From Asparagopsis taxiformis (lineage: Eukaryota > Rhodophyta > Florideophyceae > Bonnemaisoniales > Bonnemaisoniaceae), in contig JALQPE010001740.1 in NCBI GenBank assembly GCA_030407315.1, forward strand, positions 1 to 64,000: a stretch of 64,000 bases of DNA, in the 5' to 3' direction. The notes beneath the pieces were generated by a model, which was not told the origin of the DNA, made no database searches, and saw nothing but the letters and a program-made list of their open reading frames with translations. Position numbers and translations under genes: made by a program. This document shows, in pieces, positions 1 through 64,000 of the stretch; position 1 is the stretch's first letter; each line of letters begins with the position of its first letter.

Positions 1-60
1 TATGGTGACTAGTTCTACTGTACAATACGGCATTTTCCATGTAATATTCTCTATTTTTGC

Positions 61-1343
61 TTATCCTGTGGTGCCACGCTGCTCCTCATCGGAAAACACA
101 TCACACCACGGACTTTGACACAGTACGTGTCGCACCAAGTCATTCAGCAGATCACTCTCGTCCCTGTACGAAGGTGTATACCACTGCAGATTCTTGATGA
201 TATAGCCCGGAGGGGTAGCAATATATCTTACACCGTTTTCGCTCCAAAGTGTCCCTTCTACCGGCTCTACCTCGATGGTACGTCCAGTCCAACGTCTCTG
301 CGTTTGTTCCGCTATAGGGTCCAGCTCCATAGTCTCGTTCTTGCACCACTTTGTCAGGTTTTCCTCAACCGCCCTAAGAACTCCAAGGTATTTCACAGGA
401 ATGGCTTTCTGTATTTTCGACTTACCGCCACAGTGATCACTGATTCTACCTGTTCTCGCAATTGCAGTAAGGCTGGCATTTTCCGCCTGCAGAGTTTTCA
501 CCTTAGCCTCCAACGCAACTATCTCCGTGGTGAGCGCCTTGTTTGCTATGTCCTGGCTAAACACTTTTTTTCCAGCTCCGCGATCTTCTTCTTCTGCGCA
601 TTGATGCGACTCGCCATTAAATCGATGGATTCCGGCGGATGCAACCTCTCTGCCCTCACCGTCCCCCCATCTCCCACGCTATCGGGATTATGATGTCCTC
701 CATCGGCAATAGCCTGACGTCGCGGGGGCGTTACGCGCATATTTGGCACCAATGACAGTCTGTTGTGACGAGGCCCGCACTCCGGCTGCTCTCTCCCCTC
801 AGTACCACCTGACCGCCGATGATAGTTGGCATCCTGTGAACGTTGCTCAGAAACAACATCCCTTGCCGCTATCCTCGGGTCCCTGACTGCATTACCTGCT
901 GGGGCTGATGTACTCGGCATAGTTGGCGCAGTGGGGGTCACAGCCTCCAGTGTCTCGCGAACCCCCGGCTGGGACTCCGTCTGCAGCACCTCCGCATCTG
1001 CCAACCCGGGAGGAACTACCTTTGCCATAGCACTCTGCCGCAATTCCAACATGTTTTGAGCCACTATCATGTCATCATCATGATGTTCACTGTCCCTGCG
1101 AGCACGCTTGCCTCGGTCAAGCCCCATCTCTCTCCGCGCCGTTCCTCCTTCCTCACTTTCTCGCTGCGGATCCCCAGTTCTGCGCCGGTCCGTCTTGCGA
1201 CTACCGGACCGCGGTTCAATGCTGCCGGTAGGCCCACACCGCTTCTTCGCACGGGATTGTCGGGCACTCGATACAGCAGCTGCTGACCGGTTTTTCTGGA
1301 GGCCCGGAGGCTTTGGAGCTTTCTTCGCAATACGCGGCGGCAT
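61..1343 (-). CDS. Coiled-coil protein split by a -1 frameshift (unknown function)
   Basis: Two overlapping minus-strand reading frames appear to be one gene. The upstream frame begins at ATG 1343 (MPPRIAKK...), is rich in Lys, Arg, Pro and Ser, and ends at a stop at 546 just after a heptad-like stretch (INAQKKKIAELEKK). The downstream frame (564 to 61, 167 aa) continues the same coiled coil (ALTTEIVALEAKVKTLQAE) and then a globular tail with Trp- and Tyr-rich segments (NLQWYTPSYRDE). Reading -1 at the A-run at 571-565 joins the two halves into a protein of about 427 aa. The basic start suggests a nuclear protein, but I recognise no family. It lies left of the MTase-SET gene, in the same direction, with repeat copy A in its upstream region. 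Alternatives are a plain one-base indel (pseudogene or sequence error) or a programmed frameshift. Confidence 0.5.
564..570 (-). other. Slippery heptamer A AAA AAG at the ORF junction
   Basis: In the zero frame the minus strand reads CTG GAA AAA AAG TGT. This places the canonical X XXY YYZ -1 slippage heptamer A AAA AAG in the right phase, 15 bases before the zero-frame stop codon. Slipping back one base gives GTG TTT AGC CAG, which is exactly the downstream frame. Just 3' lies a short imperfect stem (TGTTT-A-GC paired with GC-AAACA), which is weak and too close to the heptamer to be a convincing stimulator. The A-run of seven also makes a simple indel plausible. Confidence 0.45.
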
Positions 1344-1514
1344 AATGAAGCCTTCCCGGAAGCGATGGAAGGATTGAGTTGCACGAGATACAAAAAAATT
1401 GCTGTATAGTGTCGGTAACCACAACGGTCTGCGATGAACGTTCAGGTCAGGTCAAGTACCGGAGAATACGCCAACAGCCCAGATTGTATACGGTAGGCAG
1501 TCATCAACAGTATT

Positions 1515-1784
1515 TAATGAGGTACAATTACAGCTGTCGAGCTAGGCCGCGAGCACCCCTATGTCCGGAAGACGTCCTGATTTGAATTAAAATTTGGGCT
1601 ATTCTCAAAAACATGCACATGTGAACATGTTTTGAGATGGGGGTGTGCCGTACGGCACAATCGACCCGCTGAAATCGATGTTTTTTGCAATATTTTTTTC
1701 TGCCCTGAATTGTAGAATTTCTGGGCTGGACAGCAATGCAACTGAGCTGGACATCCACCGGGCGTCCATTTCAACTTGGTCTTG
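1515..1784 (-). repeat. Repeat copy A (inverted)
   Basis: The reverse complement of this stretch aligns with copies B and C. In order it shows a GGACxTCC-type start (TGGATGTCCAGCTC), a CAGCCCAGAAATTCTA block, an A-run, CATCGATTTC, the 16-bp palindrome, the hairpin, and an AATAGCCCAAATTTTAA end. It then continues, as in copy B only, through GGGGTGCTCGC and GACAGCTGTAATT. It lies between the 3' end of the MTase-SET gene and the start of the coiled-coil gene. Confidence 0.85.
1604..1659. other. Hairpin plus 16-bp palindrome in copy A
   Basis: The arms CTCAAAAACATG and CATGTTTTGAG (one base shorter than in the other copies) flank a ten-base loop holding the palindrome CACATGTG. At 1644-1659 is the perfect palindrome TGTGCCGTACGGCACA. 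Both structures recur in copies B and C. Confidence 0.8.
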
Positions 1785-2001
1785 TATTTTGCATCTGCAC
1801 GCATAACAGCAACCAAGCAGTCAGGTTCACTGCTCGGACGAAGTGCACCTAGAGTGTGAACGATTGGTTTTTGACAGGCGAGTACTGCTCAATAGGTTTC
1901 ACCCTGGACTAATGGTGGCTGGACATGCTGCATTATATGATATACTTCAACTCTGGAACGTAGCTTTATTTGTAGTCGAAATGAAAACATCTTTCGTGAC
2001 C

Positions 2002-5000
2002 CTAATTCCATGCTCTAAACGCTGTCCCATAATGAACGTAGAGCTCCTGCCCCGGACAGATATCGCGGATTGCACGTACTACGATGATCTTCGGATTTTC
2101 TAGGTCCTTCGCCTTGAGCTTCTTCCCCGTCGAACCGCTGCTGTAGTTCTCGACAAACTCGACGTTGGCCATCCGCCTGGTGTCTTCCGCCGGAGTGTCC
2201 TCACCTCGCAAATACCGCGGGTCGTTGATGAACTGCGCCGAACAGAACGGAGCCGGAACAATCCAAATTGGATGCTCGATGTTTTCGTCGTCCTCCGCTG
2301 TTGCATACAGCTTGATGGCATACATCAAGAATGTTTCCTTCGTTATCGCCATGTGACCCTCTCCGTACGCGAACCTCATCGACTCCTTGCTCATATCAGA
2401 GTACACAACAGTTCCGTAGTATGCACATACTTCGTCGCCAACATTAAATGTCTGTTCAGCGAAGAGCCCTCTTCCTGCATTTGGATGCTTAATCAGCGAT
2501 GGTCGAACGCTCAATTTTTTCGCAACACAATCGTGTGCCCGCATCACGCGAGGGTTTTCAGTTTGCAACCAGCGGCGCAGGGAAGGTGGCCAATAATGTA
2601 CCGGTTTTTCCATGTGCTCGTGCGACGCAATCGACTCTGGGCACAGCTGCCAGAGGTACTGCCGAATATATTTCGGGAACCTCTGGTACAGGGGAAGGCC
2701 AGGTGGGGGTTCGATGATCCTGCGTTCCCTCTGTGTATGCATCGTGACAGAGGGGGACGCCAAGAACTTCTCAGCACTCTGTTTCGCTTCTGTCGTGACC
2801 CTCATGTCAGTGTTGTTTGAAAGAATTACACGTGACATGAGAGCACACAGCTTTGGAAGCGATCGTGCCACACACAATTTGTCCATGTCACTGCCGGCGA
2901 AAACACGGTGCTCAGGCAAGCTCATAGCTGCTTTTCCCGTTGCGAAAGTGCCAGAGAATGGATCGACAACAATATCACCAGGCTGTGAATGCTGGCTGAT
3001 CAACTCCATCATGAGAGCGACGCTCTTCTGCTCTGCACGAACTCTGACCGTAGCACCGGTTGTGCTCCTTGTTCGCCACACCATCTCATTCGAATCGATG
3101 GCGGGCATATTGATGGTGACGTTGCACCACGCCGGGTACGTGCCGTCCATGTATCCGTGGTTCCTATAGGCCACCATCTCGCTTCCGGTCTTGAACGGAA
3201 CACCTCGCTTCCAGAAGTGGATAGCGACCTCTGCCATGTTCATGCGTTGGTACCTCTTCCGCCCCGGCATTTGATAGAGGTGCCCAGGTAGTCGGACAAA
3301 CAACAGAGGTACCTCGTCAACGAAGAAAACTGAATTCCGAACGACGTCCTCCTCCTCCTCCTCATCCGCACTTTCTTCGCCACTGTGCTGCGATGCTTCG
3401 GAGTCCGAATTCATGGACGTAACCTCTTCTTCATCCGACCCGTCATCACTGGCAGCAGCATCGGTTGGGCCTTCTGACTGCGGTCCTTTGTACGTTTCCA
3501 AGTAATGGAACCATTCGTAGAACTGCAAAACGGAGCAGAACACGATGCCGTGGCCACCGGGGCGCAACAGCTCGTCAAACACTTCGATGCTAGCCTGCAT
3601 ATCTTCTGCAGTTAGCCTGTCGTACGAAGAGTTGGAATCGTTCCTCTTACGACGAACATTGTAGGGCGGATCAGTCAGAATAAGCTGAACGTTGCCCGTG
3701 ATGGGCACGTGTTCTCGGCTCTCGTCGGCACTGACCAAATCTTCGAAAGGGACGTCGTACACCCGGCAATACTGACTCATTTTCGAAAGAAAGTCCTTTG
3801 CGAGAGCCTGCCCTTCACTTTCCTGCTCTTCTGTCGCATGGGGTGACGGTGACGGGGGAGACGGCCCTTGGGCAGTAAGACTGGTCCTCCCAGGTCCAAG
3901 TTGAAGCCTGGTTGTGTGTCTTGTCGACGGAACCAAACCTCTCCCTCCTGTGTTGCGACGAGTGGGAGTGTTATCAACCGGCTTGGGGACCTTTTCTGCG
4001 TCCGCGGCTTGTGGTGCCGGGCGGAGGACAGCCATAACGTCTTCGTCGAGGGTGTCAAAGTACGCTGGCAGCTTGTCCGGATTTCCGCTTGACAAGTATA
4101 TTTCCAGCGCCCCCCAGCGGTCGGACTCCGGCCAGGTGTACAGGTCCGGGTTGACGATAAGAAACTGCAACCGGTCGAAGAACTTCCTCACAAGGTCCCT
4201 AAATGCACTGTGCTGCGCACTGGTTCTTGTCTCTACTTTTCCACCATATCCATCAGGATGAGATAGGGGAGCTTTGTCGTGGTAGAGATCTAGCTTCTGC
4301 TCCATCGGTGCGAATAGACCTTCATCGAGCACGTCAAACCAATGCTCACTGCTGTCGAAAATGATGTACGGCGCCATCAATTCTTCGAAGCTGGAAAACT
4401 TTGCGGCGAAGGCCACATCGGTCCAAGCATGGTATAAAACTTGAACCACGTAACAAGCTCGATTAGTGCTTTTTTTCCGATGGGCTGGGACGCGTGCGGC
4501 TTCGTTCCCCTCTTCGGCCACATCGCCTATTCGGCGACGCGGCAGGTTCTTGTTGTGATTTCGGATGATAGACAACGCTTGGAAATACATCAATACCTCG
4601 AACGTTTCCGGTGGAGCAAGAACGAAGGCGCTTGGTTCCCCGCGCTGCGGCGCCTGTAGTGGCGAAGGAAGCATGTTACATCCAATAAGGAAGGTCTGCG
4701 GCACGATCCCAGAAAGGATGCAGTGCTCAACCCATTGCCCGATACGCTCATCCTGTCTTGAAAACTCGGCAATGGGTAATGCCAGACGAACAATCTGCTT
4801 GGCTCGCTCAACGTTCATCTCTGCCATGACGATTTCGGCGACATCCGCCTCGACTCCAGCATTTTTCGAACGACCGCTGAAGGACATGCTGAGTCGACCT
4901 TGCAGCGCCAGAAATTGTTCTTCCGTGCCCTGCGCAACCCAAGCGCCAAGGTCCGCGTATGTGAAACCTCCCGGCTTGTCCGTCAAGTCTGCGAAACTTG

Positions 5001-5193
5001 AGTGGGCGAATAAATCCAGCAAGAGGCGGAGGAAGTCTTTGCCAGCGAGAGTAGTTTCGCGGGCGGCGCGACCTACGTTTCGACGTGTACCCATGTCACT
5101 AGAATCCTCCCAAGGGCTAGCAGGTTCGCGCAGAATTGGCACGGTTGCGTCGTCAACGATCGGATTGCTGTTGCGCCTGCGCTTATTCGTCAT
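2002..5193 (-). CDS. N4C/N6A DNA methyltransferase fused to a SET domain
   Basis: A 1063-aa protein from ATG 5193, chosen because it is the first in-frame ATG giving a basic, nuclear-type start (MTNKRRRNS). The N-terminal half is unrecognised. Motif IV DPPY is at residues 508-511. An acidic Asp/Glu/Ser insert follows, then a segment resembling the conserved region before motif I, and motif I DPFSGT at about 744-749. The order IV-target region-I and the DPPY sequence place it in the beta-class amino methyltransferases (N6_N4_Mtase family), which are usually bacterial or phage enzymes. From about residue 900 to the end is a SET-like domain with GRGLFA (about 907), FINDPRY, ANVEFVEN and a terminal PGQELYVHYG. 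SET domains normally methylate protein lysines, so the fusion suggests coupled DNA and chromatin methylation; this is inferred. It is transcribed away from the ParB-dioxygenase gene across 865 bp. Confidence 0.85.
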   Translation of the reverse strand: MTNKRRRNSNPIVDDATVPILREPASPWEDSSDMGTRRNVGRAARETTLAGKDFLRLLLDLFAHSSFADLTDKPGGFTYADLGAWVAQGTEEQFLALQGRLSMSFSGRSKNAGVEADVAEIVMAEMNVERAKQIVRLALPIAEFSRQDERIGQWVEHCILSGIVPQTFLIGCNMLPSPLQAPQRGEPSAFVLAPPETFEVLMYFQALSIIRNHNKNLPRRRIGDVAEEGNEAARVPAHRKKSTNRACYVVQVLYHAWTDVAFAAKFSSFEELMAPYIIFDSSEHWFDVLDEGLFAPMEQKLDLYHDKAPLSHPDGYGGKVETRTSAQHSAFRDLVRKFFDRLQFLIVNPDLYTWPESDRWGALEIYLSSGNPDKLPAYFDTLDEDVMAVLRPAPQAADAEKVPKPVDNTPTRRNTGGRGLVPSTRHTTRLQLGPGRTSLTAQGPSPPSPSPHATEEQESEGQALAKDFLSKMSQYCRVYDVPFEDLVSADESREHVPITGNVQLILTDPPYNVRRKRNDSNSSYDRLTAEDMQASIEVFDELLRPGGHGIVFCSVLQFYEWFHYLETYKGPQSEGPTDAAASDDGSDEEEVTSMNSDSEASQHSGEESADEEEEEDVVRNSVFFVDEVPLLFVRLPGHLYQMPGRKRYQRMNMAEVAIHFWKRGVPFKTGSEMVAYRNHGYMDGTYPAWCNVTINMPAIDSNEMVWRTRSTTGATVRVRAEQKSVALMMELISQHSQPGDIVVDPFSGTFATGKAAMSLPEHRVFAGSDMDKLCVARSLPKLCALMSRVILSNNTDMRVTTEAKQSAEKFLASPSVTMHTQRERRIIEPPPGLPLYQRFPKYIRQYLWQLCPESIASHEHMEKPVHYWPPSLRRWLQTENPRVMRAHDCVAKKLSVRPSLIKHPNAGRGLFAEQTFNVGDEVCAYYGTVVYSDMSKESMRFAYGEGHMAITKETFLMYAIKLYATAEDDENIEHPIWIVPAPFCSAQFINDPRYLRGEDTPAEDTRRMANVEFVENYSSGSTGKKLKAKDLENPKIIVVRAIRDICPGQELYVHYGTAFRAWN

Positions 5194-5513
5194 AATGGAA
5201 TGAGTGGAAAATTCGGTACAGGATGGCGACCGCTCGGCGAGACAGTCAAATTTGACGACGTATCTCGTGACGTTTGCACTCTTTCGTGAGGAACACTGGT
5301 TGATATCGAACGGAACAGAGTATACGGGTACACAGCACTGGAAAGGTCTTGAAACCTGTAACCGGTGTATGTAATAAGTTGTGACGGATACGTGGTAGAG
5401 AAAGTTTTTTAAAAAGATTGTGATTCCCTGTCTTTGGGTGTTGTACTGCACGGCCGCCAGTCACATAGGTTGTCACACGTGCATCACGCCTACCAGGTTA
5501 GCGACATCCGGAC

Positions 5514-5785
5514 GGCCACTGGACGTGGGGATGTCCAGCTCAGATGCATTGCTGGCCAGCCCAGAAATTCTACAATTTCGGGCAGAAAAAAATATTGCAA
5601 AAAACATCGATTTCGGCGGTCGATTGTGCCGTACGGCACACCCCCATCTCAAAAACATGTTCACATGTGCATGCTTTTGAGAATAGCCCAAATTTTAACT
5701 CAAATCAGGGTGTTCCCCGGATAAAGGGGTGCTCGCAGCCGCCCCAAAAGCCGCCTAGCTTGACAGCTGTAATTTTAACACATTA
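5514..5785 (+). repeat. Repeat copy B
   Basis: Same orientation as copy C and inverted relative to A. It lies in the intergenic region between the divergent MTase-SET and ParB-dioxygenase genes. Its downstream extension (GGGGTGCTCGC, then CTAGCT and GACAGCTGTAATT) matches the outer part of copy A. Its first about 20 bases diverge from A, C and D. Confidence 0.85.
5625..5681. other. 16-bp palindrome plus hairpin in copy B
   Basis: TGTGCCGTACGGCACA is at 5625-5640. The hairpin arms CTCAAAAACATG (5648-5659) and CATGCTTTTGAG (5670-5681) carry one mismatch. Confidence 0.8.
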
Positions 5786-6057
5786 CACATCAAGGACACT
5801 GCCTGCTTCACGCCACCTCGTCAGGTTTCGAGAGCCCGACTCGGGCCCGTTCCGAACGGACACTCACATCTCGATTGCCTCTTTTGCATTCCAGCGGTCA
5901 CGATAGGTGTGTACCTAACAAAATTTCGGTTCTATTGTGTTATTATTTCCAGCGATTGGCGTTCACGACCATTCTTCAACGCAACGTGAAACATACCATC
6001 CACATCACTCCAATACGTCAACGTCAACCATCTCTTTTCCTTTCCAACTCAACAACC

Positions 6058-9000
6058 ATGGCGGATACGCATTTCAGCAGTTTGTTTTCAACGGTTTGCG
6101 GCGATCAAGTGAGCGCGTCAGCAGAGTCGCGCGGACTCAAGCGCGGCGTCGATGTCAACTTGCTTGCGGACGTGGACGGTGCGGCTGTGCATATTGGGAC
6201 GGCTTCGGTGAGCACTGCTGGTGGCGATGTTGGCCTTCCGCGCACGCTGCACAACCACAAGCTGCCGGAAACCGAGGAGGCCGACTACATCGTCGTGCGC
6301 AACATTGCGACTAAGGACAAGTTCAAGGAACTCCCGTTCCCGTACATGTTTGATGGCGCCGAGGGACCGCCGGAGACGATGGGTGGAGCATACGCCGCGG
6401 CGTTTTACCCTTGGGATACTCGGATGATGCGCCCCGCTGCGGAGGATGGCCCTAGCGACATTCGTACCCCTGCTGCAGCGTCAAACTTCAACGCAGCGAC
6501 AAACCAGGCCAGCTCGGGACGGATGCCCAGTACCGGTCCAGCAGGCGAAATCACTGGTTCGGGGGGTACGAAGCATCCAGCACGCTCCATCCCGGTTTCG
6601 GGAGGCACGAAGCGCCCTGCTCGCTCTGCCAGAGCCTCCAGTGGAGGCACGAAGCACCCTGCTCGCTCCAACGTCACCGAAGCTACTACGCAGGATGTAA
6701 CCGAGGTGGACGACGAACCGGAGGTGGCGGAAAGCATTCGTGAGCAGCAGGGGACGCAAATTACGGTGCCGAAGTTTGTGACGTCGGATTACGTCGGACA
6801 AGGAGCGACTGTGTTGGTGAGGCAGCTAGTGGAACCGGTCGTGACCCTTCGGGATGTGAAAGAAGACCACGTGGAGGACCTGCGCAACAATATGTTGGCG
6901 GTGGGGTATGTGAGCTCTTCGCGTATCACTGTGACGGTGCTGAGGTCGCAAAACACGCATCTGTCCGCCGCCACGCGTCTGTTCCTGAATGGCAAATTCC
7001 ATGCCAATGCGAACGTGACCGTGATCGACGGACTGCATCGTCTCAATGCTATGCATAGCATTGCGGATGACTTCACGCGCCTCACCCGTATGCACAGAAC
7101 CAAGCTGCCACAGGACGCAAACCGCTTGCGCTGGGTTACTCAGCCTCTGGATGTGTACTACCTTCGCCGCAAGGACGACAGTGATCTTCAGCCTCATGAG
7201 ATCATCCACAAGAGTGCAGAGTCGAACCATACGACTGGGACGCAACTGACGGAGCGCTCCCTGGTTCGAATCTTGTCGTCCATCCAGCAGTTCATCCGTA
7301 CGATTGCTGTTGCAAATAACGTGGAAAACGCTGGCGACTTGCGTGAGTCTGATGTCATCCGAACATTGTTCGAGGCGCAGTTCATGGGGATGATGAATTC
7401 AACGAACACGGCCCGGCGGTGGACGCATTTGGCTATAGCAACGCTGAAGCATCCTGTTCTCGACGAAGTGTTGCGTGAGCTGAACAATTCCGAGCGCCGC
7501 AACGAGATTGGGATAACGCACCTGGACCACAAGATAGTGCGCGAGTTGCTGGAAGAAAACTTTGTCTTCGTCTTGCGTGGTCTTTCGGAGTACTTGAACC
7601 CTGCTCATGGTGGACGTCCGGATGGACGCTTTGACGTGAACGACTTCTATACATACGTCCGTCGTGTGACTGCAATAGCAAATTCTCTGTACGCTGCGTA
7701 TGGGCGCCCAAAGAGTATTATGCGCAAGTCATTTCTGAGCACAGAGATGGCAATTGGGTCGGTTAAGCAGCCGAAGGAGTTTCAATGGCATCTCACCAAT
7801 GCCATTGCAATGTATAGAGGGGACGACCGGAGCAGTGAGGTTCGAATGCGACGGAGAACCACGCGCTTACAGGATTTGGAAACGAACTTGAAAGAGTTTT
7901 TCAATCCGACATTGAAGAAGGAGACTAAGGCTCGACGCAAACGCCGCCCTTCTGCTGCCAATGTGAGACTCACTCACAAGAAGCAGCGGAATGTCGAACA
8001 TGAGCCTGCTTCGCATGGCATCCGCCGCCGTTCACAGCGACTTCGCTCGACGGGGAGCACACGCCTCGAGGAAGAACAGCCGGTTGTGGTACAACAATCC
8101 GCCGGGGAAGAAGAGCAGGCCGTTGTTGATAAACCCATCGATCAACAACAAGCCACTGCTTCCGGTGATGAGGTTGACGAAGACTCCGCCCGTTCCCCCG
8201 ATTCTGCCGTTGAGATTGTCCCCCAAGATAACCAACGTGCTGGTGCGACTCCCTCCAACCAAGAATCTGTCCATAACGTTTCGGACGAGGAAGAAAACAA
8301 CAGTGCAGATGAGGGCCATGTCAAAAGCAAGGGGGTCCGCGAAGTGACAATTACACTCACTGTTCCGGAAGGAGTCGAAGTCGATGAAGACGGTTACATC
8401 GTTCGTGACTCTCCTTCTGAAGACGACCTCCTGTTCGACGACCGTATGCCATCTCTTCCTGACGATTTCGAAGCCAAAGACCGAGCCGAAGGGCATCATC
8501 TGGCGCAGCGTCCCGCGGACGTCATCGCATCGGTGAGGGTTGGCTGTCTGCCCCCGATTGAGCTCAGGTTGTTATTGGAGACTGTGGAAATCGATGAGGA
8601 GGGCAGAGAGGTGAGGTATTTGAAGCAAGTGGCGATGGACCCTGTGTTTGAAGGGCTGCATATTCCGGAACAACATCGGGCTCGTCATCTTGTTTTCGAG
8701 ATCGAGACCATCTATCCGATGTTTTTCGCAGCGTGGAAGATGGCTGCCAAGGCGATGTGTGAGCCTACATCGACGTTTCTACCCTCGAGGCTGGACTTCG
8801 CTCAGGTTGCGCGAATGTGTACCAACTGGAAGGATTCGTATGAGGCCGGCACTGGTATGGCGTACTTCCACAATTGCCGAACGGAAATCAACGAGCGAGG
8901 GTATACGGTGATGCACAATTTCGCGGATGTAAGCTACCTCGATGCGTCGGACAAGTTCCCATTTGACTTGGGTCTCATGGAAGAAATTCCTAGCCAGGAA

Positions 9001-9981
9001 TTGTTTCGGTACTTCTTGGGAACATGGGAGGGTGAGGAGGTGCACAAGGACCCTGGGAACCGGCAGCTGTGGAGTCCCATTGTCAATACGGGGGACGATG
9101 AAACAGATGAGAAGAACCGGAATGAGGGGAGGGCTCGCTTCACGTCTACGCGCCACTGCCTGGTTGACTATGCCGAGAACGATGAGACGCATATCGACCG
9201 GTTCAAGTTTGTGACGCGGCGAGCCCTGCTGGATGTGTGGTTGGGAATCCTTGTCCGGCTGATAGGGCTGGAGGAGTGCGGTTTACCGGGAGAAAAACTT
9301 GTCATGCCGGCATCTGGGGGACGGTTTTTGATAACGGGAAAGGGGTGTCCTCGGCAGGTCCCACACAATGATTTCCCTGTTCCTCGCGACCGCAAAGATC
9401 AACTTCCGGGTTACTTTGTTATTGCCAACGGAGATGACCCATTCCCTATCTGGGTGTGTCCAGGGTCCCACAAGTACGTCTTTTCCAAAGCGCTGGAATT
9501 AGATATGTACGCCAAGACGATGAAGCTGAAGAAGGTAATCGTTCCGCCACGTTCAGTCTTCATCGGTCACGGCCATGTACAACATGCCGGGGCAGGGCAT
9601 GTCGACAGAGTTGTGTCACACACGACAACGAGGTATCACACGTATTTCAGGAATGCGTCGTATCCGATTCCCGAAAATGTTTCGTTTGGTTTCATCAGGC
9701 GGTTGGGATTCGAAGAAGAAGTAATACCCAATGCTCCGCGCCGGTCTGCCAGGCAAAGTCAACCGGCACCTGTCAATGTTCGCCACAAGACAGTTGTTCC
9801 CATCCCGGTCAAGAAAGATCGTAGGCCGAAGACAGGGCAGCTCGGAATGATGCGGATGAAGACGACAGAACCTCGCAAGCCTATAGCCTACACAATTAGT
9901 GGGGTCCCGTTGGTGCCTATTCTGCCGGGAGATCCTGATTATAGTGGGGACGAAGAGGAAGAACAATTTTCCGACGGCTAG
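6058..9981 (+). CDS. ParB-like domain protein with C-terminal 2OG-Fe(II) dioxygenase-like domain
   Basis: A 1307-aa protein starting at ATG 6058 (CAACCATGGCG context). Residues about 165-205 hold three copies of SGGTK(H/R)PARS. About 245-420 resembles a ParB/sulfiredoxin-fold domain: a strand-helix start (VTLRDVKEDHVEDLRNNM), a core IDGLHRLNAMHSI near 321, then SNHTTGTQLTERSL like the ParB helical part. A long basic then acidic linker follows (about 600-810). The C-terminal third resembles phytanoyl-CoA-type dioxygenases: HND iron motif at H1103/D1105, CPGSHKYVF, a downstream His cluster (near H1176) and TTTRYHTYF, where an Arg could bind 2-oxoglutarate. ParB-like domains often accompany DNA methylases in phages, and 2OG dioxygenases include DNA and histone demodifying enzymes; which substrate applies here is unknown. 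The neighbouring divergent gene encodes a DNA methyltransferase. Confidence 0.75.
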   Translation: MADTHFSSLFSTVCGDQVSASAESRGLKRGVDVNLLADVDGAAVHIGTASVSTAGGDVGLPRTLHNHKLPETEEADYIVVRNIATKDKFKELPFPYMFDGAEGPPETMGGAYAAAFYPWDTRMMRPAAEDGPSDIRTPAAASNFNAATNQASSGRMPSTGPAGEITGSGGTKHPARSIPVSGGTKRPARSARASSGGTKHPARSNVTEATTQDVTEVDDEPEVAESIREQQGTQITVPKFVTSDYVGQGATVLVRQLVEPVVTLRDVKEDHVEDLRNNMLAVGYVSSSRITVTVLRSQNTHLSAATRLFLNGKFHANANVTVIDGLHRLNAMHSIADDFTRLTRMHRTKLPQDANRLRWVTQPLDVYYLRRKDDSDLQPHEIIHKSAESNHTTGTQLTERSLVRILSSIQQFIRTIAVANNVENAGDLRESDVIRTLFEAQFMGMMNSTNTARRWTHLAIATLKHPVLDEVLRELNNSERRNEIGITHLDHKIVRELLEENFVFVLRGLSEYLNPAHGGRPDGRFDVNDFYTYVRRVTAIANSLYAAYGRPKSIMRKSFLSTEMAIGSVKQPKEFQWHLTNAIAMYRGDDRSSEVRMRRRTTRLQDLETNLKEFFNPTLKKETKARRKRRPSAANVRLTHKKQRNVEHEPASHGIRRRSQRLRSTGSTRLEEEQPVVVQQSAGEEEQAVVDKPIDQQQATASGDEVDEDSARSPDSAVEIVPQDNQRAGATPSNQESVHNVSDEEENNSADEGHVKSKGVREVTITLTVPEGVEVDEDGYIVRDSPSEDDLLFDDRMPSLPDDFEAKDRAEGHHLAQRPADVIASVRVGCLPPIELRLLLETVEIDEEGREVRYLKQVAMDPVFEGLHIPEQHRARHLVFEIETIYPMFFAAWKMAAKAMCEPTSTFLPSRLDFAQVARMCTNWKDSYEAGTGMAYFHNCRTEINERGYTVMHNFADVSYLDASDKFPFDLGLMEEIPSQELFRYFLGTWEGEEVHKDPGNRQLWSPIVNTGDDETDEKNRNEGRARFTSTRHCLVDYAENDETHIDRFKFVTRRALLDVWLGILVRLIGLEECGLPGEKLVMPASGGRFLITGKGCPRQVPHNDFPVPRDRKDQLPGYFVIANGDDPFPIWVCPGSHKYVFSKALELDMYAKTMKLKKVIVPPRSVFIGHGHVQHAGAGHVDRVVSHTTTRYHTYFRNASYPIPENVSFGFIRRLGFEEEVIPNAPRRSARQSQPAPVNVRHKTVVPIPVKKDRRPKTGQLGMMRMKTTEPRKPIAYTISGVPLVPILPGDPDYSGDEEEEQFSDG

Positions 9982-10249
9982 ATAGCTTAACAACTACTAC
10001 TTTGGTAAACAATTATCGACAATATAATCATCTCCTTTATCACTTTCAATCTATGAACCTAGTATAATGTACTTCCGTTCCATGCTTTCAAACTAGATTG
10101 TCCATTCCCTCGTGGGTTGGAGCATGATTTCCAGGACGATTCCCTCACATCTCTAGACTCGATGGTCTATGCTAGAAATGGCAGAACAATTGGGCTTGTA
10201 CGTGCTTCATCGCCTACTTGCTTCCGGTAATGGGTGGACGTGCACGATA

Positions 10250-10460
10250 CACGATCAACCTGAAATGGACGTCCGGTGGATGTCCAGCTCGATTGCACTG
10301 CTGGCCAGCCCAGAAATTCTAAAATTTCGGGGAGAAAAAAATTGTAAAAAATCATCGATTTCGGCGGGTCGATTGTGCCGTACGGCACACCCCCATCTCA
10401 AAAACATGTTCACATGTGCATGTTTTTGAGAATAGCCCAAATTTTAATTCAAATCAAGGT
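10250..10460 (+). repeat. Repeat copy C
   Basis: Begins CACGATCAACCTGAAATGGAC and runs through the shared blocks to AAATTTTAATTCAAATCA. Beyond about 10460 it no longer matches A or B. It lies 269 bp past the stop codon of the ParB-dioxygenase gene; the 268 bases between hold no other feature. Confidence 0.85.
10374..10430. other. 16-bp palindrome plus hairpin in copy C
   Basis: TGTGCCGTACGGCACA is at 10374-10389. The arms CTCAAAAACATG (10397-10408) and CATGTTTTTGAG (10419-10430) pair perfectly over 12 bp around a ten-base loop containing CACATGTG. Confidence 0.85.
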
Positions 10461-10638
10461 GTCTAATTTGGCCACAACGGCCCCAGGAACCGACCGCCGC
10501 CCCGATCGGGGGCTATCACTGGCTTCTATAAGCACCAACTGTAAGCCAAAATCGCGTCTCACGAAGGGTCGATTTCAGGCTCAACACGTCAGGGACAGGT
10601 CTTGGTCCTTGTTTCATCATGGTCTCGCCCCACTCTCT

Positions 10639-10718
10639 CACGATCAACCTGAAATGGACGTCAGGTGGATGTCCAGCTCGATTGCATTGCTGGCCAGCCC
10701 AGAAATTCTAAAATTTCC
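10639..10718 (+). repeat. Partial repeat copy D
   Basis: Matches the first about 80 bases of copy C nearly exactly (CACGATCAACCTGAAATGGAC through CAGAAATTCTAAAATTTC). It then diverges before the palindrome and hairpin. Likely a truncated copy. The following stretch to 11059 shows no gene. Confidence 0.75.
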
Positions 10719-11059
10719 GAAAAATCAATTTGGTGGCCCAGCATCTCCCGTGCCGAAAATTCCCGCACTCACTTCTGGTATACGTCTAGACGTGTTTCGC
10801 ACTTGTACGCATCAGGGAAGGCGTCACGGAAGGTTGAGACTACGCTACATGTGTACCGCGTCGTCTGAAATAGCGAGTAGTGTTTGTTGTATAGTTTTGG
10901 AGTATGCGTCTAGTGGTTTGTAAAGCTTGCAGAACGGGATAGGGATGTGGGTGGCCCTTTTTTATGAATACATGAATACAAATATTCAGGGTTGACAAAG
11001 CGGAAAGGCATACGCTCATAGATGTTTGAGATTGCATAGTGGAGAAATATTTTCATCGA

Positions 11060-11990
11060 AATTTACATGGAGCTGATGGAGGTTTTAAGGATGAGGTATG
11101 AGAGGAAGAAATTTCTTCTGTGGTATGAGGATGTGTTCTGTGGGGGGGTGGATGGAATCTTGGGATGGTACAGGGGGAGGTGGAAATGTACGGAGTGCGG
11201 GTTTAGATTGGAGTGTGATTCGGAGAGGAGTGCCGACGAGCATATTATGGGGATTGGGGAGACGCTGCGGGGTGTTGGGGTAGTGAGGGCGGAGGAGGTA
11301 TTTAGGTGGGACCGTAGGAGGGTGCGGTTGAAGGCCCCGAGAGGAGGGGGTTTTAGGAAAGTGAGGAGAAAGAGGCGGGAAGGGGGGTGGCGTCTGTTCT
11401 GGCTGTGGTGAGTGGGGATGTGATGGAGAAGAAGGGGGTTATTGTATTTGGGGAGGAAGGGGAGTGGGAGGATGGGTGCGAAGTGGGGGGTTGATATGTG
11501 TTTCAGAGCGGGGAGGTTTCTGGGGAGACGGCGGGGGAGCGTGGGCCGGTGGTGGTGGTGTATACAGTATCGAAGATGCGGATGGCGTGGGGGGCATGTA
11601 GCAGGTGAGGGAGGGAGGGGTGGAGCAGGTCGGGTACGGGATGGGGAGTGAGAGGTTTTCGAAGAGTAAGCTGCAGGGGAAGTTTGTGGAGAGGGCGAAG
11701 GAGAGGGGTTGAAGGTAGAGGAGAGAGGGTATTGAAGAACAATACGTTTCAAAGGTGATGGGGGAGAGCATGGTCGAGGAGATAGGGGGTGTTTTGCCCT
11801 ATTCTGAGGTAGTATGAGGACTGGTTATACGAAATCTGTACGGTAGAGCAGAAAAGTAGGTATGGAATGGAGGTGTGCACCGTGGAAGCGGGGATAGGTA
11901 GCTGAAAATGCGTGCTAGAGTGGTATTGGGGGTGTTTGAGGTACAGTACGGGGGAGGTGAGCACCAACTGGAAGGGGGTGTGAGCGAGAG
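11060..11990. other. Strongly G-over-C skewed, C-depleted stretch
   Basis: The plus strand is dominated by G, A and T with long runs such as GTGGGGGGGTGG and very few C. Long open frames exist on both strands simply because the composition removes stops; the minus-strand ones are proline/serine/histidine low complexity. A plus frame at 11067-11411 contains a Cys-x2-Cys...His pattern (WKCTECGF...DEH) that might be a remnant of a transposon zinc knuckle. I do not call a gene. Confidence 0.5.
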
Positions 11991-12203
11991 GATGAAAAAA
12001 TTAAAGACAAAATTGGAGTCGACCGACAAGGAAAAATAGAGTGGTCGCCGTGATGGATGCGGACATCCATGTCGAGCACGGCGGCAGAAATTTCTGGGGT
12101 CGAAATTTTTGAATTTCTGAACCGGCGCCCGTCCTAGGTGGACATAGACATGGCGGAAGTCCATCCCGAGGGGGACATCCGTGGTACTAGAAACAATGAA
12201 TGT

Positions 12204-12329
12204 CGCCCTAGTAATACTAGACGTACTAGACCGCATGGACGTCCGGTTCTAGGCGGACATCCAAAAATACTGGAGAACATGGACGTCCGCCTAGTAATAC
12301 TAGGTGTACTAGAGTTTGTGGACGTCCGC
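12204..12329. repeat. Palindrome-rich 42-bp direct repeats
   Basis: Two imperfect copies of a unit of about 42 bp (12204-12245 and 12288-12329). Each contains the palindromic CTAGTAATACTAG, a second CTAG and the palindrome GGACGTCC. The surroundings (12050-12345) repeat GGACATCC and CCTAGG motifs. The same GGACGTCC motif opens repeat copy C, so a distant relation is possible. The stretch 12346-12689 shows nothing further. Confidence 0.6.
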
Positions 12330-12689
12330 GTCCATTTCCGAGAACACAGACGGATCCCCAATTGGAGATCGAAACGGAGCAGCGGGTATCCGGTAAGGGA
12401 ACTGCCGCCGCCGTTTAGTTGTAAGTTAAACGACCACGGTCGAATGATTTGGAACCGAAACGATCTACCTTTATTGTAGCTTAGTGGTCAGTCCGTTTAG
12501 ACCTTAAATGGTCAACGAGACTGCCGGGACAGGACCAGGACCAATGGTCCCGGTCCGGCGTCTAATGGACCTTTTGGGGTGTTTATGCGGCCCAGGGGCC
12601 TTACAGAGTAAGCTGCTACGTTGCTACGTGTAAACTAATAGAAACGGCTGGGTATAACGTACACGTGCGCAACTGTAAAGGACGGATCG

Positions 12690-13215
12690 GCCATCACGCA
12701 CACGTGTGCAACTAAGCGCGCTTAACTAATACACGTTGCAATTCCGCGGGGGGGTCCAGCGCAAGCCATCGGGCCCGGTGCCAATGCAAGGCGACACGCG
12801 CCCATTCGCCCTTGGGCGACATCTGCACGCGACCTTTCTCTTGCGCCCTTTCTGTCCTCCTGAGAGGCATCCCTTCACGCCCCTTTACCGCATCATACGG
12901 GACAAGTCCCACAAGAATCTTCCCGCTCGCACACCTGTGCGACTAATCGCGCCTATATCGCTACACGTTGCACACTCGCCGAAGGGTCCCGCGCAAGCAA
13001 TGTGGCCCGGTGCCATCGCAAGGTGGCACGCGCCCATTCGCCCTTGGGCGACAATTCCTCTGCCACGTCACCGCGGCTCATGGGCTAATGCCGCGACTCT
13101 TCGTGGCCAATTTTATTGCCGAACACCACTCACGCTCGCGAGCGTCACCCCCACGCGACCCTTCTCCAGGCGCCCTTTCGCTATTCAATACGGGACGAGT
13201 CCCACAGTAATCAGG
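12690..13215. repeat. Two imperfect tandem copies of a 230-290 bp unit
   Basis: The unit starting near 12690 and the unit starting near 12925 share CACACxTGTGC, TACACGTTGCA, a GCGCAAGC block and GGCCCGGTGCCA. Both also share CGCGCCCATTCGCCCTTGGG and a terminal ACGGGAC(A/G)AGTCCCACA. No coding potential is convincing. Confidence 0.65.
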
Positions 13216-13260
13216 GATCTAATCGAAGATATGAGATCTCGGACAAGATATAAACATTCC

Positions 13261-14140
13261 TTAAGACAGATTAATAACATGCGAAACACAGCGTACTTGT
13301 TGGATACCATATTGAGTATAATTATCCAATTTCATACCAATCTTGTCATTCAACAGTCGGATACCTGAGACAATATCACTTCCGTTGTCAGTTGTGATGG
13401 AACGAACTTTTTGCAATAACCCAATTTCTCTATGAACTCCCACAGAAGAGTCGAAGCTGCTTCTCCTGTATGTGGTGTTTGAAACCGACTAAAATCGAGG
13501 ACGCATTCTTTCAAAGACCATTCAGAGTCAATCCAATGAACAGTGATCCCCATGTATCCCTTAAATGTCCTTGAATACCAAGCGTCTGCTGTCAAAGACA
13601 GGGTTCCAGGAACTTGTTGTAGTACAGACTTGAGAAAATTTCGACTTTCCCGCTGGGTCTGTATCACCCGTCTCTGTATAGTATGACGCGAGGGTACTGA
13701 GTACTGATCATTTAAATTTCTAAAAAGAGCAGTGAAGGCTTTGTTCGCAACAACGGAAAATAACCGCCCATTGGCACAACAGTTTTGTTTTTTTCGCTCT
13801 TGTAGCTCTTCACGAGGAACTATGGATCCAGTGCGTAGGTTACCATCATTACAAATCGTCATTTGACGATTGTCAAGCAGGAAATAATGTTTCGTTTTGC
13901 ATGGCGACGAAGGGTACTGACGCCAATGCGGTCGCTGAATTTGCAATCACAGAGTAAACATTTTGTCTCCCCTTTTGCAGATGAAGATGCAGGCACTTGT
14001 TTAAAGTACTCCCAAACGTCTCTTTTCTGCCATTTTGAACTGGGCTGACTGCATCTAGAATCATGTGCGCTCGCAGTTTGGTTGCTTGGTGACGACCCAA
14101 TAGAATGAGAGTGTGCTGAGTTTTCAATGTTTCGGCTCAT
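13261..14140 (-). pseudogene. Broken hAT-family transposase
   Basis: Three minus-strand fragments in different frames read in order as one transposase. Fragment 14140-13859 has a BED-type zinc finger (CLLCDCKF...LRRHAKRN). Fragment 13946-13350 has the hAT core start (LSLTADAWYSRTFKGYMGIT...WSLKECVLDF). Fragment 13443-13261 has SITTDNGSDIVSGIRLLND followed by VRCVSHVINL. Frameshifts lie near 13880 and 13440, and the C-terminal hAT dimerisation region is absent because tandem repeats take over left of 13220. The element is therefore dead. Confidence 0.85.
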
Positions 14141-14439
14141 GTAGAGGGTTAGATCGGAGGGTGTGGTGAATCCAATGGCGCTAGAGCCTACTCGAGAAAA
14201 TTTTCGAGTTGAATGCGTTTAGTTTACTTTCAAACGTTTTCGATAAGTGTCAATGAATACCACGGTGAGTTGTGAACAGATCTTTGAACGCACGGTTTTT
14301 AATGTTGGACATGATGTTGAAATCCATGACACCATGTTAAACCGCTAGAATGCTTTGATCCGATCAACTTGATCGTAGCACAAAAGGAAGAACGAGTGAG
14401 TTAGCTGAGTTGGCAATTCTGAATTTCGGATAGAGGTGA

Positions 14440-14733
14440 TCCGGACAACATGTTTCCTCTCTCTCCAGTCATAGCGGTCCGGACCGTCATTTAAAATTGA
14501 CATCAAGACCGGACCGGACTTCGATAACCTCGCCGACTTCTGACCTTTGATACCGATATGATTTGTCGAGCCGGACTACATTTTGGCAAGGCTTTCCAAG
14601 ACTGGAATGAGACTGTTTGTTGCCATCATGGACCAGTCGATATGGTATTTTCTCGCCTGGTCGCCTGGAGACTGGACCTAAAGACTGGTGACCGGTCCGG
14701 ACCGAACTGGACCGAGGACTGTGATCATCCCTA
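14440..14733. mobile_element. Right end of a hAT element (subterminal GGTCCGGACC repeats and TIR)
   Basis: Many copies of GGTCCGGACC/GACCGG-like motifs accumulate towards 14733. There the complement reads TAGGGATGATCACAGTCC (14716-14733), similar to Ac-type hAT ends that begin TAGGGATG. It lies upstream of the broken transposase, as expected for a 5' end. No left end was recognised. Confidence 0.6.
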
Positions 14734-15112
14734 AATGACAGTTCCGGATATCATCTTTGTCTTCCATCCGGCGCCATACATCCTGCGACACATGGAGATA
14801 GATGTCAGTTGTCTGGCAGGGGCGAGGACCCTGTTTCCGACAACTTGGCGACAATCAAGTGGTTTCACCATTGTTTGTGATTTCGGGAGTGCAATGGAGT
14901 TGTCGTGGTTTGCTGACGTGAAAATTAAAATTTAAGCATTCACTCTGCCCTGCCACACCATCAATCTCGCCGGCGAGTCTTCTAGTGGCAAAATTGGAGC
15001 TAATCGTTTATTTTTTCAATTTAAACTAGGGTGGTAAAAAGTGGTCTCATATGAGGCCACTTGTCCGATAGACACTAGAACAGCCAAAATTTGGAATTTA
15101 AGGACCAAAAGG

Positions 15113-15130
15113 GGACTGTGAACATCCCTA
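15113..15130. repeat. Second isolated hAT-like terminal sequence
   Basis: The complement reads TAGGGATGTTCACAGTCC and differs by one base from the end at 14716-14733, in the same orientation about 400 bp away. It probably marks a non-autonomous or truncated relative. The remainder of 14734-15635 holds no gene I can support. Confidence 0.55.
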
Positions 15131-15635
15131 ATTCTAACAGTGGCTGACTTCGCGGGCCCGGTGCACGAAATTCTCATATTAAAATAAATTGATAATTCGA
15201 TTTTTAGCGCCGACGCCGCCGAGCTGTTGGATCGACAATCACAGCTCCCACCCGGGAAAAAAACTTGTATTTTGCGTAGATTGTTGGGCAAAAAACCCAG
15301 CCCACTTTATTCAGCCAATTGCTGCTGTATTGACAGAAAATGAGAGGTGTGCTTGATACGACGGGCAGTCCACTGTATTACTTTGCATCCAGATGTCAAT
15401 TTGGGCAAAGAAATAGCTCATCGCAAGCCACGTATTGCTCGGAGTACATGTTATGATAATGTAGTTCTCTTCCACACAATTACGATAGATGGGTATGGAT
15501 TGTCGAGAAAGATGAGTTGTTGCATGCCGTCACTGACAGTGCTACAGTTTCTGTGCTTGAAGCACTTGTACATTACATTGAATCCTCGATAGTCATGCCA
15601 TCCGATATCGACGCACCGTTCGACTCGGCCTGAGC

Positions 15636-16322
15636 ATGATGCCATTGCCACAACGAGCTCATCTGAAACGATGTGCCAAGTCGAAATACGATAGCTACAG
15701 CGCTCGCGAAGGCGATGCGCATTGGATGCGTATCATGCAAGCAAAGGAGAATCAGTGGCGCTTCATGAATGTGATCGCTTTGCACGAGATGAACATGCTT
15801 GAACACCATGCATGCGCCGAGTTGAATGCATTGTCCGCGCACCTAGACCTTGTGGAAGTGCATGCGTCTCAGAAAACAGCCCTTGTGGCTGCGTGTCGTG
15901 CATATCGCGCCCAACAGATTTTCCACGCCGTTGTAAAACCGGTGTTGAGCGGACTTACCGATCCGCTGGTGCAGCAACAGCACGAGTATCAGAGGGCATG
16001 CAATACGCTGTTTCAGATAGCGCGGGACATTAGATTACATGAGGCTGCGTGTTTAGTTTCAGGTGGAATGCTCAGTGAAGAATTGAAGAACTTTCGACGA
16101 GCAGTAGTGCAGCACGAACGAGTTGCAATGCGGACGCAATTGACGGAAATATGCGATGCATTGGAGACGCTGGCGGGATTTATATCATTGGAGGAAATGA
16201 ACGCTATGATTTGTACGGCCAAGTCGCTGCGGGACGCCGCCGAGGCCAAGGAGCGAGAGAAGAGTATGAAGAAAGTGGCGCGCGCCAGAGATGCCAAAGG
16301 GAAACCGTTTCATGATATTTAA
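15636..16322 (+). CDS. Hypothetical helical protein
   Basis: A 228-aa protein from ATG 15636, the first ATG after the last in-frame upstream stop. It is almost entirely charged and alpha-helical in appearance, with heptad-like stretches, for example around residues 45-75 and 185-222. The tail is basic (REKSMKKVARARDAKGKPF). No signal peptide or membrane segment is visible and I recognise no family. It stands alone between the hAT debris and the RWP-RK gene. A short ATG-initiated frame (MPSDIDAPFDSA) ends just before the start and could act as a small upstream frame. An unseen upstream exon is possible. Confidence 0.45.
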   Translation: MMPLPQRAHLKRCAKSKYDSYSAREGDAHWMRIMQAKENQWRFMNVIALHEMNMLEHHACAELNALSAHLDLVEVHASQKTALVAACRAYRAQQIFHAVVKPVLSGLTDPLVQQQHEYQRACNTLFQIARDIRLHEAACLVSGGMLSEELKNFRRAVVQHERVAMRTQLTEICDALETLAGFISLEEMNAMICTAKSLRDAAEAKEREKSMKKVARARDAKGKPFHDI

Positions 16323-17422
16323 CTCCAGTGAATCATAACTCACAGATTGCAATCGAAACAAAAAATTTCATTTGGCCGCCGGTCTCATGCCTTTGAATTT
16401 TATACGGTGCCACTGTAAACAACTCTGCACGGCCCTTGGGCGACTCGGACCAATTTGGGACAGAAGATGTAGTTAGTTTACGTAATCAATACGTTACATC
16501 AATGCAGACAGATAAACAATCGTGATGCAATTCAACGAGACAGTGTTTACACCCGACGACATGCACCGTCGTAATACCGGCCAGAGCCAAAAGCCGAATG
16601 GTCGTGAGTGGGAATTACGTCAACTTTGTTGATGACAGTAGAAACAGCATTTGTTTCCGTTGCATTTGATAACACAATTAATTCCACTAACATGTGTTAG
16701 TCCCAATTGCTAATCTCTTTCAGCACTTTGTCGCAAAACTGACGTTCGGTCAGTCACTTTGTCTCTGACGTCATAGCCTGATGTCCTTCTTTCGCAGTTC
16801 AACATCACATATGATTTGTCAGTTTTCCCATTTATCAGCACAAATGCAACGCGTCTTCTCTGCACCAAGTACAATTTCTCGTAGATGTCTTGCAATTTTG
16901 AAGTGAATCGACATTGAACGTTCCAGGAGCCACATGTACCTTACAAACATAAACAATAGTCATGCCTCCATCAATCATTCGATTTTGTAAGCCTCTGAGC
17001 TCATTCATGCTACGTTAGCTTCTCCGCTCAAATTTCCTCATTCATTTCAACATTGCGCGTAAACTCACCTTCAAGTCAGCCCCTTGACAAATCACCATTG
17101 CAATCAACCCCTACTGTTCTCCTCTGTCTTCTTCGTATCGAATCCAAGTTGGTCTTCCAGCTGATTAATTTCAATGCAAGCCACCATCTTTTCCAGTTCG
17201 CCTGTATGGTAAAGTGCAGGATCCCCTTCCCGTTGTCACACATTGTCTGCATTTCAACCTACCTTCGCATTTCTTTATCTCTTCATTCACTCAACTGTCT
17301 CTTTCCATACCCTCGTATTCATCGTACATGTGCAAGTAGAACAACTGATCTGTTGGAAGAACCGTTCAACACTTTGTTCTCTTCCTCAATTTTCACTCTA
17401 ACCCAACAAAAGGTATACCGAT
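16323..17422. other. Intergenic region, 1.1 kb, no gene seen
   Basis: No supported coding region or RNA gene. The last about 300 bases before 17423 are pyrimidine-rich and probably contain the promoter and 5' leader of the RWP-RK gene. Confidence 0.5.
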
Positions 17423-19042
17423 ATGACATCCCTTGGAAAACAAGAGAGACCTCGTGCTACCTCTTCTTTCGATTTTCTCATGCCCCATCCCACCTTCGCA
17501 TCTAACTATAATAAAAATGAGGAGATTTCTTCTCAAACGAATGCTATTTCCGGTACCCTGGGTATGCTTCCGGTCGATACTCTTGGTATTCATTCGTTTC
17601 AAGGGGCTTTGACCACTACATCCGATGATGCAGTGAGGGAAATGTTCGGTGGTGAGAAAGTGAATCCTCAGCCTTTCCAGACCGGATCAAAGAAAGAGTC
17701 GCAATTAATTCCATCCATGTCACTAGAGGCAGAAACAGAACGGGCAGAGCAGGCCAGGGAATCTGTTCACTCAACCAATGTGGAACATGAAATCGCGTTG
17801 TTGGAAAAAGTACTCAAGAAGGATGAACCTTCCGCCCCTAGTTCTCCTGTTGCATCAACTCAAGACACACAAGACAAGAATTGTCCCCAAAGTGTTCTAG
17901 AGGCCGAGATGTTTTATAGGGATGTCTTTGGTGATGACATGATTTCACCGCATCAATTCACTCCAAGCATTAAGAATGAAGAAAACCTTCGACAGGAAGA
18001 GTTTCTTGACGCTGTCGCTGAGGTAGACAGTCAGCGATTTTTAAAGTCGGAAAATCCGAGTATGCGAAATGAGAATCGAAGCCATCATACATCTGTGACA
18101 AATCCTTCACTTGACTCTGTTCATACGGATACAAACTTATCGAGCGCTCTTGCGAGTCTTGTTTACTCTAACTCTTCAAATGATCTAGAAGAAACTAACA
18201 TGAATGAAATTCATATTGAAAACACGTCAGGGGGATTATGCCTTGAAGGAAAATATCAGGAGCAGACAGTTCAAGATAGTCGTACACCATCCATGAATGA
18301 AAAGAAATCATTGGCAGCAAGACGCAAGATTGGTGCTCTCCGCCAGATCCAGAATTCCGTGAGCTTGAAAAACGACGGACGTATACAAAAGCGATTGCTC
18401 AATCCTTTCGTAGTAGCAAGAACTGGCAAGGACAAGAATACGGCAATTCCTCTAAAATCTGTGTTGACCGCAAACTTTTTTACTAGCTCTGCGGAAGATG
18501 AACTATGTGAATCAATTCCTTCTCCAATCAGTGATAGCTCTATGAGTAATGCTGCTTCACGGGACCACTCAGACTCATATAACGCTCATCCCCTGGAAAT
18601 ACAAAGACTCGTTGCCTCGCTATGTAAGAAAATCAGTCGGATGCCAAGGCGGAAGCTTCGAGACAGTCTTGCGGCTGGTATAAGCTTGGAAGAGGTTGAA
18701 CCACTGATGTGCATTAACCGAGACAAACTAGCTGATATGCTTGGTCTAGGTGTGACAACATGGAAAATGTTTGTTCATAACACTCTCTGTATCCCTCGCT
18801 GGCCTGCTCGTGCTCTCAAGTCACAGCAAGTGCGTGAGCAGAAAATGATGCAGAAGATCGCGGAAGCAGAAGAAAGAGGAGATTATGAGCAGGCAGAGCG
18901 GATGAAGAGAGAATTAGAGCGAATTACAGAGATTAATGAGAGAAAGAGGAAGCTTTTTCGGAAGGATGCCATGTCCCGTGCTACTGACCGCTCCAAAACC
19001 AAGAGGGATAGAAAGAGTACACTTATGAGCCGAAAAAATTAA
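17423..19042 (+). CDS. RWP-RK-domain transcription factor (divergent)
   Basis: A 539-aa protein. The first about 380 residues are Ser/Asn/Glu-rich and look disordered. Residues about 420-470 carry an RWP-RK-like DNA-binding segment: MCINRDKLADMLGLGVTTWK, then IPRWPARALKSQ with the RWP core at 459-461. The usual RWPYRKIKSL is altered to RWPARALKSQ, so the RK of the name is lost. A coiled coil of charged heptads (REQKMMQKIAEAEERG onward) and a basic tail follow, suggesting dimerisation and nuclear localisation. RWP-RK proteins in green plants and algae control nitrogen responses and gamete programmes; the role here is unknown. Confidence 0.8.
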   Translation: MTSLGKQERPRATSSFDFLMPHPTFASNYNKNEEISSQTNAISGTLGMLPVDTLGIHSFQGALTTTSDDAVREMFGGEKVNPQPFQTGSKKESQLIPSMSLEAETERAEQARESVHSTNVEHEIALLEKVLKKDEPSAPSSPVASTQDTQDKNCPQSVLEAEMFYRDVFGDDMISPHQFTPSIKNEENLRQEEFLDAVAEVDSQRFLKSENPSMRNENRSHHTSVTNPSLDSVHTDTNLSSALASLVYSNSSNDLEETNMNEIHIENTSGGLCLEGKYQEQTVQDSRTPSMNEKKSLAARRKIGALRQIQNSVSLKNDGRIQKRLLNPFVVARTGKDKNTAIPLKSVLTANFFTSSAEDELCESIPSPISDSSMSNAASRDHSDSYNAHPLEIQRLVASLCKKISRMPRRKLRDSLAAGISLEEVEPLMCINRDKLADMLGLGVTTWKMFVHNTLCIPRWPARALKSQQVREQKMMQKIAEAEERGDYEQAERMKRELERITEINERKRKLFRKDAMSRATDRSKTKRDRKSTLMSRKN

Positions 19043-19418
19043 GATCTCTCGGATATAACATACAGCTACTGTTTCGATGCAGCCGGTAAACTACTTGACA
19101 GTGATATAGACAGATGTTTTTCATTCGTGAAGAATGTTTGCGCGCATCTACAACTATTAGACGAGTTGCAGAGGCTCTGCTTTAGCAATTAAGATTAGCC
19201 ATGCTAAGGTGGGAAGAGCATTTGAACTTGCAAGATGAATGCAATATGATGGCCGACAAACTTTCAGGCATTTAAATTTTGGAGAGTTTGGCCTTTTTTG
19301 ATTTAAAGATAATGCAGATGATTGCAACATGACTGCGCGGCGGGTTCCGACGGGTCCATGTCGATTCCTTCCGCCCGTTTTGAATTCGCATAACTAGTTG
19401 CTTTCTCTTTGACCCAAT
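19043..19418. other. Spacer between RWP-RK and EIF1AD genes
   Basis: No gene seen. It should contain the 3' leader-out of the RWP-RK gene and the promoter of the next gene. Confidence 0.5.
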
Positions 19419-19934
19419 ATGACCAAGTCTCGCAGCACACGCCACAAACGAATAGGTGTTCTTTCTGAGAAACCCAAGCTGGAACATGGGCAGAAGGTAG
19501 CACGAATTGTCCAGTCGTGCGGCGAGAATATCTATGAAATTGAGGATGAATATGCGCAAAATGAGTTGTACCAATTGCCGAAAAGATTACGGCACGTGGC
19601 ATTCATTCGACGCGGAAGTTTTGTGTTTGTCAGAAGAGATAACTCCCGTAGAGCGGGGAAGATATGCGGAGAAATTGAAACTGTTGTATTAGATCGCTTC
19701 TTAGCGTCGTTGCAGAAAGAGAATTTTTGGCCAAAGTCATTTCTGGTCATGAATGGTGATGAAAGTGCAGCTAGTTCTGTTGCAGCTAGCAATGATGTAG
19801 TGTCCGAAGAGAAGTACAATTTATCTGAGGGACAAGATGGAACAGATGATGATGATTGGGATATCGGAGAAGGCAACCCCAACAGAACAAAGTGGGATCA
19901 CATCAGTTCGGGAGAAAGTTCAGAGGATGAGTGA
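19419..19934 (+). CDS. EIF1AD: EIF1AD homologue (eIF1A-domain protein)
   Basis: A 171-aa protein matching the length of EIF1AD. Residues about 18-75 form an S1/IF1-type OB fold: EHGQKVARIVQSCGENIYEIED, YQLPKRLRHVAFIRRGSFVFVRRD. This is the signature that separates EIF1AD from translation factor eIF1A. The C-terminal third is acidic (DGTDDDDWDIGEG, SSGESSEDE), also typical of the family. In animals EIF1AD is nuclear and has been linked to late 40S ribosome maturation. It converges with the TRCF gene across only 109 bp. Confidence 0.9.
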   Translation: MTKSRSTRHKRIGVLSEKPKLEHGQKVARIVQSCGENIYEIEDEYAQNELYQLPKRLRHVAFIRRGSFVFVRRDNSRRAGKICGEIETVVLDRFLASLQKENFWPKSFLVMNGDESAASSVAASNDVVSEEKYNLSEGQDGTDDDDWDIGEGNPNRTKWDHISSGESSEDE

Positions 19935-20043
19935 GAGTCGATAATTTAACAGTAGTGTTCACTTGTGATTTAACTTATCGGCTACTGACCAAGGCGATGC
20001 GCTCACCCTATCTGGTATTGGTATGTGCAATAACCTAACAATA

Positions 20044-23031
20044 CTACAAGTCAGTCGAGTTTTTTTCACTTGCTGCAATCTCGGAAAGAGAATTGGCCAA
20101 ACCAGCCTTCTCTTCCTTATCAGGATTTGTTCTGTGGAAGCCCTGTGCAGCTTTCGCGAAGGAAGAAAAGTAGGAGCGCAGTTTTGCTAGCTGAACATCT
20201 CCACTGCAGATACCAAGCCCTCTCACAACCACTCTTTCTTCTTCCGCCACCAACTGAAATCTGCTCCGAGCCTGCTTCTCCGGTAGAAATGCGACAAGAC
20301 AATTGAATGCTGCTTCTTCCACTTGCCAATCCAAGATCACATGCTGTCTTTCAGTGAATATACGGGATACGCCAAGCTCTCGTCCTCGAAGCCTCAACTC
20401 TAGGACATGAACGTGCTTACGAGTTGCACTTGGCATCGGACCATACCTCAGCTCTATATCTTTCGTGATACAATAGAGTGTTTTCATCGATTCTGCATTT
20501 GAAAGATAACTATATGCAGTTATCTTCTGGTCAAAGTCAGGGATATATTCGGAAGGAATAAATGACGGTACTGGCAAAAACACAAGACAAGCATCCACTT
20601 TTGGCAGCGTGACGGGAATGGGTTTCCCAGTCCGCGCATGTTCCAACTCCTCTGAGAGCATTTTAGCATATTCTTCGGCATCGATTGATGAGTTTCCGTG
20701 TTGCTCCACTCCAAGGATAGTTCCAACACCACGCATTTCCATATCTCTCTGTGCAATGACAAATCCAGATCCAAGATTGCTGTTCTTTTCCAAAACCTTT
20801 AGTCGCTCGAAAGCTGGTAAAGTATTGCCTCCCATCGTTTGAGAGTATAGCAACCATGCATACGCCTGAATATCACTTCTCCCAACACGACCTCGCAGTT
20901 GATGCAGCTGTGCAAGGCCGAACCGACTTGCATTTTCAATGACGACAGTATTCACATCAGGCATGTTGATGCCATTCTCAATAATGGTGGTGCACACAAG
21001 CACATCATATTCCCTCTGTGCAAATGACCAAATACGGCGCTCAAGGTCACTCATTGATCCGTGAGCCACCAGCACACGAATATTTGGGAAGAGATCTCTA
21101 ATTAGATTGGCAGAAGCTTCAATGCCTTCAATTCGCGGAACAACAAAAAATATCTGTCCTCCCCTCTCCAATTCCTGTCCTATTGCCTCGCGGATGACAC
21201 CAGCACCGGAAGGAGCGACTCGAGTGATCACAGGCTTCCTACCTTCTGGAGCTATTCTCAGTACAGATGCATCACGCAGACCACTCAGAGTAAGATGGAG
21301 GGTTCTAGGAATCGGAGTCGCCGACAAAAACAACGTATCCACCGCACGATATCGTGCCCGAATCTTTTCCTTTTGGTTCACTCCAAATCTATGTTCCTCA
21401 TCCACAATCAGTAAACCGAGGTCTTGAAATTCAAAACTATCCCCCAACAACATATGAGTACCCACAGCCACGCGAATCAAGCCATCCTTAATATTCTGAC
21501 GGGACTGAAGGTTGGACTTTCTGGACATAAACCTTGTAAGGCAGGCAATGGAACGAACTTCGTCTACGTTCTGAAATCGATCCTGAAACGTCTCGTAGTG
21601 TTGTTGCGCCAAAATTGTAGTAGGGGCTAGAATCGCAACTTGTTTCCCGGCACGCAATGCGCGATACGCGGCGCGAATAGCAACTTCTGTCTTCCCAAAC
21701 CCAACATCACCACACAATAGTCGATCCATAGGCTGGCGACGAAAGCTCATATCAAAAAAAACTTGTTTTGTCGCTTCCTGCTGGTCAGAGGTGAGGTTAA
21801 ATGTACAAGTGGCATTAAAGTTGCGTTCGGCTTCCTCATCGACTGGAAACGGCTCCCGCTCTATACTTGCGCGTTCCGCATAAAGCCCATGGAGATTGAC
21901 GAGCTGTTTCCGAATTTTAGAACGGGTTTTAATGCGAGCAATGTGTCGAGATCTGCGCATGCGCGTACTGTTGCTTTTGTCCGAGTATGATGATGAGCCG
22001 GAAACAGTGTCCAACCTTCGGACATTCTTCACCTCGCTTGGTGACAGACGACGTAATGCCTCAAAATGCGATAGCGGAACATAAACGTCACCGTCACGAT
22101 ATTCTATAACAGCAAACTCCTGAACTGGGGGTGGGCTCCCCTCTTCAAAAACGGTATTGCTGCCTACAGTGCGCTCGAGGCCTCGGAAGCGACCGATACC
22201 ATGGCGATTATGCATGACAAGATTTCCTGGACGAACCGTGGTTTCAGAGGGCTGTAAGGGTGGAGAACTGGGCCGGATTGATTGCGGTAGTGGTGGCTGC
22301 GGCATTGTTGATTTTGGGTTCCGCGATTGCAGTTTTCGCGATGGCGGGGCTCTTTTCTTGGATGGAGGTAACTTTGAGTTAGTATTTTGTTTGAGCTTAT
22401 CAGGTCGGATGCCTTCCTTTGTCTGCATTGTCGGATCTGGTCCGAGAATGATTTCTGCATTTGGATGTGTCCACTTTCGACGGAGTGGTTTAGGTGGAAG
22501 CTCAGGATCATCTGAATATGCATCGTTTTTAGTAACTTGTACTGACGAAGAGCCACCGTCGACTATACCCAGTAAGTCGGAGGCTGAGAGCTTCTCACCA
22601 GCCAGTTGGGTACGTCGAATTTCATCTTCGTCCTCAACTGTTTTTTGAGAAGCTCTGGCGAGTTCCTTGCGCTTTTCTTCAGTGCGTCTCTGTGCAATTG
22701 TGAGCTTTCCGCGCTGGTTATCGTCTTTGGTGCGGGAAGGTCGTGCTTGGTCTTCGCCGATTGTTTGATTATTCTTAATTAAATGGATATCCTCTGCGGC
22801 GAGGAAGAATTCATCATCAAAAGGGGAATCAATTCCAGACGCAGTGCACGAGGTGCGTGCTCGTGCTCGACGACGGACGACGTGTATTCGACGTGGTGGA
22901 GCGAAAGTCTTTAAGGGTACGCTAGGCTCTGCATTAGTCACGAGCGGCGTGGCAGCAATGAAGCAAGGAATGAGGGGGGTTTGAGATTGGGAAGACAGTG
23001 TAGCGATGACAGTCTGAGGAAGACGAGACAT
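20044..23031 (-). CDS. Plastid transcription-repair coupling factor (Mfd/TRCF-like helicase)
   Basis: A 995-aa superfamily 2 ATPase. The first about 60 residues are Ser/Thr/Pro/Arg-rich with few acidic residues, as in plastid transit peptides. After a disordered basic linker comes a CarD/RID-type RNA-polymerase interaction domain (from about residue 265: GNLVMHNRHGIGRFRGLE...YVPLSHFEALRRLS). Then follow the RecG-like motor domains with Walker A GDVGFGKTE (about 440), the DEEH box (about 543), SATPIPRTLHLTLSG and QLRGRVGRSDIQAYAWLLY. A C-terminal TRCF domain ends the protein. The N-terminal UvrB-homology module of bacterial Mfd is absent, as in plastid homologues, so UvrA recruitment is not expected. 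Role inferred: removing stalled plastid RNA polymerase. Confidence 0.92.
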   Translation of the reverse strand: MSRLPQTVIATLSSQSQTPLIPCFIAATPLVTNAEPSVPLKTFAPPRRIHVVRRRARARTSCTASGIDSPFDDEFFLAAEDIHLIKNNQTIGEDQARPSRTKDDNQRGKLTIAQRRTEEKRKELARASQKTVEDEDEIRRTQLAGEKLSASDLLGIVDGGSSSVQVTKNDAYSDDPELPPKPLRRKWTHPNAEIILGPDPTMQTKEGIRPDKLKQNTNSKLPPSKKRAPPSRKLQSRNPKSTMPQPPLPQSIRPSSPPLQPSETTVRPGNLVMHNRHGIGRFRGLERTVGSNTVFEEGSPPPVQEFAVIEYRDGDVYVPLSHFEALRRLSPSEVKNVRRLDTVSGSSSYSDKSNSTRMRRSRHIARIKTRSKIRKQLVNLHGLYAERASIEREPFPVDEEAERNFNATCTFNLTSDQQEATKQVFFDMSFRRQPMDRLLCGDVGFGKTEVAIRAAYRALRAGKQVAILAPTTILAQQHYETFQDRFQNVDEVRSIACLTRFMSRKSNLQSRQNIKDGLIRVAVGTHMLLGDSFEFQDLGLLIVDEEHRFGVNQKEKIRARYRAVDTLFLSATPIPRTLHLTLSGLRDASVLRIAPEGRKPVITRVAPSGAGVIREAIGQELERGGQIFFVVPRIEGIEASANLIRDLFPNIRVLVAHGSMSDLERRIWSFAQREYDVLVCTTIIENGINMPDVNTVVIENASRFGLAQLHQLRGRVGRSDIQAYAWLLYSQTMGGNTLPAFERLKVLEKNSNLGSGFVIAQRDMEMRGVGTILGVEQHGNSSIDAEEYAKMLSEELEHARTGKPIPVTLPKVDACLVFLPVPSFIPSEYIPDFDQKITAYSYLSNAESMKTLYCITKDIELRYGPMPSATRKHVHVLELRLRGRELGVSRIFTERQHVILDWQVEEAAFNCLVAFLPEKQARSRFQLVAEEERVVVRGLGICSGDVQLAKLRSYFSSFAKAAQGFHRTNPDKEEKAGLANSLSEIAASEKNSTDL

Positions 23032-23234
23032 TGCAGTTCTTCAGAGGACAGCAGAACAATTCGCCAACGACGATACTTGTGGACATGACCGAGCTTCGGC
23101 AAGTTGATGGAATTTGCAAATCTGAGCTGCACCAAGTTCGACGATCTGATGGCGTTGGTACAGTTTTAACATTACAAAAATTAACAGAAAAAAAGTTATT
23201 TCAAATTAAATTTGTCAAAATATACATTCACGTT

Positions 23235-24359
23235 CTATGCCCAATCACCTTCGATGTCGCGATAACTCTCATCTAAGCGATGCAATTCACCTCTTTCTCT
23301 CTCTACATTCTTCGTCCAAGTCGACAACCGCTCTTGCGCAGCCACACGCGCATCCCTAGACGCAACCGCTTCCAATCTTAGCGACTCATTCTCGCGATCC
23401 GAAATACTCTTCTGTCTAGCCGCCACTCGATCTGGTCGATTTACTTCCTTCTGCAAAATGCGCAATTCATGTTTCAACCCATCCACCTCACAACTCGCCT
23501 CAGCTAACCGCACCTTAGCTGTAATAAGCATCTGCTCCTTCGCTGCAAGTTCCTCATCTGCCGCTTTCTCTGCCTGCGCAGTCTGCTTCTCAAGCTCCGC
23601 TGCGCGCTCTTCGAGCTGCCCATAATCCGTCAACAGCATCTGCGCATCATGCTGCACTGCGTCCAGCGTCTTTTGCGTCATAGGTTTCAGCAACTGCAAG
23701 TCTACAAACCCCGTTTTTGCGCCGTTAAGAGTCGCAATCTGCGCATCGAGTAGGTGCACCAGCCGCGCATGCGTGCGATACAACGCATCGGCTCTAGACT
23801 GCGCCGATTCTGGATTCGGAGAGTCTGACCCCTGGCTGACGGACGACGGCTCACTTGTTGGTTTCTTGGTGCTCTTTTTGAACGCCTTGTAGAACGTCAT
23901 GGAAGCGCGTGTAAGAAGGCCGAGACCGCTTGCGGTGGACGGCTCCTTTCGAGGCGGCACAGCAGAGGGGTTGGTAGCGTCCGTGGCGGTGGATGCATCG
24001 GATATACGTGGCGTAGATAGAGGGTCAGCACGGCCCGAGGAGGAGGAAGCAATGGATTCCACGTCTACCTTTTCGTCAGAGTCGAACAACTCGTCGTCGT
24101 CGATAATGGGCACGGAAGACTCTTTTAACGTCGCGTGTGCATGCGGGGACGATGGTGGAGTCAGCGAAGCAGTCATAGGTACTTTGGAGGTTTGAGGAGA
24201 GTTGTGTTCTGGAAGACTGTGCTCCTCAAAGTCGAGTTGTTCGTCCAGTTGTTCGACATGCGGTGATGGAGCGAGAGTTGTTTCGGGAATTTGGGCGGGT
24301 GCATGTGGCAACGGCGAATGGTCGTCGTCGTTTTGGAGCTGTTGGGTTGTGATTGCCAT
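23235..24359 (-). CDS. Coiled-coil protein, unknown function
   Basis: A 374-aa protein from ATG 24359, preferred over upstream starts because of its ACAATGGC context and composition. The N-terminal half is disordered with acidic and Ser-rich tracts. A short basic segment (LLTRASMTFYKAFKKSTKK) follows and could touch membranes. The C-terminal about 200 residues are long alpha-helical heptads (LEERAAELEKQTAQAEKAADEEL, then a region rich in Arg and Glu) ending SYRDIEGDWA. No family is recognised; it might be a trafficking or cytoskeletal scaffold. It is tandem with TRCF, 203 bp upstream of it. The 506 bases up to the next gene hold no feature. Confidence 0.6.
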   Translation of the reverse strand: MAITTQQLQNDDDHSPLPHAPAQIPETTLAPSPHVEQLDEQLDFEEHSLPEHNSPQTSKVPMTASLTPPSSPHAHATLKESSVPIIDDDELFDSDEKVDVESIASSSSGRADPLSTPRISDASTATDATNPSAVPPRKEPSTASGLGLLTRASMTFYKAFKKSTKKPTSEPSSVSQGSDSPNPESAQSRADALYRTHARLVHLLDAQIATLNGAKTGFVDLQLLKPMTQKTLDAVQHDAQMLLTDYGQLEERAAELEKQTAQAEKAADEELAAKEQMLITAKVRLAEASCEVDGLKHELRILQKEVNRPDRVAARQKSISDRENESLRLEAVASRDARVAAQERLSTWTKNVERERGELHRLDESYRDIEGDWA

Positions 24360-24865
24360 TGTGGTGCCGGTACCGCGGTGTTTTAGAAGGGATGAGTGTA
24401 ATTGAGAGTTGCGGAAGCGTTTATGTAGGATGGCAGTTAGTTCATTGCTGGTTGGGGATGGAAGCGCAGCAAGGAAACTGCGAATTGGGAAAATGACGTT
24501 GTGAACTGATGAGTGTGTGATTGGCTGGCGATGTTGCAAGTTGTGCAGAGAATAAATTTGGGGAGTTGGATGGTGCGCTGATAGTGATACGATTGGATTT
24601 GGGATCTGGTGAACTAGTTATTTTGAAGAATTCATCGTTTTCCAAGTACTGTATTTCCATGCTCATGTTCATTTGAGCCCTCTGAATGTTGTTGGCCCTC
24701 GAGACACTCTGGGCATAGACAAGTCGCAACAAATACTACCAGAGCACGCATTCCAGGGCAGAGATCGCAGCTGGCCAATTTCTATTGGTTTCAAACTGAA
24801 CGCAACTTCGTAATAGCCCATAGTACATATTGTACTTCGGCTTTAGCTTAGAAGTAGTGACATAA

Positions 24866-27800
24866 TTACAGCAACTGCGATACATTAGAACTGTCAACAT
24901 CTAAGTGACCAGCCGCATCCAATTCTCGTTTGGTCTCTATATCGTTCTTGTAAGTCCTGTCGAATATGGCAATACGTCGCTCCGTTTCAAAGATATCTAC
25001 GAGGCCAACTCGTTTTTCTCGCTTTGACAGCAAAGTCTGCATGGTCTCTTGTTCTGGCTCCATTGCCTTCAAAATGATGGCACTCGAATTCCTCAGCAAT
25101 GCTGTTGCGAAAACTCGAGCTAAACGTGTCAGTCGGGGCGCCTGCCACACAATCTGCCTTACCAGAGATCGTGAAGCCAATGCTGAAATATATGTCGACT
25201 GAACTCTCTGTACAAGACCGTTAGCCCCTTCAAAGTCTCCGCCAAAAGAGACCTGAGGAATGTTAATCACTAGACCTGCAGCCGATTCCAAGCCCAACAT
25301 CCATGTCAACGTTCGATTAGCCATTCCCTGTTCAATAGGACGGGGTGGTGCCCGTGTATTGATTGTTAACACCATTGGTTCGATAACCACTTCATCTACC
25401 CTTATTTGTACACCGCTTTCCGCTACATCGTTCGCACCTGTCTCTCGCGGAACATTTGATCTCCGTTTTTGTCGCCATCCTCTTTCGACAGCAGCAACTT
25501 CGCTCCATATCGACTTTGCCCATGCAACTATGCTTGGAATGATAACCATATTCATATTGATATCCAGACCGGTTACACCAATGTGTGTGACAATTTCGTC
25601 AAGAGGGGCTCGCCAGTCTGCTACGATCGTAACCAACGGTAATCTCCTGGTTGTTATTGCATGTATTCGCGAGCTTAGCGATGTTTCTTTTCCTTTCTCC
25701 ACGCTACCACCCTCAATCATTCCTATTGCACGTCTTCCAAGTCCAGGGGTCTGCGGAAAGTGAGAAATTACAGCTTGGTCCAAGAGAGTCTGTGTACCTG
25801 AAAACAATATTGACCATTGAATAGACTCTTCATCTGAAAGAGTATCATTTTGAAACCGCCACGATATCGTATCCTCCAACATCAAATCTTGAACTGTCAC
25901 TTCTAGTCGACCCCTATCACCATCAATATATGGGACGAAAGCAATGCCATTAACTTGACGAACCACAACTCTTAATAAATGAACTCGAGGCTGCTCAGAA
26001 ACACAACAAACAACTAAGCCTCTTAAACATATGGAAAGGCTAATACCGTTTTCGCTCCCCTCAATCTGAAGCGAGCCTGTTTGTTCCGTCTCAAACTCGT
26101 TCAACGTTACTCCTTTTGAGCTCTGCAATGCTTCTTGTAGACAAAACGCAAGTCCAGCTACTGTCCGAACAGTTAAAGGACTTATGTTCACTCTAAGTTG
26201 GCGCTTCGCTGACAATTCAATCACAGTCGTCACAGATGAAATGACTCCAATTTCAAGGGAACATGGAGCCAATAATTGGTCTCGTACACCATGTTCTTCA
26301 TCGACGATATCTGCTGAAATTTTGGCCTTCACTGTCAAACGCGACGCGTTGCGAGCAAGTGCAAGGCTGATACTTGCCTTGGTACGCAAAGTGACTTGAC
26401 TACAGTTGAACTGATCTTTCAATGTCGTCGGAATCCGGATTCTTGCAATCAAGCTGCCCACGGAGAAATGAATTGGAGGAGTCAGCAACGGGGCATCTGG
26501 ATCATAGTTAGGTATTACGTCGAGTAAGGCCGCCACGGATATAAACTTGAGAATGGATTCTATCGACGAATCAGTAGCAATACTGGGGGCTACTATGCTC
26601 ACACGATCATCAACGACAGAAGGTAAGTGAATTGTGACGCGTTTCAGGAAACATAGTGATTCGACAGTCTCAGGTACGGCTGTGTTCGGACCGCGGGAAC
26701 GACGCTTGGTACTTCTGTGTGGAAAAGAATGCCGAAAAGGATGACTGTGGTCTGCAGTTTGTAGAACCTGAGTATCTGTTTTGCCATTCATCTGCGAGTT
26801 TGACGAACTTGTACTAAACCTTCGCATACTTTGGGGGATCAGTTCATCATAATTTGATTCGCTCGACACTTCGGGGCAAGACATCGATATCTCGACACCA
26901 CTGAGGCGAACCTGCGAACCTGAAAGAACACTACCGCTTGAGGAAAATAACAGTGAAACCTTCATCGAGTTCAACCTTATACTAATACTTGAAGTAAAAG
27001 GTTGTTCTTTTTCCAGAATCTTGGCGAAAGGCTTGGTTATAATAATTGTGACCTTTCTTGATGGTTGCAAAGCCTGGCTCGATACAGTGCTTCCCTGGTA
27101 TGACTGATGCTCCTTTCCCTCTCCATGTGGAGCAAAATGCTCACTTGTTCCCGACGAGGCAGTACTACAATCATCGTTGCCAAACTCACGTTCTAAAGAA
27201 CTTTGGTCAAAAAAGCCCATTATTGATGATACTAGTCCTGGGCACACAATTAGCGAAGGATCCACCAGTTTCAAATGAATTGATGATGTTGTTCCGTTTT
27301 CCGTGTCAGTACGCGTGATTCCTTCAACTTGAAGACATGCTCTGGTGTGTTGCATCTCTCGCGTAATCGGAGAAATGGAGGAAATTTCTTCCGATGGACC
27401 AGTAGCATTCATCACTTCTTGGAGAGAAGTGGGAGATTTCAGAGATCTGTCCTCAACCTTGATCGAATATGCCTGGAACGCCCAAGTCTGCACTTCTACT
27501 CCATCCCCACCTGCTCTCATCTCACTAACCCGCTTGGAGGAAACATTCAAGGGACCAACTATAATGCAGGCTATTGCAGACTCTATGCGACCGTAGTCGT
27601 CTTCATTGAGCAGCTCCAGTGAAACCATTTGAGTATCAAGCGTGAAATTCACAACTTTCTGAAAGGGCTGATTTGTTGGAGATGTGCTTGTTTCCTCGGA
27701 AAGGTTGTCTCTTGGTATTTCTTCATCCTCAAGGAACGACATCTGGGGTCTGTCTGGTGATGACTCCGTTAGAAGGGAATGGACTATAGCCTTCACAAGC

Positions 27801-30800
27801 CTAATTTGCCCTGGAGTTATAAAGGCCGTAACTGGACTGAGCACTTGAATGGCCCATTCAGATTTCAAACCGTTTCCAATGGAAGCTGGTAGTGCCAAAG
27901 ACTTCGCATGTCTGCTAAAATCAATATCTATACCTCTGAGCAGAATATTCCATTCAGTATCTGTGTTCACATGACTGGACGGCTCCCCAGCTACAGTTTC
28001 CCGTCTTACAAAACTGCCTCGGGTCAGAAAAGCCAACTTTCTAACTGAGAACACCTGAGAACTTTCAGCAAATGTTACTGTAATATGCGATAGCTCGGCA
28101 GACAAAGCTTCATTAACTTGTGGCGAAACAGGAAGCAAAATCGACAGTGCAGTTGCTTGTAAAGTGAGTACGGATCCTTGCGCATTTTCAGCACTATTTG
28201 TTGACGTTCCTCTTTCATTCGGCGAAGCTGCCTTTTCTTTGGAATATCCTGCCTCAAATGCATAGATAAGATGGCTCATCATCCGTGTCATACTATCAAT
28301 GAACGACTTCAAGACTGTGATTTGTAGTCCAGACAGATGGATGTTAGTCGATTTTGGGGAAATAGTGAAAGAAAACCCCCTCTGATCCACATGGATTTGA
28401 TCTGTTACACCAGTACATCTTATTGCAATATTATGTTTTCCTGACATACCACTGAGATCTGCAACTTCCAAGCCATCAAGAGAACCATCGACCATCACCC
28501 CATCAGAGACAACAAAAGCATTTTGACAGCGAACAAGCACTCTCGTGTCTGCACTGGCACATTCTAGTTTGATTGCATGAATGAGGAAAGAGGCTCGTCC
28601 ACTTACTCTGCGGTTTGTTCCTCGAGACTGTAATGCAGTCAAGTTCCCGGACGGTTGCTCCATATCAATGTCAACTAATTGCTCAAACACACTGTTGTAA
28701 GTGTGGACCAGCTTTGACAGTTCAAACAATGATTCCGGTTTCAGAACTACTGTTGCCCTTCCAATCGATGAATCCAACTCATAGCATTCTCCACTTTGAG
28801 TGTTACGTTTACTGCCGTTTTGAAACGTAACAGAAAATCCAACAGGAAGTCGAGAACTTGCTTGGATCTGGAGGATTCCATTGTACTTTGATTCAGAAAC
28901 ACAGCAATACATAGCACTGACAGAAAGTGCTTGTTTCGACTCTATTGTCCCCTGACAATCCTTCACAGTCAACGTAACTCCTAGAGGGTTCTGAGTTATT
29001 TCAGTGTCCAACGATCGTAAGACAAGCCGGCATGATGATATCTCAAAATGAAGAGGATAAAAGGTTTGGGGTCCCTTTTCCAGCTCTCTGTTCGCTTCAG
29101 GGGGTGTACTATTCAGTTGGAGCTCTTTCGACTGTGACTGTACTTTTTCAACAAATGATCTTATGTTTCCCAACGTCTGTCTCACGCTGGATGGACACAC
29201 AGATGCCTCCACAGAGTCCAGCTTTAACTTAGACAACATATCCGTGTATTCAAAATCCAAGGACGTAGAAAAGCTTAGATATCGCCCACTTGATGTGACC
29301 AGCGGTTCAAGAGCTGTGGCGTTTTCCATGCGATCAGAGCTCTTCGAGTGCATAGTCACCATGGCATCTTCTAGCGACATATCAAGAGATGTAGATATAT
29401 TCAAAAGCTTCTCCATCCACTTCCCTTTAGTGCTTAAGTGCGTTACACGAAAGAATGCAGCATGTCCACTGACTGCTCTGCTTTCACCGCCACCACTAAA
29501 GCCTAGGAGAACTTCGAAACCTGACAGGGTTAAATATGCCGAGATAGCAGGAGGGCTTTGCCATAATCCAACTTTCGTGTTTCGCTGAAGAGATAACTTT
29601 GAGTTAGACAGTCTGCCTAGCCCTTCAAGCGGTATAGCTGTCGCAGATCCATCTCGAAGAGATAGGCGTTGAAACAACTCCAACAACTGGGGAAGTTGTT
29701 TCAGATCCAAATAAAGTGAAAGAGGGGCCAGGAGTATAGATATTAAAGCAGTGTTGGCTAGAGCAGGGCGTTGGACCTTCACTTCCAGAAGATTGGGAAG
29801 TTCCGGCCCGAAGGATTTGGAGTCCTCTGTTTGTAATAGGCTACCTCGGCCGAATACACGTTCGGATCCATTTCGAAGACGGGCATCATGAAGAGAAAGA
29901 GTTGAGCTATATGCTGTTAAAGTAGAATCAGATTCGGCTTTGAATTGCACGGTATCAACAGTGAATGATAAGGGTTCCATATCTTTGGGGTGGAAAGAAA
30001 AATAAACAACGTCCAAAGAAACAGACAATTTCAGGAGTGACCAACCCTTTCGAAGTCGCTTCACATCAAGCTTTGCTTCCTCCCCGTCCTGGCGCTCTAT
30101 ATCTGACAAAGAACGGCGGATCTCGGCTGCTAGCTGTTCACGTTCTCCAGAAGCGTTACTGAGTGCCCAATGTAACCAGCTTTGCGTCGCAAATGCAGAC
30201 GCCTGGTCTGCCAAAACATGCTTTCGTGCCTGTGATCGGAGGAGAAGAATCATGTCCGCATCGAGGGCTGCCTCCAGCTGGGACAAGCGTTGATCATCTG
30301 TTTTGCGCTTTGGGTTGCGTAATCTCTGCACATGCAACTTTTGATATTGAATGAAAGCCTGCATCGCAGCCCGAGCAGACGTTAAAGTTAATGGCTGCGT
30401 GTGGGGAGTACGAGATGTAATAACGCGAACTGCATATCGAATCCAAGCTGTTGGGTTTTCCGAAGGTCGAGCTTGTGGACGTACGTACCGCGCGGCAAGA
30501 GTCCATTGAGCGGTACGGGATGCGAGGCGCTTTGTGAAATCAAACAGTTGCTCATCAACGCTAACAGATGGGTCTTTTTCGAGAACCAGGTCCGCATTCA
30601 TAACTCCATCAGTGAAGCGCACATTGAGGTCAAATGAGACCTTTAAGAGTGAGAATAGATTAGTTGGTCCATGCACGAGACTGAGGGAAATGTTTGATGC
30701 AGAAATACATTTTGCAAGATCACTATCGGCACCAGGCACAGGTAGCGTAGAAAAGCTTTGAATATGGAAAGTAGCAAGCTCTCCAGTTGCAAACTTGATA

Positions 30801-31252
30801 ACGATGTTGACATTTTCAAGTTTTGCTTCCACACGGTCTAGAAACATTGGCAACAACTTTTGCAACAGGCGAGTCAAGCTTGTTTCTGCTCTTTCACCTT
30901 CTGCAAGTCTGCGGTGCTTACGTGCATCGTCAGCATCTCTCAATGCATTCAAGACGAGCTGAGATGCATGCGGGAAGGTGAGTTCTTCGAAGTTCAAGGT
31001 GATATTGCTCGCGCTGAGTTCAATTGGTGACGAATATGGGTTGGCCCAGGGAATGTGGAGGGAAAGTTTGCCGATTTGACCAGAGTTGAGACGAAGTGGA
31101 AGGTTTTCCACTGGATGAATTTGGCCACCATGAAGAGCGGCATCATTGAGGGAGAGACGACCGCTATGAATGGAGATGCGGAGAGTGTCCAGGTCAAGCG
31201 TCGGAAAATAGGAGTGAAGAATATCAATAGCGATATTCTGCAGGAGGCGCAT
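24866..31252 (-). CDS. VPS13/ATG2-type bridge-like lipid transfer protein
   Basis: A single-exon 2128-aa protein beginning directly with a chorein N-terminal domain: amphipathic start MRLLQNIAIDILHSYFPTLD, then RISIHSGRLSLNDAALH, LPLRLNSGQIGKLSLHIPW near residue 68. This domain opens the hydrophobic groove that moves lipids between membranes. The rest is a repetition of beta-strand-rich segments as expected for a groove protein, with Ser-rich disordered loops around 1400-1500. The C-terminal part has helices (LVRQIVWQAPRLTRLARVFATALLRNSS) that could bind membrane. I do not see the VPS13 adaptor-binding repeats or a PH domain. The length suits ATG2 or a short VPS13; which one is unresolved. 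Its promoter is shared head-to-head with the CENP-C-like gene. Confidence 0.8.
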   Translation of the reverse strand: MRLLQNIAIDILHSYFPTLDLDTLRISIHSGRLSLNDAALHGGQIHPVENLPLRLNSGQIGKLSLHIPWANPYSSPIELSASNITLNFEELTFPHASQLVLNALRDADDARKHRRLAEGERAETSLTRLLQKLLPMFLDRVEAKLENVNIVIKFATGELATFHIQSFSTLPVPGADSDLAKCISASNISLSLVHGPTNLFSLLKVSFDLNVRFTDGVMNADLVLEKDPSVSVDEQLFDFTKRLASRTAQWTLAARYVRPQARPSENPTAWIRYAVRVITSRTPHTQPLTLTSARAAMQAFIQYQKLHVQRLRNPKRKTDDQRLSQLEAALDADMILLLRSQARKHVLADQASAFATQSWLHWALSNASGEREQLAAEIRRSLSDIERQDGEEAKLDVKRLRKGWSLLKLSVSLDVVYFSFHPKDMEPLSFTVDTVQFKAESDSTLTAYSSTLSLHDARLRNGSERVFGRGSLLQTEDSKSFGPELPNLLEVKVQRPALANTALISILLAPLSLYLDLKQLPQLLELFQRLSLRDGSATAIPLEGLGRLSNSKLSLQRNTKVGLWQSPPAISAYLTLSGFEVLLGFSGGGESRAVSGHAAFFRVTHLSTKGKWMEKLLNISTSLDMSLEDAMVTMHSKSSDRMENATALEPLVTSSGRYLSFSTSLDFEYTDMLSKLKLDSVEASVCPSSVRQTLGNIRSFVEKVQSQSKELQLNSTPPEANRELEKGPQTFYPLHFEISSCRLVLRSLDTEITQNPLGVTLTVKDCQGTIESKQALSVSAMYCCVSESKYNGILQIQASSRLPVGFSVTFQNGSKRNTQSGECYELDSSIGRATVVLKPESLFELSKLVHTYNSVFEQLVDIDMEQPSGNLTALQSRGTNRRVSGRASFLIHAIKLECASADTRVLVRCQNAFVVSDGVMVDGSLDGLEVADLSGMSGKHNIAIRCTGVTDQIHVDQRGFSFTISPKSTNIHLSGLQITVLKSFIDSMTRMMSHLIYAFEAGYSKEKAASPNERGTSTNSAENAQGSVLTLQATALSILLPVSPQVNEALSAELSHITVTFAESSQVFSVRKLAFLTRGSFVRRETVAGEPSSHVNTDTEWNILLRGIDIDFSRHAKSLALPASIGNGLKSEWAIQVLSPVTAFITPGQIRLVKAIVHSLLTESSPDRPQMSFLEDEEIPRDNLSEETSTSPTNQPFQKVVNFTLDTQMVSLELLNEDDYGRIESAIACIIVGPLNVSSKRVSEMRAGGDGVEVQTWAFQAYSIKVEDRSLKSPTSLQEVMNATGPSEEISSISPITREMQHTRACLQVEGITRTDTENGTTSSIHLKLVDPSLIVCPGLVSSIMGFFDQSSLEREFGNDDCSTASSGTSEHFAPHGEGKEHQSYQGSTVSSQALQPSRKVTIIITKPFAKILEKEQPFTSSISIRLNSMKVSLLFSSSGSVLSGSQVRLSGVEISMSCPEVSSESNYDELIPQSMRRFSTSSSNSQMNGKTDTQVLQTADHSHPFRHSFPHRSTKRRSRGPNTAVPETVESLCFLKRVTIHLPSVVDDRVSIVAPSIATDSSIESILKFISVAALLDVIPNYDPDAPLLTPPIHFSVGSLIARIRIPTTLKDQFNCSQVTLRTKASISLALARNASRLTVKAKISADIVDEEHGVRDQLLAPCSLEIGVISSVTTVIELSAKRQLRVNISPLTVRTVAGLAFCLQEALQSSKGVTLNEFETEQTGSLQIEGSENGISLSICLRGLVVCCVSEQPRVHLLRVVVRQVNGIAFVPYIDGDRGRLEVTVQDLMLEDTISWRFQNDTLSDEESIQWSILFSGTQTLLDQAVISHFPQTPGLGRRAIGMIEGGSVEKGKETSLSSRIHAITTRRLPLVTIVADWRAPLDEIVTHIGVTGLDINMNMVIIPSIVAWAKSIWSEVAAVERGWRQKRRSNVPRETGANDVAESGVQIRVDEVVIEPMVLTINTRAPPRPIEQGMANRTLTWMLGLESAAGLVINIPQVSFGGDFEGANGLVQRVQSTYISALASRSLVRQIVWQAPRLTRLARVFATALLRNSSAIILKAMEPEQETMQTLLSKREKRVGLVDIFETERRIAIFDRTYKNDIETKRELDAAGHLDVDSSNVSQLL

Positions 31253-31885
31253 TTTGATTCAGCTGGCTGCAAAAGGTTGCCAGAACGATCCACATGCTAT
31301 TGAGGTGGAAAGAGCTATAAGTTTGGCGCTAACTTTCAAGGTTGGAAGGAAAGCATAGCAGCTGGAGTCGCATGAGAGGATTGGACTGCTGAATGTGGCT
31401 GCCTTGAAGAGAAAAAGTGCATAGATGCAAGGCCTAGAATGCAAGGCGAATGACACACCTTGGCGAAACGTAACGGTGTCCGCGCATGTCTAGATTCATC
31501 ACGCATCACGGCCAATTCAGGTTTACCGAATTTAGTCATGTGTTAATTTTTCTGCGCCGTGGTCTCGAGGAAGGTATTATTGTCGTAGCTGACACGTGTC
31601 CCAACGTGCCAGAGCACGTCCAAGTCTAAGCTCCAAGATTTGAATTTTCAAATTTGTTACGTGTGATCTAGATCCTTAAAATAAATTATTTTTCAACCTC
31701 TTCCTTCCCGCCGAGAACTTACGTTTCATTCAACCACCAACACTTCTAAAACACAACAGCATCATCCACCAACTGTACAGAACTTTCTTGTCCTGCTGTT
31801 TGCCGCTCTATTGTTCTTATCCAACGGGCACAAGACCTGCGCGTTTCAACTTTGCGTCGCCGCTGTGCATTCGTTGTCCAGCGCA
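31253..31885. promoter_or_regulatory. Bidirectional promoter region
   Basis: 633 bp between two divergent ATGs (VPS13-type gene leftwards, CENP-C-like gene rightwards). It is AT-rich around 31640-31700 and pyrimidine-rich after it. No specific binding site is claimed. Confidence 0.5.
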
Positions 31886-34800
31886 ATGCCTGCCTCCAAT
31901 CTCATGCCCGCGCAAGCTCCGCAAGGGCCCCCGCGCTTATTCATGACGCTAGCCGAAGCTTTGGAACGCGACCCGCGCACCTATATTGACTTTTCCAAGC
32001 CACGCCATCAAACACTCTACAAGCCATCGCAAACTCAAGACCTTGTGCCGCCACTCCCTCGCAACGAGATTGGTTTGGAAGACTTTGATGCATATCACGC
32101 CGCAGCAGACCGCATCGAACAAGGGCTACCACCATTTCCTGATGAAGCCCCCCAACCTACCGTCGATATCCACGGCGTTACTTTCAAGTATGTAGATACC
32201 GCACACGAAACAGCTTCATTCTGCTCCGATGAATGCTGCAACGCTTGTGTTCCGAGTCCGGAGCACCCCATTCCAGCTGTCTGGCGCAGCGGTGAACCCA
32301 AAAGAAGTATCCTCAAGCCAAGCCCTGCTCCCGTACCACGTGCGATATCTCCACTGCCCATGCATGATATCAGCGATGCAAGCTCGAGCAAGTCATCCCC
32401 ACCACCTGCCATGAACCTTGATTATGCCTCTACTGCATCACCACCCATTTCTTCCGCCCCAGTACCATCTGAAGTTGGGCGCCCATCTATCGCTCCATCA
32501 TCTCGTTCGGCTGGTCATGAAACATCAGCAACCTCTCCTGCCCGTTCGTGCAGCGAAATTGGTATCCAGCCAGAACCCTATCAGGCTTCACCAAGTCCCG
32601 AAGCGTCGCGCTCGGTGTATCATAGAAGCAAATCAATCGCTTTGGAGCGCCGCGCAAGTATACTCTCTGAGCGTTCAATTCCGAAAGGATTTGAAGGAAT
32701 GGAGGTGGGTCCAAATGGTGCTCTCATTTGCCAACTTAATGGTAAATCATTTGAGATTTTCATTGAACCTGGCTCGCGCAAGAACGATGTTGACGCTGGC
32801 ATTCAGTGTTTCGGTGAGGATATTGACACAGAAATGGCTATTCTCTTCGGCAAACCTGCTGTGGAGGCCAAGGACAATATTCCGGGTGGCAAACATCCTG
32901 AAGCTAATGGATCTTTGCAGATGCAGCAGCAGTCTGATGAGAACCATACTGCTCTTGATCATAGAAAAGATGTTTCCAAAGATGATGAATTTGCGCCGAA
33001 ATCCCCGAATGACAAAGTTGTATCGCCTACTGCCCACTCTGAGCCTAGTAGAGCTACATCACCGGCTCCTAGCCACAATTGTAATGTGACAAGTCCTAGA
33101 GCTTCGCACAATGCTGAGCGTGTCGCTGACCCCACAGCGCAGGCTGATGCAAAATTGTCCACCTCACATTCGGAACGAGACAATAGGAGTGTCGCAGCCT
33201 CGCATTCTGGTGCAGGCCAGGATGCCTCCTTGGCTAAACAGCTCAATCAGGCTGCAACCTTGTCAACCACTCACAATGTGCAATCAGAAGCATCCATCGC
33301 TCATCCGCAGTTGTCTGATATACTCCCGGAACAGAAATTACAGCAAGAACAAATACCAAAGGAAACAGAAGCCACAGCGAGTAAGTCAAATACTGTCTCA
33401 GCTCCAAAACCATCCAGTGACGGTCATAGCCAACAAAATGTCTCAGAAGAACAAGTCGTGGAGGAACAGGACGGCAGTGCACAAGGCAAGATAAAAGATT
33501 CCGCTGATGGAATTGCCAGAATTGAATCTAGGCCGACAACCTCTGAATGTGCTGAGACGATGGATAAGATAGAAGTGGTAGCATGTTCAAGACAAATGAA
33601 TTCTGAATACGTTCCGAAACCAATCAAGATTTGCCCGGAAAGCAAAGTACTCCATGAAACAGTTGTGCCAAATGCCAGTGAGAGCATAGAAAGAGGTAAC
33701 TCACAAGCCGATGGAGATCAGATGGAAGTTGACGCCATGGAAGCCCTACAGCACCCTGAAAAAGATTGTATACAGCCATTCGATGGGCTGACCAAGACGG
33801 CTGAATCTTCAGCTGGAACGAAACCCGTTGAGCCAGCTAGTGCAGATCGTGGAATGCCCAATACACCAGACATTGAGCAGAAGGACAAGCAAACTGAGGG
33901 AACGGAAAAGTTACAGGCACACCCTGGCCCAGAACCAAACATCTCTTCGAATATGTCGCAAGATGCACTACTGCTTTTGTACAAGACTACGGAGATGCTT
34001 CAGAACACAGTTCGTGTTTTAGCATGTGTTGCGATGCCAGCTATCGCAGCAAATCATTTGGATGTTGCAGACATTCCTAAAGATGCAACTGGCGCAGTTG
34101 CGAACATTGCAAACGTTGAAGATATCCAAGAAGCTTCGATAGGTGTTCCACAGCCAGAGCCTGCCCAGGAAGCGGTTGTTGGAAATGAAAAGGAACTCTC
34201 TGAAGCAACAGAAAGCGCTCGAAGAAAATCGAATGTCTCCAAGGAAGTTGTCATCAACGAGGAAGTCGAGATTATTAGTGCAAGCCCATCGCGTCCCGAA
34301 GAAGAAAATGTTCCACCCCCAAGTGTTATTCAAGAGGTCCCAGATCCAACCCCAATTGCATCCGAATTCGCTGCCAATGAAGTTGATGAAGTGGTCGAAA
34401 GTGTTGCCAATGTACAAAATGAGGTTGCCAATATCGTGGGTCAGGTACAAAGGATTCGCAGTAGATCTTTGGGTGCTGGAGAAAATTTCCTCAGTGTCCA
34501 ATTACCTCCTGTTGTGCTTAGTATAACACCGCGGAAAAGTATTGGAGCTACATCACGAAAGAGCCTAGGTGCAGTGGACAACTCTTCGGTTGAGCCAATA
34601 CCACGTGTTGAAGAAACTACTACAGCCCCATCCGAACAACAAAACGAGAATGCTGCCGTTATGTTGCAAAATGTTGCGAGGGGCCAAGATACAGCCGAAG
34701 ATGTGATTAGAAACGTCGAAAACCTTCCCCGCAGTTCTGTTGGGGTTGTGAACAACATGCAAGGGGTAAATGTCCACCCCAGCATTCCTGCCGGTATTTC

Positions 34801-36058
34801 GCAGAAGGAAAGTGGGGACGGTGACCGTAAGACCATTTCAGCTCCAACCGCTTCTGCTGAACTTGAAAAGAAACCAGCAAGTGCTGCATCACCTAAACCG
34901 ATTAGTACAGGGTACACATTTGTCATGCAAACATGTGCCGTGGATATTCCTTGTACAGCTCCAGTCTCCATACCTCTTCCTGCTCCAACAATGCAAGCTA
35001 CCCGGAACCTTGCTATTCAGACACAAAGTGCAGTCAAAATACTTCAAGCTAAGGATGCGACAGATGAGGCCCCGCGAGAAAATCCGGTGCCAGCTTCAAA
35101 GGTCTCCAAAAGAGCTTCGGGTCGGAGTTTACCGCAACGAAAATCACATTCTTCAGTTCCAGCACCTGTTGAAGCTCCTGAAGAAGATTCAGATGGTGAC
35201 AATATCAATACCTGTATCATTCCAGTTGAGATGCCTCCAGAGGATGAGCCATTCTTGCTTCCAGAAGAAAGCCCATTGCCACCAACCCCTCCTGTGCGTG
35301 ATGTGGATGATGATGATGACGACGACAACGATTATGGAGATGTTATGGATAATGATATCACAGATCATGTGGTTGATGACGATGAGAACAATAACACTAC
35401 TAAAGTCTCTAAAAGAGGAACCAAATTGGGTGGTGTTGTTCGGAACATAAGTTTTGAAGGTTTTGACAATTCACGAAAGTCAACGGTCAAGAAAGATGCT
35501 GCATCACCGAAACGCCCGAAGTCGAGAAAACGCAAAACACAAGCAGAGAATCGTGCAAAACGCGAAGAAGCAGACAAATCTGCTGCCGCTCTGAAGCATC
35601 TGCGTATAGAAAACGAGAAGGAAGATGCAGTTGAACGTGGTACCGAACAAGTTGGGGTACGCCGAAGCAAACGACAAAGGTTCCCGCGACTGAAATATTG
35701 GCGAAATGAGGGTATTGTGTATGAAAGGAGAAAGAGTCAAGTTCTTCCAACTGTCGCAGAGATTATCGTAGAGGTTGGAGGTGAAGAGGAGCATGCAAAT
35801 AATGGAACATTGGAGGACAACGGTGTCCCGCAGAAAAAGAAAGGACGGAGAAAGGTAGAAGAGAAGAATCGTGGCAGCCCAAAACGGAAAAGGGTAAGGG
35901 GGACCCCTGAGTCATTGACTAGTCCAGAATGGGTACAAGATAGTCCGGAGGAGGACCTTTCATCTGTGGAGAAGGATACGTCTCCGAACACAGATATCAC
36001 TGAGACTCCTGTAGATACGCCTCGCTCTTTGGAAAATGGTACCATATTATTGTCGTGA
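31886..36058 (+). CDS. CENP-C-like kinetochore protein
   Basis: A 1390-aa protein from ATG 31886 (GCGCAATGCC); an upstream open stretch lacks an ATG. It is mostly disordered and Ser/Pro/Glu-rich. Near the C-terminus, nt about 35655-35740, lies a clear CENP-C motif: VRRSKRQRFPRLKYWRNEGIVYE in parts, with the conserved Arg residues and the YW pair that contact the CENP-A nucleosome. Just before it are acidic and basic tracts (SPLPPTPPVRDVDDDD, PKRPKSRKRK). CENP-C normally has a Mif2 cupin dimerisation domain after this motif; here only about 110 disordered residues follow and no cupin is visible. The conserved N-terminal FMTLAEALERDPRTYIDFSK could bind the outer kinetochore; this is a guess. 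Confidence 0.75.
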   Translation: MPASNLMPAQAPQGPPRLFMTLAEALERDPRTYIDFSKPRHQTLYKPSQTQDLVPPLPRNEIGLEDFDAYHAAADRIEQGLPPFPDEAPQPTVDIHGVTFKYVDTAHETASFCSDECCNACVPSPEHPIPAVWRSGEPKRSILKPSPAPVPRAISPLPMHDISDASSSKSSPPPAMNLDYASTASPPISSAPVPSEVGRPSIAPSSRSAGHETSATSPARSCSEIGIQPEPYQASPSPEASRSVYHRSKSIALERRASILSERSIPKGFEGMEVGPNGALICQLNGKSFEIFIEPGSRKNDVDAGIQCFGEDIDTEMAILFGKPAVEAKDNIPGGKHPEANGSLQMQQQSDENHTALDHRKDVSKDDEFAPKSPNDKVVSPTAHSEPSRATSPAPSHNCNVTSPRASHNAERVADPTAQADAKLSTSHSERDNRSVAASHSGAGQDASLAKQLNQAATLSTTHNVQSEASIAHPQLSDILPEQKLQQEQIPKETEATASKSNTVSAPKPSSDGHSQQNVSEEQVVEEQDGSAQGKIKDSADGIARIESRPTTSECAETMDKIEVVACSRQMNSEYVPKPIKICPESKVLHETVVPNASESIERGNSQADGDQMEVDAMEALQHPEKDCIQPFDGLTKTAESSAGTKPVEPASADRGMPNTPDIEQKDKQTEGTEKLQAHPGPEPNISSNMSQDALLLLYKTTEMLQNTVRVLACVAMPAIAANHLDVADIPKDATGAVANIANVEDIQEASIGVPQPEPAQEAVVGNEKELSEATESARRKSNVSKEVVINEEVEIISASPSRPEEENVPPPSVIQEVPDPTPIASEFAANEVDEVVESVANVQNEVANIVGQVQRIRSRSLGAGENFLSVQLPPVVLSITPRKSIGATSRKSLGAVDNSSVEPIPRVEETTTAPSEQQNENAAVMLQNVARGQDTAEDVIRNVENLPRSSVGVVNNMQGVNVHPSIPAGISQKESGDGDRKTISAPTASAELEKKPASAASPKPISTGYTFVMQTCAVDIPCTAPVSIPLPAPTMQATRNLAIQTQSAVKILQAKDATDEAPRENPVPASKVSKRASGRSLPQRKSHSSVPAPVEAPEEDSDGDNINTCIIPVEMPPEDEPFLLPEESPLPPTPPVRDVDDDDDDDNDYGDVMDNDITDHVVDDDENNNTTKVSKRGTKLGGVVRNISFEGFDNSRKSTVKKDAASPKRPKSRKRKTQAENRAKREEADKSAAALKHLRIENEKEDAVERGTEQVGVRRSKRQRFPRLKYWRNEGIVYERRKSQVLPTVAEIIVEVGGEEEHANNGTLEDNGVPQKKKGRRKVEEKNRGSPKRKRVRGTPESLTSPEWVQDSPEEDLSSVEKDTSPNTDITETPVDTPRSLENGTILLS

Positions 36059-36571
36059 GTCTCGGTAGAGATCAGCCAAGGTCATTGTATAACTACGTTT
36101 CGAACTACTGGTAGATACGATTGACCTTGTGTAAAGTTTGCGAATGTTTCATTCATATTGTTAAAGGTTGTTCTACGGATTTGTTTGGTTCTAGACGCGA
36201 CATTGCTACACGGCGGTTTTGGTAGGTTTCAAGACGAGTCGCGGGCAAAAGCGTTGCATGTGCCGTGAAAGGTTAACATTTCTCAAATCAGAACGCGAGC
36301 GAAAGCCATGCATGCAGATGATTGGCCACTTCACTCGGATGAGGCAAATTTTTTAAAAATTTAGGACGCAGAGGCACGTGGCCCCTGTTATCTTATCTGA
36401 TCTTAAATCCGAGAGGCAACGTGGGCGCTGCAAGTTATCCCCGCCATCTCGAACTCGAGCAAATACAACTTTCACATCACAATTCCTCCTCCCTAGAAGA
36501 CAAAACAAAACGCGTGTGCACGAAGGGCTCCACATTGAACCGTTTGCCTCACGAAAAACCAACTGAGCAAA
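36059..36571. other. Spacer before the carbonic anhydrase gene
   Basis: No gene seen. Contains the 3' end of the CENP-C-like transcript and the promoter of the carbonic anhydrase gene. Confidence 0.5.
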
Positions 36572-37747
36572 ATGCAGATGCAACCCGCGTTCGTATCGCT
36601 CGGTCTATTGACCCGCCCAACGTTTCATGAGCGTGTCGCCGATCGTCGCATCCGCATAGATCCTCGCCGCAAGATACCAACTGATAGTGATGAAGGTCCC
36701 AAAATATCAAGGCGCAGTTTCCTCACTCATGTTGTCGGTACGGTCATTATGCTTGCATCGCCTGATTTCTCCTCATCCGCTGATACTTCTGTTGTGTCGG
36801 ATGCTTCGCCAATTTCCCAACCTCAATCGAAGCCGACCAAGCCTCGTCGCGTCGCATGGGGTTATACGGATGAGAATGGACCGAGTAAATGGGGGCAGCT
36901 TTCCGATGAGTGGGCACTTTGTTCTGAAGGACAGTCGCAATCCCCGATAGCGCTCTCTTATCGCGAAGCAACCACCGTCTCATCGAATGAAATCCCCGCC
37001 CCGCTTTCTAGACCCAAACTTTCGACTACGCCGTCCAAATTCACTCTCAAGCTCAAAGATGCTGGTGTAGCTGCTGCCAATCGATCCTTGATCGTTGATC
37101 CGTATGTACCGCCACCTCCTCCAATTGTTGGTGATGCGCCACCAGTGGATACATACAAACCACCCCCACCAGCTGCAACGCTCTCCATTCCCGAATGGGG
37201 CACGTATAATTTGAAGACATTCCACTTCCATACAAACACGAGCGAGCATTCAATTGATGGTACTTTCGGGACAATGGAGACGCATTTCATCTTTGAGAAG
37301 CGTTCTCGAAGCGCGACAACAGTACCACCAGCAGAGGCGGCTGCGGAAAACGAGGCCAAATCCTCTGCTCCGCAATTTATTGTTCTGGGAATTTTGGGTG
37401 TCGAAGCCCCGACTTCGAGCCCCTGGCTGGATCAGATTCTCACCCATTTCGAAGATCCTGCCATGGAGGAACAGAGACCTGGTGGCATTCTGATGGATCT
37501 CGATCTTGGAAAAGTGCTTCCGAATCTTGAAACTGTCGATATATACACCTATCGTGGTTCGCTCACAACTCCTCCGGGCACCGAGGGTATTCGGTGGCTT
37601 GTTGTCTCAAAGCGGATGAATTCCAGTGCGAAGGATATTGAAAAGCTACAACGCCTGCAAAGCGGGTCGAACGTCAGACCAATCCAAGCGTTGAATGGAC
37701 GGAAGGTGTTCCGGTTTCCCGCAGTTCCACGGTCTGTACAACCATGA
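36572..37747 (+). CDS. Alpha carbonic anhydrase, probably thylakoid-lumen targeted
   Basis: A 391-aa zinc enzyme interconverting CO2 and bicarbonate. After a transit-like start, SRRSFLTHVVGTVIMLASP (about residues 45-66) has a twin arginine before a hydrophobic stretch, as in Tat signals that deliver proteins to the thylakoid lumen. The alpha-CA fold is clear: WGYTDENGPSKWGQL, SQSPIAL, zinc ligands H218 and H220 (FHFH) and H238 (METHF), the SEH gatekeeper Glu, and SLTTPPGTEGIRW. A proline-rich insert (VPPPPPIV...YKPPPP) precedes the first ligands. The proton-shuttle His normally found in the strand after SQSPI is not evident (DAGVAAANRSLIV). A role in carbon supply near photosystem II or to Rubisco is inferred. 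Confidence 0.88.
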   Translation: MQMQPAFVSLGLLTRPTFHERVADRRIRIDPRRKIPTDSDEGPKISRRSFLTHVVGTVIMLASPDFSSSADTSVVSDASPISQPQSKPTKPRRVAWGYTDENGPSKWGQLSDEWALCSEGQSQSPIALSYREATTVSSNEIPAPLSRPKLSTTPSKFTLKLKDAGVAAANRSLIVDPYVPPPPPIVGDAPPVDTYKPPPPAATLSIPEWGTYNLKTFHFHTNTSEHSIDGTFGTMETHFIFEKRSRSATTVPPAEAAAENEAKSSAPQFIVLGILGVEAPTSSPWLDQILTHFEDPAMEEQRPGGILMDLDLGKVLPNLETVDIYTYRGSLTTPPGTEGIRWLVVSKRMNSSAKDIEKLQRLQSGSNVRPIQALNGRKVFRFPAVPRSVQP

Positions 37748-37903
37748 ATAGATTACTACTTGCTACGTCTAGTATAGAACCGAGGGTACCAAGTAAACCG
37801 AAGATTTATACTTAAAAACTACTGTTGAATTGCGCAATGCAGGTTGAGAACATTGCTGAGCTCAACAACTTCACCCGTAGCTAATGACACAAAAGCACCC
37901 AAT

Positions 37904-39239
37904 TTACAATTCAGTTTTGGCACTCGCATCACCGTCTGCCCCGCGGCTGTCTGCCTCTTTGTCCCCAGATTGTTTAAAAGTTGGACGCTCACCATGCAAA
38001 AGAATGGCAGCCTTTTTCTGATCTTCAGTTAGCGAAGCTGGGAATTCAACCCAGAACTTGACAATCATTTTGCCTGTTTGGCCCCCCTCAAACGACGGCA
38101 TACCTTCCTCTGGGATCTCGATGGATTCGTTAGGACTAATTACCTTGTCAGTGTGAATAACAACATCGCGTCCATCGAGTTGTTTCACTACTCTATTTAC
38201 ACCGACCAGTGCCTCAGACAAAGATATTGTGAGAGAGTAATGGAGGTCATCTCCGATACGCTGGAAACGCGAATGAGGTTGAGTATCGATTTGGAACAAT
38301 ACATTTCCAGGTTGATGGTCTGGAAGTTCATCTGTTTGGCTCTCGAAGACTACATTTTGACCATCGCGCATTCCTTTTTCAATATCAATCAATAGCAGTT
38401 TCTCGACCTGTTCAAACTGACCATGCGGACAACTTCTACATTTGGGTATTGATATTTTTCCAGTTCCGCCGCAAACAGGACAATGCGTTTGCATCTGCTG
38501 CACAAATCCGGGACCAATTCGGCGCGTTTGAATGACGATTCCGCGGCCGCCGCACTTTGTACATTTCTTCTCACAATCTGACCAAGAGCTGCAAATGATG
38601 CGACGCTTGTGGGATGCTTCTAGGATGCCACCATTGTACAACGTCTCCAGATCAACGCTGAGCGGGACGATGACATCGGGCACCCTCCGCTCTTGCGGTT
38701 GTCTCTGTCTACCAAAACCATTAAACATATCTCCGAATCCATGACCGAAGCCATCATCGCCCATGTTGTTATTATTCAAACCTGCTTCACCGTACATGTC
38801 ATATCGCTGACGTTTTGCTTCGTCGCTGAGTACTTCGTAGGCATTACTGAGCTCGACGTACATCTGCTCTGCGGTTTTGTCGCCGGGATTCTTATCTGCA
38901 CGTGGGGAAGGTTAGAATGGTTTTTCTATGCGGAGAAGTGAGTGAGTGAATGAATTACTCACCTGGATGATACTTGATGGCCAATTTACGGAAGGCACGC
39001 TTGATTGAACTGGAATCGGCATCGCGCGACACGCCCAGGACTTCGTAAAGATTTCTGCCGGCGCATACCTGTGAAACTTGCTCGAAAATCACAATAACAA
39101 GTAGAATGTAAAGCAGTGCATTGTTTCGGGAATTGGCGCGCCTTCTGGAGCGCTTTGGTCGCGAGTGATGTCTCGGGGAGAGTATAGAAGTGTCTGCACC
39201 GCACATGTAGCTATTACGCCACGATGAAGTGTTGGACAT
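37904..39239 (-). CDS. ER-lumenal DnaJ co-chaperone (ERdj3/Scj1 type), two exons
   Basis: Exons 39239-38963 and 38895-37904 give 422 aa. Exon 1 encodes a basic start, a hydrophobic signal/anchor ([20 protein letters not shown]) and the first half of the J domain ([30 protein letters not shown]). Splicing restores the catalytic HPD motif (HP|DKNPGDK), which confirms the intron. Exon 2 continues the J domain, then a G/F region, a reduced zinc region ([20 protein letters not shown]) and the C-terminal substrate-binding domains. The protein ends AKTEL, and KTEL resembles a KDEL-type ER retrieval signal. It is expected to stimulate ER Hsp70 (BiP). It converges with the carbonic anhydrase gene. Confidence 0.9.
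38896..38962 (-). other. 67-bp GT-AG intron in the DnaJ gene
   Basis: On the minus strand it starts CCAG|GTGAGT and ends CGTGCAG|ATAAG. Removing it rejoins the J domain and recreates HPD. Confidence 0.93.
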
Positions 39240-39493
39240 GGGGGTTGGGGGCAGAATTGAGTGATAGCTTGCAGCGGGAATTGCGTGGATTGGATAGATC
39301 TAGCCCGCACTGGTGGTAATGGGAGGGAGACGTGATATCATCGTTAGGCCATTCGTTGAGCGTTGATCCGCGCGTGTTAATTCATGTCTCGTCACCGCAA
39401 ATTTGATTGATACAGTCAGTCAACGTGTATAGGAGACAACGAATAGTATCTGTTCAAATTCATTGGATTTTATCACTGGCAACTACATTGGCA

Positions 39494-41518
39494 TCATATG
39501 TCCTTGAGCTCCCAACCATTGTTGCCGTCGAGTACAAGTGCCATCTGATGAAATTGCATAACTGCTCTTCTGTGCGCGACAGAGAGCATCGTGATCCCCG
39601 CCGCTGCCATAGCTTTGTACAACACAACTTCTCCATCCGCCGATACTGCCGCAGTACATTCATCCAAAACCGCATATTTCGGCTTGTGGTACAACAATCG
39701 CGCCACCGCCATTCGATTCCTTTCACCACCACTCAATGTTGTTTCCCAGTTCAAACTGCCTTCAAATCCCCCACACCTGCCCACTAAACTTGTCAACTCT
39801 ACGCTCTCAAGACAGGCCAGTGCCGCCTTTTCGTTGAACACTACCGTCTCTCCGACCACCACACCTGGCAGCCGTGGATACATCAATTGTTCCTTCAGAC
39901 TTCCACTGTACATGTATGGTCGTTGCGACAGATAAAATATGTCCTTACGCGCCGGCAACGTCACCGTTCCAGCTTGCAATGGCCATAAACCTGCGAGCAT
40001 TCGCAGGATACTGCTCTTCCCACTCCCGTTCGGTCCTAGTAATATTACACTGCTACCTTCTTTCACTTCAAAATTGATATCTCGTACGAGTGCAGAACCA
40101 TCTGGAGACCACATAGACACATTTTCCAGTCTTATCGTCTTCCCGTTCGCACGATGCGGTGGGAATTGACGCGCACAATCCGTAATGCTCATCATTTTCC
40201 CGTCCGCCCCTTCACTAGTTGCCGACATACGATCTTGTACTCTGCGGAACGCTTCCAGATGTCCTTGCGGCTTGCCGAGCTCCTTCACCTTTTCAATAAG
40301 CTCTGACACTCGCGCAGTGTGCCCTGCCAATGTATTCACTCTCTTATAGACCAGTACAAGTTGACCCATGGCAGCCGAAGTCTGTATCATTAATCTCATA
40401 GAATTGACGTACCGCCCTGCAATCACATTGGTTGCACCACGCTGTTCCTTCGGCGTATAATATAATGGAACTGCAAAAATGACAAGCCCTAGAATAGTAG
40501 CAGTATACTTGACAAGGTAACCGTCAAGACATTGTTGAACGAATCGCTGTATGGCCGTCAGTTGCGAATGTCTAATCATCCTATCTAGGCGTGTGTTCAA
40601 AGACTGCATTTCTGTACGACCAGCAGGGGGATCATTGAACGCAACGCCCTCGGCACTGGACGCAATTCGATGATGTGCCGTTCGAAGGTCGGCGCTAAGC
40701 GAGGCGTACTCTGCAGTCATCTTGCCGAGCTGCGGAGAGATGCCACGAAGGAAAGCGCCTATGATCACAAAGTACGCATACAGGCCGATTTGACCCTTGT
40801 ATCCGATGATTTTCGCTAGCGCTCGCGAGAAAATAATCACATCGAGCAGCGGCTTGAAGGAATACGAGTATAGTTCTGCAAACGTTTCACAAAACTTGTC
40901 TACGTCCTCTGTAATACGCTGATCAGGGTGACTGAGGCCGCTGAATACGCTAGCAGCATAGAAGGCGCGATTTCCCATGTAGTTTTTGTGCAGAAATTGG
41001 GTGAGACGGGTGCGAAACGCTAGGGAAACGACAACCTGAATAGCTTTAAGGCCGGAATTAACAATCGCAGCTGGGATGGAATTGAGCAAGAATGCGATCA
41101 AGACGCGTCTGAAACCGTCCCAGTTTTGCGCTGTAACATTCTCGGCGCAAACACCCTCAAGATGGGTGATTTTCTCGCTGAGAAGTGTGCGAGAAAAGAG
41201 CAATGCACCCTGCATGAACACCAAAAAGGCCTCCTTCGTGGTGATACCGGGCACGCATACCTTGAGAATCGCTACCAGTCTTGCGAGGAAACGACGATCC
41301 ACAGTGATTTGAGACTCCTTTTTGTTCTCTGCCTCAGACTTGGCCTGTTGCACCGCTGTCGTCCCCAATGCTAGCGCCGTGAGCGCCTTCTGTTCGCGCC
41401 GGCATTTGCGGAGGAAGGCAGATAGATGAGTGAGTACCACAGCACCACCGCCGCCACCGAGCACTAGTGCGAGCGCAATCCGGGAACGGGAGGAGTATCT
41501 GGATGCTGCGAAGATCAT
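39494..41518 (-). CDS. Peroxisomal-type ABC half transporter, subfamily D
   Basis: A 674-aa half transporter, the usual length for ABCD proteins, which import very-long-chain acyl-CoAs or related substrates into peroxisomes. An N-terminal hydrophobic segment (IALALVLGGGGGAVVLTHLSAFL) and a six-helix membrane domain include the ABCD EAA-like loop SHPDQRITEDVDKF. The nucleotide-binding domain has Walker A GPNGSGKSS (about 495), a Q-loop (YLSQRPYMYSGSLKEQL, typical of ABCD), the signature LSGGERNR (about 595), Walker B YAVLDECTAAV and the H-loop SVAHR. It must pair with another half. Location is inferred from family membership. Confidence 0.9.
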   Translation of the reverse strand: MIFAASRYSSRSRIALALVLGGGGGAVVLTHLSAFLRKCRREQKALTALALGTTAVQQAKSEAENKKESQITVDRRFLARLVAILKVCVPGITTKEAFLVFMQGALLFSRTLLSEKITHLEGVCAENVTAQNWDGFRRVLIAFLLNSIPAAIVNSGLKAIQVVVSLAFRTRLTQFLHKNYMGNRAFYAASVFSGLSHPDQRITEDVDKFCETFAELYSYSFKPLLDVIIFSRALAKIIGYKGQIGLYAYFVIIGAFLRGISPQLGKMTAEYASLSADLRTAHHRIASSAEGVAFNDPPAGRTEMQSLNTRLDRMIRHSQLTAIQRFVQQCLDGYLVKYTATILGLVIFAVPLYYTPKEQRGATNVIAGRYVNSMRLMIQTSAAMGQLVLVYKRVNTLAGHTARVSELIEKVKELGKPQGHLEAFRRVQDRMSATSEGADGKMMSITDCARQFPPHRANGKTIRLENVSMWSPDGSALVRDINFEVKEGSSVILLGPNGSGKSSILRMLAGLWPLQAGTVTLPARKDIFYLSQRPYMYSGSLKEQLMYPRLPGVVVGETVVFNEKAALACLESVELTSLVGRCGGFEGSLNWETTLSGGERNRMAVARLLYHKPKYAVLDECTAAVSADGEVVLYKAMAAAGITMLSVAHRRAVMQFHQMALVLDGNNGWELKDI

Positions 41519-42107
41519 TGCGGTGGTGAAGGTTTGTTGGGGTTGATTGCTTGCCGACGGCCATGTGAATCCGAATGTTAGGTCTGCAAGGAACGTATAT
41601 TCGTTCTTTTTTGGTCACAATTGTGGAATCCATGAGACGAATTGTAATTTCATTGGTTGATGCGGTGGTAACATACAGTTCATACGCCTACGACGCACCA
41701 ATACCAAAGCTAACAAATAGACAAACGCACAATGCTGTGGGTCTGGTTCTCTTCGCTTTAGAACGTTTAAACAACCGTCTACATCAACTCATCCGTGTTG
41801 CGTGGCACTGCGAACCAAGAAATTTCTGTCGGTCACCAAATAATATCTCTTTGGCTGATAGTACTAATTCAATACCGAGAACAATGCAAACATTGAATAC
41901 AACTAAATTGGCTCTCAATTCCCTACAGACATTTTGCCCATTACCTGCATACACACAATACAATTCCCGATCGAGATCCGGTTTCTTTCAGCCTGCCCAA
42001 TTTTTGTTTCCCCCCATCACTCGACGAATTAGTTACTGCTTTGCTAGTGAATACTTGTTCGACTGATTCGTCATTTGCAACTGTTGTACATGCACTGATA
42101 AGGTTCG
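41519..42107. promoter_or_regulatory. Bidirectional promoter region
   Basis: 589 bp between the divergent starts of the ABCD gene and the type I membrane protein gene. No specific element recognised. Confidence 0.45.
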
Positions 42108-43586
42108 ATGTCTTCGCATGTAGTATCACACCGGCTCCTCATGCTATCGTCAACTCTTTTAATGATTCTCCACTACGTGAGCGCCGCATCTCAGATTGAA
42201 TTTCTTGACTTGCCTCAAAAGAACAAAGGTTCATTGCGTCAGCTATTCCATGATTCAAGACTAAATTTGTACGGATCAGGCTTTGACCCCGGAGTAAACG
42301 AATCTTCAGGGTTTGTTCTCAAGTTAAATGCCAATATGGTACTGCTTTGGCGAATTCAGTTGCAGACTTCGTCCCAAAATAGTCCATCAATTGCGTTTTC
42401 CGAATCCACAGGTTTGTTTGCCGTTGTATTACTAAGAAATGAAACTTTTAACTCCTCAAATATCTTATTACATCACATTGATATCAACAACGGCTCTCTT
42501 CTTCAAAGTATGCTGGTTGAAACAGGTCGCTTCGCTGAAACTCAAAGTCCCAGATGCTCGTTGTCATCAAACAATCGAAATCAGACTACGGTATACGTTT
42601 CCTATATTGTTCAAGATATCGACAAAGGATATGGAGAAACAGTCGTGTCGCGCTTCGATCTAATAACCGGAAAGCTAGTTTTTGGTTGGAGAAAGCTACT
42701 TACAAACCTCGGGCGAACTGCAATAACTTTCAACTTGGCAGAAGATAAAACTCGAGGTCACATGGTCATCGTTGAAGCAAACAGACGCTTGAGGAGAAGA
42801 GGAATTGGGGACCTTGACATTTATGTTCTAGACCAGGATGCAAATGTTGTTCTCACTGGTTCCCTTAAGCCATCATCACCTGAGGCTTCAATTGCAGATA
42901 TTGTCATCGATGGCCTAGGTGTTTATTATATTGCGGAAAGCCCATCTTTACTGCACAGCGTCGCAATTAGTCCTGTCCTAGACTCTATTTTTCTGAAGCG
43001 AATTTGGAAAACCTCTGTTCAAGTTGTGTCTATGTGCACATCTCGAAACAGAGCGACTCTCTACGTCATTGCCAAAGGCAAAGGGTTCAGAAATGAAGAT
43101 GATTCTGTTATTCCAACGACAACAGCTGTAGCTCTTGTGTTCAATTCGACAGGCCATGAGATATATCGAGAAGAATACATAGAATCTCTCCCAGATGTTG
43201 AAAGACAAGTATTCACAATGTCTCTAATACAACAAAGTAATGAACCAGTGGCTCTGTTAGGTGGCTCTCTACGCTCCACAGAAAGGCCCTCAAGTCCAAC
43301 GCAAATAAGCGTCGGTAGAGTTGCATTCCCGAGCCCTGTATCTGCAACCCCCCAACCTAATCAACCTGAACCTGATGTTTCTCAAATTCCCTCTTCAGAA
43401 ACTGAGGACTCTGGTGGCTTTTCTCTTATCGTTGGGATGTCAGTTGGAGTCGCAATAATGTTTGTTGGAATAATTGTTGCACTATTTATTGTCATCCAGC
43501 GGAAGAGGAAAACCGCAAAGTCTCGAGTCGTTCCGAAGTGCGATGCTGCGAATCAAACGATAAAGAACGACGGTGTCCTGGTGTAG
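42108..43586 (+). CDS. Secreted type I membrane protein with beta-propeller-like ectodomain
   Basis: A 492-aa protein. A signal peptide (LLMLSSTLLMILHYVSAAS) is followed by about 380 residues of repeated beta-strand segments. Phrases such as LNLYGSGFDP...FVLKLNANMVLLWRIQLQT and VALLGGSLRST resemble quinoprotein/SBBP-like propeller blades. Several NxS/T sites are present. A Pro/Ser stalk then leads to one transmembrane helix (GMSVGVAIMFVGIIVALFIVI) and a short basic tail (QRKRKTAKSR). The topology is therefore outside-in with a small cytoplasmic end. The function is unknown; a cell-surface receptor or wall-associated role is a guess. It converges with cycloartenol synthase 59 bp away. Confidence 0.7.
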   Translation: MSSHVVSHRLLMLSSTLLMILHYVSAASQIEFLDLPQKNKGSLRQLFHDSRLNLYGSGFDPGVNESSGFVLKLNANMVLLWRIQLQTSSQNSPSIAFSESTGLFAVVLLRNETFNSSNILLHHIDINNGSLLQSMLVETGRFAETQSPRCSLSSNNRNQTTVYVSYIVQDIDKGYGETVVSRFDLITGKLVFGWRKLLTNLGRTAITFNLAEDKTRGHMVIVEANRRLRRRGIGDLDIYVLDQDANVVLTGSLKPSSPEASIADIVIDGLGVYYIAESPSLLHSVAISPVLDSIFLKRIWKTSVQVVSMCTSRNRATLYVIAKGKGFRNEDDSVIPTTTAVALVFNSTGHEIYREEYIESLPDVERQVFTMSLIQQSNEPVALLGGSLRSTERPSSPTQISVGRVAFPSPVSATPQPNQPEPDVSQIPSSETEDSGGFSLIVGMSVGVAIMFVGIIVALFIVIQRKRKTAKSRVVPKCDAANQTIKNDGVLV

Positions 43587-43645
43587 GTTGAGCAGATCGA
43601 GTGTGATGATCTGCTATTATACAATGTCTATGGCTACATACGTTT

Positions 43646-45847
43646 TCATTGTTTCAAGTTGAAATACTCAGCCAGAGCCCATATGGGGAATATATTCCGA
43701 TACTGAGAATAGGAGATCATGCAATTCTTGTTGAACACTCCACAAATATTTTGTTGTGGCCAATCTCCGCTTTCACACTGAGAACGAACCAGAAACTGGG
43801 CTGCCTTCTCCATTGGAGCTCTATCCGGCCACTTTGCCATAGCAAGAGATAGCAGTGCCCAGCCTGTGCTCACAACAAGACTGTGTTTGGAATGAGTGTA
43901 TATTTTGTCTTGCGAGCTTAGATAACTCTCTCCCCAACCTCCATCATCCCTCTGTTTGCTGAGAATAAACTCACATGCACGTCGCATTGATGGGCTGGTC
44001 TCCAGGGTAAGGCCAGTTGAGGTGTACGCAGCCACCGCAAACCATCCAGCATATAAGAAACAAATACCCCACGATCCATACCAGGAGCCATCGTCTTTCT
44101 GGATTGATTCAATGTACCGAACGCCATCAGCGATTGATTTGTCCAGCTTCGCACGAAGTGGATGGTTTGGATATTGTCTCCGGAACTCCCCCAGACCTGT
44201 GAGTGCAGACGAGGCACATTCTACGTACGAATAATCAATCATGATATCACCAAACACTTCAGATGGATTCATCAGTTCAAGCCAAGCAGGTCCTCGCGTG
44301 AGTTCGTAGGTAGCCCAACCACCATCTGGATTTTGATAGCTCAGAATCATCTCTACAGCACTTGCAAGGCGCTCTTCGGAAATTGTTTCCTTCTTTGGAA
44401 TCCATTTACCCCTGTTTCCTTGCAAGTAGAGCGCTGCCTTCAGACCTTCGCCAGTACAATCAGCAATTGGCCAACCGTGAGCCTGTGTGCTAAATGGCCA
44501 AGCGCCTTTGCTTTGATGCCGGTAGAATCGTGCACGATCAGGTACATCATCACGAACCTGGGTTATTTCAACATAGTGGTGAGCAAGGGATAATGTATCA
44601 ACAAAGGGCTTTGAAATAGCTTCACCAGCAGTGACAAGCGCCTGAGACGCAAAAGCAGTATCCCACAGTTGCGACCCGTTGTAGCCTTGCATTTTCATGC
44701 CGTCTTCCGCAAGCCATAGGTAATCCTTGAGATGATCTCGGTGCTTTTCGACAGCTGGACTATTAGGGTCATCAAACCAGTTGCATAAGAAATTGATAAC
44801 CTTGTTCACAGGGCCGATATCAATGTAATTTGTATTTCTGTCTTCTGCCTTGATTTGCTCCAAGGTCTCGTTAATTGCCGCCTGTCGCAAGCGCTGCTTA
44901 AACGGGAAAGGAATCTTCTCGAATAAAACAAGAGCCTCCCAGAGCACCCTTTGCAATGTGGGCCTTCTAACGTACACATCCTTCTCACAACAGCGTCCGC
45001 GGAAACTAGACCATGTAATATCGGCATACGGTTCGGTATACAGCTCTTCGCGCAATTGTTCAACAAGCGGAGTGATGGTACCAACGGCTCTCTTGCCGTA
45101 TAAATGGCTCATCGGAAGATAAACGACACGACAATGACACCAAAGACGAGCGGGATGTATGGGAAGAGCGTACGGAAGTAGCCAAAACTCGGGTGTGAGC
45201 GGATCGAGCCCATCCCATTCGTAAGCGCCGAGTACACTAAGCCAAAACTTTCCCCATCCCGGAATGCCTCCTGCCCCACCGTTAGCCAGAATCCACTCGC
45301 GGGCAGCCACGGAACTGCGATGATCACGGTCTTGACCAAGGAGGCGCATGGAGACATAGTTGAGTACGGTGCCAAACATGGTCGAAGAATGCTCTATGTG
45401 TAATCCAAAGCCGCCATCGCTGTTTTGATGATTGCGCAAATATCGTAACATTTCGCCGGTAACATGCTCGTCGAAAGGAGTGTTTGTAATGTAGCAGGCA
45501 ATGATCAAGCCAGGAAGAAGGAACATGGGGCCGGCATAATCACCGGCCCAATGGCCGTCGCCACATTGTAGTGTTGCGAAATAGGCAATGCCCTTGTGAA
45601 GAGAAGTTGCAACAGGATCTTGCTCCAGTTGCGAAGGGACTGGTTTGAGTACACCTTTGGTAGGATTGCCGGGAATGGCGCCTGAAGCGGCTTGGAGTCG
45701 GAGCGGCTTATCGGAGGAATGAGCGTGGATGTGGCGATTTGCTGTGAATTTTTGACGGGATTGTTCGAGGGATTCGGATTCCTCCGGATTTTCGGTGCCG
45801 GAGAAAGTCCACCACTGACGACCTTTGTCAAAGTTTAGTCTCCACAT
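43646..45847 (-). CDS. CAS1: Cycloartenol synthase (oxidosqualene cyclase)
   Basis: A 733-aa enzyme folding 2,3-oxidosqualene into the first cyclic sterol precursor. It has the OSC hallmarks: start MWRLNFDKG, CHCRVVYLPMSHLYGKR, several QW repeats (QNPDGGWATYE, KDDGSWYGSWGICF, QRDDGGWGES, CESGDWPQ) and the catalytic region HGWPIADCTGEG at 457-468. D463 is the proton-donating aspartate, and the common DCTAEG reads DCTGEG. H457 and I461 align with H477 and I481 of Arabidopsis CAS1, the Ile being diagnostic for cycloartenol rather than lanosterol formation. This agrees with red algae making sterols through cycloartenol. It acts at the ER membrane. Confidence 0.93.
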   Translation of the reverse strand: MWRLNFDKGRQWWTFSGTENPEESESLEQSRQKFTANRHIHAHSSDKPLRLQAASGAIPGNPTKGVLKPVPSQLEQDPVATSLHKGIAYFATLQCGDGHWAGDYAGPMFLLPGLIIACYITNTPFDEHVTGEMLRYLRNHQNSDGGFGLHIEHSSTMFGTVLNYVSMRLLGQDRDHRSSVAAREWILANGGAGGIPGWGKFWLSVLGAYEWDGLDPLTPEFWLLPYALPIHPARLWCHCRVVYLPMSHLYGKRAVGTITPLVEQLREELYTEPYADITWSSFRGRCCEKDVYVRRPTLQRVLWEALVLFEKIPFPFKQRLRQAAINETLEQIKAEDRNTNYIDIGPVNKVINFLCNWFDDPNSPAVEKHRDHLKDYLWLAEDGMKMQGYNGSQLWDTAFASQALVTAGEAISKPFVDTLSLAHHYVEITQVRDDVPDRARFYRHQSKGAWPFSTQAHGWPIADCTGEGLKAALYLQGNRGKWIPKKETISEERLASAVEMILSYQNPDGGWATYELTRGPAWLELMNPSEVFGDIMIDYSYVECASSALTGLGEFRRQYPNHPLRAKLDKSIADGVRYIESIQKDDGSWYGSWGICFLYAGWFAVAAYTSTGLTLETSPSMRRACEFILSKQRDDGGWGESYLSSQDKIYTHSKHSLVVSTGWALLSLAMAKWPDRAPMEKAAQFLVRSQCESGDWPQQNICGVFNKNCMISYSQYRNIFPIWALAEYFNLKQ

Positions 45848-46024
45848 TGTTTGAGCCGGGAGAGACTTGGATGTGGGTCTGCTTGGACTCTGCTATCTGG
45901 GAATCGTTTCGAGTTGTAACAAATTGGACAAGTGTTGGGCATTGAAAAAAAATGTAACAGAATAGGTGTATACGTGAACAAAAGCGAGCAGTGCAGAATA
46001 GCAACTTGATCTTATAGATGGTGT

Positions 46025-46608
46025 TTACTCAACAAAGCTGGGCTCGAGAGGGTCCGATTCCTCCTCAACCTCCACAAACTCTTTAATTACCTCATAAGCG
46101 TCTTCGCCCTTCTCATGTCGCCGGAGCACTGTTCGCTTATCACGTTCACGCATGCCATCTAACACTGCTTGCAGCGCTTCAAGTTCCTGCGCTTCTTCAG
46201 CAGCGGTAGGAACATGCTCTTGGATATCCTTCTGCTGCCCACAGCCCTCGCAGCGTTTATTGTTTGCCGCACAATCTGGACAGTACGTGCGATACGCTGC
46301 TTTAATGGTTTTTTCCCCACATGAGTTACATTTGCGGGGGGCCGTTAAAGGCTTGTATTTTCGATACTATCACAAAGCGACATATCAGCAAAAAGTTAGT
46401 AGATTGTACATCTTCATTCTCCCATCCACGGAATTGCGTGCTCGCGTACCTTCTTCCGCCATTCAATCTTGTCTGCGCAACGCTTGCATAAGCCGCCTGT
46501 AGGGACCGCCTCCAGCTTTTTGCTCAGCTTGGAGTTTTTATTATGCTTGAATGCAAACGTGTTCTGGTGCGCCTGGGCACGACTGCGCGGCTTACTCGAT
46601 GTGCTCAT
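46025..46608 (-). CDS. C9orf85 homologue (DUF2039 zinc-binding protein), two exons
   Basis: Exons 46608-46450 and 46366-46025 give about 166 aa. The start (MSTSSKPRSRAQAHQNTFAFK) and GGLCKRCADKIEWRKK match the conserved N-terminus of this eukaryotic family. The second exon supplies YRKYKPLTAPRKCNSCGEKT and paired CxxC motifs (CPDC, CEGCG), likely zinc ligands, then an acidic helical tail ending DPLEPSFVE. An in-frame upstream ATG at 46641 is possible, but the family alignment favours 46608. The biochemical role of the family is unknown. It is tandem between the KAS and CAS genes. Confidence 0.88.
46367..46449 (-). other. 83-bp GT-AG intron in the C9orf85 homologue
   Basis: Donor AAG|GTACGC and acceptor GATAG|TATCG. 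Splicing joins EWRKK to YRKYKP, as in the family. Confidence 0.9.
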
Positions 46609-46711
46609 CGCGTCAGAGGAGCTAAGCTGGTCGATGTTCAACTCGTCGTAGTGCTACCGCACCGTTGTCCCACACTAAATTTCGTTGAAAAAGCAAAAAG
46701 AGCAAAATCTG

Positions 46712-48031
46712 CTAAACTTCGATCTCCTCAACCGTCTTCTTTCTCCCAAAAGGATGTGCCGGTTCAGCGAAAGCTACACACGCATTAGTGCCTCCGAAAC
46801 CAAACGAGTTGGATAAAGCAAGTGATACCTCCTTCCGGACCGCTTTTTTCGGCACATACCGCTCGACGTCTCCCCATCCAAGTTGTTTCACACGCTCATC
46901 GTCATCAACCTGCGTCAAATTCAATGTCGGCGGAACAATACCATCTGCAACAGCCAGCGCCGCGAACGCAGCCTCCACAGCTCCAGCTGCTCCCAATAAA
47001 TGTCCTGTCGCCCCTTTTGTGGAGCTTACAACTGCTCCTGCCCCCGCTTCATCCACCGGTAGCATCTTGGCAATTGCATGCCGCTCTACAGCATCCCCAA
47101 CCGCCGTGCTAGTTGCGTGCGCATTCACATACGACACCTCCCGCACATGCGCCTTCCCCAACGCGCCCTTCATGGCCCGTATTGCGCCATTGCCGTCCGG
47201 TGAAGGTGATGTAATATGATGCGCATCCCCGGACATTCCAAATCCACAAACTTCCGCATAAACTTCATCGATGCCTCTCGCGGCTGCATGATGACAAGCC
47301 TCAAGCACAAGCACACAGGCGCCTTCCCCAATAACGAACCCATCTCTGCGCACATCAAACGGCCGTGACGCACGTGTCGGATCGTCGTTCCACGATGTTG
47401 TCAACGCTTTGGCTCTGGCAAATCCAGCGACACTTATCGGATTAATGGCCGCTTCTGCACCGCCAGCCAGCATGACGTCTGCGTCTCCGCGTCGAATGAT
47501 ATGAAACGCGTCGCCGAGCGCGTGTGCACCGGCGGCACATGCAGTCGCGGGCGCGAGATTGGGCCCTTGTAAACCGTACCGAAGCGCCACGAGTCCAGCT
47601 GGCGTGTTGGGAAGGATGCGCGGCACGAGAAAGGGTGATACACGACGATATTTCCCCTCGGATAGTACCGAAGCTGCCTGCACTACCTCCGGGAGATGTG
47701 CCATCCCGACGCCGATGGATGTCCCTGCCCGATGTGGATGGAGTTTTTGCGCCAGCGGCGCGTCCGCATCTGAAAGTAGCGCCGCATCCAGCAGTGCCTC
47801 GCGTGCCGCGAGAAGTGTGAATGCTGCAAAATCGGGACATGGCGATAATATCGGCGGGACGGATGGGAGTTTCTCACGCGCGATTGGAGCTGCAAGTTTC
47901 ACGGGAATGCTGGCGTGATGCGCAAGCTTTTGAACGCCTGATGTACCCGACAGAAGCGCTTGCCATGTCGCACGCGTTGTCAGACCCAACGGAGTTATGA
48001 GGCCTATGCCTGTTACGACGACTCGAGGCAT
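46712..48031 (-). CDS. Beta-ketoacyl-ACP synthase II type (FabF/OXSM)
   Basis: A 439-aa condensing enzyme of type II fatty-acid synthesis that elongates acyl-ACP with malonyl-ACP. It opens directly with the core MPRVVVTGIGLITPLG, so no clear targeting peptide precedes it. The catalytic triad is visible as C165 (ATACAAG), H305 (NAHATST) and H344 (GATGHLLG), plus the closing SNSFGFGGTNA. Overall length fits E. coli FabF and mitochondrial OXSM. The lack of a transit peptide argues against a standard plastid KAS; a mitochondrial form with a cryptic signal or a missed upstream exon are possible. It is tandem with neighbours at about 100-bp spacing. Confidence 0.9.
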   Translation of the reverse strand: MPRVVVTGIGLITPLGLTTRATWQALLSGTSGVQKLAHHASIPVKLAAPIAREKLPSVPPILSPCPDFAAFTLLAAREALLDAALLSDADAPLAQKLHPHRAGTSIGVGMAHLPEVVQAASVLSEGKYRRVSPFLVPRILPNTPAGLVALRYGLQGPNLAPATACAAGAHALGDAFHIIRRGDADVMLAGGAEAAINPISVAGFARAKALTTSWNDDPTRASRPFDVRRDGFVIGEGACVLVLEACHHAAARGIDEVYAEVCGFGMSGDAHHITSPSPDGNGAIRAMKGALGKAHVREVSYVNAHATSTAVGDAVERHAIAKMLPVDEAGAGAVVSSTKGATGHLLGAAGAVEAAFAALAVADGIVPPTLNLTQVDDDERVKQLGWGDVERYVPKKAVRKEVSLALSNSFGFGGTNACVAFAEPAHPFGRKKTVEEIEV

Positions 48032-48136
48032 TCGTTGAACATGTGGTATGAATCCTCCAAGATTGTGTTTATAGATCAGTCAACTGAATGAAGCGATGCT
48101 AATGTGCGCGTATGATCACGCAGGTTACTGTAGAGA

Positions 48137-49252
48137 TCATACATTTGGAGCCATTATCTCGTTTTTAGCACAGCCCTGAAGCTTCTGCCGCCTGGAAATT
48201 TCGGCGACCAGATATCTCATGATGGACACCAACCGCCCCTTCTCTTTAGAAGTTTCCCGGCTCCGTTCCATCAACAGAGTTCTTTGATCTTGTAATTCCG
48301 AGTACAAATGGAACAGTTCATCGTCCTGATCGATTAATTCGCCGTCAATCGTCTCGGCATGTCGAGTTTCAAACAGCACATTCGTTGCTTCTTTCTGAGC
48401 TTCTGCGGCTTCATAGGCGATGACCTTGATATCATCCAGCACGATATCCGAGTTCTCTCTCCGTGACACAACTAGATTCTTCAAGTTTGCAATGTTACCC
48501 AACAACTCTGCAATCTTGGTTGAGCTCATCTCTTTCACAAACCTATTTTCAACCCTCAGATATGCCAAGCTCTTCTTCAAAGCATCTTTATTGTTCTTTT
48601 CGTTCTCTCTTTGATAGAAGCTATAATTCACAAATACCGGGTCTGCGAATCGCGTTTCAGTCTCCAGCGGATCTGCCAGATGCTTCAACGCCTGCTCCAA
48701 CCACTTACCCTCCCATGCATCTTTAACTTTTTGTACGTAATCATGGCCATTCTTCAGCAGTTGCTTCGCGTATCCAAGCTGATCTTGCGCCATTGAGAGC
48801 TCTTCTGCCACCATAGCAATTTGATAAGCGCGATCATCCAAAGTATAAGCGCCACTTTCAAGCCGTCCCTTAGCTTGCAATGCCAAAGCCTTCACACAAA
48901 AGCCTACATCCATCTTGCACTCTTTCAGTGACGGCTTGAACTGCTCTGTCGCTACATATTCGTAGAAATCATCCGTGCACCAGTCTGGAACGGTTTTTCG
49001 AAGCTGCGCGAGATCCTGAAGACATTCTGCCGCCCCAGACACATAGTAATCCAGTTTCCGCAGCGCACATTTTTTACGGCAGCCGTTACAAATCTTGTCG
49101 CACGTGGCTATTGTATCAAGGATTTTTGAATGCTCCTTCCAAATTAGAGCTTCACGTGCTGTGAAGAGTGGATTGTTCTGTTGCGTTGCGCTTTCACTGG
49201 CAGCATTTGTTGTTGTTAAAAGTAAAACAAGCAAAAGAAATGAAGAGTTCAT
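48137..49252 (-). CDS. Secreted helical protein with Cys-rich N-terminus, unknown
   Basis: A 371-aa protein from ATG 49252, which gives a clean signal peptide (MNSSFLLLVLLLTTTNAAS); upstream starts lack an ATG. After cleavage comes a Cys cluster (CDKICNGCRKKC, then further Cys at about 95, 107, 128 and 135). Long charged helices follow through to the end (NGHDYVQKVKDAWEG, SRETSKEKGRLVSIMRYLVAEISRR). It has no membrane anchor and no ER retrieval tail. I recognise no family; an extracellular or lumenal disulfide-bonded helical protein is the safest description. Confidence 0.65.
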   Translation of the reverse strand: MNSSFLLLVLLLTTTNAASESATQQNNPLFTAREALIWKEHSKILDTIATCDKICNGCRKKCALRKLDYYVSGAAECLQDLAQLRKTVPDWCTDDFYEYVATEQFKPSLKECKMDVGFCVKALALQAKGRLESGAYTLDDRAYQIAMVAEELSMAQDQLGYAKQLLKNGHDYVQKVKDAWEGKWLEQALKHLADPLETETRFADPVFVNYSFYQRENEKNNKDALKKSLAYLRVENRFVKEMSSTKIAELLGNIANLKNLVVSRRENSDIVLDDIKVIAYEAAEAQKEATNVLFETRHAETIDGELIDQDDELFHLYSELQDQRTLLMERSRETSKEKGRLVSIMRYLVAEISRRQKLQGCAKNEIMAPNV

Positions 49253-52200
49253 GACGGACTTGGCTACTCCGCTGATAATGCCTGATGAGAACAATGACGA
49301 CGAGCAAGTATAATCTGCACTGTAGCAAGGTCGCTACAAACATGATGCAATCGATCTGAAATGAATGACATCATTCTGGTTGTGGAACTGCGCCGTAATT
49401 TTGGCAAGTTGAGTTCTCGAGAACCCAACCCGATTTTGAAATTGACCAGAAGGAAGTCATCGTCTTCCAATTTGAAACCTGTTGGACTACCTGTCTTGGT
49501 TACTAACTTGAACCCAATATAAAACTGAACCCGTGCTGTCATTGCTCACTTCATCCATCGATGCGCGTGACCATGAAAATTCGTGACCTGCAAGTTACGA
49601 GACTTCACCCAAAGAAATGCAGATAGTTCAAATTCAAATTTGATTGATGATCACCTTTTCGTTCTCATCAGGCCACTAGGAAAATTGTCGGGCAGTCGAG
49701 TCCGAATTGCGCGATATGGGATCATTGAAAATAGACTATCGAGTTGAGCGGGATGAGTCGGCGTTGAGTTCTGATAGTCCCCGTCTCACGGAATTAGAAG
49801 CTTGAGTATAAGGTTGAAAACAAGTTGTCAAATGAAATTCAAAGTGTAGATCCTCGGCTAGAGATATGTCCCCGTTTTTATCGTCAGACGAATGAGTCTA
49901 TATGCTGCCTGCCTCATAATACGAAGAGGTTGTCACAGTCTCTTAGTTCCCATTGAAGAACTCTATCTTTAGATTACCGTTACCGTGGTAGTATCCTCAG
50001 CGATTGTAACGAAGCCTCTGTGAAGTGTGGAGCCTAGGCCACTTTCCCTTTTTATGAAAGTCCGTCATATGCACTATGGTACGATGCAAATTTACCGCAA
50101 TATATGAGGCTGGCATCAAGAGTGGCCCAGGGGGGTGACCCGTGTTCTCTCCGCCTTACTCTTCTCCGTAACATATCCCTGGAACTTGGATAAGACGAGA
50201 GGCCTTGCATATTTGTCCGCCAGCGATTGAGGTGGATGAGAGATCAGAAGGAGGGAAGGGGAGGATGATTAAAACGAAAAACTAACTGTGGCCTGTTGTC
50301 CTCATTTACCATCAACATATAGTAGCTATCCTTGGAGAGTTGTCCGTATCCGATACGCTGAGTGTAAACGCTTTGCGGCAGAGTTGGGAAAAAAGATTTT
50401 CACAGCCCAGCATAAAATACATCGAGTTTCTCTATCTCTTGGCTGAGGCAACCACTTCTTTGCGTGATGAAACTTCTAGACCGCTTTTCCAAACATGTGA
50501 AGGCTAGGGTGGTATAGCCAGGCCTCGAATTCGATAAATGTCTCACAAGAAATTACGTTGTAAATTGGGAATTTGGAGATTTCTCAAATAGTCTTCCGGA
50601 TGCTAGCTTTCGGCAACTGGGAGATATCTTTCCTCAACATGTTAATGGGTCTTCTTTGACAATCTATCATCCCAAGAACAGACTAAGTGACATACCAATA
50701 CTCTGTCTTGATTAACATAGGAACTATTCACGTTATACAGCATCTTCGAGTCGTAGAGTGACGCTGCTGGAGACTATGAGAAATTAGTCAAACCGTGTAG
50801 ATGCCACCATTCTGAGTTGGCACTTGTGCCCCACCACCTAATGCATACAAAATGGCACAATGTTATTACGTCAACTCCTCAAGGAAAATGCCTATATTGT
50901 GCTTCTCCTACCATCAGAACTGCAGTTCAACACTATGGCCACATAATGAGAGTGATGCGGAGGGCGAGTTGAATTCCAAAGCACAAAATATAGGAATCGA
51001 TATTGTATGTCTTCACACAAGGACCACTTTCAGCACTGGAACCTTGGGTGAAAGGCAATATTACTTGCTTGACAACCTTGGAAAGTTACCGTGGTACTGG
51101 GATCAAAAAAACGTGTATGTGCGCTCCAGAAGGTTGCGGTCCCCAAGCTCAGGTCAGTTTGAATCCTTTTCGTTAAGGTGGACAATGGACTACATCTGTA
51201 GCATTTTCTTTGGCAATCTGTCAATATTCTAGTCCGTTATGGAACAATAAGGGGTGACATGGAAGAAGGAGAAGCAGCCACGTCCTAGCATACCATCCCT
51301 AGATCATAAGCTACGGGTGCCATCATTGTTGCGAGCGTCTTAGGTATAGGTACAGATTGGAACAGATGCGTGGGTATAATATGTGGAATGGTCATGGCTG
51401 GGCCAAAAAGAGTAAAACCTTACTCAAATGGGTACTCGGATTTAGGGAGAAGAATCGTTCAAGATTGAAGAGTTTTGTTACCGAACATGCTAATAAACGT
51501 GACATGGGAAGATTTTGAGACAGAATTAGGAGAAGCACAAGATAGATGCAAGACTTATGAGTTAATATCGTGAGAAGCGGCTGTCATTATAGCACACATC
51601 TATTTCACAATGGTTGCATACTGGAAATTGTGTGGATAAGGTTGAGAGCATTTAGATCTTGGATTTTTTTGAGGTGTAGACAACGCCCACAGCATATTAA
51701 AACAATATGAATAGTTGACCTGGAGGACGCGCAAATTACGAAAACTGCATCTCAAGATTGTTATTAGAGTGTGTAGCGTAGGAATGGTTGTATTGTGCGC
51801 AACATCATGGTAATGACGACTAGCTGGAAGGAAACAATTTTGAGCATGGGAGTGAGGTATGTTGCATTTGTGGCACGGATAGGAGAGCGGATAGAATGGC
51901 GGGCGTCGTTTGGAGAAGGGGTACTAGATATTTAAGAAGAGAGTCATAATGTACGGAGATTGAAGTTTTTGTATCTCAACGGTTGAGCAAGGCGATTGCG
52001 CAAGAAAGATGATGTTTCGTGCGTGAAAAAGTAGTTTTGAGTGTGCCAGTGCGCATATGTGAAATGGGTGCACGCTGGTTGTCATACAGTCGCGAATTGG
52101 GGTGACTCACGGATCGATCATTGGGAGATCATGTATCGGCATCTTGACAAACAAGTGCGGCATTGTTCGTTTACACACGGTGGCACATAATCTGTGGTTG

Positions 52201-52842
52201 AGACAAATAAATATAGTTCCAAGAGGCGGTGCACTGCGTCGATTGGGGAGTGTTGTTGGTATCTACTGGGCGTGACTTTGATGCAAACACACATAAGGCG
52301 ACAGCCCAACCAACGGAGCAAGTCCAGGGGTAGTGCACCTGCAGATATCACCTTGCAAAGAAACAGCAAAGTATGTTGGAACGCCTTGCGGCGGCTCTCT
52401 ACGACTCCTCCTTGACTGGCTATTTCGCAAACGCCAAGTGTACCGGCTGCCACCCCACGCAATGTCATTATCATACCAAGCGTGACCACTCGCTTTTTTC
52501 TGCTACGGTATCGGACCGCGGTCCACCGATTCATACGTGCTTTCCGCCCAAAATATTCTCCCAAATCGACATGTACTACTGTCGAGGGACCACTGCTCTG
52601 TCCCGTTTCAAACGTAGCACTCCATTTGTATATACTTGCAGTTGACTGTTTTCTCCGTCCCTCCCGCCACTACCAATCGCCATTCCTCACTAAAAGCCGA
52701 CCCATTCCCCTTCCAACCACCTCCTCAGTTGGTCGCCAACTTCCCAGTTCGACCTTGAGCAGATCCTTTTTCCTAAAGTCGATCGCCGAGCTAGAACCTA
52801 ACAGTCTTTCCTATCCCATTCATTTATCTATCCAATCCCGTC
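49253..52842. other. 3.6-kb gap without a supported gene
   Basis: No family-recognisable coding region on either strand. A 126-codon frame at 50852-51232 has no motif and atypical composition, so I leave it uncalled. The last about 250 bases before 52843 are pyrimidine-rich and probably form the leader of the MYB gene. The rest may be decayed transposon DNA or long non-coding sequence. Confidence 0.5.
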
Positions 52843-54039
52843 ATGGCCGGCATCGCAGTCGCCCCACACAACTACGACGCCATAATCGAAACCCAGCAGA
52901 AACGCATCCTAGAACTCGAAGCCGATCTGAAACGATACACTGAAAAAATTCGTCTAATCAAGACGCGCGCCACAGAATCGCACCAAGCAGCCATTACAGC
53001 CGCAGCCAGCGTAGCCGCCGCGCACGCCAGTGCACAGGATTACGCACGTGCACATGCAGCACGCGTACACGCAATGATGACAATGTCGGCAGTGCATCCG
53101 CTGCCGCAAGCGCTCCCGCCGCACATGCCGATGCTGCCGGCGTCGCCGCGCATCCCCGTGCCGCCCAACACCCCAGATGTGTTTGGCGTGCCGATGCGCG
53201 CACCAGCCGGTGTGCCGCCTACGTCCGCCCAGACGGAGGACGACGAACGTGCAGGAAAGACACGCTACTGGACCGAGATGGAGCACAATCAGTTTTTGTT
53301 CGCCGTCAAGCTGTACGGGCCGAAGAACTATGTCGCTATTTCGCAGTTTGTCGGCACCAGAAGTCCCAAGCAGGTGCGCACCCATGCGCAGAAATACCAG
53401 ATGCGATTGGAGAGAGAAGCGAAGAAGCGTCGTGCACAGGCGGCCGCTATGTCTGCTGTTACCGTTCCCGGCGCCGCTGCCGTCGCCGCCGCTGTCGCAT
53501 GTACAGACCCACGCATGAGCGGCATGGCCGCCGGGATGGTCAATGGCTACGTCGAGCACGAGGCTAGTATGGGCTCGGAGAAGCTGTGCGATATCGAGGT
53601 GGGTGAGGGCCACAAGCCGAAAACGGACTCGGAGGCGGCGCAGAGCGCCAGTACGTGTCCGACGGTTACTGAGGAGAGAAAGGTGGAGGAAATGGACGTG
53701 CTGCGTGAAAGTGCCTGCTCGCCGGTTTCGAATGATTCGGATGGGGATGTCGGTGCGGATGAGAATCTATTGTCGTCGGAAGACAGTGTGATGCAGCAGA
53801 CTGCTGCCGCGGTGGCCGCAGCAACGCCAGTTGCGCTCGGTGGTTTGAAGAAGAATGCGAGCTTGGGCAATTTGGCCGATTATGATGATTTTATGCGACG
53901 CATTACTAGTGCTGTCCAAGACAACCGTGTGGAATCAGAGGTGATTTTCGAGAACACGAGTAGTGATCTGGAGATGGATATTTTGCAATCGTCTACGAAG
54001 AACGAACAGTTTGAAGATTCTCTATTGGCGGATCTGTGA
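52843..54039 (+). CDS. MYB-related transcription factor, SHAQKYF class
   Basis: A 398-aa protein. It has an N-terminal coiled-coil (ETQQKRILELEADLKRYTEKI), an Ala/Pro/Met-rich stretch, and then a single MYB repeat (about 138-190). The repeat shows the first Trp W143 (RYWTEMEHNQFLFAVKLYG), central PKNYVAISQFVGTRSPKQVR and the class motif THAQKYQM starting at T180, followed by basic residues. This class includes plant circadian LHY/CCA1/REVEILLE factors and other regulators; motif variation (SHAQKYF to THAQKYQ) makes the role uncertain. The tail is acidic and Ser-rich, possibly activating. Confidence 0.88.
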   Translation: MAGIAVAPHNYDAIIETQQKRILELEADLKRYTEKIRLIKTRATESHQAAITAAASVAAAHASAQDYARAHAARVHAMMTMSAVHPLPQALPPHMPMLPASPRIPVPPNTPDVFGVPMRAPAGVPPTSAQTEDDERAGKTRYWTEMEHNQFLFAVKLYGPKNYVAISQFVGTRSPKQVRTHAQKYQMRLEREAKKRRAQAAAMSAVTVPGAAAVAAAVACTDPRMSGMAAGMVNGYVEHEASMGSEKLCDIEVGEGHKPKTDSEAAQSASTCPTVTEERKVEEMDVLRESACSPVSNDSDGDVGADENLLSSEDSVMQQTAAAVAAATPVALGGLKKNASLGNLADYDDFMRRITSAVQDNRVESEVIFENTSSDLEMDILQSSTKNEQFEDSLLADL

Positions 54040-56307
54040 GACTGTGCAATTGAAATGATCGCTTTGGTGTTTATGTGGCATCGTTTGGCCGATTGAGCTT
54101 AATAATCTTTTTCATCTTGAGACAACTGAAGAATCAGCGCCGACGAGTTTGAGTATATGCTGTTGAGCAATCCTCGTTTTGGCTGCGGTACTTTCAGAAT
54201 GATAGTTTATCAACACAAGTTTTTCATACCCCGACTCTATAGCTAAAGAGCTCGTATTGCAACGCGGAAGCGCAATAAATTGAGCAATAGTTTACGTCGA
54301 GTTGATTTCGGTGTGGCACGTGATTGTCATACGGTATCGAAAACCAAGTTACCTTCTCATGTAGTGATGATGACGCCTATCACGCGCCTTGGTTTGAATT
54401 AGCAATGCAATCCACGCTACTACTTACACTTGGTGTGAAGCGGGACTACATCACAGCAGGCAGGGGGGCGCGCTATGATGTCCTGAGTGATGACTGTTGT
54501 GCAACAGCAGCATGACCTAGGGTCGATATCCACCAAACGTGCAAGAGGCGAACAAGTCTTGAGAAGTCTCGAAAATACGTGCGGGGATGGATATGTACCT
54601 CTGCAGTATCCGTTGCGTTTTCATTGTGGCAGACGGGAGTAGTGTGAGCTAGCTCGCGTACAAGTATGCACCCTTGTGCTGCTGTATCAATACTTGTAGA
54701 ACGGGATTATATTCGAACCTACAGTTGTATGAGACACCTGGCAGCAAGTGAGTGAACGGGCGCAACAAACCCTCGCAACCCACTCACTCGCAGCCACTCA
54801 CAAAGCCCGACGCCAGGCTACAGACAGAGCACCCTCCGCTTCACTGTAAAGCGGCCGTCAACCTTGCTCGACGCGGTGTGAGCTCGCGCAGCATGCGTTG
54901 CACAGATGCAAACGTCATAAGTGATCGAATATGATTGGTCGGTAGATGCCCACGCGCGTCGTTATGAACCACAGCATGGGAATGAAATTAGAATCTTACG
55001 GTCCGTATGCGACGGTCGTGCAAAATATCTCAGTTTACATTTTCAATGTATGTTTCAACCACGTTGTAGCGGAGATTATGGCCCGCCTGTGGATTCGCTG
55101 CGCCATCCCGCGACCAACGGGCCAGTTGACAGGCATGCGTCGCGCTATCTACCGCTCTGGCGGCCAGATTCAGCCCGGTCCGTGTCGGCCGCTTGGCATC
55201 GCGTGCGGCTCCATGGAATGGCCGTTCGGTCCACTCCTCTCCAGCGCGATCAGCACCCACTCTCGAGTCTGGGGCGTCACGCCGCGTGACGGCCCACCCT
55301 GTATGTGTGTACGCCGCTTTTGATTGAAGCTGCCGCTTTGGCGCAGCGTGTGTTGTGGTGCTGTCGTGTACGAATCGAAAATGAGCATGTGATGACGATG
55401 AACTATTACACGCAAGGCGCTGAGCAGTAAGTAAAAATAACTCTTTTTTTTGCAGTGAAGATGTCTTGAGAAATTCGATCACCGCTTATGAGATGCAGCA
55501 CTGCTGGACAGAATTTGATCGCTCACTGGCTGTCGGTATTGTCCTGTGGCCATCGGATGAGTCCAGCTAATGGATGAGAGGCGTTGTCGCGTGTTTAACA
55601 GCAAATAATGCGTCAAGCGCGTGTTGTCGCTGCAGATCCCACATACATGTGCCTCCAGCCGTGCTGTTATCGGCGCATTGCATTTCCTGGTCCATTTCCG
55701 CGATGGAATACGTATCATAGCTCAATACATTTCAACTTGTCCCTGCAGACATATCCCAGAGCCATAACCTAGGATGTCTTGTTACTCGACATGAAATTTC
55801 CTTATCATCGTGCCATGGTACAAGTCGTAGGCAGAGACCGTCGCATTGCAAGCGAGCGTAATATCCTTGCGGGGCAACCTGTTCCCTTGGGAAAAGACAC
55901 CCAACACGAGACCCGCCTCCTGCTGCAGCATCACTAAATCAAAATGTTAGCTTGAATCAATCAACTTGAATTTCAGACAAGGCGGTCCGGCCAGCACCGC
56001 ACGACGCAACGGCCCATCAGAGACCATCGCTGGAGCCGGTAAAAAACTCTAAAACACGCAAGCGTGAATATTGTAAATCTCCGCAAAATCACAATTTGTT
56101 TGACGTCAAAATTCTTTCCATTCTTCAAAACGACACCCCCCGCTGCGCCAGTGCGTCCGAAAATTTTATTTCCAACAATCGCGATCGTCCAATCGCGAAA
56201 TCTCCGCATCGCTACAATCTGCACCATCACCGACATTGTTGGATCACACACTGCAGCTTGCCCCCGAACAACCAGCCAACCATCTACCAGCACCCAATCT
56301 CGTTTCC
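54040..56307. other. 2.3-kb gap without a supported gene
   Basis: Several short open frames on both strands overlap each other without motifs. I see no RNA gene. The last stretch (about 56080-56307) should contain the promoter and leader of the pentapeptide gene. Confidence 0.5.
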
Positions 56308-56907
56308 ATGTCGGCCGCAGTGACTATCGCTTTTCAAACGCCTCTCCCAATACGTGCGCATCGCTCGTCCGCCACACGCACACACGTCTCTCCCGTAATC
56401 GCATCCGCCTCGCCGCACACAGCGCTTGCTGCGCTCTCAGCTGCCGCTTTGGTCGCGTTGACGCCCGCGACCGCCGACGCCGTGTCTGGCGGTGGTAAGG
56501 ACTATTCATCGCAAACGTGGAACGGCGAAACCTTTCATGGCAGCTATATCGGGAAGGATTTCTCAGGCGGTTTGTTTCGTGGCTGTGATTTCGTCGGTAG
56601 TGACTTGTCCAATTCGCGTTTCTTCAAGGCAGAGCTGCGTGATGCAGATATGACCGCCGTTAATTTGTCGTTTGCAACTATTGAAGGTGCTATTGTGAAG
56701 GATACCGTGTTCACTAATGCTATTATGATTTCGTCGTATATTTCCAGTTCCATTGTAGATGCTGGATCAATTGAGGGTGTTGATTTTACGGATGCACTCA
56801 TTGTGCCCAATTCGACTATTGTGAGACTTTGTCAAAGGCCAGATGCGACGGGCGTGAATCCGATCACGGGCGTTTCAACCAGGGACAGTTTGATGTGTGC
56901 CGATTGA
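56308..56907 (+). CDS. Thylakoid-lumen pentapeptide-repeat protein (TL17-like)
   Basis: A 199-aa protein from ATG 56308; upstream frames lack an ATG. It has a bipartite targeting peptide: a Ser/Thr/Arg-rich transit part, then a hydrophobic lumenal signal (ALAALSAAALVALTPATADA) with an AxA cleavage site and no twin arginine, suggesting the Sec route. The mature part has pentapeptide repeats (LFRGCDFVGSDLSNSRFFKA, AELRDADMTAVNLSFATIEG) forming a right-handed beta helix. A Cys-containing tail with NPITGVSTRDSLMC is characteristic of lumenal TL17/TL15 proteins of plants. The precise function is unknown. Confidence 0.88.
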   Translation: MSAAVTIAFQTPLPIRAHRSSATRTHVSPVIASASPHTALAALSAAALVALTPATADAVSGGGKDYSSQTWNGETFHGSYIGKDFSGGLFRGCDFVGSDLSNSRFFKAELRDADMTAVNLSFATIEGAIVKDTVFTNAIMISSYISSSIVDAGSIEGVDFTDALIVPNSTIVRLCQRPDATGVNPITGVSTRDSLMCAD

Positions 56908-57534
56908 ATCTGGTTGCGCTGCATGCAATAAATACTGGTTGGCTTATTTGTAATTGTATTATCGATTGCAAGACGTGTATCGATAGCGTTAGGACGCAAT
57001 GTGCTCGCTATTTTCGTATGCTTCCGATGATCACATAGACCAAGTATGACAGTCGATACACTTCTCCTTTGATCGACTTCCAGCACGGCTGCGCTAAAGC
57101 GGTCAGTCGAGCGCGTAGTTTCCGTGTCTTGCCAGTGACGGTTTCACTCGCGAGATAGTGAATTGAGTGACCCGGACCCATGGTACCGTTATCCATCCGG
57201 TTATTACAAGGACCCGACTGCATCCGCGTGTGATATCTCGTGACTGCCGTCGAGTTGAGCTGCACGACGAGCATCTACCCAAAATATGCAGCTGGAGACG
57301 CACACGTAGTTTGCATGGTCAACCAGATGCACCAGTATCGTGTAGATTAGAATATTATGAAATATTTTGGAATTACTTTCGAAATGTTGCTATGTACACG
57401 TGTCTACTTTCATGTGTCCACCATGGTGACATGCGTCGTTGCAATGTCCAGATTGTCGCAACGCCGTTCTGGTCAAAGTGGATCAAACTTGTCGTCCAAT
57501 ACTTCTCATGAGTGGTTCTATTCGGATGACGAAC
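56908..57534. other. Spacer, no gene seen
   Basis: 627 bp between two plus-strand genes. No supported feature. Confidence 0.45.
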
Positions 57535-58011
57535 ATGGCGTCCATCTTGTCCAGAGCGGCGTGGTCACACGCAAGAACTGCAAACACAATGCGTGCATTT
57601 GGGTCCAAGGGGCCATCGCAATACATGGACAGAACTGCAGCAAAGGGGGGCAAAAAGGGAGCACCAGCTGATGGTGCCACTGCGAGCCGCGAGAAGAGTC
57701 TTGAAGAATTGTTGAGACCTATTGTGCCGCCGCCCAAGAAATCGCTGGAGGAAAGGCAAAAGCTGAGAGCTCTCATGATTGAATACGGCAAGATGAAACG
57801 GAGACATCACATCGAAAACAAAATCAAGCAGCAGGAATTCCTCCGAGTGAAATGGAGTGCCATCGACGCGTTACCGCATCATCGCAAAGTCGAGGCTCTA
57901 GAAACAAAGCCGACAGAATTCCCGCTCAATCGCCCATTGCCCACCGACACACCGCCAATAAAGGGATTCAACAAGGGCGATCTGGTCAAACCAGTTGAAC
58001 AAAGATCGTAG
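57535..58011 (+). CDS. Probable mitochondrial ribosomal protein mL40
   Basis: A 158-aa protein from ATG 57535 (GAACATGGCG). The N-terminus (MASILSRAAWSHARTANTMRAF) is amphipathic with Arg and no acidic residues, as in mitochondrial presequences. The body is a long charged helix (SLEERQKLRALMIEYGKMKR, then KIKQQEFLRVKWSAIDALP) followed by PTEFPLNRPLPTDTPPIKGF. The layout of a helix ending in a FP...TPPI segment resembles animal mL40. The similarity is judged by eye and other mitoribosomal or mitochondrial helical proteins are possible. Confidence 0.55.
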   Translation: MASILSRAAWSHARTANTMRAFGSKGPSQYMDRTAAKGGKKGAPADGATASREKSLEELLRPIVPPPKKSLEERQKLRALMIEYGKMKRRHHIENKIKQQEFLRVKWSAIDALPHHRKVEALETKPTEFPLNRPLPTDTPPIKGFNKGDLVKPVEQRS

Positions 58012-58098
58012 AGTCAATTTAATCACACTACATCACGCACACCCTAAGATCGCATCTGTAAAGTACAATACCAGTTAGCCAACCAACCAATTCACGTC

Positions 58099-58731
58099 TC
58101 AAGCATCACAAAACCGCTCATCCTGTGTGTGTGCATCGGACGCTTCACGCGCATTAATCTGCGAAAGCGCACTCAGCGTCGACAATGTCTCATTCAAAAT
58201 CGTCTGTTTATCTCTCGCCGAAATTGCCGGATTGGCCTCCAGCGTGTACGCCACATTCTCAACATACGAGGTCGCCCAATGCCCCGGCGGCAGTTCCGCC
58301 AGCACGGTGGCGACATTTCCCCAAGCAAACGGGGACTCATGCGGCGCATCCGAGGCGCTGGTCGTCGTGGATGTCATGAGCTTGAATTGCTGCAGCGCCT
58401 CGGTACGTTCGGCGGAGGAATACCAATCGGTCATAGGTTTGTGACGCGACTCAACAGGGCGACGCGATGCGACACGACGCATTCGGTCTCTACTGTGGGA
58501 AGTTTCCGCCGACGAACGCCAATTGTTGGACGTTTTGACACCGCCCGTGCGTCGTAATACAGACGTCGCTAACGCACTCATGCGCTCGTGCGCAGACGCG
58601 GATGTTCCGCGCCCCGCGCTGCGTCGCGGCGCCTCCGGTCGCGCCGCGTCCCGGCCTAGCGTCGGCCGCTGCTGCGGCGGTTTCACACGCAGCGATGTGC
58701 CGCGACCCGCGAATCGCACCGCGTTGCTCAT
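58099..58731 (-). CDS. Hypothetical protein
   Basis: A 210-aa protein. The first half is basic and disordered (Arg/Ser/Pro). The second half has a compact, probably folded region starting DWYSSAERTEALQQFKLM and continuing PFAWGNVATVLAELPPGHW, then helices ending NETLSTLSALSQI. The composition of this part suggests a conserved domain that I cannot name. It converges with the mL40-like gene 87 bp away and is divergent from the acid phosphatase gene across 300 bp. Confidence 0.55.
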   Translation of the reverse strand: MSNAVRFAGRGTSLRVKPPQQRPTLGRDAARPEAPRRSAGRGTSASAHERMSALATSVLRRTGGVKTSNNWRSSAETSHSRDRMRRVASRRPVESRHKPMTDWYSSAERTEALQQFKLMTSTTTSASDAPHESPFAWGNVATVLAELPPGHWATSYVENVAYTLEANPAISARDKQTILNETLSTLSALSQINAREASDAHTQDERFCDA

Positions 58732-59031
58732 GATGATGGCGACGCTTTTCGGGACGGGTCGGGACGCGCGGCGGACGATGCGCGATGATTGTGTTTAATT
58801 GGCGTGGACGGATGAATGGTGGGAATTTTTTGCGGATTTGTTGTTATTGTTGTCATCCGTGGTGGAAATGTTGTCAATATAGATGCATTGGGAATCGCAT
58901 TGTGGGATCGGCGATGCGGGCGATTGACGGCTTTGCTTTGTTCATCGTTGGTCGACTAACATTTATTGTCGATATTCAATGCGCTATTGCATGCGACATC
59001 TGTGTGCATTGGTGCGCACCATTTCGCAAGC

Positions 59032-60294
59032 ATGGTAAACGAGACGCACGCGACGTCTGAAATGACGGATCGGCATGGTAACAAACTCGTTCAAATTCAA
59101 GTCATCCACCGACATGGTGCACGAGCGCCAAGTACCGCGCTCAATTTTCCTTCTATATGCGGCGTTAGTGCGTACAAAGCATTCTACAACTTCATTCCAA
59201 ACCTCGCATCCGATGTGCGTCTTTCACCCTCGACGCCCAAATACTTCAATCCAAACGAAGCGTCCTCATGCTACAACGGGCAGCTTTCGCCGGTAGGCGC
59301 GGCACAGATGTTTGCACTCGGCGCGCGACTACGCGCCAGATACAGCTCCATTCTGCCCGATGAATTCGACGAATCGGTGCTCGTCGTGCGATCGACCGCC
59401 ATGCGTCGCACCGTTGAAAGCGCCGTCGCATGTCTGTCCGGGATGTATCCCAACCAACGTATGCGTCCACTCGACATTGAGATTCGCACGCGCAGAGAGG
59501 AGACCATGGTTGGTAATAAGAGAATGTGCGACAAGTTGTATCTGCTTTCAAAAGCTACCTATGCCTCATTTCACATTCCTGCGTCCACGGAATCGCGCGC
59601 TACCGAGCTACTGCCGCCATTGGCGTCTGATGCAAGTGCTGAAAATCGTCTTTATTCGCGCAGTCATTTCGCGTTGGCGCTGCGTGACATTGCCATTGCG
59701 CTGCGGGAGAATGGATGCCAAGCACAGCCGTGGGAATCACACGAGTTGCCACTAGCCGTTTCGCAAATTCACAAGATTCATTCTCGTCAAACATGGAGGC
59801 TCGGTTTGGGACGTGTAAGTTTATTCTATATTCGTTCGCTCGGTTTCATTGTCATATATGTACTTACTGATTCACTTTGGATATGTGCGTGCGCGCAGTT
59901 TGTTGATGAACTATTACATGAATCGGAATCTTACGCGACGAATCCATGGCGATGCAAGATATACTCTGGACACGACACGACTTTACTACCAGTGATGGCC
60001 TGTTTTGAAGACGGAGCCTACCGCGGATTGCCTGATTTTGCAGACGACGTAGTGCTAGAAACATGGGAGCCTGCATCGAAAGACGACGAAGCACAATTGC
60101 GACTCAAGTACAACGGAAATGACGTGATCATCAAAGGATGCGAAGAGTACGGCACTCTGTGTCCGCTCAGCGTGGTCCGCAAAGCGATCAGTAAACACAT
60201 TCCGCAAGATTTTGCCAAGGAATGCGAGGCATCTACGACGCACGAAAACAGCGCACAAGCCAACGGCACCGCGGGCACAACGTTTCTGGAATAA
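59032..60294 (+). CDS. Histidine acid phosphatase (ACP6/PXYLP1-like), two exons
   Basis: Exons 59032-59814 and 59899-60294 give 392 aa from ATG 59032. The start region VQIQVIHRHGARAP carries the catalytic RHG motif (R27-H28-G29; H28 forms the phospho-intermediate). The second catalytic motif is HD in KIYSGHDTTLLPV (H286-D287 after splicing). No signal peptide is visible, which suits intracellular members such as lysophosphatidic acid phosphatase rather than secreted ones. Substrate is not predictable from sequence alone. The intron is a multiple of three without stops, so an unspliced form would add 28 hydrophobic residues. It converges with the Maf gene at only 13 bp. Confidence 0.85.
   Translation: MVNETHATSEMTDRHGNKLVQIQVIHRHGARAPSTALNFPSICGVSAYKAFYNFIPNLASDVRLSPSTPKYFNPNEASSCYNGQLSPVGAAQMFALGARLRARYSSILPDEFDESVLVVRSTAMRRTVESAVACLSGMYPNQRMRPLDIEIRTRREETMVGNKRMCDKLYLLSKATYASFHIPASTESRATELLPPLASDASAENRLYSRSHFALALRDIAIALRENGCQAQPWESHELPLAVSQIHKIHSRQTWRLGLGRVSLFYIRSLGFIVIYVLTDSLWICACAQFVDELLHESESYATNPWRCKIYSGHDTTLLPVMACFEDGAYRGLPDFADDVVLETWEPASKDDEAQLRLKYNGNDVIIKGCEEYGTLCPLSVVRKAISKHIPQDFAKECEASTTHENSAQANGTAGTTFLE
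59815..59898 (+). other. 84-bp GT-AG intron, in frame if retained
   Basis: Donor CGT|GTAAGT, acceptor GCGCAG|TTTGTTG. Removing it joins LGLGR to FVDELL. Read through, it encodes a hydrophobic stretch between positions 261 and 262 of the spliced protein. Confidence 0.85.
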
Positions 60295-60307
60295 GTTTTG
60301 CGTCCAT

Positions 60308-61021
60308 CTATAGCACAGCGCGTGAGATGAGATCGGAAATGTATCGTGCCAGCGCATGCATTGGAAGGCCCATGACGGCGAAGAAACAGCCCTCAATTTT
60401 GCGCACAAACACGCCACCATAGCCTTGAATGCCGTACGATCCGGCCTTGTCCATCGGTTCGCCCGATCTAATGTAAGCGGCGATCATGTCGTCATTGAGT
60501 TCTGTAAACCAGACTTTAGACTGTTCGCAGAAATTGTACACTTTGCCTCCTCGGACAATGAGGGAGACACCGGTGGCGACGACGTGTTGACGTCCACTCA
60601 ATGCTTTCAACATTCTGTACGCCTCGCCTTCCGATTTGGGCTTTTCTAGAATCTTGTCGTCGAGACACACCACTGTGTCGCTGCCAATGATTAGATCGGC
60701 TTCATCGCTGTCAAGCTGCGATGCCACGTCAGCGGCTTTGCCGTGTGCTGTTGCCATGACGTAATCGGTCGGCGAGGCGAACGATGATTTATCGAGCGTT
60801 TCTTCGAAATTGGATGGTTTCACTTGGAATGGTAGCCCCATCAGCGTCAGAATTTCGCGACGCCGCGGCGACTGACTGGCTAGAACGATTTTCATGCCCG
60901 ACAACTTGGACTGATGTTCGAGGATCATCTTTGCTTGTCGGCGCAGCGAGTCGACTCGTTCGAAACAGACGTCGGTGTGCAAAGTAAATTTACGTAAATC
61001 ACGGCGCATGGGAAGCGACAT
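60308..61021 (-). CDS. Maf-family nucleotide pyrophosphatase
   Basis: A 237-aa protein. From residue 43 it matches Maf: MKIVLASQSPRRREILTLMG, the catalytic GSDTVVCLDD, EKPKSEGEAYRMLKALSGR and DKAGSYGIQGYG. The SQSPRR and SDTVV motifs and the DKAGSYGIQG signature fit dTTP/UTP pyrophosphatases (YhdE, ASMTL N-domain), which clean modified or excess nucleotides. The extra about 42 N-terminal residues (MSLPMRRDLRKFTLHTDV) could be an organelle presequence, or translation may start at the inner Met (60895). The 198 bases to the next gene hold nothing recognised. Confidence 0.92.
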   Translation of the reverse strand: MSLPMRRDLRKFTLHTDVCFERVDSLRRQAKMILEHQSKLSGMKIVLASQSPRRREILTLMGLPFQVKPSNFEETLDKSSFASPTDYVMATAHGKAADVASQLDSDEADLIIGSDTVVCLDDKILEKPKSEGEAYRMLKALSGRQHVVATGVSLIVRGGKVYNFCEQSKVWFTELNDDMIAAYIRSGEPMDKAGSYGIQGYGGVFVRKIEGCFFAVMGLPMHALARYISDLISRAVL

Positions 61022-61220
61022 CGGCCGTGATGAGGCGACTTTGTCATCTCAGAGCGGAACTGTTGTGCGTTTACAATTGTACATACGATAAACAATCTAC
61101 GTAAAAGTTCAATCGGCTCACTTCATTCTTTGTTCCTCAACTTTTGCCAAACGCCAATTGTATATTGAGCCGTCAAGTTTTCTAAGTCAGTCCATTAGTT
61201 GCCGCAATTCTACAACTAGC

Positions 61221-62711
61221 TTATCTCAATCCCGAAAGTTGGAATTGGATCTTTGCGATTGATTCACTTTGGTTTCCAACCGACGATAGTGCAGACAACT
61301 GCGCCACTTTCTGTATCGATGAGTCGCTTGCGAGCTGTGATGTTGACGGTGCGTGGATCAAATTGTCATGCGTACTACTGACTTGCCCATTTTCGGTCGC
61401 GTTCACAGGCGCTTCAACCGCAACACGCCATTGCTTGCCGACCACTGTCGACATTTGCAGGATATCCTGCAATGACTGTCCGTTCGCCTGTGAGGGATGG
61501 TTCAAGTCTGCATCGCCATCGTCAGTACCCATTTCCACCGAGTAATTCTTTTTCTGCCAACTATCATCGTCTGAGGAATCATCGTCGGTAACAGTTAGTT
61601 TGAGGTCCTGTTTGGCTGGGGTGGAGGAAGACAGGCTTGCCTTGATATCAAAAGGATTAATAGATTGCGCTTTTGCAGGCTTGGAATCAGCTGCGGAGGA
61701 CGATTTCAAGCTGTGTGAATACGAAGAACTGAGCACTTTCGACGCATATGCCGAAGAGGGGTCAACTTTTGCAAAAGATGAGCTCATTTCATACGAGTGC
61801 GAGGTAGACAATTTCGCTTCTTGTGCGATACCCGAGCTCGGTTGGTAAGATTTCGAAGGTCCCAACGCGCCATCTGTGGGAGACGTTGAGAGTTTAGACT
61901 CATGCAAAGTCGGCGAGATTGGTTGATACGACTTTGAAGAGACGATTCCTCCCGGCGTTGGCTGTGCAGACAGCTTGGAATCCAGAGGGGCAGATGAAGT
62001 TGGTTGGTGTGAATTGGAAGAACTGAGCGGTGCAGACGGGCTCGGTCTCAAAGTTGCAGTGTTCTGACTAGAGTAAGGATTAATCTTAAGCGACTGAACC
62101 GTAGCAAAAGGAGCAGTTGGATACAACGAAGCGGAGGTCATCTCCGGCGATGAAGCGCTAGGCTGCAGATCAGAAGGTTGCGAACCGTTAGGATAAGGAT
62201 TTGGCGGCGAATCAGCATACTGCGCAGGCCGATTAGGATTGGGTGGCGGCGGGCCCGGCATCCCCCATCGGCCAGGAACGTACTCTTCTGTCGGGTACTG
62301 ATTCATCGGCGGCGATGGGGCCGGAGCAGGTGCGGACGGAACGGGCGCAGGTGCGGGGACTGCGGGAGGTGGGGCGGGGGCTGGTGGGGGCGGTATGGAT
62401 GTGGGAGGCGGGGCGGATACCGGTGCGGGTGGCGGACCCGGTTGGTACGGATACGACGGCTGGTGGGTAGGCGGCGGGCATGGATTTGGGGCGGGATACT
62501 GCGGATGCACGTTGGGCGGATGCGGATTCACCGGCGGTGGCGGATAATGGTTGGGCGGGTAGCCGTAATTGGGAGCGTATGGATTGTAACCATAGGGTCC
62601 CGCCGGCGCGTAGGGATACGGTTGTGCATTTGGTGCGCACCCGTCCGGTTTCAGGAAGCCGTTTACAAATTTGTCCACGTTCTTCTCCACGAGCTTGGTT
62701 ATCTTCTTCAT
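61221..62711 (-). CDS. Pro/Tyr- and Ser-rich protein, unknown function
   Basis: A 496-aa protein from ATG 62711 (the upstream extension lacks an ATG). A short basic helix (MKKITKLVEKNVDKFVNGFL) is followed by a Pro/Tyr/Asn-rich tract with PYAP, YGYPP and PPPP repeats to about residue 190. A long Ser/Gln/Pro region follows with a degenerate repeat (SKSYQP...ESKLSTS, at least three copies). Near the C-terminus are NPFD, an acidic DDDSSDDD and a Trp-containing segment (VGKQWRVAVEAPVNA). NPF/NPFD-like motifs and the low-complexity content recall endocytic or RNA-granule adaptors, but no family is recognised. Confidence 0.6.
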   Translation of the reverse strand: MKKITKLVEKNVDKFVNGFLKPDGCAPNAQPYPYAPAGPYGYNPYAPNYGYPPNHYPPPPVNPHPPNVHPQYPAPNPCPPPTHQPSYPYQPGPPPAPVSAPPPTSIPPPPAPAPPPAVPAPAPVPSAPAPAPSPPMNQYPTEEYVPGRWGMPGPPPPNPNRPAQYADSPPNPYPNGSQPSDLQPSASSPEMTSASLYPTAPFATVQSLKINPYSSQNTATLRPSPSAPLSSSNSHQPTSSAPLDSKLSAQPTPGGIVSSKSYQPISPTLHESKLSTSPTDGALGPSKSYQPSSGIAQEAKLSTSHSYEMSSSFAKVDPSSAYASKVLSSSYSHSLKSSSAADSKPAKAQSINPFDIKASLSSSTPAKQDLKLTVTDDDSSDDDSWQKKNYSVEMGTDDGDADLNHPSQANGQSLQDILQMSTVVGKQWRVAVEAPVNATENGQVSSTHDNLIHAPSTSQLASDSSIQKVAQLSALSSVGNQSESIAKIQFQLSGLR

Positions 62712-63579
62712 GGCGACGGGATGGATGCGCGTGGAAGATGACGCCAAGCGGTAGGTTGGTTGGCGGAAAGGATTTTGGGGTTGTGACAGCGACGGGGAAA
62801 TTCGATTGGTTTTGGTGGGGGATTGAAAAATAGAAATTCTGGACAGTTGCGTTTCGTACGCATCGTGCTGTACATATGGAAGGTTGACATTGTTACAGCA
62901 TTGGTTGATGACTGTGCTGCTGCCGTTTTTCTATGCGGGCATGTGTGCAAACTATCCTGATGTGGCGGTGTGTTGAGCTTTCTCCCTCCGATGCAGCGGC
63001 TGTTTGCTCTTTGAAACTACGAATTGGAACGATGCCGGTTGCATTCTCGTGCGCATCTTGTGTTGGTGCGTGTCTGGTTTTATGGCTGGCCCAGTGCGGA
63101 ATCAATTGTACGACAGACACTTGTCCCGTTATCTGAAAGCCGCGGTACGGTCGGTTGCTTGAATTAGCCAGATGGGTGCGGTGTAGTGCTATCTATTCCC
63201 TCTGTGACTGGACTTGTTTCCTTGCCTTCCCACCAATCGTCTTGGCAGATGGTAAGCAAAACTAAACCAGTATAATGGCGCGTGTGCTGGTTGATGCGAC
63301 TGCACACGGGTAAATCAACTGCGAGTTGTCCATTTTCAATACTACTCTACTCATACCACATGTGTTTTACTGCGTCTACCCGAATTGGCGCTCGTCACGG
63401 GGTGTATGCCGTTGCAAAGTTTAGTTCCCAATTCCATATGCCGAAAATCTTCTATCATTTACTACCAGTTAGCACGTACCAAGTACACTACATTACACTA
63501 GACGTTGTGAAAAGCTATCAATAGCTCGTATTCCTCTTCAAAATGGTGCTGCTGCATCCAGGCCGACACCTCAACTGAT
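62712..63579. other. 868-bp gap, no gene seen
   Basis: It contains the promoter of the Pro/Ser-rich gene and the downstream region of the Hint gene. A small plus-strand open frame at 62933-63136 has no supporting feature. Confidence 0.45.
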
Positions 63580-64000
63580 TCAAATCACGCTCGTCACATA
63601 TGAAACATACCATCTTTCATCCGCAAACAGCTTTGACAAACCAGCAATCGTCCTCCCCGTCCAGCTTTCCACCAATCTCAGCGGAAGCAATAGAGCATGA
63701 GCAAAGTGCGGACGCACACATGCTGTATACGTACTTGACACAATCCCCTTTCCGTTCCAGAACACCACAATGTCACCACTGCTAGTTTGTGGATTGAAAA
63801 TACCCTTGAAAACCTTTTCTTCGACGTGAAGCACAGCCTCACTCTCGCTACATGTCCACGCGTCCCTATCGCACACAATGACACGGTCGCCCACCTTGAC
63901 GCTTTCAGCGGTCATGAGGCGGCCGTTGACGTACAGATAGTGCAGGGAAGAGATGGCGATATCAGCGCGTGCCGTCTTGATGTACATAAACTTTGCGTAG
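63580..64000 (-). CDS. Hedgehog-type Hint domain protein, C-terminal part (5' end beyond window)
   Basis: The frame is open to the right edge, so only the last about 140 residues are seen. It contains the second half of a hedgehog/intein (Hint) autoprocessing domain. Visible are SSLHYLYVNGRLMTAESVKVGDRVIV (the conserved His in S-x-x-H), then KVFKGIFNPQTSSGDIVV and GIVSSTYTAC. These match the Hog pattern G-x-(Y/F)-x-P-x-T-x-x-G-x-I-V-V...SxY. The family makes a self-cleavage with thioester transfer at an N-terminal Cys, which is off-window. Hint proteins without a hedgehog signalling domain occur in red algae and other protists. The N-terminal partner domain is unknown. Confidence 0.8.
   Translation of the reverse strand, partial: YAKFMYIKTARADIAISSLHYLYVNGRLMTAESVKVGDRVIVCDRDAWTCSESEAVLHVEEKVFKGIFNPQTSSGDIVVFWNGKGIVSSTYTACVRPHFAHALLLPLRLVESWTGRTIAGLSKLFADERWYVSYVTSVI

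Follow-up and report, generated by a model that had tools for sequence, protein, structure and literature searches.

Divergent methyltransferase-SET and ParB/dioxygenase-like genes, probable cargo of a giant DNA transposon with a Plavaka-type transposase

The window, that is, the whole stretch of 64,000 nucleotides from Asparagopsis taxiformis analysed here, carries near its start two divergent, neighbouring, single-exon genes, each a long open reading frame, together with several copies of a repeat. The initial annotation had described this arrangement, with copy A inverted, copy C direct and copy B between the genes, and both the reading frames and a repeat comparison bear it out. The features of the locus are the following:

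61–1424, minus strand: coiled-coil-like gene, truncated in the window (two overlapping frames, 61–564 and 546–1424)
75–12352, no strand: transposon part in the window (match to the copies C192 and C619)
1545–1820, minus strand: module copy A (palindrome GTGCCGTACGGCAC at 1645)
2002–5193, minus strand: DNA methyltransferase-SET fusion gene (ORF; Pfam N6_N4_Mtase and SET; 1063 residues from the likely ATG)
2026–2475, minus strand: SET domain (Pfam)
2881–3690, minus strand: methyltransferase domain (TDPPYN, with DPPY at 3661–3672, before DPFSG at 2950–2964)
5501–5740, plus strand: module copy B (palindrome at 5626)
6058–9981, plus strand: ParB-like/dioxygenase-like fusion gene (ORF, 1307 residues; three relatives)
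7027–7041, plus strand: DGLHR, ParB-like signature (invariant in 4/4 sequences)
9364–9633, plus strand: putative 2-His-1-carboxylate triad (HxD at 9364; distal His at about 9583; Arg 16 residues on, at about 9631)
10214–10470, plus strand: module copy C (palindrome at 10375)
10639–10717, plus strand: partial fourth module copy (repeat comparison)
11067–11411, plus strand: candidate small basic ORF of 114 codons with CxxC (translation)
12185–12328, no strand: subterminal repeats (GGACGTCC, TACTAG; repeat comparison)
12319–12352, minus strand: right terminal inverted repeat, ending ...GAGAACACAGACG (homology loss in 8 copies; match to the C192 left end)

The first gene had been proposed to encode a DNA methyltransferase joined to a SET domain, and Pfam agrees, with N6_N4_Mtase at E 1.2e-14 and SET at E 2.3e-6 in the window protein; SET (PF00856) was found in 20 of the 24 aligned family members. 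Motif IV (DPPY) ahead of motif I marks the beta-class methyltransferases, and this is the order observed here, with DPPY preceding the cofactor motif DPFSG. In the PDB the methyltransferase profile matches DpnA, CcrM, RsrI and MboIIA, adenine-specific beta-class methyltransferases being its best matches, and, weakly, EZH2 (E 1.3e-5). The enzyme belongs to the beta class, with a predicted N6-adenine specificity. Its relatives comprise 22 distant sequences and one match at 98%, and the 22 divergent ones suggest that the fusion is not a one-off. Internal stops are absent from all 40 genomic copies scored (the best 40 of 4530 candidates), and pN/pS is about 0.33, L040 having been dropped from the comparison for a coverage below 30%. 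Among 84,980 species genomes, at least 38 loci match the fusion protein; among the matches listed, only L070, a 3,475-base contig of a Moorena MAG, covers nearly the whole of it, whereas the other 37 loci align to portions of its methyltransferase region. The contig L070 is probably of stray eukaryotic origin and, with one listed locus near full length, it is unlikely, within the limits of this search, that the fusion has its home in bacteria.

For the second gene the initial annotation had read ParB and dioxygenase domains, a weak claim that draws on motifs invariant among four aligned sequences and on a weak phage-ParB match of one relative, and that finds no support in Pfam, NCBIfam or the PDB. 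DGLHR is taken here to be a ParB-like motif, while the HxD...His...Arg pattern, by motif rules, is presumably that of an Fe/2-oxoglutarate enzyme; HxD is conserved in all four aligned sequences, the distal His and the Arg in the three that reach that far. In particular, Pfam gave no match to the ParB/RepB N-terminal domain and none at E 1 to the TET/JBP domain in any of the four family members. Structure models from four-row alignments reached pLDDT 46 and 34 for the ParB and dioxygenase parts, respectively, and fold searches with these low-confidence models recovered neither fold. Both identities are put forward as motif-level assignments only. The 3-prime coding part has a pN/pS of 0.30 over 25 of 30 loci (five were dropped with less than 90% of the stretch covered), with a stop in 2 and gaps in 6 of the 25 copies.

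Comparison with other copies in the same genome shows that the pair is mobile, as had been suggested, and that it belongs to a recurring unit whose ends are fixed and for which empty sites exist. This unit is larger than the stretch between 1515 and 10460 that the initial annotation had delimited: homology between copies spans window positions 75 to 12352. Across eight copies, that of the window included, it stops at about 12352, where the right end reads ..CAGACG or a near variant and beyond which the flanks are unrelated. C192 and C619 match window 75–5709 and 5520–12352, the main pieces at 94–99% with small gaps. In the window the element is truncated at 75, the preceding 74 bases at the contig start being unrelated, and C192 runs 6.1 kb further left, ending at 40200. 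The complete copy, C192:40200-60968, is a 20.8 kb DNA transposon with the ends CGTCTG...CAGACG and terminal inverted repeats of 34 bp, identical between left and right at 32 of 34 bases. The coiled-coil-like gene is longer there (frames of 539 and 298 codons), and a profile search with it gave weak matches only, all below the cut-off. The GGACGTCC repeats are frequent at the transposon ends and are also present in the modules.

Target-site duplications had been anticipated at the exact ends, and they occur at the ends of the larger unit. CGTCTG..CAGACG termini bound all ten copies examined for duplication, eight of which had been picked by that pattern, and a 2-bp duplication is present at 7 of the 10 paired ends (chance 4e-7) and absent from 3. 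Matching of joined flanks revealed uninterrupted empty sites for two of three insertions tested: at two places for C20 (295/295 bases, 99.3%) and at three for C52 (291–295 bases, 96–97%), with no match for C90 among the loci compared. Copies thus insert as one unit, with 34-bp inverted termini and 2-bp target duplications. Genome-wide, terminus matches number 1342 + 1358 (control 0).

The left ~6 kb missing from the window copy encodes the transposase in C192, so the earlier statement that no known transposase is present no longer applies. The Plavaka transposase PF18759 was detected in this one copy tested at E 2.4e-23 (83.3 bits, cut-off 26.3), over profile positions 19–318 of 325, and a CxxC is present in the protein as read from the translation. 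Genome-wide, marker copies amount to 1001 for the transposase, 964 for the methyltransferase and 907 for the dioxygenase gene, each count being 0 in the reversed control; for the last gene, marker count and 3-prime part are stand-ins for intact copies, and in C192, the sole complete copy read, the gene is broken. The spacing between markers was analysed on 71 of the 100 listed methyltransferase rows, every row from C276:79830 onwards being left out, along with the two exact rows C1617 and C1618, because the other marker lists end at C276 and C279. A preferred spacing emerged, 28 of 41 transposase-methyltransferase pairs lying at 6.3 kb, and 13 of the 71 methyltransferase markers have neither partner marker within 12 kb. 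From the similar counts and the preferred spacing, the three genes along the element form one unit. Spread along the transposon, these three genes each occur in about 1000 copies. The gene pair is, probably, epigenetic cargo of a giant, recently amplified DNA transposon with a Plavaka-type transposase.

The inverted repeats A, B and C are internal modules and not transposon ends. Module pairs of 64–138 bases are 80–97% alike, one 79-base pair only 62%, and module cores number 8597 genome-wide (at most one mismatch; control 0). The initial annotation had considered that the repeats might prove scattered without any link to the genes. This holds in part: 4 of 30 module-matched loci (L018, L019, L020 and L028) are devoid of the adjoining 3-prime stretch of the dioxygenase gene, which the remaining 26 loci carry, and modules also occur in a gene-less derivative element. 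In C119, one copy that was read, the segment carrying the methyltransferase lies the other way round, and its breakpoints fall within inverted modules; both marker orders are frequent among copies, and marker order suggests that a sizeable minority is inverted like C119.

Other explanations of the locus fare less well. That the mobile unit is the 1515–10460 cassette bounded by copies A and C would fit the inversion of A relative to C, but the eight compared copies end at about 12352, C192 and C619 reach beyond A on the left, and it is the larger unit that has the termini, the duplications and the empty sites; the outer ends common to the copies refute this reading, which we regard as practically negligible. 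Only slightly less improbable is an endogenised virus or phage-type module with repeats. The methyltransferase does match phage families (phrog_67, E 1.7e-16), and P0003, a relative of the ParB/dioxygenase protein, weakly matches phage ParB (phrog_1033, E 0.031), with no such match for P0001 or the window's own protein. Against this, no relative was found in viral contigs; 50,697 phage records hold no match to the dioxygenase gene at E 0.01 and a single methyltransferase match of 51 residues; the five larger genes or frames scanned contain no viral hallmark; and transposase and ends are of DNA-transposon type. The phage or plasmid descent that had been proposed for the pair gained no support from the phage records and viral contigs searched. 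Module inversion acting as a programmed methyltransferase switch could account for the C119 breakpoints and for the frequency of both orders, and yet orientation follows the allele: taking the commonest bit score as one allele, all 7 of its copies whose orientation is known are inverted, as against 0 of 4 for the other alleles (C279, C2663, C2088 and the window). This fits a single inversion followed by amplification, and makes a switch quite improbable.

As to the function of the cargo, anti-silencing by self-marking is the best-supported proposal, to which we give roughly an even chance. The cargo genes would mark the chromatin of the transposon itself: the methyltransferase-SET fusion would write DNA N6-methyladenine and a histone-lysine mark, whereas the ParB/dioxygenase protein would bind the element, with the palindromic modules as possible binding sites, and oxidise methyl groups on it, and host silencing would thereby fail. 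The modules may be cis sites, probably promoters, and recombination between inverted modules would have turned the methyltransferase gene around in one subfamily. A footprint of 5-methylcytosine was also sought and rejected. CpG is not depleted (observed/expected 1.01 in the element and 1.02 in window 16–64 kb) and, within the coding stretch, transitions at CpG show no excess (0.0035 per site vs 0.0047 at other C), CpG transversions being somewhat higher (0.0073 vs 0.0039); nothing therefore indicates 5-methylcytosine silencing in the host.

Alternatively, methyltransferase and dioxygenase could, instead of countering silencing, regulate transposition itself, adenine methylation of the termini telling replicated from unreplicated copies, a replication sensing for which Dam serves Tn10. 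The predicted adenine specificity, the lack of a CpG-methylation footprint to escape and the GGACGTCC repeats at the ends, though modules have them too, speak in its favour; the fused SET domain, however, implies a chromatin target, and no recognition motif is known, which leaves this explanation unlikely, if worth keeping in mind. Self-marking could also be extended to a self-made epigenetic compartment in the eukaryotic nucleus, a joint reading of ParB loading, writer coupling and module inversion that we consider speculative and doubtful. Here, the ParB-like protein would load on parS-like palindromes (GTGCCGTACGGCAC), several per element, and carry the dioxygenase along it; the methyltransferase-SET enzyme would link the methylation of adenine in DNA with a mark on histones; a thousand copies would have one self-marking state in common; and, when the writer gene is inverted between modules, a different gene would come to share its promoter region.

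DNA transposons with TET/JBP or SET genes are already known. Kojima (2025, PMC12730594) describes Plavaka (PlavakaA, PlavakaB) as fungal DNA transposons of the CMCT clade, which features, in the stretch from the second D to the last E, the motifs C(2)C and H(3-4)H. Plavaka has in common with our element the transposase family PF18759, 2-bp target duplications and, in some families, epigenetic-enzyme cargo (PMC12730594). Unlike Plavaka, the element has a host that is probably red-algal rather than fungal, methyltransferase-SET and ParB/dioxygenase as cargo in place of TET/JBP, and termini CGTCTG..CAGACG that fit neither the published PlavakaA (TGT..ACA) nor PlavakaB (CATCA..TGATG); it is a lineage of its own whose transposase is of Plavaka type. 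In the same source, TET/JBP carriers include Kyakuja, Zisupton, Dileera and Plavaka, and one enzyme of the group, CcTET, acts on N6-methyladenine as well, oxidising it (PMC12730594). These are likewise DNA transposons encoding an Fe/2-oxoglutarate dioxygenase, putative in our element, where it lacks a TET/JBP match in Pfam, is joined to a ParB-like region and has a DNA methyltransferase as its partner. Families of HarbingerS and MuDR also encode a SET histone methyltransferase, but belong to other superfamilies, and that source mentions no fusion to a DNA methyltransferase for them (PMC12730594). Viral mariner elements similarly combine transposase and methyltransferase; they are of mariner type with an endonuclease, and the available part of the report mentions neither SET nor dioxygenase (Bao and Jurka, 2013, PMC3627910). 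None of the papers listed in our literature search reports the cargo pair methyltransferase-SET and ParB/dioxygenase. With DpnA, CcrM and RsrI the element's enzyme shares sequence similarity and DPPY before the cofactor motif, and it differs from them in being carried by a eukaryotic transposon and in its long N-terminal region and SET domain; a predicted adenine methyltransferase-SET in a single enzyme, in about 1000 closely similar copies, would make cross-talk from DNA adenine to histones directly testable in a eukaryote.

The unit proposed in the initial annotation (1515-10460) is exceeded on both sides, since the aligned copies agree past both of these limits and belong to a larger element. 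Its right end lies at about window position 12352 in the eight copies compared, including that of the window, with unrelated flanks beyond, and to the left of window position 75 homology goes on in contigs C192 and C619 of the same genome. In C192 the element spans 40200-60968 (20,769 bases), with terminal inverted repeats identical at 32 of 34 bases. Genome-wide, matches to the terminus pattern (≤1 mismatch) number 1342 and 1358 on the two strands (reversed-sequence control, 0 and 0), and a 2-bp direct duplication is present at 7 of 10 paired ends (chance of at least seven, 4e-7), the ends without it being those of C11, C12b and C88.

Empty sites were sought for three insertions (C20, C52 and C90) by joining the flanks after removal of one duplication. 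The C20 insertion (G000:C20:597-10640) is a 10-kb member that sits within the coiled-coil gene of a second element copy, and the sequence obtained by joining its flanks is found in C192 and C619 across all 295 bases (99.3%). For the C52 copy, which is 20.0 kb long and carries markers of both the transposase and the dioxygenase, uninterrupted empty sites were found in C222 (295 bases), C2042 (291 bases) and C211 (295 bases) at 96-97% identity, while the joined C90 flanks had no match among the loci fetched. The recurrent ends, target duplications and empty sites anticipated for a mobile cassette are thus properties of the larger element and not of the 1515-10460 ends. At G000:C2505:64758-64763, the internal left part of another copy begins 5 bases past a right end, a tail-to-internal junction.

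The absence of any known transposase, also asserted initially, does not hold for the C192 copy, which carries a Plavaka-type transposase gene.

Genes of the element and partial module copy
C192, leftmost: Plavaka-type transposase gene (PF18759, E 2.4e-23)
C192, second from left, minus strand: coiled-coil-like gene
C192, third from left, minus strand: methyltransferase-SET gene
C192, fourth from left, plus strand: ParB/dioxygenase gene, broken in C192 and open in the window
Rightmost, plus strand: small basic ORF, read in the window
Window 10639-10717: partial copy of the internal repeat (module)

All 47 transposase copies scored, the best 47 of 2485 candidates, are without a stop. Gene-specific markers (≤2 mismatches) were counted 1001 times for the transposase, 964 for the methyltransferase and 907 for the dioxygenase (controls, 0); 907-1001 copies would, if all full length, make up 13-15% of the genome, an upper estimate because many copies are shorter. 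Among the matches listed (up to 100 places per marker, the best-matching ones), 40 of the 71 methyltransferase markers used lay within 12 kb of a transposase marker and 37 within that distance of a dioxygenase marker; 19 had both neighbours and 13 had neither.

The module copies at 1545-1820 (A), 5501-5740 (B) and 10214-10462 (C) were confirmed. Copy C gave 3477 first-look candidates in the genome, the 40 scored aligning over at least 255 bases at 95-100%, and 8597 sites match a 29-base module core (≤1 mismatch; reversed control, 0). The concern that the repeats might be scattered without link to the genes applies to four of the 30 fetched loci (L018, L019, L020 and L028), so some modules lie in other or truncated elements; the remaining 26 run on into the dioxygenase gene. 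In L018 (C2027), L019 (C2026) and L020 (C479), what is shared with the element is limited to 728 bases (window 9892-10619); the alignment bounds are identical in all three and identity is 95.5%, and they are perhaps another repeat family around the module.

Each module contains the palindrome GTGCCGTACGGCAC, found six times in C192, three times in the window copy and nowhere in window 13-64 kb. Module A is oriented along the coiled-coil gene, B along the dioxygenase gene and C along the small ORF, and this agreement with the adjoining genes suggests that the modules are promoters. They may act in cis for mobility as well, because an 11-kb element with the same termini (G000:C14:6193-17321) keeps four modules in inverted pairs and showed no homology to the element genes, and no ORF of at least 150 codons, in the 5 kb read (10000-15000); it is a gene-less derivative. 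C12:264414-275483 and C11:21831-33817 resemble it in module order. In C119 the methyltransferase-gene segment is inverted and bounded by two inverted modules. Among the matches listed, both markers lie on the same strand, the arrangement of C119, in 9 of the 41 pairs of transposase and methyltransferase and in 16 of the 38 pairs of methyltransferase and dioxygenase. A single inversion followed by amplification is enough to explain these orientations, since methyltransferase copies with the commonest bit score are inverted in 7/7 cases of known orientation and the other copies in 0/4.

The element family looks young and the two cargo genes look constrained. In the 3-prime coding part of the dioxygenase gene (25 of 30 loci) pS is 0.023 and pN 0.0069 (ratio 0.30), and pN/pS is about 0.33 for the methyltransferase gene (window, C192 and C619). 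Identity to the window is 97.6-99.3% in that coding part and 93-98% in two downstream stretches, in loci chosen as best module matches, so that old copies are under-represented.

A database search for the methyltransferase-SET protein returned 23 proteins, namely P0004 (98%), probably from the same species, and 22 distant relatives with 22-34% identity to the window protein in the alignment. N6_N4_Mtase is matched by all 24 aligned members and SET by 20 of them; T-PP and R-EQK are invariant and TDPPYN nearly so. The motif order, that of the beta class, and PDB profile matches to adenine-specific enzymes (EZH2 weakly, for SET) point to N6-adenine as the likeliest product of the predicted methyltransferase, though it may be N4-cytosine. 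The main ORF of a 3475-base Moorena MAG contig (L070, cyanobacterial bin) is a nearly full-length methyltransferase-SET gene; the contig is likely a stray eukaryotic one. The ParB/dioxygenase protein has three relatives, which are 34% identical across 30-37% of the query stretch. DGLHR, a ParB-like signature, and HxD are invariant in all four aligned sequences, and a His and an Arg further downstream in the three that reach this far, HxD and the His being read as a putative 2-His-1-carboxylate triad; support for the putative ParB and dioxygenase folds from curated profiles, solved structures or a usable model was not found. For the relative P0002 of this protein, as for the methyltransferase relative P0013, the longest contig is given as 15,726 bases, a hint that a further genome may also hold the two genes linked.

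The window is the initial 64 kb of a 353-kb contig in a genome of 141.5 Mb and 3156 contigs. GC skew is strong (+0.35) at 10001-12000, the 3-prime part of the element, and a pair of 92-base direct repeats, 84% alike and at a spacing of 232 bases, lies immediately beyond the element (12730-13053). The ORF at 13350-13946 (minus strand; LTADAWYSRTFKGYMGITVHWID) resembles a fragment of a hAT transposase; no Pfam match was found for it. An ORF of 228 codons at 15636-16322 (plus strand) has a sub-threshold QWRF match (E 0.002). In the assembly, 11 of 13 phycobilisome-family matches fall on the single contig C469, a pattern as in a red-algal plastid, although another phycobilisome-bearing eukaryote or a contaminant contig may account for it. 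The Asparagopsis taxiformis L6 assembly has 142,472,235 bp, 3308 contigs and 33.5% DNA transposons (PMC12115072).

Among the matches listed in the open-licence literature, no title or abstract described a transposon with methyltransferase-SET and ParB/dioxygenase cargo. Adenine methylation and TET/JBP are reportedly the subject of papers by Iyer and Aravind. The main text of Kojima 2025 (PMC12730594) does not contain 'red alga', 'Rhodophyta' or 'ParB'; it describes TET/JBP cargo in Plavaka of fungi and in further transposons, and for SET in HarbingerS and MuDR it refers to other work. Methyltransferases are carried by viral mariners (Bao and Jurka, 2013; PMC3627910).
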